Assembly (NCBI GenBank): GCA_030998225.1
Contig: JAPYXD010000466.1
Coordinates: forward strand, 7,915,001-7,979,000
Length of the DNA: 64,000 nucleotides
Reading direction: 5' to 3'
From: Diplolepis rosae
Taxonomy: Eukaryota; Arthropoda; Insecta; Hymenoptera; Diplolepididae
Under the pieces are notes generated by a model that saw only the letters and a program-made list of their open reading frames with translations, did not search any database and was not told where the DNA came from. A program made the position numbers and the translations under genes. Below, piece after piece: positions 1 through 64,000 of the stretch (position 1 is its first letter; the number at the start of each line of letters is the position of its first letter).

Positions 1-2347
1 TGCATTGCTCTGTATACTGCCTGAATGTAAGACGACACGGGGCATGCTCCCTGTTCACAGCTGAAAGGTATGCACCCATTATCGTATCGATTTGCGAATG
101 GATGGATGCAAATCGTCTATTCCATTCCTTATCTGCTTTTGCAAATACCTTGCAAGGTATAAATACTTCCGAGCCTTCACAGAAGAATCTGTTTAGAAAG
201 ATAAACTTGATGGACGAGTATATTGTCTTGACAAAATCTATCTCTGCAGCAAGCTCAGACCATATCTTGCATGTCGTGTCAAAATGAACATCTGCTGCTT
301 GCTGCTGTTGCTCAATGGTCCCATGAAGTTCTATGGCTTGGACAGCATCATCTATAAGGCCTGCAGTTATAGCAACGTCATCTTTCACAAGTATGCCTTT
401 GAGTTTGGCCATCCTAATACAGTATAGGCTCATATGTACATTGAGAACGGTATCAGCAGTCCCTGTCCATCCTTGGAATAGTCCCGAGGGCAGGGGGCAT
501 GATTTTATAAATCCACGCTTGTTAAGAATTGCCTGCACACCTTCCCATATGGAGTTAAGGCAAAATGACCGTGGTGCTTTAGTTGTCTTGACTAAATAAT
601 CATGGTGCGCCGACCATGCAGATCTGTCGCCTGACGGGCTCCACCCTGAGACATCATTCGAAATGATGATCACACGCTTGTTGACCCCTGGCCTAGTCAT
701 TTCACATATTTTGTTAAATGATCTCTGAATCTTGTAGTCAGGTTTTCTGATGGTAGCTCCATTGTATAAGTTGGCTATCGGAATTGCACATCTGTCGTAA
801 GTGGTGGTCGCTTCCCTGGTTATCGCATCTGCAGACCATGTTTCCCTAGCCTTCTTCCAAGGTTTTGTGTTCTCATTCTTAGCTGCCATCATCGCTATGA
901 TGTCCCATCTTAATGTCCGGTCGCATATTCCTTCTATCACGAATTCAGGATCAACCTTGTGAGCTAGTAACGGTGCCTCCTTAAGTGCATACAAGAGCTC
1001 ACTGTGTTCATGTCTTGGGATAGTTTTCATTTTCTCCATGTCCTTGTACGGCTCTGCTTCTGGCCTTACTCTGGTGACATTTGCAGCCTCCCAATACCAT
1101 GTAGGAACAAGGTCATTGAAGCTGAAATACCCCTCTATCCACGCTTTTCCATAGTCGTCTTCATGCGGTAGAGTGAATTTACCTTTACAGCACTTTTTGA
1201 ACCAGGGTTCATCCGACGCATTGTAGCCGGTGATTGCTCTGTATGAGACTGATGCCCCATGTTTGCAGAGTGCCTTACATAGGTCATATATTTTGACGTA
1301 ATTCATGAACCTGTGGAATGCACCTGTATCAGCCTTCTTGGGGTTCTTCATTGTTTCCGAAGCTTTCTTGAAGAGCAATCTCGGGTCGCAGTCAGGTGAT
1401 GGGAGTCCATAATACAGTGTCGATAGATCAAGTTTAGCCCTATCTGGTATGTTCAGGCTGTAAAGGTGATCATGCCACTGCACTGGCAGATCGAGTATGT
1501 CCCTGATATCAGCTTTCAGTTTTTCTGATTTCTTATCCCACTGAACATCTAATGTTTCCCCACATGAGTGGAATTCATTCTGAATTAGTGCCAAAGACTG
1601 TTTCATCACCCTTGCCAGACTGTCACTAAAACCACTGTAAATCATTGAATTTGAAATCCATAACCTGCACTTATCCATAGGTCCCACTATGTCATATCTT
1701 GGTTGGTCAAGCCAGCCTGTTGCTCGATAGTTGCATGCATATTGATAATTGCCTTCCCATCTCTTTGCAGTCAGGTGTAGCTGATCGAGTGTGGAATGGT
1801 CTATAACGTATATGGCATCTGAATATATCAAGAAGAAAAGATTTACAACTCTGTAAGTGACAGTGGTGCCCAAAGATCTGCCAGCCCTTGTCGAAGAAAA
1901 AGACAGCTCCTCAAGGTCAAACGGGGGCATACCCATTTTCATATTCTGATGTGCCTCTCTGTTTTCTGGTGAAACAGATGAAGTGAGCATAAAGGAAAAG
2001 GCTGTGTACCAGTTGTGCATCTTCCCCCATATTGCTGGTCCCCTGCAGTGAGGTATACAGCCATTTCCTTCAGCTTCAAATACATTTCCCCCTCGTCTGC
2101 CAGCTATTGCTCCTGCTGCAAATATATCATTGGCAAAACTCCAGGCTATTCTCATTTGGTCAGAAACTTTTGCGTTGGCTACTGCCTCGTACTTCCCGCT
2201 GATGTAGCCATGGGTGATCCTGAAAGCTGCAGAGCTATCGCAATATATTGGTAAGTCCTTATAAGAATTCATGATCCTTATCATGGTATTCCCTACTGTT
2301 CTTGAAAAGATCACATCGTCAACGCTTTCATCATTTAATTTAATCAT
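1..2347 (-). CDS. Endogenous viral element: RNA-virus RNA-dependent RNA polymerase (L-like), open and 3'-incomplete
   Basis: An open minus-strand frame runs from ATG at 2347-2345, with a stop codon immediately upstream, to the left edge: 782 codons with no stop. Polymerase motifs come in the right order and spacing: motif A DVSGWSP with its Asp at about residue 565, motif B QGWTGTADT at about 627, and motif C LIDDA with the first Asp at about 666. About 115 further residues follow before the edge. In viruses this enzyme copies RNA; here it lies in nuclear DNA beside transposons, so it is an integrated copy. The IDD form of motif C is, to my knowledge, reported for Qinviridae, but motif B also resembles dsRNA-virus forms, so the family is uncertain. 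Base composition looks less AT-rich than the flanks. There is no splice need and no visible damage. The polymerase call is fairly firm; the lineage is not. Confidence 0.75.
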   Translation of the reverse strand, partial: MIKLNDESVDDVIFSRTVGNTMIRIMNSYKDLPIYCDSSAAFRITHGYISGKYEAVANAKVSDQMRIAWSFANDIFAAGAIAGRRGGNVFEAEGNGCIPHCRGPAIWGKMHNWYTAFSFMLTSSVSPENREAHQNMKMGMPPFDLEELSFSSTRAGRSLGTTVTYRVVNLFFLIYSDAIYVIDHSTLDQLHLTAKRWEGNYQYACNYRATGWLDQPRYDIVGPMDKCRLWISNSMIYSGFSDSLARVMKQSLALIQNEFHSCGETLDVQWDKKSEKLKADIRDILDLPVQWHDHLYSLNIPDRAKLDLSTLYYGLPSPDCDPRLLFKKASETMKNPKKADTGAFHRFMNYVKIYDLCKALCKHGASVSYRAITGYNASDEPWFKKCCKGKFTLPHEDDYGKAWIEGYFSFNDLVPTWYWEAANVTRVRPEAEPYKDMEKMKTIPRHEHSELLYALKEAPLLAHKVDPEFVIEGICDRTLRWDIIAMMAAKNENTKPWKKARETWSADAITREATTTYDRCAIPIANLYNGATIRKPDYKIQRSFNKICEMTRPGVNKRVIIISNDVSGWSPSGDRSAWSAHHDYLVKTTKAPRSFCLNSIWEGVQAILNKRGFIKSCPLPSGLFQGWTGTADTVLNVHMSLYCIRMAKLKGILVKDDVAITAGLIDDAVQAIELHGTIEQQQQAADVHFDTTCKIWSELAAEIDFVKTIYSSIKFIFLNRFFCEGSEVFIPCKVFAKADKEWNRRFASIHSQIDTIMGAYLSAVNREHAPCRLTFRQYTEQC

Positions 2348-3660
2348 TTAATACATTTATAACGGGTAACCTCCGCTGAAACGTCAAAAGAATAAAATCT
2401 TGAACAATGCGGACCCGAGGACTCGGGATTACCTTCGGTGTCACCGGCGTTACTAAGGCGGCTTCTAAACTGAGCGCCTGGCGTGTCTCGACGCCATATT
2501 TATACAAGCAAGAACCCTGAAAATAAGAACTTAGCATGCAAAAAAAAGGCGAAGCCAAGCAGGGTTTTCGGCTAGGGTTATTATGGATTCGGGAGTCCGT
2601 ATCAGGTAAAGGTTTGGAGGTTAAGGAAGGGATCTTAACCTAAACATAGGAGCTCTCATGCAAGCCAAAAAAAGAAAATAAATTAAGCTGCGTACAATTT
2701 TAACGAGAACTACAATTTGTTTATTAATGGGCAAAGCCCTGGCTCGATATAAATACAAAAGACCTCGAATAAAATTAATATAATATCGTGGCCAACATGG
2801 CTCGTGATATAAGAAAAGAAGCAGAGCTCTGAGAGAGCCTGAGAGCCACGGTTCATGAAAATAATAATTTTAATACGGCCCGGAATAGAGTCTCAAAGAC
2901 TTACCGAGGATCTGGCCGCAATCTCGCGCCTAGTTGCGTCTAAATCAAAGTCCATGTCGGCGTCCATGGGAAGTAAAAAAAACTATCAAATCCTTTGAGG
3001 TTATTTTGCGCTCGGGCAACAACGACAGAATAAAGCTGCGCGCCAAAGGTGTCGCGCAGTTTTATTACATCAGCTGGAAAGGCTGCGCACGCGCGTGAAG
3101 CTCAGGTTTGCGCGGGCGACTCGTCTTGTGAGGACGACGGCGCCAGGCAACCAATGAGCTGAAGCGTCTATCGTTCAGCATGCCCCATTGGCTTAAAACG
3201 TAGAGGGGTGCGTTTAAACTACGTTGAGTTTGTACTGCACAACACAGCAGTTACAAATAGACAAGGCTAATATACAATATATAATACAATATCTAATTGT
3301 TCCAACCCGTCATGCCCTCTCTATATTAATTATAATAATAATGGTGCGACGGTGTTGGAAACCATGGGCTGCAGCACGTGGTCGTTTCAGATGCCATGCC
3401 TGCTGGGTGATGCCCTCTGTGGCTTGCCTGTGAACCCCTCTGCGTGCGATGGTAACACAGCGATCTCCTTGGCGGCGCCTTTCAAGCTGGTGTTTTTCAA
3501 TGAAACAAATAAAAAAAGAAAACGGCCAGAAAAACAATAAAAAATAAAAGAATTTTATGAGCAGCTCTCAGACTATCCCTGACAGTTTTGAGTTTTAATT
3601 AAAAGGTGGCTTGGGCTCGATCCTGTCGTTGCCGGTCGAGGCAAAAAAAGTTAACGTAAT
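2348..3660. other. Unassigned intergenic sequence upstream of the viral ORF
   Basis: No convincing gene. Short open frames at 2340-2558 (minus) and 3224-3540 (both strands) overlap each other and have no recognisable motif. Parts at about 2900-3150 are noticeably richer in GC than the surroundings. I see no terminal repeat that would mark the edge of the viral insertion. Confidence 0.5.
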
Positions 3661-3668
3661 TTACCACG

Positions 3669-4160
3669 TTACACTTCATATTTAATTCTTTTTGGTATTT
3701 CTGCTGGTTTCTTTGAGTGATTTTGAATGGGTACTTTTATAATTCCGTTCTTAATTTTATATATCCCGTCCGGTACTGTGTCTTGATCGATTATTAATAC
3801 ATCTTGATCGTCTCCTGCCGCCGGGATTCTAAATATTTTTGATGTTTTTGCCGGTATAAAATCTCCATCTACTTGTAACGGTAATTTCTTTTTATACAAA
3901 ACTAAAAAATCTGATGTAATTGTATATCGGTCATGTTTCGAGAAAAATTTGAGTCCGATAATTCCATCTTCCGGTAGAGGAAAATCGTTGGAGATAATAT
4001 GAAATATGTGATCTTTATTGAAAAAGTTAAATTTTACGGTTTCACTTGAAACGTGTTCATCCCGTCCCATAACAAATTTTTTAAAGTGTTTTTGTCTAAC
4101 GTCTCGTTCGTCTAGGATCTTTTCGTTTATCAGGTTGATTGATGTTCCAGAGTCGACTAG
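3669..4160 (-). pseudogene. Gypsy-type pol start: retropepsin-like aspartic protease
   Basis: The pol frame overlaps the end of gag. Close to its start it reads LLVDSGTSINLI, containing the DSG active-site triad of retropepsins (bases about 4120-4160). The frame stays open to the stop at 3669 with about 160 codons, covering the protease and linker. In this family the protease cuts Gag-Pol. No reverse transcriptase motif follows, so the element is cut off here. Confidence 0.75.
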
Positions 4161-5044
4161 AAGTCGGTAACTTCCTGTTCTTCTTCTTGCTCTAATAGAT
4201 CTGAGTCTTCTGCATACGGCAGAAACTCGGCTGAGTCCTCGAAATCTTTTGTTTCTTGTACTTCTTCCGGTGTCATATCTATTGCATCCGTGCTTTCCTC
4301 TTGCAGCATTCTTAATGGATGTGGGGGTCTTTTGACGTTCTGGCCAGGTTGAAAACCCTGCCTAATGTGACATTGATTTGCAAAATAACCTGTTTTACCA
4401 CATTTATAACAATTCATTCTTACCCTGTCTTCCAGTGGTAGTGAATGATTGGGTGTTTTTATTCCATTAGTGTTGGCGTTAGGTCGTGATGGTGGTTTCG
4501 GCCTAGGTAGGTATTTCAATACAGGTCTCGTGACTACCTGTGTTCTTATAGGTTGACTTTCTTTTAACCACATTTCGGTTTCTATGGCATGCGTCTGTGC
4601 CTCCGTTATAGTATTGGGTTTTAAAAGTCGTATCTGCATACCTATCTCTTTCCTAAGGTTTAAAAGATATCGGTTCACTGCTTCTTGTTCTTCGAGCTTA
4701 ATTTTCAATCGACGTTCGGTAGGATTGATATGCTGTGCCTGTACAGCGTAATTGATTTCGTTTATAATCTGTCTGAATCTAAGTGTACAATTTTGGACAG
4801 ACTCAGTTGCTCCTTGTTTACAACTCTCTAGTTTTGATTTTAAAGCTAAAATTGAATTTGATGATTTTAAATTTTGTCTTAGTGCATCATATAAATCTTC
4901 GTATGAATTTATTTGTAGATATCTTATTGCTTTTTCTGCGAAGCCAGTAATTTTATTTGCCATAATTAAATCCAGTAGTAAATTAGGTTGTGAACATCTC
5001 GATTTTGCTCTCTTTATAGTTTTAATGAAATCTTCTATTCCCAT
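4157..5044 (-). pseudogene. Gypsy-type gag, capsid and zinc-knuckle part
   Basis: A frame of 295 codons. The first 150 residues look like a retrotransposon capsid region (helical, with a run resembling the usual SCTLRFRQIINE-type segment). A proline-rich linker follows, then a CCHC zinc knuckle reading CYKCGKTGYFANQC at about residues 212-225, which in this family binds element RNA. The tail is strongly acidic. The stop at 4157 overlaps the protease frame, the usual gag/pol arrangement that needs a ribosomal frameshift. The break at its 5' side makes the copy non-functional as it stands. Confidence 0.8.
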
Positions 5045-5559
5045 GTCGTCTTGTCGTTGATCCCTCGTATAGTTTCAATCGCGGTCTTTGCGTTGTTTCT
5101 GTCCTCTTCGATGATGTGTGGTGCTGAGGGGACGGGGAATCGTACGAAAGGCTGTGTGTTGATGTTCTCATTTCTGAGTCGTAAATTTTCTTGTGCTTGC
5201 TTGTCTTCTCGCTCTTCTCCGGACGAAGAGTCATTGGTCACCTCTAGGCGTTGTGTCGTTTCCCTGTCGGTTTCCACTTTTCCCGAGCAACCTACTTTCA
5301 CTGCCAGCCTAGAGATATCTTCTATTCTGTTGTCGTTTTCTCTTTTAAGCATATTGAAAGAGAGATTGAGAGATTCCATTTGGGCGAGCATTCGTCCTAA
5401 CAGTTCTTCCGTGGTGTGGGAGGGGGACTTGGCCCGGACGGGTGAATGAACTCTAGACATTGGAGCTGTCGCGAATGGATCGTTTAGAGAAAGTGACAAG
5501 TCGATCTGGTACAAAGTACCGTTTCGATATTTGTAAAACGCCGGTGTGCCTATTTTCAC
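5035..5559 (-). pseudogene. Gypsy-type gag, N-terminal part
   Basis: A frame of 174 codons with a hydrophilic, Glu/Arg-rich stretch in its second half. It ends with a stop just where the next gag frame begins (they overlap at 5035-5044), so one insertion or deletion near 5050 probably split a single gag. In the element, Gag would package the RNA into particles. No catalytic domain is expected. The assignment rests on its position between the leader and the zinc-knuckle gag part. Confidence 0.6.
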
Positions 5560-6417
5560 CTAATTTCCCTATTTTGATGAATGTTTGCGTAACGAATGGA
5601 TGTATCGCGTTACAATATTAAATGTTTCGGTTTTTTAATACTATAAAATTCGAAGCAATCGCCTATTGCAATTCCTTAGATTTTAATAGTAGTGTATTTG
5701 TTTTATTGAGGAACGACCAGTGCTCTAGAACACCAGGAGTATAGTCGACCCGATCTCATCACTACTTAGCCTCGCCGGTAATGTAATACAGTCGCCGTTC
5801 AACGAACGTAAGGAGGACTTATACTCAATGGCCTGAGATCGCTTTAAGTCGCGAAGTTAAAATGCTTAGATTTATATATATTTTTTATGCTTACGGTTTC
5901 TCGCTTCCGCTAACAGCTGAGATTCAGTGTCTCTGGATTCCGCGGAGTCCGCTGCGACTTTCTCAAGCGATGACGTATCAACCACTCTGCTGCTTGCTGG
6001 AAACGGGTTAGTTATTTGCTGCTATAGAGGTTACGGGCGTTGGTCAACCTGGTCCAATTCTTCTTAGGTTCTTACCGTCTATGTGACGTACCTCTTCCGC
6101 CTGTTTGCGGGACTCGTTCCAATTTGAATGTTCTTTAATCTGAATTTACGTAGTATAGGGCCTACTATGTTCAGCGCCTAATTATTTTCAGATAAATACT
6201 AATTTACTTTTATTTTATTTTCTTTCGGGCTTACCGTAGTGAAGTCCGGAGTTCTTGCCTTAATGAATCTCGTAAGATTCTCACTTGCTTCTGGTCCGTA
6301 GAATCCAGTTTCTTTTCTCAGTGCCGTCCGCGTTTCTATATGGTTCCAATTAATTTATTCCGTAGAATTTCGAGAACCGATAAAACTTAGCGGATCCTGG
6401 TAGGACCGCCAAAAAAT

Positions 6418-6586
6418 GTTATGCGTAATAACGTACAAAGATGTTTGAAGAATGTTACTGAGTCATTCGCTTAGAAAGCTCAGTAGTTAGTACTTTATTG
6501 GTCGGACAAGAACTGAGGAGTGGGCCCTGCGCTCTACATTATATAGGCCTCGAGTGCTGATAGAAGGGGTATCTTACCGTTAGGCA
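6418..6586 (-). repeat. Candidate 5' LTR of the gypsy-type element
   Basis: On the minus strand this segment begins TGCCTAACGG and ends GCATAACA. It contains a TATA-like CTATATAATG and an AATAAA, and is followed after a short T run by TGGCGGTCCTACCAGGAT, a plausible primer-binding site. No second copy exists in the window to confirm the ends. Confidence 0.4.
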
Positions 6587-7127
6587 TAAAAAACTACTTG
6601 TAGGAAAAAATTTTGTCAAAGATTATAAAGATTTGTTTAAAAAAATTTCCTGCGGTCTTTATCTCTTGAAATTGTTATAAAAATTAGATCGATAAACTTT
6701 TCATAAATTAAGAACAGTATAAGAAAAATGAATGCAAATTTGTTGAGAAATTCTTGAAAATCTTACAAAAAAATAATTATTTTCTGAATTCTATATAATA
6801 CGAAAAATGATTATAGATGCTAAATTTCATAATATAAACGATGATAAAATTTAAGAGATGAACGATGAAAAAAACGTATAGAAATATTTATTCTAGTTTT
6901 CTAAGAAATATATATACATATGTATCACAAATTGTTATAGTTTTTTTCTAACATTTTTATTATCATTAATGACAGTATCACCAAACTCCTCTCAACCCTC
7001 CTCCCAGAGCAAGGTTAAGAAAGTAGAACTCTGAGCTTAACTTTTCGCGTTCCAAAAATGGAAGGATCAATTTTTCTGCTCAAATGGCAGGGATTTTCAC
7101 AATATAATCACAAGGTTCGACTTGGTG
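6587..7127. other. AT-rich spacer
   Basis: Very AT-rich sequence with homopolymer runs. I see no gene, no paired repeat and no splice signals of interest. Confidence 0.5.
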
Positions 7128-8191
7128 GTTAAACTCACTGATCTCTATAATATACTGGATGCACAATGCCAATGGGAAAGTCCGCAAAGTCGTGTGCCCA
7201 ATTGAAGGCTGAGCCGCCATTTTTACTTAGGTTGATTACAAAGAATGTTGCGGTAAATTCAAATTTAGTAAAAAGGGAAAAGTGTAAATATTAAAGAAAC
7301 AATATGGAATCCACGCTTTTTTACCGGTATTAGTATTGATAGTATACATAATTAAACTAATGAAATGAAATTTATTGAATAATAATAAAATATAACTCGG
7401 TAATATTTATTATTATGGCATATAATGTTATATATATATTTAAAAAGGCATATGTATTTATTTCTTAACTAAAATTAAATATAAATTTATTATAAATTTA
7501 TTAAATATAGATTACAGAATTCAACAAGTTGGCGTATTTCATCATACGTTTAAATTTCTCAGGAGTAATAAGTTGCTCCAACTGAAAGAATAGAAATAAT
7601 TTTAAATACATACAAAAATTATAAACTATTGTATTTTTGGCGTTTACGAACATTTTAATTTATCAGAAAATAATAAAATTGGAAAAGAAACAAACCGTAA
7701 AATACACGGAGAAAAATAGTTGAAGTAATTTTACTCAACTCTGTCGATTAAACTTGGGACATAAGGACATTTGAACATCTATTAAATCCTAGTCGGGTAA
7801 AATCAATTTGATATATACCTAATTCACCCAAAGTGAATAACAATAAGCGTTACATAGGGAATGGTAAGGAGTTGAGTAAAACGTTATCGACGACAGGGCA
7901 CCAACATGCGTCAGTGGGTTAACATGAAATTTATAAGTATATCACCGACGCTTGAGGTGCTTCAAACCGTAGTTGGGTAAAATGAGCATCGGGCGTATTA
8001 TTTGAACTGGCAATGGTACGGTTCTCTTAAATAAAAAAAAAATTCTTACCTCGAGCCTACCAATAGTCATCCGGTACATACATAAACAACATACAAATAC
8101 ATTCGCACCATCCAGACGTAGCTAATCACATTTCAAATCACAAATACACTTAAACATATAACCTACATATATAAACCTAACTACACACTTA

Positions 8192-8952
8192 TAAAGGGTT
8201 TCCCAATAAGGGTGATATGTTTTGAAATTGAAAAAAAACACTGAATATTCATTCGGAATTGATCGAAATCTTTTTTATTATATTGGATATTCTATGCCAT
8301 TTATGATTTAAACAATATATCGGCCAAATGTCCCCCGAGACTTGAGCCAAAAATGCGTCTCATCAGAAAAGATGATTTTTTGATGAAAATTGGGATCATT
8401 TTCAATTGATTCCAGAGCCCAATCCGCGAACTCCCGACGCAAACGATGGTCATTAGGCTTCAGTTCTTGGGCCAGAATCATCTTATAGGGATGCAGGCCA
8501 AGATCCAATCGCAAAATACGCCAGGTAGTCATCCTGGACAGGCCCAATTCCTGAGATCGGCGTGGCACGGACAATTCACGGTTTTCCTCGATACTGGCCT
8601 GTACGGCGGCTATATTCTGTGTAGAACGTGCGGTACGTATACGATTTTTAGGCTTAGTATCCAATAGAGTAAATTCACTCTCCAACTTATCGATTATTCG
8701 ACGAATTGAGAGCGCGGATGGAGCAGAATGACGACCATATTTTGCACGATATACTCTTTGAACACCGACAAAACTTCTCGAATTTTGATAAAATAATTGG
8801 ACAATTTCCAAACGTTGTGGAAGCGTGAAACTACTCATGATTAAATGGCAAACCTTACTGATGACAACTGACAGCAGACGTCAAAAATTTCAGTTCAAAT
8901 GAGCCCGATAGGGACATTCAAAATCATATCACCCCTATTGGGAAACCCTTTA
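8192..8952 (-). mobile_element. Tc1/mariner-type element, internally deleted
   Basis: A 761-base element whose ends are inverted copies of TAAAGGGTTTCCCAATA (about 28 bases are near-identical), flanked by TA at 8190-8191 and 8953-8954. It contains a truncated transposase on the minus strand. Confidence 0.85.
8308..8838 (-). pseudogene. Tc1/mariner-type transposase, N-terminal two-thirds
   Basis: A frame of 176 codons. Residues 1-60 form a helix-turn-helix DNA-binding region of the kind common in insect mariner-like proteins (LPQRLEIVQLFYQNSRSF, followed by a predicted second helix). A second helical region runs at about 90-110. Near the end, IIFSDETHFWL contains the Asp that is the second catalytic residue in this superfamily. 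The frame stops soon after, so the third catalytic residue and the C-terminus are missing. It binds ends at most and cannot catalyse. Confidence 0.8.
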
Positions 8953-9329
8953 TATAGTACGATACGCTTTCGTCAAATCACGCACACGCTCCCTTACAAT
9001 GCTGAGATATAAAACTTAATACTTTCTTATATAGTGACTGCCTGAGTTATTCAGAGCTTGTGAGAGTAAGTGCCGTCAATAAAATTTTTGAGCCTTACTC
9101 AAGTAAAAAGAAATCAACTTTTTTCATAAATGATTAATGAAATATTTTTAAAAATTAATGTAATTGTCACGTCCCGCGACTCCACCACCTAGAGTAATAA
9201 ACAAATTAAGGAACCAATGAAGAGATCAAGGCAACATTACCACGTCCTTGATTATATTGACTCAACAGCAAGATCTAACAAGAAATAGGAAGATCGTTAA
9301 AATCGAAAGGCAAATCTAAATAGATATAT

Positions 9330-9795
9330 TTGGCTGTAACATTAACGCCAAGTAATAAATTTCATCGAAACGTGACTCATCGGTGAAGGCAACTCATTCG
9401 ACTTTCAGCTTCAACACCAAAATATGGAAAAGATCGTACACCTTGTTTTTACTTCCACAGTAGTTGACCTTTTCGTTAGAATCAAATAACAGACGAAATA
9501 GACTTGATATATTCGACTATGACACTAATGCCAGGTAATAAATTTCATCGAAGCATAAGTGATCAGAGAAGGCAACTCATCCGATCTTAAAATACCAAAT
9601 GTGGAAAAGATGATACACCTTGTTTTTACTTCCACAGTAGTTGAGCTTTTCGTTAGAATTGAATAACAGATAAAATAGATTGCGACATTAGTGCCAGGTA
9701 ATGAATTTCATTGGAACACGAGTCATCAGAGAGGGCAACTCACCCGATCTTAATACCAAATATGGAAAAGGTGGTACACCTTGTTTTGCTCCCAC
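9330..9795 (+). repeat. Tandem repeat, about 170-bp units, three copies
   Basis: Units are anchored by GGTAATAAATTTCATCGAA-like sequence at about 9350, 9533 and 9695, each followed by a shared CACCTTGTTTTTACTTCCAC. The third unit is shortened. The array lies upstream of the TATA box of the LTR-like segment, where U3 repeats often act as promoter elements. Confidence 0.8.
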
Positions 9796-9844
9796 CATGG
9801 GCAACCTTGCAAAAGTTCTATAAAAAGCGAAAGTTCTAATAGAG

Positions 9845-10045
9845 ATCAGTTCAGTCAACATCAGATTTCTACAATGTAACCAACGCGAGTTCAGTCAGTT
9901 CAGTCACTTAGTCGACATCAAATTTCTACAATGTAACCAACGCGAGCTCAGTTCAGTCACTTAGTCGACATCCAATTTCTACAATGTAACCAACGTGAGT
10001 TCAGTCAGTCAGACGACATCCGATTTTCACAATGTAACCGATTCC
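9845..10045 (+). repeat. Tandem repeat, about 55-60-bp units, four copies
   Basis: Four units share ATTTCTACAATGTAACCAAC followed by GTTCAGTCA runs. They lie directly downstream of the TATA box, so they would be in the transcribed part of the LTR-like segment. Confidence 0.8.
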
Positions 10046-10968
10046 ATGATGCTTATACGTTTCTCAATTTGATTGTCAATAAACATACTTTATATCAATA
10101 ACCATTCTCAATCACTGACTTCTCCTCATCCCTTAGAGAGGATCCTTTTCGACCCTTACATAAAACGAGGAATCTTTTAAGAAGAGAAATGTTACGTTTC
10201 TGACGTAACATAATTAATCAATTATTATAACTATGATTATTAATATATGTAATATAATTATTAAATTACATTTAGTATACATTTTTATTATAACGACGTA
10301 TGAAGTTTAGTGAAACTAAATTTTCAAATGTAGATTAAAAAATTGCATTATTATTAAGAAGTATCTTGTATAAAAACATTTAAAAGAAAGTTCTTTTATT
10401 TTCTGTGTTTTACATTTTCAAAATATGGATTTTACATTTGCGAATTCCAAATTATTATTCTGCCTGAGTAATTTATGTGATATTTCATATTTTATGTAAT
10501 ACACTTATCGACTTTTTTTTGTTTAAATTTTCATAATATCAATTTAATTTTAAGAATTTAAGTTTTTGAAATTAAAAATTTTAATGTGTGCCCAAGGCGC
10601 AGATTACTTTCATTCGTTCCTGCGTGAATAGATGTAGCTGTTGGAATAAATCTTACGATTCACGGTTTACTCAACTCTCGATTGAAGCGTAGAGTAGAAT
10701 GAACGGAAAGCTCTACTATTTTTGTGATTTAATAAAAGATTGGACTTTTATAGTTATACTACGAGTAATAATATATATATTTAAAAATTTTTAATGCACG
10801 CTTTCATACTTGCCCCTACACTTCTGAATTTTACTCAACTTTAATTAATTTTTGAACATTTAATATATCACAAATAAATACAATGATACTAAATAACTTC
10901 TAACTTGTCCTTATGTCCCAAATTTGATCGGAAGTTGACTAAAATTACTTCAACTATTTTTGTCCGTG

Positions 10969-11640
10969 TATAATTAATACTGAATGCAGATATTACATGA
11001 AAATTAAGTATGTACATGCTGTGACTAGTATGTTACTAAATAATAGAATCCAATTCTACAAAGACCTAAGTAATAATATAGAAGATTATTACTAAATAGT
11101 ACAAAACATCAGGTACAAAGTACTTCACAAGCAGAAAATCACTTAATTAAAAATCACCAGAGTATCACAAACAAGAAATTTTAAATGTCAAACTAAATTA
11201 GTAACTAATTCAACACCGTAATTTTTAAACTACATGCAAAAGTAATTCTTAAATGAAAACAATGATTTTATTTATTATTTTTTTATTATTTATTTATTAT
11301 TTTGTTTATTATTGTAATTATTTTTGATTTTTTTCTTTTAAGAATTGTTTATTTATTACTTTTGCATGTAGTTTAAAAATTAAGGTGTTGAATTAGTTAT
11401 TACTTTAGTTTGACATTTAAAATTTCTTGTTTGTGATACTCTGATGATTTTTAATTAAGTGATTTTCTGCTTGTGAAGTACTTTGTACCTGATGTTTTGT
11501 ACTATTTAGTAATAATCTTCTATATTATTACTTAGGTCTTTGTAGAATTGGATTCTATTATTTAGTAACATACTAGTCAAAGCATGTACATACCTAATTT
11601 TCATGTAATATCTGCATTCAGTATTAATTATAAATTAGGG
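10969..11640. repeat. Core palindrome of the foldback element
   Basis: The arms (about 10969-11250 and 11340-11640) are near-perfect inverted copies, for example GCAGATATTACATGAAAATT against its complement. They surround an AT-rich loop of about 90 bases with TTTATTATT repeats. This is the inner continuation of the arms of the 7136-12394 element. Confidence 0.85.
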
Positions 11641-12429
11641 TTTGTTTCTTTTCGAATTTTATTATTTTCTGATAAATTAAAATGTTCATAAACGACCAAA
11701 ATACAATAGTTTATAGTTTTTGTATATATTCAAAATTATTTCTATTACTTCTTTCAGTTGGAGCAAATTATTACTCCTGAGCAATTTAAACGTATGACGA
11801 AATACGTTAACAAGATCGAGTAATTCAACATTTTTTTAAACAGAAGGGGATGGAGCTTTTTTCCAGTTTTCAAAACCGTTAATATACAGGTACATAAGGG
11901 TTGAATTATGAAACGCGAATTAATTTATACCAAAAATAGTTATTATACGTGACTATTATTAACAGTTCACGTTCAGAACGTGAGATAATTTATACACTAC
12001 TCCAAGGTACGTTTACTTGTTGAATTCTGTAATCTACATTTGATAAATTTATAATAAATTTATATTAAATTATAGTTAAGAAATAAATACATATGCCTAT
12101 TTAAATATATACAACATTATATACCATAATAATAAATATTATCGAGTTATATTTTAGTATTATTTAATGAATTTCATTTAATTAGTTTAATTATGGATAC
12201 TATCAATACTAATACCGGTAAAAAAGCATGGATTTCATATTGTTTCTTTAATATTTACACTTTTCTGTTTTTACTATATTTGAATTTACCGCAACATTCT
12301 TTGTAATCAACCTAAGTAAAGATGGTGGCTCAGCCTTCAATGAAGCACACGACTTTGCATTGATTATGCATCCAGTGTATTATAGAGATCAGTGGTTAAA
12401 CTCGGCTCGGTTTCGGAACGCGTTGGAGT

Positions 12430-13126
12430 TAGAGTTCTAAATTTCTCGGATATTTAAAATCTGGTCACGTTCTCGTGACTGTGACCGTCATTTTAAGACA
12501 ACTTGAGAATTTACAGAAAATTTAAGAGAATTTTACCATACCTTCACCAATATTTTCTTTATCATTAAACCTTATAATATAGTAAATTTATTTCCAAACA
12601 CTATGAATTGCAATAGTGAAGGTTTCATAAAAATAAACTACGAAAAATGTCAGGTTTTATCGGCATTCAATATTAAAAAAAAATTTTTTATAGCCATTAT
12701 ATTAAATTCAAACATAAAGAACAAGTACTTCAAGTTTACTTCGCAAAAATTACGCTTTGATTTAAATAATGGTTTGACAGTTTTGGGACAGTTTATGCAC
12801 TTTTTTAAGTGCTCTATTTGTCGAGTGGCATGCTTTCTGTACATCTGATCACAGTATTTGCACTTGAAAGAAGCTTTATTTTGTTTATCAATACTTTGTT
12901 TTTTAAAAATCCAAACTATATTCTTTTTTTTCTGTTTTTATTGCGCACGTTACACGAACTTCCAGAACAAAGCATTTATCAAAAATAGTTGAAAGCTTGA
13001 ACCGTTACGGAAAAATATTTTTAGATTCTCATAAATTCTCGAAGAGCACTTTCATCCTAGAAATTCTCAGTCATATTCCCGTGCTCCCGGACATATTCTC
13101 GGTCACATAAATTCTTTAGAACTCTA
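12430..13126. mobile_element. Non-autonomous hAT element, copy 1
   Basis: The inverted ends are TAGAGTTCTAAA, and the exact 8-bp target duplication GTTGGAGT lies at 12422-12429 and 13127-13134. The interior on the minus strand preserves part of a BED-type zinc finger (YRKHATRQIEHLKKC), so it derives from the 5' part of an autonomous hAT. Confidence 0.9.
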
Positions 13127-13235
13127 GTTGGAGTTTGTTTGGGTCGATCTAGGAAGGTTTTGTAACGCTCCAGGGTCGACCCGAGTCGAATAGTAAAAGG
13201 GCAATTAAGAAATTCGAGGAAAGTTAAAAGCAACA

Positions 13236-13690
13236 ATCGATTGTGAAGACACTGATTTTAGTGATTTTGTAGATGCAGTAGCGCACGATTATGCTTTACC
13301 AGCTATTAGAGATTGTTTGATTTCTTACACAACTGGTCGTATAACTGCTTACATTAAACAGCACACTCAGTGTTCAACATGCTTAAATGCATTCCTGACT
13401 ACGTCTGAAATTCATGCAGATACGATATTTTTTCTTGTGATCAGTTACCTGAAAGTTTGAGTAGATTTGCAAAAATAAATAAAGATTTCATACGTCCAAA
13501 TGTTAAGTTATACAAGATTATCACAGTTGTCGAATATCTATTTAACAAACATTGCCAGTCTAGCAATTCTTTTGATCCAATTCTAGACGATTTAATTTCA
13601 TGTGAAACAATATTTATTTTTCAATGCAAAGAACATGCCAATGAAGCTGTGGAGATGTTAGCATATGTAATTTTATTTTATTTTAAATAA
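13236..13690 (+). pseudogene. DNA transposase C-terminal fragment, possibly P/THAP type
   Basis: Two overlapping frames, split by a frameshift near 13435, resemble the C-terminal part of a cut-and-paste transposase. The first has ALPAIRDCLISYTTGRITAY and paired cysteines (CSTC); the second (from about 13445) ends at 13690. The Y-[TI]-x-G then Cys-x2-Cys layout reminds me of P-element/THAP9-type proteins, but similarity is judged by eye only. No start or catalytic core is present. Confidence 0.35.
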
Positions 13691-13777
13691 GGATGGGACA
13701 AATCGTAAGACAGGAAATGGTTGAAATTAAAAAAGTTAGCGTCTTGAAGAAAAAAGCACTCTCTAAATCTGAATTAG

Positions 13778-14215
13778 TCAAATTTTCACTGATTGAATTA
13801 GAGATTTGATTCCTTGGACTGTTGCACCCAGTTCGTCAGGGTTGACGCGCTTTTTGAGCTCGCGCAGAATTGAGGCGTAGCTCATCCCCTCTGCCAGTTT
13901 GATGAGCACCGCTTCTGAGCGTACACGGCGAGGTTTCTCCGGCGATTTGGAAGGCTTCTTCCCTTTCCTTTTCCGGAGTTCATTCTGTGGGATCTTGACC
14001 CACTCTTCTTCTTTATTGGAGGCTTTAGGCCTCTTCTCTGCCGGCTTCTTCGCCGCAGACACCTCCGGGCTCGCTGTCGACTCTCTCGGCCGTTTGCGTG
14101 TGTCCGGTGTGGACCTCGCAGCCGGCTGGGGGAGGGTTTGGCTACCCTCGTCTGCAACTTCCTTCTGTTTTGATGGTCTTACCTCCTTCATCTTTCGTAC
14201 CATGAGGCCTCTCAT
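13778..14215 (-). pseudogene. R1-like ORF1, central part
   Basis: A frame of 145 codons. The first 90 residues are basic and Pro/Lys/Arg-rich. They are followed by EAVLIKLAEGMSYASILREL and then VNPDELGATVQGIK, a block I know from ORF1 of insect R1/TRAS-type elements just before the zinc knuckles. The frame ends shortly after, without the knuckles. It is in a different frame from the N-terminal part. Confidence 0.7.
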
Positions 14216-14236
14216 CAGGTATTTGAAGGAGTCGAG

Positions 14237-14554
14237 CTAGCAGACGGTATCCTCTATATCATACCGCAGCGCCCCGAGCTCCTTCTTCACCTCCTGTATG
14301 CCGTCCCTGATAGGGAGGTGCATATTCTTCTTTGTTCTGGAGAAGTTCTCCATCTTCTCCAGCGCCGATTCCGCCTTCTTGAGGATCTCCAATTGCTTCT
14401 CGTTACGCTCGTGACGCCAGTCCCGGTACTGCCGTACCTGGGACTTATCCGTCTCGAACGGATCCGGCGTCTCCTCCGTTACATCTAACTCCCCTCCGAA
14501 TATCTCCTCACTCATTGTTTTATTTATATTTGACAGCTCCATATTTAATTCCAC
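14237..14554 (-). pseudogene. R1-like ORF1, N-terminal part
   Basis: A frame of 105 codons, rich in charged residues and with a predicted coiled coil at about residues 48-95 (many Glu/Lys, Leu/Met at heptad spacing). It ends at a stop 22 bases before the next start, so it and the following frame were probably one ORF1. ORF1 proteins of this clade bind element RNA. No catalytic motif is present. Confidence 0.55.
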
Positions 14555-15106
14555 GAGTAGCTAGGGAAGTATTCGGTCCGCCCCTGCAGAGCCCTGCATG
14601 CAGGGGTAAGGCCTCAATACTCTAGGAGGTGGCCTGGTTTCCTAGAGACACCGTGTGAGACACCACTTCCTGGTGCCATGCAGCCCTCAGCACGGTATTT
14701 AACACCTTGGCTTGGGGGTTATTCCTTCGGGACCATCCCTGGAACATTGTCCGCGACTGCTTATTTAGTTTTGTATCCGTATTCAGCAGGCCCCTCTATC
14801 CGCAACCTGAGGACGCGCCCGGTGGCCTGTTCTAGGGCCCCCTGATCGATTTCCGAAGAAATCAATGCAATACCGAAGATAATATTAATTATATCAGTAT
14901 TATACATAATCTTGATTCATGCAGATTCTATAGAAATGTCAGAAAAGGAAAATTTTAAGGAGCGTGATAAGGCTAAAGTTTTTTCCATGAAAGGTTATCT
15001 TGATTCAATGAAAACAGAAAAACAAGTATAATAGCATTCATTATCTTATGTTTATTATATATTTTAAATTTAGTTAAAGACTTATAATGATCCAAGCTAT
15101 CTTATA

Positions 15107-17171
15107 CAGGGTGTCCCAGGACTCAAGGTACATATTAATATTTTTGAATTCAAAAAAAAAAATGGAATGAAAAATTCTAATGCAAAAAATTTGTGAAGTG
15201 TATAATTACTGAGTAATTAGCAATTAAAATTGACCAATCATAAAAATGCATTAGATAGACGACTGTTTATATGCTATCGCTGAGAGAGTGTGAGAATGCA
15301 AGTTCAGATCGTATAATTTCTCCTCAGTTTATTTTTGTAAGAGGTTTTGATTCTTTATTGCAACTTCACACTTAAACGAGATTAAAAAATTAACAAGTAT
15401 CTTTTTCGTAGCTTCCAGATTAGAAAACATTGCTGGCTGAGTTAATTACCGTAGTTAAAAATGTATGCGTTTTTGAATTCTGTACAATCCTGCTGAATTC
15501 TTGGCATTTTCGCAGAATTCTTTTGAGTTCTTTAGAAATCCCTTTAACATCTTTGAATTACCTTGAACACTTTTGGATACATCTAATTATTTGGAATTTC
15601 AAGGTTTTGGAATGCTGTAAATTCCTCCGAATTGTACTAAATTTCTCGTAATTTTCGTAATTCTTACTCAGTGAGTCAAGATAGGCCGATGGCTCAGCTA
15701 CCAGTGAATGAAGATGTACTCGTTATTCGAATTCTGCATAGTTATCACGAATTCAGTGAAATACGTTTCAACACGTTTGAATGCATTTAAAAACGTCCAA
15801 ATACTTTTCAAGCTATGAAAATATGCAATAAATTGTTGAAATTGAAAAATTCATAAATCCTACAAATTCTTACGAATTTTGCTGAATCTGAGTAATTTCT
15901 TATAAAACTCTTTTTAATTTCTCATGATTCCAGGAAATAAATAAATAATTGATTTGAACGGAAAAAACACCTACTTCTAAAGTGCTTTGCGAAGTTCTTA
16001 AGGTCAGGAATCAAACTGATATGTTCCCAGTTCGGAAAATTGCTACTAATTATTAGACACTGTTTACTAAAACTTCAGTGAAATTTTCAGAATTGCTAAA
16101 CCAAATACTGAAATTTTACTAATAATTAGTAGAAATTTTTACAAAAGTGAATTAGTGGCATCAGACTGTTGTCGTCGCGTCTTAACGACAAGCAGACAGA
16201 AGAAGTAGTAGCAGAAAGAAGTAATTTTTATTGATAGATCCCGAGCAGGATTCAATAAAAATCTGGTAAAGAGAAGCGCTTCGTTTGAAAGCACGTTGAC
16301 TTCTCTTTTTCAAAGCAATTTGTCTTGATTTTTCTTCAATTCACTGATTGTTTTACAATACGAAAAATGTGTTGGTTAGTGCAAAATCGTGCGCGGCGAG
16401 AGACAGAAGTTGCTACTAAGCAGCGAAACAGATTCACGCCCGCTCTACTAGGACATTGAAAACAGAAATTCCTTTTTCATCAACTTCGTTGCCCTGGGAG
16501 TGGTAGAAATTAAAACAAACCATCGGCAATGTACCTTAGTATCGTTTCATTAATTTGTTTTGATTTATAATTATAACTTGTACAGTCATTATAAACTTGT
16601 TGCTCAGTCAATATTAAATAAATAAGTTTTCTAAAAAAATCAAAATTGCTAGTGTCTCGAATTCTTTTGTCTGTGCTTATGCCAAATTTAAGAATATGAT
16701 AAATAAATATATTTAAAAGCTGGCATCACGGTGTTAAAGTGGTCTCTACAGAACTGGAGAGAATTCTGCGGAATACCAAGAATTCAGGAGGATTGTACAA
16801 AATTAAAAAACGCATACATTTTAAATAAGGTAATTAACTCATCAAGCAATGTTTTCTAATTTGGTAGCTACGAAAAAGATACTTGTTAATTTTTTAATCT
16901 CGTTTAAGTGTGAAGTTGCACCAAAGAATCAATACCTCTTACAAAAATAAACTGAGGGCAAATTATACGACCTGAAATTGCATTCTCACACTCTCTCAGC
17001 GATAGCATATAAACAGTCGTCTATCTAACGCATTATTATGATTGGTCAATTTTAATTGCTAATTACTCAGTAATTATACACTTCACAAATTTTTTGTATT
17101 AGAATATTTCATTCCATTTTTTTTCGGAATTCAAAAATATTAATATGTACCTTGAGTCCTGGGACACCCTG
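15107..17171. mobile_element. DNA element with about 420-bp terminal inverted repeats (CAGGGTGTCCCAGG ends)
   Basis: The ends CAGGGTGTCCCAGGACTC and their complement are exact, and similarity extends inward to about 15530 and 16745. TATA flanks both sides (15103-15106 and 17172-17175), consistent with a short target duplication. The interior (15530-16745) has no coding frame that I can recognise. The element probably lies inside the decayed hAT remnant that resumes at 17223. Confidence 0.85.
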
Positions 17172-17222
17172 TATATATCTAATAGTTTACATTTTCAATA
17201 CAATAAAATTAATGTTTCTAAT

Positions 17223-18745
17223 GTAATAAATCATTTCAATTTGCTTAGAATACTATAGACTCCGCTTTCTATGTTCGAAAATCAATTTTGGCATGAATTT
17301 TTTCAAGAAATACGTTGTGTTTGGAAGCAACCGTCGCGTTATCAAATAAGGAATTTTTTATTGAATAAAGAATATTCGAAAATTCAAGATGAAGTTAAGA
17401 CAAGAATTGCTGATGCAAAAGCTATAGGACTTCAATGTGATGGTTGGTCTACGGTTGTTCGGCTCATGGATTGAACCTGCTGATTGGTGATATACTAAGT
17501 TCAAAAACTTTGAAAGAATTATTTTCTCAAGCAAAGAGGTTGTAAAAAGTGTCAATTTATCACATAGTGTAAGAGCAACTTTTAACAAAATCCAAGAATT
17601 AATACAAAATGAAGAACAGAAAAGAAGAAAGATGAACTCCAGGCAAAGAAGTATTTTGAAGAAAAAGCACAGCGTTAGAAAGAAACGGAAAAAGTTGACA
17701 AGGAAATATTGTCAGAGAATGAAGAAATACAGGCTAAACAAAAAAGAATATCATTGAAACTACCAGGTAAGACTAGGTGGGGATCAGCCATACTTTGTTC
17801 TGAAAGTGTTATCAGGAACAAAAGTGTTTTAAAAAGATTAGCGATCGCAGAAGGTTTTCAACCTTATTTGTCCACGGACGCTCGGAAAACTATTTTAGAC
17901 CACAAATTCTGGACTGGGCTTCAATTTTTGTACGAATTGTTTACTCCTATATTGAAGTGGATCACGATCCTTGAAGGGAATGGATGTAATCTCAACTTGG
18001 TAAAAAAGCTTTTCCTGACATTATGCAGATTTGCCAAAATCATCTTGTTGAATCACCATTAGCGCTTGAAGAAGATGAACAAATTATTAAGTTTATCACT
18101 AATCGGCGTAAATTTGTTTTGCACTCTATACATTTTGCAGCAAATTTATTGGACCTGAAGCTTAATGGAGAAAATTTAAATCGTGATGAACAACTTGAAG
18201 GACATGAGTTCATTTTTAATAAAATTGAACACGTTTACGGAAATAAGAAAATTCTGATTTCCGAAATACAAAAGGACTTTGCTGAATATAGGAGTATCAG
18301 AGGTTTATACAGCAAAAGCTTTGTCAAAAGTGCAGCTAAATCTTCTGACCCTATAACGTGGCGGGTCGGAATGTTCTGCGGTACAGAATTAAGTTCTATC
18401 GCAGCCGATATATTAAGCATGCCTGCATCAACTGCTGCAACAGAACGCAGTTTTAGCGCATATGGAAACATACATTCAATAAAAAGAAATCGATTAACAA
18501 CAACTAAAGCTGGGAAATTAGCATATGTATCACATAATCTGAAATTGTTGAATTCTAGTACCAGAAAGAAGCAGATGAGAATAGACTTCTCGCGTTCATC
18601 GGGGATAGATAAAGGTAAAGAAAATACCTGCACTGAGTCCAAAAGTGGAGATCTAGAAGACTGGTCAGATTCCGACGAGGACAGTTACGAAAAAAATTCT
18701 ACAATTGAAGCAGTACAGCTTTTTGACTCTGATGATTCTACATAA
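17223..18745 (+). pseudogene. hAT-family transposase, decayed
   Basis: Three open pieces follow one another. At 17271-17474, AIGLQCDGWST is the hAT block around the first catalytic Asp. At 17709-18062, LPGKTRWGSAILCSES is the conserved K-T-R-W-G-S segment. At 18023-18745, PASTAATERSFSAYGNIHS is the C-terminal dimerisation signature, followed by KRNRL. A degenerate stretch (17475-17708) and frame changes break the protein. The N-terminal BED zinc finger is not in this piece but occurs in the short hAT copies nearby. The long CAGGGTG element sits just upstream. Confidence 0.85.
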
Positions 18746-19398
18746 TTTTAATGATTACGTGTTATATTTCGTTAAGTTAATTTGCATTTTTACTTCACGA
18801 TATATAATATTTATTCTTCTTTCTATGTTGAATAGTTGATAGACAAACAGCCCTTGAAAAGATTATGAAGTACGAAAATGTTACTGCCAAAGCAATATTT
18901 TAGTATTCTTATATGTTCTAAGGAGTTTATTTAAATATTTAAGACTGATATGTACTTGCTCAGCACTAAAATGAGATAAGTTTTTTTATGATAAAAATTC
19001 TGTACCTGAAGATATTAATAACGTTAGTACATAACAGTAGCGTAGAGGGATTTCGTGGAGGAGAATTGGTGGTACAGTCACCGCCGGGAGGCTTTGCCAA
19101 CTAACATAAAGAAAGGAACAGAAAGTTTAATTTTGTTTAATAAAACTCACCAATTTTTCCAGTTCATTAACAAAAGTACTCTTTATTTAAACTTTAATAT
19201 ATCCTTCCCCCCCTTTTCTAACAGCTTCATAATTTTACCCCACACTCACTCACACGTCCATCCATTCCATGCACACTCACACCAGAATAATTTTCGTCCG
19301 TCACCTTTTCTTATTTTTCCTGGAAGAGAGAGAGACCTTTGTTGCCCCTTTGCTCTGTCTATCACGGCAGCGCTAGAATTGTATGCTGCAGCGTAATA
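18746..19398. other. Unassigned intergenic sequence
   Basis: The 3' flank of the hAT remnant, then sequence with CACACTCACACG-like runs and a GAGAGAGAGA stretch at about 19325. An open frame at 19055-19396 has no motif and is probably chance. Confidence 0.45.
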
Positions 19399-20512
19399 CT
19401 AAACAAGCTCTCGGGGTATAGTGTATTTGCTGTCCTTAGAATGTAGCACTTTGTCATTCAGATAGTTTATCCACAACATGAGATTGTGTGGGGCCCATCC
19501 ACAAGAATCCGATTGAGACTCAGAGTACAACAGTGAAGAGACATTAGGGCAAAGCAATACACGAGGGAATACTCCTACCTGATACTTGTCTTCAGGCAAG
19601 AGAGTTCTTCCTATTCCTGCATCGAATAGGGTGATAGTAATGTGGGACAAGGAAGCTGCGATTCGCGACAAGGTAATCACTTTCGGCTCAGGAACAGCCT
19701 TTTCTTTAGGACTAAAAGTTCCAATCGCATATGTGCTCGCTAAATGGTCCATGATTTTCTCGAGAGCAGGCAGAGATTTCTTTTTAATGTTTAGCCAGTT
19801 TGTACTTCTAGTAAGGAAGATAGAGATACAGTAACTCATAACATTGTTAAAGCTTGTGTGATCGAACCCTAAATCTACATATCCAGGTTTGCTGACCACC
19901 TTCTCATGCTTTTCGAGAAGGATTTTAAAAGTGACGGCTGGGTCAAAACTTTGATAAGCAAGGATTTCAGCATTCTCTTTGATGGCGTCAACGCAAGCTT
20001 TGATGGCCATCACATCAAAACACTCAATTAGAGTTTTGACAGCACCCTCTGTCATTCCTGTAAGGGCAGATACGGCGAGCTTGCTATGCATGGCTACATC
20101 TTGTAGCAGCTCTTCTAGCTTTTCAGTTCTTAGGGAGTTCATCTTGAACTTGCTCTTTCTCAAAGGTCAACTTTCTTGAGAACAACTGAACGACTTGATC
20201 AATGGACTTAGGGGAAGGTGGTTTCCTCAACAGGATGTCTCTTCTTCTTGGAGTTAGGTTCTTCAAGGAATCAGAAGCAGGGACCGATGTCGCTTCACTG
20301 CTATGGCTCTCCGTCTGAGATGACTGGTCTCTAATCTTCGTAGAAGATTTGATAACCTATGTCTCGGACCGTAGGGAAGGGCTCCTAACCGCTTTCGCTT
20401 CTAACACCAAGTCAACCTTCCTCTCCAAAACTCCTAGTCTTCTGCTAATTGTCCTCAAAGAGTCGTAAAGTCTTCGCCGTTCTGCTACAAGAGCTTTCAG
20501 TTCTTCCTGCAT
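19399..20512 (-). pseudogene. Endogenous viral element: phenuivirus-type nucleoprotein-like gene, broken
   Basis: The main frame (20163 to 19399, 254 codons) shows the layout of tenuivirus/phlebovirus nucleocapsid proteins: AYQSFDPAVTFKILLEKHE, a segment LTRSTNWLNIKKK, then VITLSRIAAS and FPRVLLCPNVSSLL. This protein coats viral RNA. Upstream on the same strand a second frame starts at ATG 20512. It has a coiled-coil-like first 45 residues, hits a stop at 20357, continues open to about 20160, and joins the nucleoprotein region only through a frameshift. So at least one nonsense and one frameshift break it. The extended coiled-coil front part is unusual for this family. The assignment is by pattern only. 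Confidence 0.6.
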
Positions 20513-20586
20513 ATTTTCCGTTTTGAATTGTATGAGTGGTATTCTATTTTAGTAAGCCTGACAATGTGTAATATTCATTTATTGAA

Positions 20587-20587
20587 T

Positions 20588-20622
<35 letters not shown>

Positions 20623-20633
20623 CTCTCCTCTCC
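20587..20633. repeat. Simple repeat: C run followed by (TC)n and (CTCTC)n
   Basis: A run of about ten C followed by about 18 TC dinucleotides and CTCTC units. It lies between the nucleoprotein-like locus and a short palindrome. Confidence 0.9.
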
Positions 20634-20649
20634 TCTAGAAAGGCTACGG

Positions 20650-20812
20650 CAGTGATCCCAGAACGTGGGAGCTGGAGGCCCCCACCATAGATGCCTCGAG
20701 ATCGTTGTGTCTTCCTCATTCAACCAACCTATGGTAGTCGAGCGAGAAAGAAGCCATGAGCTGGTGGGGTCTATGGTGGGGGCCGCCAGCTCCCACGTTC
20801 TGGGATCACTGG
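20650..20812. repeat. Short foldback carrying a dispersed GGGGGCC/TCCCAGA motif
   Basis: Arms of about 42 bases (CAGTGATCCCAGAACGTGGG, then GGCCCCCACCATAGA) are inverted around an 80-base loop. The arm sequence is related to single copies at about 29866-29905, 32402-32447 and 38574-38623. Confidence 0.8.
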
Positions 20813-20819
20813 GCTACGG

Positions 20820-22449
20820 AACATTACAATGCTGGAATCACAAAATCTTGTTATAATAAAAATCAATTATTCGAAACGTAGACACTATAAACGTAACTTG
20901 TAACTTAGTAAATTAGTAAAAGATAGCACATTTTTCCCGCCTAGATCGAGTTCTTCTTTCTTCTTGGGTTATCCATCAAGATTTAACCCTTTCTACTCGA
21001 TCTGGAGTGGTCCTACTTGCGTACGGTTACGTTGCGGATCCTGCCTTGTGTGTCTTTGCCTCTCTACCCGTGCCAGGTGAGAGAGTGCGTTTAAGTGGCA
21101 ACATGCCACGTTACAATACTAAAAGTTTTGACATTTGGAAAATATCTATTGTGAAAAAAAGTTTTATGTATCAATAAAAATAGGCACTGAACTTTAAATT
21201 TTTGTTATCTGTGTCAAAATAGTAAATTTTGATACTAGTCTGTCAATTGGAAAGTGTAGTTGACTTACGTGTGCGCAGTACTTTTTTCTTCATACCTTAC
21301 TAAAAATATCACTTTTAGCATGATTTTCAGTACTAAAAGAGGAACTTTTTGTGCATGTGTTATAAAAACATATTATAAATCTAAATAATTTATTGCATCA
21401 AAAGAAGAAATATCTGAAAATCTATTTCTTCCTAAGTTCATGATAAATTCTCTCGATTGTTACGACCCACCGCTGCAGTTGGTCCCTCTCTTGCGTTGAT
21501 TACATAGCTGGGTTCTGATTAGTTGGTCGTGGAATCCGTTTGCCGTCGTTGACTCGTTGAAACGAGTACCCGCGAGGAAGGATTTGGTTTTAATGATCTA
21601 GATATATGTTCTCTGTTTCAAAAGCCACTCAACGTTTATTATTATTGAGTTTAATAATTGTTTTTGCTTTACACTGTTTTACAATACAACTGTCAGGCCT
21701 TGCTTGCCTGACTTACCGACAATTTTTACAAGTCCATTCTCGGCCGAAATATTTCTAAGTTTGTCGAACAATGAGTCGCATGTTTATGTTTTCAAAGGAG
21801 CTTTTCGAGATTCAAAATCTGCCGTTTTTGAGCTCTGCAGCTATATTTATAATAAGTCCTTTAGGTGGGATATAACCACCTCTCTACAGCCTTCAGCCAA
21901 TCATAATGCTGACGTAACACAATTTTATGTTCTATCGACGAATGGACGTATTGCTCACGCAGGACCGTCCATCAAAGTTAAGTCGCAGAATGAGTCATTC
22001 GATGATTGACATTTATAAACACTCTAAGATCAAATATCGTAATTCCTTGTAATGTTTATGAACTCTACATCCGGTCGTTTTGGAGCTTAAGGCACGTTTT
22101 TTAAAAATAAATAGCCCTATGAGTCATCCATAACCAAAACAATGACGTAATCTCTCGCATTCCTAGTACTCTTGCACGTGTTTTACAATTCTGTGTCGTA
22201 ATTACTGATTATAATGTCGCAATACCATATTTAACGTCGCAATTAGAGACAGAGGTGCTACCTTTTACTTATTCGCCTATCTATATACGCAGATTTAGAA
22301 GTTACGGAAGTTACTGATAATCTAACTACTTGGATTCGAATTTTTGCAATGAATTCGTCGGTAATTCAGACCGCGCTTTTACCAACATATTTGGTTATGA
22401 GTGAAAGGGTGCTAGAACCCCTTATAGCTAGTACTGGTAACCGGCTCAC
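20820..22449. other. Unassigned intergenic sequence with LTR-like fragments
   Basis: Contains GC-richer patches (about 20940-21120 and 21450-21600) beginning or ending in GTTACGAC/GTTACAATA-like sequence, which could be LTR debris. I could not pair them. A frame of 101 codons at 21704-22009 (plus) has no recognisable motif. Nothing else supports a gene. Confidence 0.4.
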
Positions 22450-22736
22450 TGGAGTTCTAAATTTCTCGGACATTTAAAATCCGGTCATGTTCTCGTGACT
22501 ATGACCGTCATTTTAAGACAACTTGAGAATTTACAGAGAATTTATGAGAATTTTACCTTCACCAATATTTTCTTTATCATTAAACCTTATAATATTATAA
22601 ATTTATTTCCAAACACTATAAATTGCAATAATGAAGGTTTCATAAAAATAAAACTACGAAAAATGTCAAGTTTTATCGGAATTCCAAATCACAATTTTTT
22701 TATAGCTATTATATTAAATTGAAACATAAAGAACAA

Positions 22737-23558
22737 CCCAAGTGCGAATTGCCGGAACTGAAAACACGGTCCAGTACTGGACCAATCTTGGCAGCCATAA
22801 GTTGGCCAATGTTACTAGACCAATATCAGCGCTCAAATCGGCCCAGTGTTGTCCCAGTACTGGCACGGTACGTTGGAAATCAAAATTTTCCATGCTTGCG
22901 CCGAAGCTTGGACCAGCAATGGCACTTTACTGGTCTGAAAGTCGGCATTACTCCGGCAAACTGTGCTGGAAGTCAAAAACTCAGAGTCTGGCCCAGTAAT
23001 GGCAATTTACTGGTTACAAAGTCGGCATTACTCCGGCAAACCGTGTTGTATGTCAAAAAGCCAGTGTCCGGCCCACTAACGGCCCATCACTGGTCTGAAA
23101 GTCGGCATTACTCCGGCAAACTGTGCTGGAAGTCAAAAACTCAGAGTCTGGCCCAGTAATGGCAATTTACTGGGTTGAAAGTCGGCATTACTTTGGCAAC
23201 CCATGTTATTAATTTATAATACTGTGCCAAAAGTCATCTTTACTTCAACAAACCATCTTTTACGTAGAAGAGCCAGAGTTAACAATTTTTGTATTAAAGT
23301 TCGGTAAAGAACAGTTAACTAAATCTAGTCTTCAAATTCGAGTACACAAGCGCAGCCCTTAGATATCATTTCGGTAATGGGCCATTAACATATGCCGATT
23401 TCGAGCCATTACTGGCAGTTAGTGACGGGCAAGTGAAGGTGGCCAAGTGCAGCCCTTAGATATCATTTCAGTAATGGCGCAGCACTGGCGGCCAAGTCTC
23501 GGCAACATATTTGCCACTACTGGGCCAAAGTTGGGCCGTTTATGATTTCGCACTTGGG
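22737..23558. mobile_element. Satellite-bearing insertion with CCCAAGTGCGAA termini
   Basis: Inverted ends of 12 bases (CCCAAGTGCGAA) bound 822 bases that are absent from hAT copies 1 and 3 at this point. AA lies on both sides, so any target duplication is very short. The interior is rich in GGCCCAGT and TACTGG half-palindromes. No coding frame is credible. I do not recognise the superfamily. Confidence 0.7.
22941..23260 (+). repeat. 80-bp tandem repeat, four units
   Basis: GTCGGCATTACTCCGGCAAA recurs at 22941, 23021 and 23101, with a diverged unit at 23181, giving an exact 80-base period. Units include GTCTGGCCCAGTAATGGCAA. The repeat lies wholly within the CCCAAGTGCGAA insertion. Confidence 0.9.
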
Positions 23559-23773
23559 AAGTAATTCAAGTTTTCTTCGCATAAATTACGCTTTGATTTA
23601 AATAATTGTTTGACAGTTTCGGGACAGTTTATGCACTTTTTTAAGTGCTCTACTTGTCGAGTGGCATGCTTTCTGTACACCTGATCACAGTATTTGCACT
23701 TGAAAGAAGTTTTATTTTGCTTATCAATAATTTTCATAAAATAATTCCAAACTATATTCTTTTTTTTCCCCAT
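23540..23773 (-). pseudogene. hAT BED-type zinc finger exon remnant
   Basis: A frame of 77 codons. It reads SFKCKYCDQVYRKHATRQ and then VEHLKKCINC, a BED finger (C-x2-C ... H-x4-C type) that binds DNA at the N-terminus of hAT transposases. A WNYF segment precedes it, as is usual. Its last codons run into the satellite insertion, so the tail is not native. The same finger is visible in copies 1 and 3. Confidence 0.75.
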
Positions 23774-24059
23774 TTTTATTGCGCACGTTACACGAACTTC
23801 CAGAACAAAGCATTTATCAAAAACAATTGAAAAAACTTGAACTGTTACGGAAAAATATTTTTAAATTCTCATAAATTCTCGAAGAGAACATTCATCAGAG
23901 AAATTCTCAGTCATATTCCCGTGCTCCCAGACATATTTTCGGTCACATAAACTATTTAGAACTCTTCGGCTCACCATTACACGATCGACAATATTCTCGA
24001 GATCGTTCTTGAGAATATTCTCCGAATTTAAATTCTCGAGAATTTAACAACTCTAGTTT

Positions 24060-24780
24060 GCAAACGAGTTTTAAAAAAAATGAAAATTAGGGCTAAAATT
24101 TTGAAAAAACAATTTTTTTACCAGAACCGCCAATTTGTTTTTTTGAAAGAACAAAAGTTGTGCTGAATTGTGCTAGATTTATGCTGACTTGTGCTGCAAA
24201 CGAGTTATGAAAAAAATGAAAATTAGGCCTAAATTTTGAAAAAACAATTTTTTTACCAGCACCGCCATTTTGTTTTTTTGAAAAAATAAAAGTTGTGCCG
24301 AATTGTGCTAGGCTAGCACAATAAATATCTTTCTTATCAATTATCTCTCAGACGCATCCTTATCAAAATAAATACATATTTGTAAATTTCAAAATTTGTT
24401 TAGACATACAATTTTCAAAAATGCCAATTTCGAAATAAGAAAAGTTGTACTGAGTTGTGCTAGGCGAGCACAATAAATCTCTCGTTAATAAATCATCTCT
24501 CAGAAGTATCCTTTTCAAAATAAACACATATTTGTCAATTTCAAAATTTGTTTAGACATACAATTTTCAAAAATGCCAATTTCGAAATAAGAAAAGTTGT
24601 ACTGAGTTGTGCTAGGCGAGCACAATAAATCTCTCGTTAATAAATCATCTCTCAGATGCATCCTTTTCAAACTAAATACATATTTGTCAATTTCAAAATT
24701 TGTTAGGCGAGTACAACAATAAACTCTCATAACATTTTCCAATACAGATTAATATTTTCCAAATGAAAACTCATTTCTCA
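24060..24780 (+). repeat. Array of about 150-bp repeats with a GTGCTAGGCGAGCAC core
   Basis: The core TGTGCTAGGCGAGCACAATA recurs at about 24302, 24459 and 24608, with a broken unit at 24703. Each unit also has CAAAATTTGTTTAGACATAC. The same repeat family lies in opposite orientation at 35480-36415. Confidence 0.85.
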
Positions 24781-25217
24781 GAGTTCAAAGAGTTCTGTTT
24801 ACAGTTCTGGATTCTTCTCAATTAGTTCTAAAAATAAGTCCAAATACATTTTATTCTGAAATTAAAATTCACAAAACATTCGTACTTCAAAGTATTCAAA
24901 ATAATTTAACATACACTCTCGATTACATTGCCTTCATACGTATTCCACGAGGATCATCTGCGTAAGATAAAGAAGCCACAAAGATCTCAGTCATCATATT
25001 CATTGAAAACAAGGGGAACAACGGTGCAAACTCATCCACGTCCAGCAGAAAAGAAAAGCGGTATTCAGTTCGCAACGCCAAGTTCGGGAATCAATCGACA
25101 GGAGAAGGAATCGCTCATCTACGTGCTTGAAAATAATACAAAGGTAAGCTTGTAGCTAATAAGAATCGCCCTTCCTTCCTTAATTTGTCGTATCCTATCT
25201 AAGTTGAATAAATAAAA

Positions 25218-25931
25218 ATGGCAGCACGCATTAAAGAAATCGTCCAAAAACGTGGAAATATGAAGGCGCAAATTACGAATTTTCGGAAATTTATCGAAGA
25301 AAACAAAGAAGTAGAAGTGTCAATCGAAAACATCACGCGACGAATAGAAAAATTAAATAAAACGTTCGATCCCTTTGAAGATATATCGGACGAACTCGAG
25401 TTGCTCGACGAAGAAAGGGCAGAGGAATATTCTACCGCGCGGCTTGAAATACAAGAAAGTTACTTCAAGGTACTCGACGCAGCCGACGAAATAAAGAAAC
25501 GAGCTGCCTCGCGTGACCAAATTATTATGCCGGTACGAAACGAAATCGTCAACAATTCTTCAAATCGTGTTACTAAACGGAGAATTAAACTTCCTGACGC
25601 GATACTTCCGACTTTTAACGGCAAATACGAAGATTGGCTCGCGTTTAAAGATGGCTTTACTTCTATGATCGACTCTCAAGGGGATCTTTCAAACATTGAA
25701 AAATTGCAATATTTAAAAAGTAGTTTGAGCGGCGAGACAGAAGATAAAATAAAAACACTCAATATAACAGATGACAATTATCAACGCGCTTGGACCATTC
25801 TTAAAAAAGCGTATGCCGATGATCGCTTAATAATATCAAAACACATAAATTTGATCTTATCGTTACCCGTGCAACACCGTGAATCAGCCGACGGTTACGC
25901 AAACTGGCTGACGATACTCAACAACACGTAG
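25218..25931 (+). pseudogene. BEL/Pao gag, capsid part
   Basis: A frame of 237 codons. It opens with a charged coiled-coil region (about residues 10-100), followed by LPDAILPTFNGKYEDWLAFK, the conserved start of the BEL/Pao gag core, and then SNIEKLQYLKSSLSGE, also typical. The frame ends early at 25931, and the same protein resumes in another frame at about 25940, so a frameshift broke it. The ATG at 25218 has a start context of AAAA. Confidence 0.85.
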
Positions 25932-25939
25932 AATCACTT

Positions 25940-26397
25940 TCTTCCCTCGGTGTGAACGTAACAGAAGAAATCCTCGTTCAAAATCTAGAAAACAAATTAT
26001 ATAAAACTACTGCTGATAAATGGGAAGAAACGTTAGAACGCGGCTTATCAAAAAGAGACTCAGAAAATTCAGATAAATGATAAATGAAGCTGAATATAAT
26101 AAGGGAAATCGGGCTCAAAACAAAAGAAAGGTTAAAAACGGTTCGAGACAAACTTTCCTTACGGTGTCCGGATATAAATGTCCCATATGCAACGAGTCGC
26201 ACGCTCTATATCGTTGTAAAAAATTCAAAGATTCATCGATATCAAAACGAAAAGAAATCGTAGTAAAAGCGTCATTATGCTTGATGTGTTTGCGTAGTCA
26301 CGCCGGAAAGGAATGTAAATTCCAAAAATGCATGATTTGTGACCGCAAAGAAAACTATTTGTTGCACGAACATCAATCGTCCGAAAGGAAAGAATGA
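25940..26397 (+). pseudogene. BEL/Pao gag, zinc-knuckle part
   Basis: Continues gag with an internal stop near 26080. The open piece 26077-26397 holds CPICNESHALYRCKKF and then CLMCLRSHAGKECKF, two CxxC knuckle-like units characteristic of BEL/Pao Gag-Pol just before the protease. It binds nucleic acid in the intact element. Confidence 0.8.
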
Positions 26398-26917
26398 CAT
26401 GACGAACCTACAGGATTCAGCGCGCGTTGCATAGCTTCTATTACACAATCATTGCCAAACGAATTAATAACAACAGCGCGATTAGCTATAATCAATCAAG
26501 ATGGTAAAGTTATTACATGTTGCGCGTTACTCGATACATGCTCGACTATTAACTTAATCAACGAAGATTTGGCGACAAGCTTAAATTACCAAAGAAAAGG
26601 TGCAGAATTCCTGTAGGAGCACTCAACCAACTGTCAACGACAACCAAACATGTGGTTACAGCGACCATACGATCATTACAGAATGATTATTCAAGAACAA
26701 TGAACTTTTTAACGATTCCTAGCATATCTGAAGCTAAAGATTCTGGCGGATAGAAGACGGACCAGGTAAAACACAGCAGGCAGAAGAAGAAAATTATTGC
26801 GAGAGTCATTTTACAAAAAACGTATCGCGCAATGAGACCGGCAGATACGTAGTCGCTCTTCCTTTCCAAGAAAAATACACTGAACTTGGAGAATCATACA
26901 CTCAAGCGCTTAATCGT
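26398..26917 (+). pseudogene. BEL/Pao aspartic protease region, degenerate
   Basis: At about 26480-26580 the plus strand reads TCCALLDTCSTINLI, where D-T-C-S replaces the usual D-S-G of retropepsins. That replacement is common in BEL/Pao. Frames change afterwards, and a stop at about 26751 separates it from the reverse transcriptase. Confidence 0.65.
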
Positions 26918-27934
26918 TTGAACTCTCTTTGCCGCAAGTTCCAGAAAAATCCTGAGTTTCATACAAAATATAAAGATGTATTGGAAGAATATATCACTTT
27001 AGGACACATGTCTGAAGTGAAAAATGCACCAAGGGATATTGGATTTTTTCTACCACATCACGCGGTTACAAAGGAATCAAGCGCGACTACAAAACTACGA
27101 GTCGTTTTTGACGCATCTGCAAAAACAAGCAATGGTCTCTCATTAAATGACATTCTCACCGTCGGACCAACTATCCAAGACGACATCGTTTCTCATCTAC
27201 TCCGATTTCGCACACACAAGTACGTAATATCCGCCGATATAGAAAAGATGTATAGACAAGTACTGGTACGGAAAAAGGATAGAATGTATCAGCGAGTTTT
27301 ATGGAAAATGAATGAAGAAGTAAAAATTTATGAATTAAACACAGTTACCTTTGGTTTAGCTTCCGCACCTTATCTCGCAATACGAAGTCTCAAGCAGTTA
27401 GCCATCGACGAAGGACACAAATTTCCTCTTGCTGCCAGCGTACTATTAAAGGATTTATACGTCGACAATTTATTGACTGGCTCAGAAACAATTCAAGAAG
27501 CTTGTAAGATAAGGAATCAAATTACAGCATTATTAAAACTTGGTTGTTTTCCATCGCGACAATGGGCATCGAACAATTCTGAAATTCTTAAAGGATTGAG
27601 TAAAGAACAAATAGATTCTCACTTCCAACTCGACGATGATCACACTGTAAAACCTCTTGGTATTTCATGGAACGCGAAAACAGATAGTATAGTATATACG
27701 GTAAATGCTCCAAACATCAAACAAGCCCGTTCAAAAAGAGCAATATTGTCGGAAATCGCGAAGATCTTCGATCCTCTTGGTCTATTAGGTCCTGTCATCT
27801 TATATGCAAAAACCATAATGCAAGATTTATGGAATGAAGGACTTCATTGGGACGAATCAATACCTCTACACATCTATACTAAATGGACTGACCTTTACAA
27901 GCAACTACCAATGATAAATAATATTGCCTTTTAA
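26918..27934 (+). pseudogene. BEL/Pao reverse transcriptase
   Basis: A frame of 338 codons, the longest intact piece of the element. It has TKLRVVFDASAKTSNG (the conserved LRVVFDAS), ISADIEKMYRQVLV (motif A with its Asp), TFGLASAPYLA (motif B) and LYVDNLLTG, where the usual YVDD box reads YVDN. The missing second Asp should abolish polymerase activity. IFDPLGLLGPV is the well-known segment following the RT. The ATG at 26918 is probably internal to pol. Confidence 0.9.
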
Positions 27935-28554
27935 AGAAGATCAGCAATCAAGAAGGAAAATCAGATTCAATTACACGGCTTCTGTGACGCAAGTACAAAG
28001 GGATATGGTGCATTCACATATCTACGATCAATTAACGAAAATGGAAAAATCATTTCAAATTTGCTTTGCGCCAAGTCCCGCGTCGCACCTTTAAAGGCGA
28101 GAACTATACCACGTCTCGAATTGTGTGGTGCATTATTACTTGTCGGTTTATATAAACAAGTCAAGAGGGCCATCGACATTCCATTTGAAAAAATAATCTT
28201 TTGGTCAGACTCTTCAATTGTATTACATTGAATAAAAACTTCGCCAAACTTATTAAAAGTCTTTGTTTCAAATTGCGTTTCAAAAATTCAAAGCTTATCA
28301 ACTCCGCATCTCTGGAAACATGTACGTTCTGAAGACAACCCAGCTGACGCACTATCAAGAGGACAACTTCCTAATGAGTTCTTAAAAAATAACATGTGGA
28401 TAAACGGACCACAATGGCTTTGCTGTGACGAAAAATCTTGGCCAAAAACAACAATTCCCGGTTTAAACAATGATTTGCCAGAAGTAAGAAAAGGAATATA
28501 ACTTTTGACAAATTCCGCTAAAAACGAAGATGCAATAAAAAAGGGCTGCGAAAT
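27935..28554 (+). pseudogene. BEL/Pao RNase H region, broken
   Basis: After a stop near 27932 the frame continues with GFCDASTKGYGAFTY (RNase H first Asp), TIPRLELCGALL (Glu) and FWSDSSIVLH followed by TGA, where a Trp codon is expected. It then reads RSEDNPADALSRG, the conserved end of the domain. The frame is cut by the CAGGGTTGCC element at 28555. In life the domain removes RNA from RNA/DNA hybrids. Confidence 0.8.
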
Positions 28555-30210
28555 CAGGGTTGCCACAAGTTTCAGTATTCTAATTTCGCTGACTTTTCCC
28601 TGACTTTTCCCTGACCAAAATCTATTGTAAGAGGACTCATCTCGGTGGAACTATATTCCTATAATAGAATATTTGCGTGTTTTTCCCTGTTATTTTTCAA
28701 CAGAGAGGATGTTAAATAAGAGAAGGTAAGATAGAAACAATGTATTTTTATTTATTCATTTTTTATCAAAACTTAAAAGGAAACGAACTGGTATGCCATA
28801 ACTTGCATGTTGCTATCGAACGTTAAATATAAAAAATGGCATCATAGGAAATTTATAACTTTTTGGTTATATTAATCACAGCGGGGTCAACTTAAAGAGA
28901 TCAATCTTACATATTAGTAGTTTCATTGTTTAAACAATTTTCGCATGTTTGACCCCTCAGTGAAAAAATGTGAAAAAATATTTAATATCTTCCGATTTAA
29001 TTGAGTCTCCACTTTTATTAAATATGCGCTAGTTACATTGTGACATAGCGCATATGATACTTCTTTTTCCACATTTTTTCACTGAGGGGGCAAACATGCG
29101 AAAATTTTTAAAACAATTAAACTACTAATATCTGTATTTAATTAACAAAACAAAAATTATATAAATATTTATATGAAACCTAACGTAATAAGCTAAAAAA
29201 TGAAACAAAACCGAAATCGATTTAATTATTTCAACCGGAGATAATGAATGTTAAGCACAAGAGACTTTAGCATTTTGTCCAATTTTATCAAAAGTTTAAA
29301 TTAATATATCTCTCAAAAAAAATTTTTCTTTCGAAAATCCTGATATATGTGTCGATTAAATTAATAAAAAGATGCCACAGAATAAAATTTAAGACTTAAG
29401 AATGTGAACAATCTTTTTTTTTTGAAATCCGTACGATTTGCAAAGGAATGTCCCATATAAGTTACAATAAAAGTTTATGTAATATTATTTTTTTTTTAAA
29501 GTTATCATTTCATAATTAGTTTATACATGCTTGTTCTGCAATATCAATTTGACAGAATAGAATAATAAAGATTCGTTGTTCTTATTTCCAAATTACTTTA
29601 CAGATATTTATTCTTTTTATAGCTACTTTTCTTTTGAAAAAAAGTATTCCAGAACGTCATCCTTCAAAAATTTTCGCCAATAACAGAGTAAATAACGAAT
29701 TACCAGTTTTGCTGCCGATTTACCGAATTACGGTAAGAAATTACCAGTGACCAAAAAATGGCAGTATCGGCACATCACTAGTCCAGAAGCAAAGGCCGAA
29801 CCATGTTTGCCTAGCAAGAGGAGCACTTACTGTCACTTAGCCGTAAGAATGTGAAACCACGCGAGTATACACAGAACGTGGACGTTTTCGGCCGCCACCA
29901 CTGACCCGTGTGGATCTGCACACAATCAAACTTCGTTCAAACGTGGCGCGAAGCAGACGGCATATTTAAAATTACTAAATAGATAATTTAAGAAATTACC
30001 CTCCTTTTTTAGATATTTTAAAAAACCTTCACCTAATATCAATATCTAAAAGATCTTTTTCGAATTTTAGGATGATTTAAACACTTGAGAAAAAAAATGT
30101 TCAGTAAAATGTGTAGTTCAATAAATGTTAAAAACTTCAAAACAAAATATAGATTTATATATTTTTTAGTATTGTAAATAAACTATTTCAAATAAAAAAT
30201 TATGCCTAAG

Positions 30211-30508
30211 GGAGCGTTCACATAATACGTCACACAGTTTATGGGACGGGGGGGTCTGCAAATTGTGACGTGGTGTGACATGTCGGGAGGGGGGTCTGCC
30301 CTCTGCGTTACGTCACACATTAAATGTGTACCCACGAAATTTTTTACTGGATTTTGTACGCGTTAACGAAAATTTTTTTATAAAATTAAGAGGTGTGACG
30401 TGACATCGAGGGGGGGGGGCTGAGGTTTGCGACCATGTGTAACATGGGGTGACGGGGGGGTAAAAAATAGCTAAAAATCGCGTGACGTATTATGTGAACG
30501 GCCCCTAA
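30211..30508. mobile_element. MITE with GTTCACATAATACGTCAC ends
   Basis: About 298 bases bounded by inverted AGCGTTCACATAATACGTCA-like sequences, with G-rich GGGGGGG runs inside. It is nested in the 28555-32656 element. Confidence 0.8.
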
Positions 30509-30639
30509 AATACTTTATATTAAAACGTTATAAATATAAAAAACATAAATTGTATTTAAATTTACACACAAAATTAGACAATAAGATTTTTTTGATAGAA
30601 AGCAACATGAAAAAACATTAAATTCTAATAAAATATTTT

Positions 30640-32400
30640 TTATAGTTTTTGAAATATGTAACATTTTTTATGAAATGTCGTTTTCGAATCCCAAGTGCGA
30701 ATAAAAGGTTTCATTGTTTGAAAAGAAATCATGCCTAAATTTGGATACGAAATTACATCATAAGATTTCTGTGCTGTGAAGGAAAGTTGAAGAATATTTC
30801 GTTCAAATAAAGTGCTTCGAAACAAATTTTATAATATATATTCTATTATATTTTGTCAATATATTAGTGAAAATAAAGGTTTAAAATATTTAATAAATAT
30901 ATACATATACACTATATTTAAATATGCATACAAAATAAAACTGAAATTTCTTTGGTATGAAGCAAAATTATTAATTATTTAACGCACTTTAGTGAATGAT
31001 AGTTTTATCTATAAACATTATGGAAATCCCTGTTAAAATTAACATTTTGAAGAAAATTTCTTATTTTATTAGTTTAACAGGCATTCCTTAGCGAATTTAT
31101 AAGTTGAACACGCAGAAAAAAGTTTAGTAAAATTTACAGAAAGTTCAGTACTTATTTTTACAAATTGAATTTTGAGTAGATATATTACCAGAAATCTGGT
31201 CCAATTAACCGTTTTTTTGTACAGTCCACTTAACTTCCAGTGAAATCTACCAAACTTAATTTTTTCGTATCTGATAGATTTCACTCGATACTAAGGGAAA
31301 CGTACAGAAAATATGTATACATGCACATGCATCAACTTTTGTTTTCAAAATTTTGGAAATGGTAAAGAAGATAGAAACGGACATAGATAGACTACTTTTG
31401 GTTTTGACAATGAAACGAAATTTTCTGATACATATTTTTTTTTAATTTAACTTTTTTAAATTTCTAAACCGCAGTAGTCTATCTACGTCCGTTTTTATCG
31501 TCTTTATCATTTCGCAAATTTTGAGCAAAAAATACCTAGCTCTTAAATACTTCAATACATTTCCTAAAAAGCTTATTTTTTCCTTTCTATAGAGTTTTTG
31601 AATTTTCAAATTAAGAGTCTCTGCATATACAACAAAAACACAATGTTTATTTTAAACTTGAACCTCATATTTATTGTAAAACACAATTTTGTGCATAATT
31701 TTTAAATTACAATATTAGATTTAAAAGCTACATAAAGTTTAAATCGATATATTTTTTTTAAATTATTAACATTTATTGACTTTCAAATGTTAATGCAAAA
31801 TCATATTTCAAGTGTCTAAATCATTCTAAAAATTTAACAAAATTTTTCAGGTATTTTTTTGGGCAAATATTTTTCAAAATATATGAAATCAAATAATTTA
31901 AGTTTTTATTAAATAATTTAAATTTAAATTAAATATTCCATAAATAATGAATTGGCGTGCCTTTTGCGCTTTTTTCGCGCGGAGTCAGGAAAAACATACA
32001 TAATTTTACCGATTCAACAATTTTAAATAGTTATAGCACAAAATTTTTGCAAATTTAGTAGATATTTTAATACAATTCACCGCTTTTTGGAAAGTATAAT
32101 ACATTTGCTGATAATCATTACCAAAATGCAAGTAAAATTAATAAAATAAGCAATTTTCTTCAAAATGTTGATTTTAACAGGCATTTCCGTAATATTTATC
32201 GACAAAACTATTATTTAAACAAAATTTGTTTCAAAGCATTTTATTCAAACGAAACAGTCTTCAACTTTACTTTATAGCAGAGAAATCTCATGATGTAATT
32301 TCGTATCCAAATTCAGGCATGATTTCTTTTTAAACAATGATAACTTTTATTCGCACTTGGGATTCGAAAACGACATTTCATAAAAAATGTTACATATTTC
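30640..32400. repeat. Large inverted repeat (foldback) inside the 4.1-kb element
   Basis: About 30640-31080 matches the complement of 32130-32400, including AACATTTTTTATGAAATGTC and CGAATCCCAAGTGCGAATAA. At the centre a smaller hairpin (about 31360-31515) repeats TAGTCTATCTACGTCCG in both directions. The short frames at 30640-30825 and 32337-32573 are the two arms read as protein and are not genes. Confidence 0.75.
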
Positions 32401-32656
32401 AGTCAGTAGTGGGGGCCGAAAAGTTCCACGATCTGAGAACACTTTTGCTAGCCTGTGTCTGCTGCGGCGAGTTAACCGAGCAAGAAGGAAGAAGAGTTGG
32501 AAGAACTGACCGCGGCACAGTGAAACGCAGTAACGCACGATCTGGCCACAGCGATTCCCTGACTAAACCTTAAATTCCCTGACTTTTCCCTGACTTTTCC
32601 AGACCACTACGATTTCCCTGACTTTTCCCTGACTTCCCTGACTTGTGGCAACCCTG

Positions 32657-32810
32657 GAATTCTTCAGGAAATTCTCCTCTTTTAATAAACTAAAAAGATT
32701 CGTTGCTTAAGCCCTATATTTGAAACGTACAAAATTATACCTGGGAAGTTTGCAAGTTCAAGATTTATTAGATGCCACCGGCGCGCAAACTCGTGTTTTC
32801 GCTACAGTTA
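32657..32810 (+). pseudogene. BEL/Pao pol continuation after the insertion
   Basis: Reads FFRKFSSFNKLKRFVA, then a stop, then ALYLKRTK. This is the FSS-x-x-KL-x-RxxA segment that follows RNase H in BEL/Pao pol. It shows that the 4.1-kb element landed inside pol. Coding similarity fades after about 32800. Confidence 0.6.
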
Positions 32811-33217
32811 ACAGTAGCGCAATGTAGTATATTGCACTACAGAGGAATGAAATGTAAAAATTGAACTGCGCATGCGCCTATTGCCATGCAACGGAGCACA
32901 ATCTTCTTCTTCTTCTTATTCTTCTTCTTTTTCCTACAGCGTTAGCACCTTACTGTCAAAGCCTTGTACATTTGAACTGCGCATGCGTCTATTAAAATCC
33001 ATTACTACTACACAACATTGATAAAATCAAAATGGCCGGGACTAGTCGCGACATATCAAGTGTAATGACTAGCGCCGCAAACAACTACAATACTAGATTA
33101 GATTCGAGTGTACGCATAAAAACTCGTATACGCACCGAAGTCACATAAAATATAAATCGTCTTAAGTTGGACAAATGTTGTTTAAGTTGATTGAAATTTG
33201 GCATGCACACAATGTAT
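32811..33217. other. Unassigned sequence with TTC microsatellite
   Basis: A (TTC)n tract lies at about 32900-32932. AACTGCGCATGCGC-like sequence occurs twice (about 32866 and 32974). No gene was seen. Confidence 0.5.
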
Positions 33218-33225
33218 GGTCTAGT

Positions 33226-33718
33226 GAGGGTGACCATCCGTCCGAATTTCCCCGGACATGCCCTCATTTTAGGGCTTGTGTGAGTTGTCCTACAGGATTT
33301 TTGACTTTGTCCGGGTTTTTGTCCGGATTTTTCAAAAGATAAATTTTTATTTTTTAATCAACTTTTGGATCATTTCTTGTACAAAATTTTATCATTCAAT
33401 GCCATCTAACGATTTCTTCGCCAATTGGCAAGCCTCAATAACTCAAAAATAATCTTTCAACTCAATAGATTATTAATTAAAATGCAACAAGGTTCAAAAA
33501 TAAAAATATAAGATGTTAAGCGTTGATAACATTTAATAAAATAGTCACTTTTCTGTCCTATCTTGTCCTCATTTTCAAACTTTTCTATCGTACTTTTGTC
33601 CGCTTTTCAAACTTTTCTATCCTACTTTGTCCGCTTTTTCAAACTTTTCTGTCCTACTTTGTCCTCATTTTTCAAACCTTTTTGTCCTACTTTTCGAAAA
33701 TCAATTATGGTTACCCTA
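33226..33718. mobile_element. hAT-like MITE with AGGGTGACCAT ends and 8-bp duplication
   Basis: The ends GAGGGTGACCAT and ATGGTTACCCTA are imperfect inverted copies. GGTCTAGT is duplicated exactly at 33218-33225 and 33719-33726. The right half holds four copies of a unit of about 32 bases with TTTTCAAACTTTTCTGTCCT (33575-33700). Confidence 0.85.
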
Positions 33719-33752
33719 GGTCTAGTGATGCCGGCAATGTCATCAAAAACCT

Positions 33753-35279
33753 CACGGAAAAAAATAATTAGCTGCATTAGCTAAATATTCGCTACCACAG
33801 CTAAGAAAGTTACTTGATATACGGACAGCGAATGTCTTAGCTGCTAATACTAACGTCTATTCGCTACAGTACTTTAGCGATTCCAGCTAATTTACGTTAA
33901 CACTAGGGTAACAACGATTGTGAGCAGTAGCCTATCGGTCGTGTTATCTTCCTGTTCTAACAGCATTTGAAGTACTAGTTAATTTTATTAGCAATTGCTG
34001 CAAATAGAGGTAGCACTCAAAATCATTGATTTTGAACTTCTAAACCTACATTTAAATACAGTTACACCTGGGTGCTTAAGAAAAAAATGATCTCGTAACC
34101 CTTCTATACTCACAAAAGTCTGCTGGCAAGTTATATCAAAACAACTAATTTCTTGCGACATATCGTAACCTGCAAAATTAAAAACGAAAAAAAACTGATT
34201 CAGTTCTAACCTTAATCACAGCATAATTTTTCAAGAAAAAGAATAAAACGTAAGCTGCTTTGATAACCAAACTTATAGCTACAAGTAGAAACATTACCGG
34301 GAACAGCAGCGACTTACTTGCCAGTCCAATATAATGTTTTCAAAAATTCTTCGCTTAAGAATGGGGAGGCTTCTGAACGTCGCTCATACTTCAGCCGCGA
34401 GGCATCTCCGGCCTCTCAATTGTACAAGTATACAACACTTAGAATTAAGATAACCTCAGTAAGAAGATAATAAATAGCACAATAAAGAACCTATTACAAA
34501 ACCTACAATACAATCTTCAGAAATCAGTTACAAATCAGTCATTTGCATTATAAATTAACGCGAATCGTCGAATTATTTTTAAATTAAATTTAAAACAACG
34601 CGACAGGTGTACAACTTACCATTTACAGCACAATATCTGACAAGTTGCGCTTTGTGCGCATGAGCAGCACAGAAAACGCGGGATGTCTAAGAAGCCGTTA
34701 GCAACCGCTGCTAACTTCTTACATATCAGCGCAAAATTTTAAAAGCTACGAGTACGAATTTTGAGATTTTCTAGGAGAGTAAACTGTTTTAGCAGCAACA
34801 ACCAAATGATTAGCTACAACTCTTAATACGCTAAGGAGTCCAATGCAAATTTTCAACTTCGATTGCAGCTAACATTTTTTAACTGTACCAGCAAACTGTT
34901 AACTCTCTCAGCAAGCTTTTTATCATAGAAGGGTTACGAGATCATTTTTTTCTTAAGCACCCAGGTGTAACTGTATTTAAATGTAGGTTTGGAAGTTCAA
35001 AATCAATGATTTTGAGTGCTACCTCTATTTGCAGCAATTGCTAATAAAATTAACTAGTACTTCAAACGCTGTTAGAACAGAAAGATAACACGACCAATAG
35101 GCTATTGCTCACAATCGTTGTTACCAGTGCTAACGTAAATTAGCTGGCATCGCTAAAGTACTGTAGCGAATAGACGTGTTAGTATTAGCAGCTAAGACAT
35201 TCGCTGTCCGTATATCAAGTAACTTTCTTAGCTGTGGTAACGAATATTTAGCTAATGCAGCTAATTATTTTTTTCCGTG
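33753..35279. mobile_element. DNA element with about 355-bp inverted repeats, CACGGAAAAAAATAATTAGC ends
   Basis: The arms (33753-34110 and 34925-35279) are highly similar. The interior (34110-34925) has no transposase. The CACGGA start matches the termini of the 7705-10968 element, so both may have used the same transposase class. Confidence 0.85.
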
Positions 35280-35479
35280 ATAAAAATCCCCTTTTGTCCA
35301 ATAATACAATATTGAATGGCAAATTGAGCCCGGTCGGTAAACATGTTTCTTTAGTTCGCCGAGAGAAAGTATCGAGGAAACTGTAGAGTTGAAAAAACTT
35401 CCAATGAGAAGTTTATTAAAGATTTCTAGAATAGATAACTCTAAACAGAACTCTTGAAAATCTCAAAACCGAGATTTTT

Positions 35480-36415
35480 GAAAACTTTGAAGTGTCATAG
35501 TTTCTTGAACTTCGATTTTAGAACAAAATGTGTTTAGACTTATTTGTAGAACTATTTAAATTGAATACAGAACTCTCAACAGGACTCTTGGAACTGTTGA
35601 AAATGTGATTTACAAAAATTATTCGAATACTTTGAAGTACCATAGTTTTATGAATTAAAATTTCAGAATAAAATGTATTTGGACTCATTTTTAGAACTAT
35701 TTGAGAAGAATAATTTTTTAGAAGGATACGTCTGAGAGATAATTGATGAGGGAGAGATTTATTGTGCTCGCCTAGCACAACTCAGCACAACTTTTGTTAT
35801 TTCACAACTCGCATTTTTGAAAATTGTATGTCTGAACAAATTTTGAAATTGACAAATATGTATTTATTTAAAAAAAGATGCGTCTGACAGATAATTGATG
35901 AGGGAGAGATTTATTGTGCTACCTGAGCACAACTCAGCACAACTTCTGTTTTTTCACATTTCGCATTTTTGAAAATTGTATGTCTAAACAAATTTTGAAA
36001 TTGGCAAATATGTATTTATTTTAAAAAAGATGCGTCTGACAGATAATTGATGAGGGAGAATTTTATTGTGCTAGCTTAGTACAACTCAGCACAACTTCTG
36101 TTTTTTCACAATTCGCATTTTTGAAAATTGTATGTCTAAACAAATTTTGAATTCGACAAATATGTATTTATTTCGAAGAGGATGCATCTACGAGATAATT
36201 GATCAGGAAGATATTTATTATGCTCCCCTAGCACAATTCGGCACAACATTTATTTTTTCGAAAAAACAAAATGGCGGTGCTTGTAAAAAAATTTTTTTTT
36301 TCGATATTATGGCCCCAATTTTCTTTTTTTTCAAAAATCGTTTACGGCACAATTCAGCACAAACCTAGCACAAGTCAGCACAAATTTTGTTTTTTTGAAA
36401 AATCAAAATGGCGGT
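35480..36415 (-). repeat. Inverted counterpart of the about 150-bp repeat array
   Basis: TTATTGTGCTCGCCTAGCAC-type cores recur at about 35760, 35911, 36063 and 36215, a period of about 151. Each core is followed by CAATTTTCAAAAATGCG-like sequence in reverse. The flank at about 35480-35660 also matches the sequence after the 24-kb array, in reverse. Confidence 0.85.
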
Positions 36416-36443
36416 GCTAACTTCCTGGACATTAGCGGCACCT

Positions 36444-37061
36444 ATTGAGATAACCAAGTTGACGTCACAGGCCATGTGGTAGGGATAGACTGTAAGTTAG
36501 GTTGTTCTTGGACGAAAGAAATATATGGGAAGCATTGGGAAATTGATGAAACAAAATTTTCTAGCTTAAAAGTAAGTCATAAATTTATTAATAATTATAT
36601 TTTTCAAGTGCAAAATTCATTTCCGCTTATTTTGAGTACCTACTTGTCGCTTGTCATTCTATTAATTTTTTAATATAAAATAAAATGTCATAAATTTTTA
36701 GGTTATGACCGTTTGTTTTGAAGTATTTGAAGAATGTATCGATAAGCATGTTCTCGTTTTCAACACATTCTTCAAATACTTCAAAACAAACGGTCATCAT
36801 AACCTAAAAATTTATGACATTTTATTTTATATTAAAAAATTAAAAGAATAACAAGCGACAAGTAGGTACTCAAAATAAGCGGAAATGAATTTAGCACTTG
36901 AAAAATATAACTATTAATAAATTTTTGACTTACTTTAACGCTAGAAAATTTTGTTTCATCAATTTCCCAATGCTTCCCATATATTTCTTTCGTCCAAGAC
37001 CAACCTAACTTACAGTCTATCCCTACCACATGGCCTGTGACGTCAACTTGGTTATCTCAAT
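36444..37061. repeat. Near-perfect 618-bp palindrome (candidate hairpin-RNA locus)
   Basis: Arms of about 295 bases (36444-36737 and 36765-37061) enclose a 27-base loop. Each arm, read inward from its outer end, encodes nearly the same frame containing GIDCKLG, SWTKEIYGKHWEIDETKF and then a splice-donor-like GTAAGT (left) or a weakened AAAGTAAGT equivalent (right). Read-through transcription would make a long double-stranded RNA. I do not recognise the peptide. Confidence 0.9.
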
Positions 37062-37133
37062 TGAGTTCGTACTCCTTATGTTATTACTTCGTGGTGGAAT
37101 CTTGCGGAGGAAGTGGAGACCGTGGAGACCAGC

Positions 37134-37821
37134 TAGAGTTCTAAAGAGTTTATGTGACCGAGAATATGTCTCGGAGCACGGGAATATGACTGAGAATTTC
37201 TCTGATGAATGTGCTCTTCGAGAATCTATGAGAATTTAAAAATATTTTTCCGTAACGGTTCAAGCTTTCAATTGTTTTTGATAAATGCTTTGTTCTGGAA
37301 GTTCGTGTAACGTGCGCAATAAAAATGGGAAAAAAAGGATATAGTTTGGAATTTTTGTTTTAAATTATTGATAAACAAAATAAAGCTTCTTTCAAGTGGA
37401 AATACTGTGATCAGGTGTACAGAAAGCATGCCACTCGACAAGTAGAGCACTTAAAAAAGTGCATTAACTGTCCCGAAACTGTCAAACAATTATTTAAATC
37501 AAAGCTTAATTTATGCGAAGAAAACTTGAATTACTTGTTCTTTATGTTTGAATTTAATAAAATGGCTATAAAAAAATTTTGATATTGAATTCCGATAAAA
37601 CTTGACATTTTTTGTAGTTTTATTTTTATGAAACCTTCACTATTGCAATTCATAGTGTTTGGAAATAAATTTACGATATTATAAGGTTTAATGATAAAGA
37701 AAATATTGGTGAAGGTAAAATTCTCTTAAATTCTCTGTAAATTCTCAAGTTGTCTTAAAATGACGGTCACAATCACGAGAACGTGACCGGATTTTAAATG
37801 TCCGAGAAATTTAGAACTCTA
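37134..37821. mobile_element. Non-autonomous hAT element, copy 3 (inverted relative to copies 1 and 2)
   Basis: The ends TAGAGTTCTAAA and TTTAGAACTCTA are exact. The interior on the plus strand carries the BED finger remnant (CDQVYRKHATRQVEHLKKC). The flanks share only AGAC on the two sides, so the target duplication is decayed or lost. Confidence 0.85.
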
Positions 37822-37849
37822 AGACGGTGGAGACACACCGACAGGCCGT

Positions 37850-38168
37850 GTTTGTTTTGGCGAGTAGGGTTATAAAATTTCATGAAACTTTGATCTGATG
37901 TAAAGTTTCATGAAACATTGGGGGTCTCATGAAATATTTCAAAGTTTCAAACAGAAAAGCGGGAAAATTCAAACTATATATAGTTTAAATAAATATTTCA
38001 AGGACATTTTATAATCTCACTGTCTAACCTGATCTGACTTCTGTGCGCCTGCGTACATAGATGTTTCCCCCTCTTCTCCTAATGTTTCATGAAACAATGA
38101 AACTTTGACCATGAAATATTGAAATATTTCAAATGAATGTTTCAATGAAACGTTACATCGCTTACAAC
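37850..38168. repeat. Cluster of TTTCATGAAAC palindromes
   Basis: At least four copies of GTTTCATGAAAC or TTTCATGAAAC, plus several GAAATATTTC, lie within 320 bases. The AT-rich remainder shows no gene. The cluster could be the body of a small element whose ends I cannot define. Confidence 0.5.
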
Positions 38169-38542
38169 CACTGATCTCTATAATACACTGGATGGACAAT
38201 CAATGCAAAGTCGTGTGCTCCATTGAAGGCTGAGCCGCCATATTTACAACATTATATACCATAATAATAAATATTACCGAGTTATATTTTAGTATTATTT
38301 AATAAATTTCATTTCATTAGTTTAATTATGTATACTATCAATACTAATACCGGTAAAAAAAGCATGGATTCCATATTGTTACTATAATATTTACACTTTT
38401 CTCTTTTTACTATATTTGAATTTACCGCAACATTCTTTGTAATCAACCTAAGTAAACATGGCGGCTCAGCCTTCAATTGGGCACACGACTTTGCGGACTT
38501 TCCCATTAGCATTGTGCATCCAGTGTATTATAGAGATCAGTG
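38169..38542. mobile_element. 374-bp MITE with CACTGATCTCTATAATACAC ends
   Basis: The inverted ends are the same as those of the 5.26-kb foldback at 7136-12394. TTACAAC lies on both sides, a likely decayed 8-bp duplication. The interior matches the outer arms of the large element, including AAGTCGTGTGC and GGCTGAGCCGCCAT. Confidence 0.85.
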
Positions 38543-38573
38543 TTACAACTCTATTGGTGAGGTTCTGCACGGT

Positions 38574-38623
38574 TCAGTGGTGGGGGCCGCTAAGTTCCAC
38601 GATCTGGGAACACTGCCTCAACC
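38574..38623. repeat. Dispersed GTGGGGGCCG...TTCCACGATCTGGGAACAC motif upstream of CEP135
   Basis: Reads TCAGTGGTGGGGGCCGCTAA, then GTTCCACGATCTGGGAACAC. Close relatives lie at 32402-32447, 29866-29905 (reverse) and in both arms of 20650-20812. It is about 630 bases upstream of the CEP135 start codon. No function can be assigned from sequence. Confidence 0.5.
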
Positions 38624-39250
38624 CCTCAACTTGTATATGTCTATGGCGAAACGGTGAAAACAAGCGTCCTATTTGCATGATCCGTCATATCTTACATAAA
38701 AATAACCAAATAATGTGTTTTATACAACTTTATTATTACTTGAAGTATTTCGTCTGTGCAAACAAATTATATGAATATTTTTATCTCAAAAAGTGATTAG
38801 TTTTTATTTAAAATTTCACCTTAGATGTGACTTATATTATCATAACCTAATTTTTATGCTTGACAAGTTTTAATATGTTTTATATTTTCAGTGCCAGTAC
38901 ATCCTCATCTGTTTATAGGAAAATGGACCAACTGTGTTTTAATTTGATAAATAACTGTTTAAGCTTTTTTATAAGTGCAATATCTATTTTGAGGTTAAAA
39001 CAAAATTTCTCTCTAAACTTTGCGTCTGTTGTGTTATATTATTGAATATACTACGCTACATGCTATTTTTGATTTGACAATGTACTTTTTCAGCCTTAAT
39101 TTTAAATGGATATTCAATATTGATTGCAAAGTGAAATATTAGCTCGAGTAGGAATTAGAGCATTTAGTTAATTTTTTAGATATTAGGATAAAGTAAGGAT
39201 TTATGTGGCGTTATAGTGCTTATTGTAAGTGATTTGATAGTTGTGAAAAA

Positions 39251-39439
39251 ATGAGTGCTGAAAACGAGGGCAGTTTCGCCTCTAGGTACCGAACAATTCG
39301 AAAACACTTGGATGGTTTTGGATATAAACAAATTTTACCTCTGGATGCTCTTCCTTTAGTAGAAAATCTTTTGGCGGATTTAATACAAACGACTGAGAGT
39401 CTAAAACACTTCAAGTCCATCGCTCAAGATAATATCGAG
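39251..39439 (+). CDS. Cep135: Cep135 exon 1 (residues 1-63)
   Basis: The start ATG has context GAAAAAATGAG. It encodes the conserved N-terminal block (YKQILPLDALPLVENLLADL). The donor is GAG|GTTTGT and the exon ends in phase 0. Most family members begin with the same short lead before RxxxIRKxLDxxGY, which supports this ATG. Confidence 0.93.
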
Positions 39440-42400
39440 GTTTGTTTAATTTTACTTAAATTAATAATTTTCAATTTGTCTTACATTATTTTATAATCTT
39501 TTCTTCTATTGCTGATAGCTTTATTCTTATTGCATGCAAGAATAAACAAAATAAATCATAAAGTCTATATGATTTTAAATTTCAACCAAAAATTTTTGGT
39601 CCAGATTTGGTAGTTTTTATAATTTGAGAATTCGAATTGATTCGGATTTTTCAAATTGTATATTGAGTTTTGTTTGGACGTTATTAAGAATTACATCGTA
39701 GATGATATCAATGTTCATTTGTCTCAGGATTTTAGAATGTGTATTACCAGACGCAATAAATAATGCAATGTTTTTTTTATGGACTAATATTCCTCCTTAC
39801 TCACAGTGTATCCTTTTTTCTCAATTTCCAGTCTAATTTTTTGAAAGGATAAGTTTTTTTTGGACTTGAAATAATTTTATTAAAATACTGGGATGCTCGT
39901 TGAGTTTGGTGAGTTTAGTGACCCAAGAGATTAAATTTGATGAAAATTTAACCAATCAAATGAAGAAGTTTTATAAAGATCTCCTCAATTGTTTTTATTT
40001 TGACATTTCGGTTTAAACCCAGCTGAGCAGTGAATGAGGTTAAATTTTTTTTTGAAAATATGAACTGGTATGATAATTAAAAAATCGTAATAAGTGGAAA
40101 GTTCTTTCTATAAAGCATCCATTTATCTTTTTTTTTATTCAACAACAATGCATTTAATTTCAGTCTTGTAGTCAACTACAGCTGGCAGTTGACCCATACA
40201 AATGTGACAATGCGAGGCTAGTCAATGAAAATAACGAGCTGCATCTCGAATTGATGCGAGAAAAAGAAGCTCATCAAAAACAGCTTGTTGATTTAAAAAA
40301 GCGCCTTCGAAAATTAGAATCAGAGCACGGTGATCTCCAATTGACGTCGTCTCGAAATCTCCAAAGGATTAAGGATCTTGAATTGGAATCCGCCAACAAG
40401 TCGAAAAAAATTCTTGAGCTACAGGGAAAGTGCTGCAAACCTGTAGTTAACAACCTTTCACTCGGTAATTATTAGAATGCACAATTGAAAATACTAGATT
40501 AATAATTTCATAAATATTATAAATAAAATTTCAAATTAGATGGTTGAGTTCGAAATTTTTGCCACTGTCTACATTATCGGAGGATCATTAGTCGCGTATC
40601 AGATAAGATACGTTGCCAACAGGTGTTCTTGTAGACAATTTCAAACTCGTATATGGCAATAATGCAAATAAATTCAAATTTAAAGAATTTTAAATCTTTC
40701 TGTGGAAAAAAAGACGCATTCGACTGTGCCGGGATTCGAGTCGGCAATCGAAAGACCCGGGCTCGCATCCTGGCACAGTTGAATGCGTCTCTTTTTCAAC
40801 AGAAAGATTTCAAATTATTTAAATTATATAATAATTATTATTAAAAATATAATATTTATTATTTTTTATGTATTCTTAATTATAAATAATAACTTGAAAA
40901 GCTCTAAAATCAGAACCCAAGTTTTGCAATAGAAGTGTCAAAAATGACAATACAATGTATTTTTTAAAAATTAGGCTCAAATATTTTAAAACGCTTAATT
41001 TGAATAGTATTGATCTTTAAAGAAAACTATTGTCCAGTCCAAATTTATCATCACTTCCATTTAATTGCCCTTAACACAATTGCTTCGCAAAAGTGGAACA
41101 TCAAATTGATTTTGATCAAGGAATGAGATGTATTTTCTATATTTAACGTCTGGGCAAATTAATGATTATAATTTGATTAAGAAGAAAAACGATTTCGTCT
41201 ATACTAATGATATGAAACTTTAGTATAGGTCATAGTAAAGTTTGATACAATGTACACTAAATTATCATATAGTTTACCTAAAGTTCAGTATTTCGTTGCG
41301 AAAAATTCTCACTATGACATGTTCTTTTCTAAATTGAAATGTAGTTTAGCAAAAATTGTGAACTTGGGCTTCTCCGCGTAGATACCTTTAATGTTTTTCA
41401 ATATTTACATTTGACTTTTCAAACCTCAAACTTGCTTCTTCATTAGAAATTTGTGATCAAAAATACATATGTTGCATATTAGTTGGAAACATTTATTAAG
41501 TTCTCGAATTGAAATTTGGTATAAACATATAATAGTTTGAAAAAAAATTTCATAATTTTTAAGAACTGTCACATGTTTATACTAAATTTTCAGATTTTCT
41601 TATTTTTTAATTTTATTCCAGCTTCGAAGAAACGAACTTGTTATCCTCTTCGTAGACCGGTCTTGGAATGCGAAGCCTTGCCGAGGACGAAAAGTAGCTC
41701 AAGTTCTTTGCAAAGTACCAGGAAGGTAGAACCTCATGTGGTGGACTTAATTGCGATGGCGGATCATAGGATGAATTGCCTCAATCACGAGGTAACAAAT
41801 TTAAAAGAGGAACTTATACTGCAGACTGACAACGTAAACACTTTGGAAATCCAGGTATAAGAAATTCAATCTAATTTTTGCATGCATTTTTTGGATTCTT
41901 CCTCCCTCTGGTTATCAGAAATGTCCTGACATATTGGGAATATTTCATTTTTTAGATTGGATGTATTTTAAATGGTATGCATTCTAATTTTTACTTTGAA
42001 GTTTTATTTATTTTATCAAGTTTCTAATTTTTCTCATTTTAGTCCACTAACTCCAGGTGAGAGACTTTTGATTCTGCTCTGCTATTCGTATTTTACAACT
42101 AACAAACAACCAAAAAAGTTTACAAATATTAACTTTTCAAGATTTAACACTAGATTTACGGACTGAGCCAATTTGACTCATTTAAAATTATATTGCTATA
42201 TATATATATATAACTGAAAAATGTTTTCCATGAAGTTTTTAATAATAAATCTGTTATTTTAATTTAGTTGGAACTGTTTTTTTGCAAAAAGCTTCAATTT
42301 TGTTCTATGAGTCAAATTGGATCACTTCAGTAAAAATATGTATATAATCAACACTCGTAAATCTAGTGTTAATACTCTTTCAGTTCCAAGTTTTTCCAAG

Positions 42401-45400
42401 TAGAATAATTACGAGTAAATACTTTTAAAAATTTTTAATACAGAAGAATAAAATTATTTATGACGTCAAAACTGATTTTTAAATCTTTCAAGTTCATAAT
42501 TGAAAAAATTGAATTAAAAATAATATGAAATTAAATTGAAATAAAATAGTTGCGTTTCAATTCATACTTTGAGTTGAGCTGCTTTTAAAGTAAACTTTTC
42601 ATAAAATTAACGCTTTCAAATTCTAAACACAAACTTGAGGCCATGGATCTATCAGACCATATGATCGATATGGTGATTATTTTGTCTGTAAACTCTTGTC
42701 CATGGAAAATAAGATATCAGGTCCAAAATTTGTGAGGTCAAATAAAAGCCACTAAGAAAGGTCTGTTGACTCTTAAATTTTTATAATTAAAAAACAAATT
42801 TGTTTGAAATATATTTTTTTATAATTATAAAAATTCAAGAGTTGATAGATCTTCCTTAGTGTCTTTTTTAATGACCTCACAAATTTTGGACTTGATATCT
42901 TATTTTGCATGGACAAGAGTTTACAGAAAAAATAATCACTATATCGATCATATTGTCTGATTGTTCCATGGCCTTAACCCCCCTGCGCGAGAGTATTTCC
43001 TGACTTGAACCTTACCAAAATGCATTAGTTGAAAAATTATTACATGAATTTTCTCTTTTTTCTTCAATTTTAATATAATTTAAAGAATTTGAAATCTTTC
43101 TGTGGAAAAAAGACGCTTTCGACTGCGCTGGGATTCGAGCCCAGGTCTTTCGATTGCCGGTCGACTGCTCTAACCACTGAGCTACACAGGTGTTCGACAT
43201 TTCTTTCTCCACAGGAAGATCTCCTTATGTCGCCTAGCGGCTCAGCCTTGCGGCTATAAATTATTTCAAATTAATTAGTTGAGTTTGAAATTTCTGCCAC
43301 AGCTTACTCGTAGACGAGAATACTCGGGATAAGACGCAGGAGGGTTAAAGAAAAAAATAAAATATTTATAAATTATAATAACTTTTAACGAGAAATAATT
43401 TTGAAAGAAAAATTCTTAACTTCAAAATGTGTATTGGGAATTAAATTTTCCAGTTAGCGTTAAAGGAAAAGGAGATTTATCGATTGAGAAAAATGCTCGA
43501 GGGAGGTCGGCCCTATAATGCAATTTCTAAAGACTGTTCCTGTAAAAAAAATGATAAGTGTTATACAATGCCAGAATGCTGTGAAGAGAGTGAATTAAAA
43601 ATTTTGCAACAAGCGAAATTCGATTTAGAACGTCAACTTAAAGGTAATAATTAATAAGGAGAGATATTTTACCTGTGAAATTTAAAGTAAAATGAACTTC
43701 AAAAGTTTTTAATAAGAAAAAACTGAAATTTCTTTGCAAAATTTCAATGTTCTATTTTCAGAAGGATTAAAGGTAAGGCAGTGCTATAATAAAATCAAAT
43801 CAAAATTGTACCATCAAACCCACTTACCTTAGTGAAGTTCGATCCTAATTATACGATGTGTCTCGTCCGAATAGATCACTTCATTATTACAGTCTTATAT
43901 ACCACATTTTGAGATTTCAGACATTGAAAACAAACTTTTCACACTTTAGTAATTATGAAAAAATATAAGGCGAGTTTTTCAACCTGATAGGAATCATCTT
44001 TCTTTGCTTTGGCCTCGTCAGTCTTCGAGGGCTTACATTAAGGATGTATTAGATTTTTATTGAATCAAGACTCTGAGCAAAATTCATTTCCCCGATAAGT
44101 CGTCGGTTATAAAATAAGGCAAAAACCTTTGATGAATCCGAGCAACATGCCGTTCTTCGAATCACGTTGAGAGAAACGGCGTTATGTAGTGCGGCCGAAG
44201 TAGCAGCGTGTTTAATGCTGTATGGTTTGAAAACTTGGATATCTATCCCACTTTTTGAAAGAATCGCCTTTATCCACCTGCTTAATTTTTGTGCTGAGCA
44301 AGACTTATAAGGTTTTCTGAATGAGATTAATATACGATCCGTACCTTCCGGCCTTATTCGGGAGGTTCTTTTGACGTAACTCAAAAGGGCTGAGGCGACA
44401 TAGAGCTCCGGCTGGTCTTTGAACAAGGGTTGTTTCTTATTGACACCCGGGGTTTTGATTCTATCTGTAATTCTTATATATTTGGCGTCTTTCTGTTGCG
44501 TCATATTACTCAATTTCATTAGTTACATTGTTTGTTGTCTTTATGCCGTTGCAAGGGCTAAAAATGCAACTAATTTCAACGAAAGGTCTTTGAGTGAAAT
44601 TTTATCATTTGTATAAATTGACCTCAAATGGGTTAGAACCAACGTAGCCTCATATGTAAAATCGTATCGCGGATTCTGAGGCTTTAAATTAGACGCACCT
44701 TTACAAAATCTTTTGATTATGGGATTGTTCCCAATATCCCAGTTGACAATTAACACGACGGCGGATCGGTAAGAGTTAAGTGTGCCGTAGCATTCACTAC
44801 TTCCAATGCAAGAGTCAGAAACTCGAGTATCAAAGAAGTTGAAGGTTCAAAAGGTGAAGTTCCCTTTTTCTGGCTAAATTCCCACCATCACCTTATTGTT
44901 CTCGCGTATTGCTTCAGCGTTGTGGGTGCGAGAGAGGCTAGGATGACCTGAAGGGCCGGGGTGGAGATTCCATCTACCGCGAAGGCGTAAGCTTTCTTGA
45001 TAATTTCGCTACAACCAGGGACAGGGTCTTCCATAAGGGGTGTATCTTCCTGAAAGGAGAAGAGAGCAATTTAACATCGGGTTCGAGGATAATTGATTCC
45101 CAAAATTCGCAATTAGTTGAATAAAGGGAACCACGGTTGCGAAGGCCAGAGTGGAAGAACTACGACCCCTTCTGCTTTATCGGTCTTAATCTTCTTTAGG
45201 GTTCTCAGGGCTAATGCAAAGGGAGGAAAAGCGTAAAAATAATCGTTCTCCGAGGACCGCGTAAAAGCGTCGACACTTTCCGCCTCTGGATCGAGGAACC
45301 ACAAAATAAAAGGTGAACATTTTGTATTGATATTTGATGCAAAAAGGTCAATCTCGAATCCTCCAAAGATTCTCGCCAGATTAGCGAGTTTCGGGAACTG

Positions 45401-48400
45401 GATTGCGCCCATCTCGTTGATGTAGCTTAGTGCTGTCGTGTTGTTGTGTTGTCGATTCTCAACAAGATTTCGCACGAGCTATTATTTGTTGCAAAACATT
45501 TTAAGGCGTAAGAAACCGCTGTAAGCTCTAAAAAATTAATGCTCTCGTCCCTTTGATCTTTGCTCCAATGGCCATGTGTCGATTTTTTTCGACAGAAGGC
45601 ACCCCAAATGTCCTAGAAGCATCTACAAAAATTTCTAACGAGTATCTTTCATCTCTAATTGGATTGCAAAGTGCAGAATTCTTTATATTTACGATCCACC
45701 TATCCCGACCTTCGTGGATATATGCGGGCAACTGTGTAGTTGCGTCAAAATTCCCTTCCTTATCCTTGAGGGCTAAGAATTTACATCTTTTCAGATCTTT
45801 GACGTAAATAGGACTGTATTTTACGACTGGACACGCTGCCACACGATGTTTCTTTTCCCTCGAAGAACTCCGTGATTTCGAGAAAGAATCGCGACTTCTT
45901 GAATCGGACACTGAACTTAAACGCGAATAATATTGGATCTATAACTTAATTCGTGCGGTTTGCTAAGAAATGGCGTAACTTGATTATTATTCCATCGTTT
46001 CAATATTCCGAACATACGTTGGAAAGCTACCGTCACTGTGCGTCTTTTTCTGTATATATCATTCATTTAAAGCGTAAACAACAATAATTTTTTTCACTCA
46101 AATATATCGAACTTTGTGCCTGAAAAAGTGTTTTTTGCGGGGAGTTCTTCTTCATTACTTTAATATCAAGAAAACTGCTGCCAAAAGTCATCGTATTTTG
46201 GTGGAAGTTTATGGTGAACATGCTCTAGCTGAGCGAACCTGCCAAAAGTGGTCTGCACGATTTAAAAGTGGTGATTTTGGCTTGGAAGACGAAGAACGTC
46301 CTGGGCAGCCAAAAAAGTTTGAAGATAAAGAACTGGAAGCATTACTCGATGAAGATTGTTGCCAAACACAAGAAGAGCTCGCAGAATCTTTGCGAGTCAC
46401 TCAAGCAGCCATTTCAAAACGTTTAAAAGCAGCCAGATACATTCAAAAGTAAGGAAATTGGGTTCCACATAAACTCAAGCCGAGAGACGTTGAAAGGCGG
46501 TTTTGCATGTCCGAAATGCTGTTGGAACGCCACAAAAAGAAGTCATTTTTGCATCGGATTGTTACTGGTGATAAAAAATGGATCCATTACGACAACCCCA
46601 AGCGCAAAAAATCATATGTGAAACCCGGCCAACCAGCCGAATCAACGGCAAAGCCGAATATCCATGACGCGAAGGTAATGCTCTGTATTTGGTGGGATCA
46701 GAAGGGTGTGCTGTATTATAAGCTACTAAAACTGGGTGAAACCATCAATGGAGAACGCTACCGAACACAATTAATCCGTTTGAAGAGAGAAATGGCCGAA
46801 AAACGCCCGAAAAATGCGACCAGACACGAGGCAATAATTGAAGAGTGGACATTCGAAAGGACGTAACCCACATTTCTGAAATTTTATACGGCGGCACAAA
46901 AACGTTCCCATTTCGACAATTTTTAACCGAAAAATCTGCAACTCGGATAAGTTGCTAATTACATAGGAAAATGTCGAAACCCATGAGGCAGTTCATTTAA
47001 AATTGATACTTCGGTAGATATTCGCCCGTAAAGTTATGCCAGGGCGTAACTCGACGTGTATCGGCAATCAAAAGGGCGAATATCCATGGCGCGAAGGTAA
47101 TGCTCTGTATTTGGTGGGATCAGAAGGGTGTGCTGTATTATAAGCTGCTAAAACCGGGTGAAACCATCAATGGAGAACGCTACCGAACACAATTAATCCG
47201 TTTGAAGAGAGCAATGGCCGAAAAACGCCCGCAATATGCGACCAGACACGAGGCAATAATTTTCCATCATGACAACGCTCGGCCCCTTCTGACTACCATT
47301 TGTTCCGGTCGATGCAGAACGCTCTCACTGGAATACGGTTCACATCAGAACAGGATATCAAAAATTGGCTTGATTCATTCTTGGCGGCCAAGCCGGCGCA
47401 GTTCTTTGGGAATGGAATCCACAAATTGCCAGAAAGATGGGAAAAAGTCATAGCTTCAGATGGGCAATACTTTGAATAATACTATTGTACATGTTTTTCT
47501 TAAATAAACGTTCCAATTTTGAAAAAAAACCGCACGAATGAAGTTATAGATCCAATACGGATCCAAACTTTTTGACGCGATGCGAGCTTTTTGAGATTCG
47601 CGTCGGTACGCTCAAGTTGCTCGATTTTTTCTTGGAAAACTTAAATCGGAGCAAGAACTTGAGCCTTTGTCGGTGAACCCCGTGTTTCACTGACCTTTCG
47701 GGATGGCGATTCTGACATCCTTGAATATGGCGGAAAAGAATTTACAATTTCCCAAATGAATTATGAAAAAACACGTCTTGATCGTAACCGCACAACAAGA
47801 CGAATGAAGTAGGCGCATTATGAAGGACGGGTCCTCCACATGGAGAATAGTTTCGATTTGTTATTCTTTAAAATTTGTGGTCGTAACCGAGCAGCTGGCG
47901 CTACTACAAGTGATCTATTTGGACGAGACACTTGAGTATAATTGAAAATCTCCATACTTGAACAGAAATTGCAATTATTAAGCATTTGTGTAAAATTATA
48001 AATTAGTTTTGAATAGTTACTGGAGTGCGATTGGAATCAAATTTTAATTCGTACTTTCGAACAACAGTTCATTTCTAATTTGAGATATTCTAAATTCTAA
48101 TCCTTTTAGAGTATAAAATTCTTTCAACTTCAATTCATTTTTGAAATTAATTCTTTTATCTTTCAAGAACAATTTTACAATTTATTGTTGTCAATTTTTT
48201 ATATAAATTGTATCTAGGTATATGAAAAAAGTGAATTTCTAAACTAAATTTTTTAATTTGTTTTTGATGATAAAGAAGCTCTGAATAAACAGCACGAAGC
48301 GATGTCTCAAGCAATGAAATTAGCAGAGCGAAATGAAGAATTAGAAAAAGAATTGAGAGACATCGATCATATCGCTTTGGCAGTTGAAGCAGACTGCAAT

Positions 48401-51400
48401 ACGGCAGTAAAAGAAAATAATAGAAGGATTTGTAGATTGCAGGTATATATAACAGATAAAATTTATACGAGCATTTGAAATATAAAGTTCCAAAATTATT
48501 GATAAAATCAATAATAATATTTTACTTTCGAAGCCAAATTATGAAGAAAGTTAACATTGAAAAATAGGTCTAATTCTCAATATTAAATGAATCATTCGGA
48601 CCATTTTAATAATAATAAATCAGTTTATTCAATTAAAACTCGACGTTTCGCATCCCTCTCTGGCAGCATCTTCAGGAGAATCTATATAATAATACCATCA
48701 TTATGTTTATATAATAAATAATAAAATATTAAACTTAAATTAATAAGAAAATAGTGTAGTTACCTTGATATGAGTAATAATATCATTTGCGAACTTTATA
48801 TATTATTGTTAACACTCAGTAGTCACATCAAATATTCACAATGAAAAAATTAGAATGTAATGTCATCAAAACGAGGTTAGTTATAAAATAACAATAATAG
48901 AAACATTAATTAGTTGAGTTCGAAATTTTTGTCACTGCCTACCTTATCGGAGGATAACTAGTCGCGTATCAGATAGAATACGTTGTCGACAGGTGTCCTC
49001 GTAGACAATTTCAAACTCTTATATCGCAAATAATGCAAATGAATTATTTAAATAAAAACATTAGTACCAATTTTGCAATTAGTCAAAAATACAAATAAAA
49101 TGATATGAGAGCAAGGGCATCATGCTCTGTTCTGAAGTTAGAATTTAAAACTGACAATAATAACTTAAGAATCTTATAGTCCGAGACTATTTGAAATTTT
49201 TATGAATTACGTTGCTAAGAACAACAATAATAAACAAATAATATTAATAAAGGTCCAGAAACTATGATATATTTAAAATTGAATTTAAATTTGAATTAGT
49301 CAATAATAATTATTAATATTTTTTCAAGTAAAAAAATTCAGTAACATATTATAAGATTTATTAAGGTGTTCAATGTATGTGATTTTGTTAATACTGTTGA
49401 TCCCCATTTTCTTTATATACACCATTTCTGCAAAATTTATTTTGTAAAAATTAGTTTCATGATGTAAAACTGATGTTTTTTTCCCATAGAAAATAATGGT
49501 TAGTATCATCCCCATTTTCTGTTAAGTGTTTGCTAATAACATTGTGATATTTTTCATTCAACTTGATATTATTAATATGTTCCTTTCTTCCAATTCTCAA
49601 GGAACGTTTAGTTTGGTCTATATAACATTTTCCAAATTTGCAATTAATTTTATAAACTACGTTTTTTTTATCCAGCCTATCTAAAAGATCTTTACCCAAT
49701 TTTTATGAATTTACTTAATTTTGTACCACTACGAAAGACAGTTCTCACACCCAATTTATTAAGAAATCTTTTAATATTTTCAGAAATATTACCATAGTAT
49801 AGATGAGGAATAATAGGTTTTTGATGAAATTATTGGCTATCATTAATAACTTTTAATATATTGTTATTGTTTTTCATATGAATTTCTTGAATTCTATTGT
49901 TAATATGTTTGTTAATCATATTTGTTCAAGAAAAGTACATCAAAATTTATCCTTAAATTAACGTGATGGAATCTTTTATCTGCAAGCAAGATTGCCTAAT
50001 CCACCAAATTTTTAATAACACCAATTTTTTTATGTATAGGATGTTGCGAGAAAAAATTTAAAAATCTGCCCGAGTCAGTATCTTTACGATACCAATTTAG
50101 TCTATCATGATATGAATTAAAAACTAATGTTACGAAGTCTATTTTGTTTTTTGGAATAATGATTAGAGTGTTATCAACATATCTAAAATATAAAGGAATT
50201 GTAAATTCAAAACTACTCAGTTTTCTTCCAAATCTTGCATAACAATATCCGCAATTATTGGAGAAATCGGTGACCCCATAGGAGTTCCATAAGTTCGTTT
50301 ATAAAAAGATTTATCAAACTGAAAAAATCTGCTCGCTTCGCGGGCACATTCTCATCGCGCGCTTAGCGCGCAGCTCGCAAGTTTGAGCGCGCCTAGGGCG
50401 CGCGATTTGATCGTCGCGCTTCGCGCTCCGTTTTTTCTGGACCTCGCGCTTCGCGCTCGGTCTTGTGCTCTTCACATACATTCAAGTTTATTTATTATAA
50501 TTTGATAATGAAGCGCAAACCAATTTTATAATAATATTACAGATGATGTGAATTACACATTTCCTCAAAGTCACTCAATTTCTTTTTGAAATTAAGTGAA
50601 ACAGGAAATTCAATTTACTTAAGGCTCTATCAGCCTTAAGGAACACATTTTCATCATGGCGCTCGCGCTTCGCGCTCGATTTTCTGTATACATTTCAGTA
50701 ACTTTTTAATAAATTACATGATTAAAATAATTTATTTTCTTCCAAATCTCTCAAAAAGGAAAAACAATCGTAGACTTTATTTAAGGAAACGATTTTGCAG
50801 AACAACGCTTATCTCGTATCTCACATATTTTGGTGAAAAAAATCGAATTTATTTAATATTAAAAATCAAAACATAAAATATACATCCTGTCCCGAAATGT
50901 CTTAATAAGAATTTGTAGACCTCATTTAGGCAAACAATTTTCCATCTAAACGTTTTTTTTGTATCTCTCATATTTTGTCTAAAAAATGGAATTTTTGAAT
51001 TTTAATCGTATTTTTTGGAATTGAAACGAAAAATATATGTTTTATCAGAAACTGTGTGAGACAAAGTTTGTAGATCTTTTTGAAACGAACAACTTTGTAT
51101 TCTTACGTTTTTTTCGTATTTCGAATGTTATTGTAAAAAAATTGAATTTTGGATTTTCAATCGTTTTTTTTTAATTTAAAAGAAAAATATGCATCTTATG
51201 AAAAAATGTTACAATTCAAATTTTTAGGTCTTTATTTATTTAATAATATTGTATCATAACGTTTTTTCGTATCTCGTATAATTTAACTGGAAAATGGAAT
51301 TTTGATATTGACTTTTTTCAAATTTGAATATGCAGTAACATTTCTAATTTTGATTTAATCGAAAAATGTTATCAGGATAATTTGTAGAGATTTGTGAGCA

Positions 51401-54400
51401 CTATCAAAAACCAGTATTGAAATTTTTGATTTTTTCAAAAAATTATTTTCAAAAACACAAAAGTGGTGCTCAATCCCTCAATTTTGATTGGATGTGGCTG
51501 GTTAACGAACTTGTCCTTACTTTTTCGGCTCCGATAAAGTGTACCAAAGCTCAATTCAATCTGATAATTCTATCGAGAGTTATGCCGCACACGACCTATA
51601 GACAGACAGACAGACACTTTCGTAAAACCCCTTTTTTATGACTCAGGGGGTCTCAAAACGTAAAGATTTGATGAAAATATCGAAAGTCATTTTTCACATA
51701 AAACCAATACCTTCTCATCCATGATGAGAATGTAAAAAGGTTAAGTCCATTAATAATTTAATCCCATTTTTAAATTCTTCTAATGGAAGTGCTGTAACTT
51801 TGCAAATGTGGTGCCATCTTTTTTCAATGTCTGTAAGAACTAGTTGAAGAGGAACATTTGTAAACAAAAAAGAAACATCCAAAGAAACCATAATATAATT
51901 AAGTGGAATTTTTAAATTCTTAATTTTGTCAATAAGATCAATAGAATTTTTTGCGTAAGAAATAGGTTTTGGTAACGATTCATTAAAAATATTATTCAAA
52001 GTTTTTGAAAGAAAATAGGTAGAAGAATCAATACATGAAACTACTGGTCTCAAAGGGCAATTTTTAAATGTATTTTCGGAAGACCATATAGTTTTAGTCT
52101 TTAGACCTTTATTATTATTATTATTTGTTTATTTTTGTTGTTCTTAGCAATGTAATTTGTTGACATTATATTCTAATTTTTTCATTGTGAGTATTTGATG
52201 TAACTACTGAGTGTTAACAATAATGTATAAAGTTCGCAAATGATGTTATTACTTATATCAAGGTAACTACACTATTTTCTTGTTAATTTAAGTTTAATAT
52301 ATTTTTTTTATTATATAAACATAATGATGGTATTATTATATAGATTCTACGGAATATGCTGACAGAGAGGCATGCGAAACGTCGAGTTTTAATTGAATAA
52401 ATTGATTAAATATTATTGAAATGGTCCGAATGATTCATTTAACATTGAGAATTTCACCTATTTTTCAATATTAACTTTCTTCAAAACATAAAGTTATTAT
52501 TATGGAAATAATAATTTTTTTTTCATATTTTCAGGAAAAATTGGAGAACGTTTTAACTCAGGTTCACGTTCTTGACAATGAGTTGTCAGAAGAAAAACGA
52601 AAATCACAGGATTTAAAGGCTGATTTGGACGCCTGTAAACTTGAGAAATTGGACATTCAACGAGTACTCGAACTAACTTTAGATGAGAAAAAAAGTTTGA
52701 CTGACCGAATTAATCAACTCACTGTGATTGGTAATTGTCAAAAAATTGCTTTGCTCAAATTGGAAAGTTTCTAACTGTTTGGCGTAACCTTTTTATTGAT
52801 TGATAGATTAATTAATTAATCTTAAGGGGGTCTCCTCATCAGTGGCTCATAAAAAAGGTGTTTTTTTAGGATTTTTTTTAAACATGAAAACAGCAAGAGA
52901 AACAAATGATCTTTTGCGTATCTTTGAACATATATTTATTCAACAATAAAAAGTTTTTTGAATGTCAAAATAAATAAAAATGGCGGATTTATAAACAATC
53001 TCGCGCAGCAGCTCGCCGCGGACAACTCAAACTCCGTGAAAAATTCAGCCCGTAATTTTTACCTGAAACAAAAAATTAAAATACTTCCTTATTCGGAAGG
53101 CTTTTCTGCACAGTATAGTCTATTATGGTGATTGAAAGTTGAAATTTGAATATTTTAGTCATTTTTTAATAAAGTACTCGATTTTTCGGCCTTTTTTTAG
53201 CAGTAAGTGCGTTAATAACATTGTAAAAAGAGATTTTTTAATACATTTTTTTAACTCAGTCTGTGCACAATTAAATTATCTAAAAACAGTGTTTTTCTTG
53301 TATACATAGCTTTTATAGTTTTTTTGTAATTGTGCACGGAATATCAAAAAACATGGTTTTCATAAAATGGGCTTTAAAGTTTTTCGAAGGAAAAAAATCA
53401 AATTAAAGGAAACTTACAGGCATGAGATATTAATCAGCTATATTTTGAAACTTTGCAAGAATATTCTCAGATAATAATTCTAACGATTGAAGCAACAACA
53501 AAAAAATCGATTTTTTGAAGCTGACTGATGAGGAGACCCCCTTAAGTTCGCGAAGTAATCTAAAAGCTGCCATTTTTGACTGGAATTTTTTAAAAACTTT
53601 TTTTATATTGGTTGTGTTTATCGATTCATAAGCTCTTTATTTGCAGACACGATATTTTATTATTTTAAATTTACAAGCATAAAACAGTTTATTGATTTAA
53701 ATTACAGAAAAAAATTTAGCAAACGAGGTGGAGAAAAATTCTGAACATCAGAAGCAAGAAATGAAAAAATTCGCACAGGGTAGTGACGGGGATGGTTTAA
53801 AAAATTTGAAAGACGGGGTCGAAAAGGGTGATAAGAACGAGAAAAATAAGGGGGAAAAAACGCTGAAGAAAAAATCGGGTACTATTCCAAATTTCTCAGT
53901 AAAATGAATCAAAAATCTTAACCACTTAATTTCAGTTTTCTTGGCCTAATGCTCATTTATTTTTTGACTTCGTTTGGTTTCCGTCTTCATTTATTAAAAT
54001 ATGCAAACCACTTTGATCTCTTTAGAATTTTATAAATATGAAACCTATTATTTTTAGCGTCCAAAGCTCGAAAAAGTTCTCCTTCGCCTTCGAAAGAAGA
54101 TAGAAACGCAAACACAAATGAAGCTCGCAATTTCATTCAAGAGCTTGAAATGATGAAAGAAAATAATAGAGAAGTATCAAACGACGTCCAAAGAATTTTC
54201 TATGAAAAAGAATCAACAATCACCAGCGTGAGTGGATCTCAATTCATAATTTTTTTATTCTATTGAATTACCTTTTGCAATATTTACATTCATGAGGGTC
54301 ATTTATTAAGCACCTGGCCTAGACAAGAGAGTGCGTCATAAACATAAACAGTTTTTGTAGTTAAGCATTTCTAATCTTCAAACAAGTAGTGTACAAATTT

Positions 54401-57400
54401 CAGACAAATTCATTATATTCAATCAACTACTTCTTCCTGGAAACTCGAGAAATAATAACCAAGAATAATCTGTAGGCGGGGTTAGAACACAGTGAAGCAC
54501 GATTTCATCTCAAAAGAACAGCGTTTATGGCAGATTCGAACTACATGGAGGTTGCAGAGTGACAGATCGAACAAAGAAAATGAAAATGTAGAGTAGAGGG
54601 GGCAAAAAGATGGCAGTGTTAACCATAACAAAATGAATACAAAAAGGTTGAGAGAATTGGGCATCTAACACTTCCCTTCAATTTCAAAACTCTTCATAAG
54701 ACAAAAGTTTTAACAGTCTTTGAGTCCTATTCCACGAACACAATTATCAAACTTCACTCCCGATAAAGGTTTTGTTAGAACATTAGCTGTCATTCCTTTG
54801 GTAGGTAAGAATTTTATGATGAGCTGATAGGTCTAAATCTCTTGCCGAATGAAGTGATGTTTGATGTCCACATGCTTGGTTCGCGAGTGGAAAACGGCAT
54901 TCTCGACCAATTTTCCCGCAGATTGATTATCATTGAAGATGGTGTTCTTGGTTACTTGCGTCTACGTCGTTTGGCCTTGCGGGTGCCCCCGCTTCGTCGT
55001 CGGTTTCAGGATCTTCAGGTTGAGGTACTCTTTCAAAGCCATGGAAAGGCTCATGCTCATCTTCGGAGTCTTCTTCGTCGTGTTCGTCGACATGAGCCTT
55101 GACGTGTTGATTTGGGTGTTCAATAGGATCAATGATGCTGGCGTCCATCACTATTTTCCTAACGATATGGTTTCCGGGTAAGGATTGTGAATAGGTACGA
55201 CTTGGGGTGTTATTCCTTGGAAGATCATCATGCTCCTTAGATAGGCTGGATTGAAACTCATTCAGAAATTTTACATTTCGAGATATTTGAATCTTTCGTT
55301 CGTCGGGTATCCAAATGCGATAAGCTTTGGATTCATTGAAGTATTCAACGAAGAATCTTGGGATTCCCTTGGGCTCGAACTTCCCTTTTCCCTGGGACTT
55401 ATCGAGTACGAAAGCTCGTTTGCCGAATGAGCGGAGGTGCGAGAGATTTTGCTTTTGCCCGGTCCATCCTTCCATCGGGGTTATCCCGTCGGGTAACACT
55501 TTAGTGGTGCATCGATTTCTCGTATAATTTGATCTTCCGTCTGAGTTGATTCTCGACAAAATTCTTGTAGTCTTTGAATTTCTGCACGGCTTCGCCTTTA
55601 TTTTTCAAGAAATATACAAGACATACCCTCCTGTAGTCGTCTATGAAAGTTATGAAATAGCGTGCGCCTCCTGATGACTGCGTGCACATCGGCCCGCAGA
55701 GGTCTGTATGCACCAGTTCGAGAAGCTCCGTTGAAAAATTCGCGTGGGTTCCAAAAGGAATGTTCGACATTTTACCGGAAATGCACGACTTACATTTAAT
55801 TTCGTTAATCGTTGTCTTGATCTTCAGGCCGTTTGCGTTCCCGTCCTTGGCGAGTGTTGCCAGGTCACGTGCGTTGAGGTGCCCTAAGCGGGCGTGCCAC
55901 AAATCGACGTCGGTCTTGAATTCCGTACTATCTGAGATGGAGCTCGCGCGTTGCTCGCGTTCGCGGAGGTAGAATAAATCTCCAATGCGCTCGGCAATTA
56001 GCATTGTTTTACCGAGAGGATCTGTCACGACGGCGCGCGATTTCTGGAAGGTAACTTCGTGGCCACGATCCACAATTTTCGCGATTGACATGAGATTCGA
56101 CCCTAAGTCCGGCATATACAGGGTGTTCTTTAACGTGATAACGCCGTTCGGATTATCCGTGATCGCTATATGTAGGTCACCTTTCCCGATTGCGCGAGTT
56201 TCTGAATTATTTGCAAGTCTAACGTTACGTTTTTAGCACAACAGTGGGCCTCATTCGACTTTTCTTTGTTGTTGTTTGCGTTCACGTTTTTTTTATGTCA
56301 ACACTCACTTTCCTTGTGTCCCTTTTTGTGACAATAGCCGCACTTGTATCGTTTCTTTGCGTCCGTTTTCGCTTTATTTTGGTTATTGCTATCTCCACCA
56401 CAGCTGTTTTTGTAGCCACTCGCGCCACCTTTGTCCTTTTGCTGGAATTCACTTGAGAATTTTTAACTCTTCGCCAACATGGCGGCGCTTTTATCGTCAC
56501 TCGTCTTTTGACTCCTCGCGATGTGCTCCTCTATAATTTTCATTTTCAGGAATTCCACGTTTGTAAGTCATCGCGGGATTCGATGGCACAATGGAAATGT
56601 TCTAAACTGTTCGGCAGGCTGTATAACAGCATAATGGTGAGAAGGTCGCCATTTATGTCAATGTCCATGGCTTGCAGTTTATCGTCGTCTTCGTTTTGCA
56701 TTTTCTGCTGCGTGAGATGTTTGAGGAGGGCCGCCTTTTGTGCGGGTCCTTTCGAGGCGTAAACCGAATCGAGTTTTAGCCATACCTCGCGAGAAGTAGT
56801 GCAGCCTCGAATTTGCGCGAGTTCCGGAGGGTTGATCGCTAGGATCAGATCGGCCTTGCGATCGTTCGCTGTTCAAGTTTTAATGGAGGCTTGCGATTGT
56901 GCGAGATCTGCGCCTTCTCCTTGCTCGACGGGTTTCACGATTTCACCGGAGATGTATCCCCAGGTATCGTTTTTCACGAGTGAAGCTCCGGCTTGGATGC
57001 ACCACGTATCATAGTTGTCGCAGGAGAGCGTTTCAAGCCTCGTTGTCGTCGTCGCGTGCGCCATTTTTATTTGGCTGGTGACTCAACTTTTTTTCGGATT
57101 TCGACGCAATTATTCGTGCTTAGCACTAATCTGGGTCCATAACCTGTATGCGGGATTATAACACAGTGAAGCACGATTTCATTTCAAAAGAACAGCGTTT
57201 ATGACAGATCCGAACTACATGGAGGTTACAAAGCGACAGATCGTACAAAGGAAAAGAAAATGTAGAGTAGAGGGGGCAAAAAGGTGGTAGTGCCAACCAT
57301 AACAAAATGAATACAAAAAGGTTGAGAGAATTGGGCATCTAACATAATCAATCAAGAATTAAAATTTAAGAGGGTTCACTTGTGTAACATTTTCAAAAAA

Positions 57401-60400
57401 TTGATTTTGTTTGTTGCATGCTTCTAATCTAAAACATGTGAAAAATGATGTCATGAAAGTATTTGTGTGGAACCAGCTTGAAACCATGTTTTTCAAGTTG
57501 GTGTGCAAGATTGCGCCAAATGTATTCAATGATTCGGCTTGAAAGTTTTTGTGAGCAGTTTTTATACATTACCCGAGATATTGACGTAGCGGGTTTAAAA
57601 ATTTTGTTTCGTGCATTTTTTACAGCTTATAACGTCGAGAGAAAAAACGTGTAAAACGAAAATTTTTTTCAAACATTAATTTGATTATGCTATTGAAAAA
57701 ATTTATGTAGAACAAGTAATTCCTGAAAAATAGGTCATTACGCAGGTGAATCCCCTTAAATCGATTTTGCATGTACCGCATTTGCAAGATTTGGCTCCTT
57801 GCGACGGTAATTTATAGTGTCTATGATTCTATTGGCAAGACATATTAAAGCAATTTATTTTAAGGAATGCAAAAAATTCTACATTTTTGAATAAATTTAT
57901 TGAGATAAATAAAGATTGTGTAGAAAAAAAAAGAAATTGACCCGAGAAAATTATGTTTTGTCGTGTATGCCAGGTATTTTAGAACGACCTTCATACTTAA
58001 AGATATGAGAGTTCTCTTAGAATATAAAATTAAATACTGAGCTTTAATTTAAAATTGATTTATTCCTAAACGTTATTGTTTAGTTGCAGAACAAGCTGAG
58101 CGTCCTGGAAGCAGAACGAGATTACTTCAGAGCGGAATGTAGTAAATTGCGAGACCAATATAGCAAAGAATCTAATAAGGATAATGTAAGAGAAATTTTT
58201 CAGATTTTACCCTCCGGAGGAAGAATCCAAAACTCCCCTATATAAAGTCCCGGAACTTTTGACTTTTCTAAAGCTTTTGAGAAACTGACAATCACTGTAG
58301 TTTAGTATTTGAATTTTTCAAGCCTTTAAGAATTTTTTGAACTCATTAGAATTCTCTTTACTTCTGAAAACATTCGACAGCCAGATTCATGGATGCAAAC
58401 CTCCGAATTAAAGCGACAGTTATGCGAAAAGAAGCGAGCAATGGCTGAATTGATGCGCGAGAAGAAAGAACTCTGTCGTGAAAATTTTAATCTTGAAGCT
58501 AGATTACAAAGTAGCAAGTCCCAGCAAAAACGATTTTGTGTTCATTGTAGTTCCAGCAAACCTGTCCGACCCTACATTTGTTCACAATCTCTACCATTTG
58601 GTAGAGATGTTACCGCAACAAAAGTCAGTAATTTTTTCTAGATTTTAAATTATCTTTATTAAAGATAAAAGAGTCAATAAATTAAGCATTTTTAGGGTTT
58701 TATTTGCTTTAAACAATTGGGAATTCGCTTTCGAATCGGTAACTTTTGTTTCAATATGTATTTGAGTGAAATTTGTTTAGTTTTGACTCATAAATCCGTT
58801 GAATTAATAAATTATCGTATTTCAGGGCGATCGGAATCAAAGTTATGTATAGGTCCATCTATTTAGACGAAATCCCTTTTATAATTGCAACTTACTAAGC
58901 TTTTTAACTTCTACTTTCATTTGATATGCTAAAAAATTGTTGTTTCAAGGAACTAGTTTAATTTTGAAAAAAAAATTGGACTAGAGGTATCTAGAGGGTT
59001 TTTGTTGAAAAAGATTCTTTCTTTTCAGAAGTGGTTGAAGAATGATAATTAGAGATGTTTGAAAATTATCAAAATTCTCTGATGTACAATTTAAAAAGGA
59101 ATTGTATTTCTTTCTAAAAAAATTTTTTGTTTAAATTAAAAAAAAAATCACCTGTATAAATTTCTATTCAATTTAAACACTTGGTAGTATATTCTTAATT
59201 TTCCAAACGAATTTTCTAATGTTCATAGAAGTAACCAAAATTATTCAATCATTAGTAAAAAGATACTAATTATATTTTTGCAAAATTTCAAACGACTTTT
59301 CGTTTCATTGTCTTGAGTTCAAGGATGTACACTAGCTACAGTTAATCTCAAAATTCGCCGAACTTTATAACGATTTATAAAATCGACAAAAATAGACCCA
59401 TTATTAATTTCTACGAATTTTGAAGGAGGCTTCTAAGCGTACTTTAGAAAAAAATAGTTTAGGTTAATATTATCTACTTAACAAAGGTTATTTGTATTTA
59501 AATTTTTTGTTCTCTCATTACAAAAAAATTACAATTCTTATTTACTTCTGATGATCAAGGGCTCATTTTACTCCTTAGAGGATTTCCTGCAATTCTATTC
59601 TGGGGAATTTTATTTAAAAAATTTTGTTTGGAAATTATACAGTTATTATTGTTATAAACAATGATAGTTTAAATTTAAATGATTTTATGGAATTTCATAA
59701 CTTTTGAATATTGATTTTGTGTTTTGTAATTAAAAATTTTTAATAATAAAAGGGACGAATATTATTTATTTGTTATTAATAAACGAAAACAACTGATTTT
59801 GCATTATTGTATTATACTTGAGCTTTTTATTGTCTCTGTACCTTTTTATTTGTGATTCTTCATTATAAAGCATTTTTGTTTTGTTTTTTTGCTTCCAGGC
59901 AATTGTGGATCGCTTAGAACGAGAAAGAGATACAGCAAGAGCAGATATTGAACGTTTAATAGAAGAACGTGACGCTTTGCGCGAAAGATTGAAGGTAAAA
60001 TTTTGATTAGATTCTTTCATTAAAATAGAATGAAAAATCACGGATTCCTTGTTGGCTCCACATTGTTTTAACTAACGCACTTTCTTCTTTAGAGGGAAGA
60101 GAATTTGGGTCCTGCATGCATTTTTTTGTCAAAGTAACAAAACGTTTTAATAAAACTTCTGTAGTGAATGAAACTTTTTTGATTTTGATTTTCTGCTTTC
60201 GTTTATAGATGTTTCAAGTAGATAATTATTTCTGTTCGTTCTCGTCGGTCAAATTTCGACTATTTAAATCGTATATGTAGTCTAAATTAAATTTTCAAAA
60301 ACAATATTAATTTTCAATACTCTAGTGTAGAGAGAAGAAAAAATCAAAAGCTTTAAATGTAAGAATTATGACCGACAATTTGCTCAGTACTTTAATTAAA

Positions 60401-62789
60401 TGAATTCAATTATATTTTTAAACCACCAAATTCCTGCCAAATATATAAAATATTCAATAACCAAATATTAAAAATTAAAGCTTTCCGTTTTTCAAAGTTT
60501 TGAACTTATAGTGGGTGATCAAATTACTATGATCACTGTGATACTTTATTCTGCTAACAGTCAGCAGTGTTGCAGAAAAAAAGTTCATTAAGGTAGTTCG
60601 TTCACAAAAATTAGACCTCAGGCAAATTTCATAAAAAAAATTTGAAACACAAAAAAATAATTTTATTAATAAATTTTATTTTAGCCCAAACTTATTTCGT
60701 TATCGCTTCGAGCCAAATTTTAAAAAATTATGCGATTCTAATAAATCACGTTTCATTTTTTTTAGGAAAAAGATTCTCTACAACATGACCGTTTCCTATT
60801 TTTGAAATTGAATTAATTGTTATCAAATACAGCAATTCGTCTACAAAAATTTTGTTTTGAAAAATTGTATTTTTATAATTTCAGCTATTAAAGAATTCAT
60901 TTTCATAAATTGGAAACAGTCAAGTTGTAGAGAATCTTTTTCCTTAAAAAAAATGAACCGTGATTTATTAGAATCGCATCATTTTTAAAAATTTGGCTCG
61001 AAGCGATAAGAAAATAAGTTTGGGCAAAAATAAAATTTATTGATAAAATTATTTTTTTGTTTCAAATTTTTTTCATGAAAAATAATCTTTTCTCTTTCAA
61101 ATTAGCCCTTCAATAATAATATTGCAATTCTTAAAAGCAAAAGTATCTATTTTTGCCTGAGGTCTAATTTTTGTGAACAAACTACCTTAATTTTGAAAAA
61201 AAATTTTTTCTTTTTTTGGGTGAAAAGGAAAAATGGAGAAATCTTTTAAAGACATTGTACAGGACTCTCCTAGGACGGGTCTAGGCATACCTGTTAAAAC
61301 CAAAAACCCCCTCTCACGAACCAATGCACCGCCCGCAGTACCGCCTTTTGGCTTTAAAGTTCGCGGGCAGTTGGTTTCAGCTTAAAGTTGCGTACGACTC
61401 TTCCGTCATCCGTTCGCCCGGGACTCCCATCCGCGGCCAGACGCCCGTTAGGCAGGCCGACTAGCCGCGCCAACCAGGGGAGGAATAAAAAGATTCCTTC
61501 CCTGATCGACGTGGACAGCCAAGTCCGCCCGAGACGCAGGATTGCGGGTGCAGGCCCCGATGCGATTCCTACTGGCCTTCGTTATTGCCGCGCTCCGCAC
61601 GCCCATCCAGTTCCCTCGTCTTCATCACCAGGGTGACGAATGACTCGATAAGCATCCATATTTGTTCAGACTGGAGCATGAAAGAGACCATTGTGTCGGG
61701 AGTGAGTTGTGCGCCCACTGCCCGACCGACAGCCTCCCTTTCCACGCCCCACCTGGCACAGACAAAGAGTGTGTGCTCTGCATTGTCCACAAGGGATCCG
61801 CAGTAGCGACACGACTCATCGTCTCTTTTCTTGAAGCGCTTCAGGTACGCATTAAAGCAACCATGGCCCGAAAGCGCTTGCGCCAAGTAAAATCGGACCT
61901 GACCGTGCTTTCTATCCAGCCAGGTGGCGATCTCCCGGATTGGTCACCATGCCATCTCGTCTGCCATTTCTCGACGAGTTTGCGCCTTCCATCCTTGCGT
62001 ATGGCCTCCTTCGCGCGAGCGATTTCCTGCAGGTTGGTTAAGCAGGTGAGCTCCTTACGGAGCTGAAATATTAAGTATACACTGTTAGAAGTGTTTTGAA
62101 ATTTAAAAAAATTTTAAGTTACAAAAGTAATAGAAAACTGTATGAAAGGAATACTTTTGAGTAAACGTATTTGGAAATTACAAAAAGGTGACTGAAATTG
62201 CCAAATTGTTTTTTAAAATTACGAAACTTATCTGGCTTTTCTGTCACATGTAACTGTATGGAGCTTCAGTTACCCAAAACAAAAAATTTTGTTGTTGATA
62301 GTTTCATAATTTTCCGATACAAGTAAAAAGCTTTAACTTTAAAGTGTTGAAATTAAAACTCTATTCGTTTTCAAATTTTCAATTCCCTAAACACTTTTAT
62401 ATCTAAAGCATGAAAGGTTGTACTCTCTGGATATTTTGCACCGTTTAAAAATAGGATTGTCATTTTTTGGGTTCTATCTCTATTTCACATAAACTATTCA
62501 ATGCATGATTGGGATTGGACTCTGAGATTTGGGGGTTTTTGTGGCCTTTGTGGGTGTAGATGGCTACAGAGGCACATACTCATGAGCAACGAAGGTTGAG
62601 AGAAACTCTTCACGAAGTAGAAACAAAATTGAAACATGTTGAACGAGAAAGACAAGAACTTTTAATCACACAGGGCACCAGGCGAGCTACAATCAACGGT
62701 CTTGAGGATGAACTTGAGGACATGAAGGAAGAATTAAAGAGGACGAAGCAGGAATTAGCAGACCAGAGAACTCAATATTTTCAATTAAG
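39251..62789 (+). CDS. Cep135: CEP135/Bld10-type centrosomal protein, exons 1-12, 3'-incomplete
   Basis: Twelve exons joined in phase give 762 residues: 39251-39439, 40164-40464, 41622-41854, 43454-43643, 48276-48442, 52535-52730, 53708-53878, 54058-54227, 58084-58185, 58381-58623, 59899-59994 and 62560-62789. All introns are GT...AG. The protein is almost entirely coiled coil. The start RYRTIRKHLDGFGYKQILPL and the block PLVENLLADLIQTTES match the conserved N-terminus of CEP135, which binds microtubules and builds the cartwheel-to-wall link of centrioles. NARLVNENNELHLELM, VDLIAMADHRMNCL and LEAERDYFRAECSKLR are further family blocks. Vertebrate CEP135 has about 1,140 residues, so a third should lie beyond the right edge: exon 12 ends with two bases of a split codon and no compatible acceptor was found. 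The introns are loaded with transposons. Confidence 0.93.
40164..40464 (+). CDS. Cep135: Cep135 exon 2 (residues 64-163)
   Basis: Acceptor TTAATTTCAG|TCT, donor CTCG|GTAATT, ending with one base of a codon. It encodes the N-terminal coiled coil, including YKCDNARLVNENNELHLELM, the best-conserved stretch of the family and part of the microtubule-binding region. Confidence 0.93.
40540..40830. mobile_element. tRNA-derived SINE, inverted dimer-like, in intron 2
   Basis: Contains the SINE tail family GTTGAGTTCGAAATTTTTGCC and a head-to-head hairpin: TCTTTCTGTGGAAAAAAAGA and GTGCCGGGATTCGAG facing CTCGCATCCTGGCAC and its partner. The box-B-like GGGCTCGCATCC is visible, so Pol III origin is likely. 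Confidence 0.65.
41622..41854 (+). CDS. Cep135: Cep135 exon 3 (residues 164-241)
   Basis: Acceptor TTTATTCCAG|CTT, donor CCAG|GTATAA. A basic Ser-rich linker (RTKSSSSSLQS) is followed by PHVVDLIAMADHRMNCLNHE, the family's second conserved block, and a new coiled coil. Confidence 0.92.
42148..42369. mobile_element. 222-bp MITE flanked by TTAA, intron 3
   Basis: Inverted ends CACTAGATTTACG are flanked by TTAA (42144-42147 and 42370-42373). An inner repeat TGAGTCAAATTGG and its inverse lie on both sides of a (TA)n centre. TTAA targeting suggests mobilisation by a piggyBac-like transposase. Confidence 0.85.
42634..42977. repeat. Foldback repeat in intron 3
   Basis: Arms of about 150 bases share GAGGCCATGGA/TCCATGGCCTTA, GACAAGAGTTTACAG and GACCTCACAAATTTTGGAC in opposite directions. 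No coding content. Confidence 0.8.
43020..43345 (-). mobile_element. tRNA-derived SINE in intron 3
   Basis: On the minus strand it has box A TAGCTCAGTGGTTAGAGCA and box B GGGCTCGAATCCCAG (within 43090-43200), the internal Pol III promoter of a tRNA. A body ending TTTCCACAGAAAGATTTCAA follows, and the shared AATTTCAAACTCAACTAATT part is nearby. The tRNA acceptor ends do not pair, so it is a SINE and not a tRNA gene. Confidence 0.8.
43454..43643 (+). CDS. Cep135: Cep135 exon 4 (residues 242-304)
   Basis: Acceptor TTTTCCAG|TTA, donor AAAG|GTAATA. KEKEIYRLRKMLEGGRP is the family's (E)REIExLxxxLxGGR block. An insect-looking Cys-rich stretch (CSCKKNDKCYTMPECC) follows. Confidence 0.9.
44049..44756 (-). 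pseudogene. DIRS-like tyrosine recombinase
   Basis: Two frames, 44756-44541 and 44519-44049, separated by a stop/frame change near 44530. The first starts NPIIKRFCKGASNLKP, the N-terminal helical region. The second contains FKPYSIKHAATSAALHNAVS (the His-Ala-Ala box after the expected Arg position, here Lys) and LFYNR with the nucleophile Tyr. In life it inserts the circular DNA copy. An Arg-to-Lys change and the break imply inactivity. Confidence 0.75.
45113..45475 (-). pseudogene. DIRS-like RNase H, C-terminal part
   Basis: A frame of 120 codons. It reads NNTTALSYINEMGAIQFPKL (RNase H D-N-T-T-A-L block, with the Asp changed or lost in the shift), then EIDLFASNINTKC and an FYAFPPFALA-like segment that follows RNase H in DIRS polyproteins. 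It is split from the N-terminal half by a frameshift at about 45480. Confidence 0.8.
45528..45911 (-). pseudogene. DIRS-like RT/RNase H, N-terminal part with gag-like lead
   Basis: A frame of 127 codons. A Ser/Arg-rich lead (SRSRDSFSKSRSSSREKKH), gag-like and continuing on the other side of the mariner at 47558-47760, joins directly to RT-end/RNase H sequence (LEIFVDASRTFG with the first Asp). So a large internal deletion has removed most of the reverse transcriptase. Confidence 0.65.
45933..47555 (+). mobile_element. Mariner element with internal duplication, inserted in the DIRS-like element
   Basis: Inverted ends TTGGATCTATAACTTAATTC are flanked by TA (45931-45932, 47556-47557). An 185-base segment is present twice (46654-46840 and 47077-47262). 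The DIRS gag-like frame continues across the insertion. Confidence 0.9.
46114..47479 (+). pseudogene. Mariner transposase, broken
   Basis: The N-terminal part (46114-46452) has the helix-turn-helix and RPGQPKKFEDKELEALL linker. A stop at 46450 precedes GNWVPHKLKPRDVERR. At about 46558 VTGDKKWIHYDN carries the first catalytic Asp, and at about 47270 HHDNARP carries the second. The third Asp segment is deleted, and the C-terminus WLDSFLAAKPAQFFGNGIHK ends at 47479 in another frame. The duplicated block separates the halves. Inactive. Confidence 0.9.
48276..48442 (+). CDS. Cep135: Cep135 exon 5 (residues 305-360)
   Basis: Acceptor GATGATAAAG|AAG has a weak pyrimidine tract (TTTGTTTTT further upstream); donor CAG|GTATAT. 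It encodes AERNEELEKELRDIDHIALA, matching the family's N-E-x-L-x-x-E-L-x-x-I-D block. The intron in front is 4.6 kb because of a DIRS/mariner insertion. Confidence 0.9.
48903..49045. mobile_element. SINE tail fragment nested in the Penelope-like element
   Basis: TTAGTTGAGTTCGAAATTTT and AGTCGCGTATCAGATAGAAT match the intron 2 SINE body at 40540-40640. The tRNA-like head is absent. Confidence 0.7.
49457..49699 (-). pseudogene. Penelope-like GIY-YIG endonuclease
   Basis: A frame of 80 codons. NVVYKINCKFGKCYIDQTKRSL aligns by eye with the Penelope GIY-YIG block, where VYKI and CYIDQT stand for the GIY and YIG strands (Gly to Asp change in the second). RKEHINNIKL supplies the conserved Arg and His region. 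It nicks target DNA in the intact element. Confidence 0.85.
50040..50330 (-). pseudogene. Penelope-like RT, central part
   Basis: Resumes with QFDKSFYKRTYGTPMGSPIS (the conserved Q-x-x-GTPMGSP box) and ADIVMQDLEE, then FRYVDNTLIII, where YVDD is changed to YVDN. The frame is degraded beyond about 50050. The loss of the second Asp would inactivate the enzyme. Confidence 0.85.
50330..51735. mobile_element. Insertion inside Penelope RT, with GCGCTTCGCGCTC motifs
   Basis: It separates two parts of one RT frame. The left end is rich in TCGCGCTTCGCGCTC (three or more copies, 50415-50690) and has a GCGCGC palindrome at about 50355-50410. The middle is AT-rich with recurring TTTTTTCGTATCTC. The right end has (CAGA)n and CTCAGGGGGTCTCAAAACGT. 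No inverted ends and no coding frame are visible. I do not recognise the class. Confidence 0.7.
51715..52053 (-). pseudogene. Penelope-like RT, N-terminal half
   Basis: A frame of 112 codons. RPVVSCIDSSTYFLSKTLNN and YIMVSLDVSFLFTNVPLQLV are the conserved Penelope RT start and motif A (the Asp of SLDV). The frame ends where the insertion begins, at LMDLTF. Confidence 0.9.
52535..52730 (+). CDS. Cep135: Cep135 exon 6 (residues 361-425)
   Basis: Acceptor ATATTTTCAG|GAA, donor GATTG|GTAATT. It is pure coiled coil with regular Leu spacing. The preceding intron holds the Penelope-like element. Confidence 0.9.
52826..53541. mobile_element. 716-bp MITE flanked by TTAA, intron 6
   Basis: Inverted ends GGGGGTCTCCTCATCAGT, with TTAA at 52822-52825 and 53542-53545. 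The AT-rich interior has no gene. It fills almost the whole intron. Confidence 0.9.
53708..53878 (+). CDS. Cep135: Cep135 exon 7 (residues 426-482)
   Basis: Acceptor AAATTACAG|AAA, donor TCGG|GTACTA. Low-complexity Lys/Glu/Gly-rich sequence (KGDKNEKNKGEKTLKKKS), probably a flexible, lineage-variable linker. It is accepted because both phases fit and the frame is open. Confidence 0.75.
54058..54227 (+). CDS. Cep135: Cep135 exon 8 (residues 483-539)
   Basis: Acceptor ATTTTTAG|CGT, donor CCAGC|GTGAGT. A Ser/Pro-rich start (KARKSSPSPSKED) is followed by renewed coiled coil (NFIQELEMMKENNREV). Confidence 0.8.
54471..54670 (-). repeat. Copia-type 3' LTR
   Basis: 200 bases, TGTAGGCGGG...CATCTAACA on the plus strand. 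A purine-rich TTGAAGGGAAG lies just inside (54671-54681, complement), the expected polypurine tract. Confidence 0.9.
54930..55559 (-). pseudogene. Copia-type integrase C-terminal part
   Basis: A frame of 209 codons that overlaps the integrase core in another frame. GWTGQKQNLSHLRSFGKRAF is the conserved copia segment after the core, and RIWIPDERKIQISRNVKFLN the next. An acidic tail (EHDEEDSEDEHEP) and then PQPEDPETDDEA lead into where RT should begin. RT sequence does not follow. Confidence 0.88.
55501..56115 (-). pseudogene. Copia-type gag-pre-integrase and integrase core
   Basis: A frame of 204 codons. DLWHARLGHLNARDLATLAK followed by CKSCISGKMSNIPF is the zinc-binding pre-integrase (H-x-H, C-x2-C). 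LELVHTDLCGPM and YFITFIDDYRR hold the two Asp of the DDE integrase core. In life it joins cDNA to the target. The frame is lost before the Glu. Confidence 0.9.
56282..57064 (-). pseudogene. Copia-type gag, broken
   Basis: It starts at ATG 57064 just after the primer site: DNYDTWCIQAGASLVKND and WGYISGEIVKP are the copia gag N-terminus. Frameshifts follow near 56880 and 56680. At about 56300-56350 CGYCHKKGHKESEC is the CCHC zinc knuckle. Gag binds and packages element RNA. Confidence 0.85.
57145..57344 (-). repeat. Copia-type 5' LTR
   Basis: 200 bases, about 92% identical to the other LTR by hand count. Followed on the minus strand by the GGTTATGGACCCAG primer site. Confidence 0.9.
57369..57755. 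mobile_element. 387-bp MITE flanked by TTAA, intron 8
   Basis: Ends GAGGGTTCACTTGTGTAA and TTACGCAGGTGAATCCCC are imperfect inverted copies, with TTAA at 57365-57368 and 57756-57759. No gene. Confidence 0.8.
58084..58185 (+). CDS. Cep135: Cep135 exon 9 (residues 540-573)
   Basis: Acceptor TATTGTTTAG|TTG, donor GATAAT|GTAAGA. LEAERDYFRAECSKLRDQY matches the family's E-E-R-D-Y-Y-K-x-E-L block. The preceding intron carries the copia element. Confidence 0.9.
58381..58623 (+). CDS. Cep135: Cep135 exon 10 (residues 574-654)
   Basis: Acceptor CATTCGACAG|CCA, donor ACAAAA|GTCAGT (a slightly weak donor). Coiled coil ending in an unusual Cys-containing stretch (RFCVHCSSSKPVRPYICSQ) of unknown role. 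Confidence 0.85.
59899..59994 (+). CDS. Cep135: Cep135 exon 11 (residues 655-686)
   Basis: Acceptor TGCTTCCAG|GCA, donor TTGAAG|GTAAAA. It encodes LERERDTARADIERLIEERD, a coiled-coil block typical of the C-terminal half of CEP135. Confidence 0.9.
60592..61186. mobile_element. 595-bp MITE/foldback flanked by TTAA, intron 11
   Basis: Ends GGTAGTTCGTTCACAAAAAT and inverse, with TTAA at 60588-60591 and 61187-61190. The arms extend for about 230 bases, including CTTATTTCGTTATCGCTTCG. Confidence 0.88.
61260..62066 (-). mobile_element. R1-clade-like non-LTR retrotransposon, 3' end (intron 11)
   Basis: A GC-rich block in AT-rich intron. From right to left: the end of the RT protein, then a 3' untranslated part of about 300 bases. 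The 5'-truncated form is typical of failed target-primed reverse transcription. Confidence 0.75.
61569..61886 (-). pseudogene. R1-like reverse transcriptase protein, C-terminal end
   Basis: A frame of 105 codons. It opens in the conserved pre-finger region (LSGHGCFNAYLKRF), then CRYCGSLVDNAEHTLFVCAR, the C-x2-C-x7-8-H-x4-C finger at the end of R1-clade ORF2. QIWMLIESFVTLVMKTRE ends it as is usual. Upstream RT domains are missing, so it is 5'-truncated. Confidence 0.85.
62560..62789 (+). CDS. Cep135: Cep135 exon 12 (residues 687-762, splits into next exon)
   Basis: Acceptor GGGTGTAG|ATG, donor TTAAG|GTCTCT, leaving two bases of a codon. ELLITQGTRRATINGLEDEL is a conserved-looking block. The downstream exon is not found before base 64000. 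Confidence 0.88.
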
Positions 62790-62866
62790 GTCTCTTTTTA
62801 ATATTTTTAATCCTACTATATTGTACAAATTTGAGATCGATGAACTCTCAATTAGAAAAAACAAAT

Positions 62867-63090
62867 TTAATTAAAGGTAAACAGCTTGATCGATTAGGAA
62901 AAGGGTCGACAAAATAAAGAGACAACAGATCTTTTTGTGTCAAAGTAGCGACATTTCGTTGGTTTGTTTCGCCTGATCAGGTTGGCGAAACAAGCCAACA
63001 AAATGTCGCTACTTTGACGCAAGAAGATTTGTTGTCTCTTTATTTTGTCAGCCCTTTTTCTAATCGATCGAGCTGTTTACCTTTAATTAA
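62867..63090. repeat. 224-bp palindromic element, intron 12
   Basis: Arms of about 100 bases (GGTAAACAGCTTGATCGATT and its inverse) around a TGATCAGG centre, with TTAATTAA on both outer sides. It contains GTCGCTACTTTGACGCAAG-like sequence in both arms. Confidence 0.88.
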
Positions 63091-64000
63091 CGACGGAGGG
63101 CGATAACGGGCGATAATAAATGTCTGAAAGTTGAAGGGTATAAAAAGTTTCAATATTTTAATTCTGCAGAAAATTTTAAGTCAAGTATTATGTTCTGAAA
63201 GGTCACAACAACATTTGTCAGGCTGTTATTTTATAATTATGAAATCAGAATTTAATTCAGTGTGATATTGTTAAAACTTGCAAATGTTAAGGCATTTTCT
63301 CAGAAGATTGCAAATATAAATGAAATCGAAAATTAAGGGCACTTAAAATATTTATAATGTATATAATGGTTTCATGTTTTTTTATGTTTTGAAACTCCCA
63401 AATTGAAACGAATGAGAATTTCAAGAAATCGGAATTAAATACCTTTCAATTCCACAGACTTTTTCAGATTTGTCAAGTAGCTTTTAATTGCATAAAAATG
63501 TACAAAAAATTGTAACTTGAAATTAATATAATGGTACAAGTAATTAAATGTGAAAGAGTCAAATTAAAGAGTACGTCAAATTTAAATGTTTTTATGTTAT
63601 TGAAGATAAATTAAAAGTAAAAGCGTTTGAATGATTTCTAATTTGAATTAGAAATGTAATCTTTTAATCGCAATAAATTTAAGTCAATTTCAAGAAACCA
63701 TTGTATAAATGTTACTAATATTCATTATTCAAAAAAATAAATAAATCATGAAGAAAAAGGCGAAGAGAAAAGCTATTGAAGAAATTGAGATTAAGCATTA
63801 AAATAATTATTTTAAAAACATAAAATAAACAAAGAATAAAGAAATTTCAAACTCAACTAATTAATTTAAAATAAATAAAGTATAATCTAGAAAAATACTT
63901 AATATCTTATAATTTTAAATACTGTAGGTTTTGAAGTCGTCAAAGTACAAATTTCTGAGATATTAAAATGTTCCCAACTCACTGAACCCTGAAATTTGAA
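63091..64000. other. Intron 12 continuation, no exon seen
   Basis: AT-rich sequence. A SINE-tail-like AATTTCAAACTCAACTAATT lies at about 63843-63862. No acceptor here keeps the Cep135 frame open. Confidence 0.5.

Follow-up and report, generated by a model that had tools for sequence, protein, structure and literature searches.

A partial qinvirus-like polymerase gene, probably a young viral insertion, in a transposon-rich animal genome

Members of the family Qinviridae (order Muvirales) are exogenous, bisegmented viruses, with an L segment of 5.6–6.6 kb and a capping domain (PMC10721934). Olendraite and colleagues describe the IDD triplet as unique to sequences matching the Qinviridae profile (PMC10101049); the triplet is also reported from yue/qin-like viruses of fungi, oomycetes and a diatom culture (PMC11417338, PMC9927876), and from four Bigelowiella transcripts that match the genome of that alga (PMC9927876). 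Algae have been proposed as the true hosts of most qin-like insect viruses (PMC9927876), and the authors of PMC8513489 state that, as of 2021, biological characterisation had yet to be carried out for any qin-like insect virus. In the ant Camponotus floridanus, the endogenous viral element EVE7 is described as a qinvirus-like RdRP fragment, the first ant element of this lineage according to its authors (PMC6540820). Here we report a qinvirus-like polymerase fragment at one end of a 64,000-nucleotide stretch of DNA (hereafter referred to as the window). We consider it very probable that the fragment is a young endogenous viral element, in which part of the L gene from a negative-strand, qinvirus-like RNA virus persists as a DNA copy within an animal genome, probably that of an arthropod, with many transposons. 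The element is real and long, is probably young and belongs to a kind published before, as the description of EVE7 indicates. By that description, EVE7 is likewise a fragment of a qinvirus-like polymerase in the genome of an insect, and may be the same kind of locus. Unlike the exogenous, bisegmented Qinviridae, the window element would be an incomplete DNA copy only. Being joined to animal DNA, such a fossil would link the qin-like lineage to an animal germline.

A polymerase frame with a foreign CpG level

An open frame of 782 codons without a stop lies on the minus strand at window positions 2–2347 and runs to the window edge, and the chance of a stop-free run of this length at the same base composition is approximately 1e-21. 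Its product contains ENTKP, NDVSGWSP, QGWTGT and IDD, which we take to be motifs F, A, B and C, respectively:

2..2347, minus strand: predicted fragment of a qinvirus-like RdRp (L protein), 782 codons, its N-terminus missing and its final ~30 codons off the polymerase frame
860..874, minus strand: motif F-like ENTKP, residues 492–496
635..658, minus strand: motif A NDVSGWSP, residues 564–571, with D565 the presumed catalytic aspartate
458..475, minus strand: motif B QGWTGT, residues 625–630
347..355, minus strand: motif C IDD, residues 665–667

The four motifs occur in the order F, A, B and C with the presumed catalytic aspartates, as in viral RdRps, and a lysine is present in the D region downstream of the IDD. 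Judged by these motifs, the frame at 2–2347 codes for part of an RNA-virus polymerase.

The polymerase stretch is foreign to the window in its CpG level. Its observed/expected ratio is 0.48, and all 238 overlapping windows of that length taken elsewhere are higher (minimum 0.62, median 1.11). The frame contains 54 CpG dinucleotides, compared with 85 ± 4.8 after synonymous shuffling. In 400-base bins, the ratio is 0.28–0.59 on the viral side, steps sharply from 0.59 to 1.12 in the next bin, and is 0.75–1.61 in the bins up to 5600, marking one visible join, in one assembly:

2330..2350, strand not applicable: approximate junction between viral-derived and host-type DNA, placed by the CpG step and the end of the relatives' similarity

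Similarity to qinvirus-like polymerases

A search over 5.8 billion predicted proteins, with 4,961 candidates scored, returned five proteins: the near-identical P0002 and four relatives, P0004 (58% identity to the frame), P0005 (51%), P0003 (48%; 968 amino acids) and P0006 (43%). P0002 has 784 amino acids, differs from the window frame by 3 substitutions across the 782 shared residues, and is found on two contigs no longer than 6,585 bases. Motifs A, B and C are conserved in the relatives wherever the alignment covers them; the IDD triplet recurs in P0002, P0003 and P0004, and P0005 and P0006 stop short of motif C. A profile search of the protein database (6,364 candidates) returned the identical five proteins; its length filter, 0.55–1.75 times the query, bars full-length L proteins, so this search is silent on known qinviruses. 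In IMG/VR, P0003 gave zero pattern matches, and alignment A1 gave 57, none of which was confirmed. P0004 departs from the other relatives shortly after IHSQ (P0004 residue 571), earlier than the window frame does, and judging from this departure may itself be a broken copy.

The initial annotation proposed a comparison with RdRp profiles. The frame itself matched no Pfam family at E 1 or E 10, whereas residues 758–924 of its relative P0003 match PF00946 (Mononegavirales polymerase) at E 0.0063, with 14.7 bits against a cut-off of 27 bits. This match directly follows motif C of P0003, at 745, and P0003 is the sole matching member of the six in the alignment. A domain of this type, Mononeg_RNA_pol, has been reported in a qin-like virus of spider mites (PMC11512250). 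The frame matched no family in NCBIfam and gave two matches only in PHROGs (E 0.3), and the best hits of a PDB sequence search, at E 0.27 (single sequence) and 0.3 (profile), were to unrelated proteins.

We also obtained two predicted structures, both poor: a 592-residue piece with a pLDDT of 41.3 and a 382-residue palm piece with a pLDDT of 34.9. A Foldseek comparison of the 592-residue model with BFVD gave 140 matches at E ≤ 10, 8 of them at E ≤ 0.001. Ranks 1–9 of the 140 are all qin-like polymerases, with E values from 4.9e-18 (rank 1) to 0.0029 (rank 9), and the next RdRp among the best 50 inspected is at rank 15 (E 0.8). The best match is the polymerase of Linepithema humile qinvirus-like virus 1 (UniProt A0A2Z4Z3J7), at 40% identity over 648 columns including gaps; the other eight entries come from viruses of a springtail, thrips, a crab and others. 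Six of the nine names contain 'qin'; of the others, the taxonomy files Nackenback virus and Xinzhou nematode virus 3 in Qinviridae, and PMC9927876 places Beihai sesarmid crab virus 4 there. The top-ranked virus is itself filed as unclassified Riboviria. Since the TM-score is approximately 0.13 and the pLDDT 41, the BFVD signal reflects the amino-acid letters rather than the fold. The palm piece gave 38 matches in BFVD, none at E 0.001 and no qinvirus among those listed, so that the nearest position of the qinviruses, obtained from the ranking of a poor model, was not reproduced with this piece. A fold search of PDB gave 68 matches, none at E ≤ 0.001.

The suggestion in the initial annotation of a divergent, possibly qinvirus-like group gains backing from the nine top BFVD ranks and from the IDD of motif C as a mark of Qinviridae (PMC10101049). 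As the triplet is also reported from yue/qin-like viruses not filed in that family, IDD is a lead, not proof. On this combined evidence, we regard the classification of the frame as qinvirus-like as well supported, without a direct sequence alignment to a named qinvirus. A0A2Z4Z3J7 is known from its database record as belonging to a virus, whereas the window element would be a host-genome copy; our literature search found no paper naming Linepithema humile qinvirus-like virus 1. Moreover, the Qinviridae L protein has a PRNTase capping domain, whereas the window frame ends before the position where such a region would be expected.

Truncation and frame change

At the N-terminal side, the similarity to the frame starts at residue 92 of P0003, 89 of P0005 and 89 of P0006, opposite frame residues 14, 8 and 34, respectively. 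Beyond 2347, no similar product was seen by eye in any of the three minus-strand frames, and tblastn with the relatives gave no match in the flank. As the relatives' matches begin so far in and do not continue beyond 2347, some 55–80 N-terminal residues are missing, and the ATG of the frame differs from the polymerase's own start.

The opposite end, which lies within the window, differs from P0003 in another way:

1..90, minus strand: 3′ end of the frame, where the similarity to P0003 switches to another reading frame

In the final ~30 codons, the P0003 similarity continues in this other frame as far as the window edge. In ungapped BLOSUM62 scoring against this part of P0003, the other frame reaches 50 and the open frame, as far as the change, 46, and neither score was reached in 1,000 shuffles; the third frame scores 17, which 569 of 1,000 shuffles reached. 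The frame change is judged against P0003 alone, taken as the unbroken state, and the argument reverses if P0003 is the altered sequence. P0004 diverges earlier and so does not help in deciding which sequence changed frame. P0002 stays in the frame of the window and ends two residues beyond the window edge, at a stop or a contig end; because it continues in the same frame, the ending is common to another copy or to another individual's assembly. Taken together, the best reading is a polymerase fragment that is truncated and frame-shifted, broken at both ends.

A second viral fossil

The window contains another frame of apparent viral origin:

19402–20142, minus strand: nucleocapsid-like frame of a phenui-like fossil, with a match to Pfam Tenui_N at E 4.3e-5, just under the cut-off

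Its product shares 54% identity with P0012, the nucleocapsid protein of Hubei bunya-like virus 2, and a search returned ten related proteins among 706 candidates. The frame halts opposite residue 255 of the 318 of P0012, and the similarity to another protein, P0016, continues past the stop to 19324. The CpG observed/expected ratio is 0.54 in the fossil and also low in its 1-kb flanks (0.82 and 0.69), and the five windows with the lowest CpG ratios apart from the polymerase (0.62–0.71; 18348–21693) overlap it. No other nucleocapsid-like frame was found in the window, and this one is of phenui-like type, not a qinvirus protein.

Origin and age of the insertion

The missing 5′ part, together with the general behaviour of such elements, suggests that a host retroelement supplied the reverse transcriptase that copied the viral RNA, and that the copy would have been inserted without its 5′ part. 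The frame change may date from the copying step or from after insertion, would in either case precede the separation of the two known copies, and the long run would still be open because the insertion is young. Under neutral drift, each 1% of divergence is expected to introduce 0.89–1.14 stops, and the frame plausibly (P 0.05) stays free of stops up to 2.6–3.4% neutral divergence, by a count based on substitutions. Since a neutral frame stays open to approximately 3%, youth suffices and selection need not be invoked.

These estimates bear on several statements of the initial annotation. Its description of an intact polymerase frame holds for the open run from the ATG to the window edge and for the presence of motifs A, B and C, but not for the ends, both of which are broken. 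Its proposal of a recent integration agrees with the run being open, with its foreign CpG level and with the ending common to P0002, and the insertion is probably young. Its premise that stops are the rule in viral fossils is a weak one, at least in ants: PMC6540820 reports that 238 of 434 endogenous viral hits lack a stop codon, 16 of the 238 being near viral protein length.

Three other accounts of the locus were weighed. An assembly chimera, in which viral cDNA or the contig of an infecting virus was misjoined to a host contig, would explain why the viral part reaches the window edge with a single visible junction and why the CpG level changes sharply there. We judge it very unlikely, because an infecting virus would not be expected to tolerate the missing N-terminus and the frame change near the end, the same ending is present in P0002, on its two short contigs, and the window also contains the unrelated nucleocapsid fossil. 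Still less credible is a retrotransposon reverse transcriptase or cellular polymerase in place of a viral RdRp. Such an origin could account for the retroelement remnants nearby and for the lack of a Pfam match even at E 10, and the algal IDD transcripts that match their host genome (PMC9927876) lend it some support; yet RVT_1 picks up a different window frame (26738–27931, at E 4.4e-6, just under the cut-off) and not the polymerase frame, the nine best BFVD matches are all qin-like RdRps, and the CpG level of the frame is foreign to the window.

That selection has kept the fossil, either as an antiviral small-RNA template or as a translated or domesticated product interfering with infecting qinviruses, is compatible with a young endogenous viral element and differs only on why the run stays open. 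Approximately 760 open codons with conserved presumed catalytic residues would fit it, as would two qin-like sequences of a sea louse reported to yield both viRNAs and piRNAs (PMC10287012) and an Aedes element that, according to the title of PMC7522710, limits its cognate virus. We nevertheless consider selection unlikely, since youth accounts for the open run and the polymerase is broken at both ends. If the young element has any role, the likeliest would be to supply small RNAs directed at related viruses. Should the insertion be confirmed, its site in related species would give a date for qinvirus infection and show whether selection acts on the frame.

Transposon remnants and repeats in the window

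Outside the two fossils, the window contains remnants of several types of mobile element, families from which we take the genome to be that of an animal, probably an arthropod:

3669..5559, minus strand: Ty3/gypsy-type-looking retroelement remnant, gag-like at 4157–5074 and with a protease-like motif in 3669–4361
17990–18745: hAT remnant
25212–27934: BEL/Pao remnant
46078–47453: mariner remnant, its transposase in pieces, with an internal near-repeat (46655–46839 and 47077–47261, 97%)
54930–56232: copia remnant

The gag-like matches at 4157–5074 are below the Pfam cut-offs, and the frame at 3669–4361, whose DSG we take to be the protease-like motif, has no Pfam match. The Ty3-like remnant shares the orientation of the polymerase fragment and is 1.3 kb away from the junction; a link to the insertion was considered and rejected, as no LTR pair and no shared repeat was found, leaving proximity only. 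Rfam gave one tRNA match in the window and ARAGORN none. Long inverted repeats at 10969–11632, 36444–37061 and 60627–61080 (84–94% by self-BLAST) look like fold-back or MITE-type elements, and the 285-base arms of the repeat at 10969–11632 are 97% identical.
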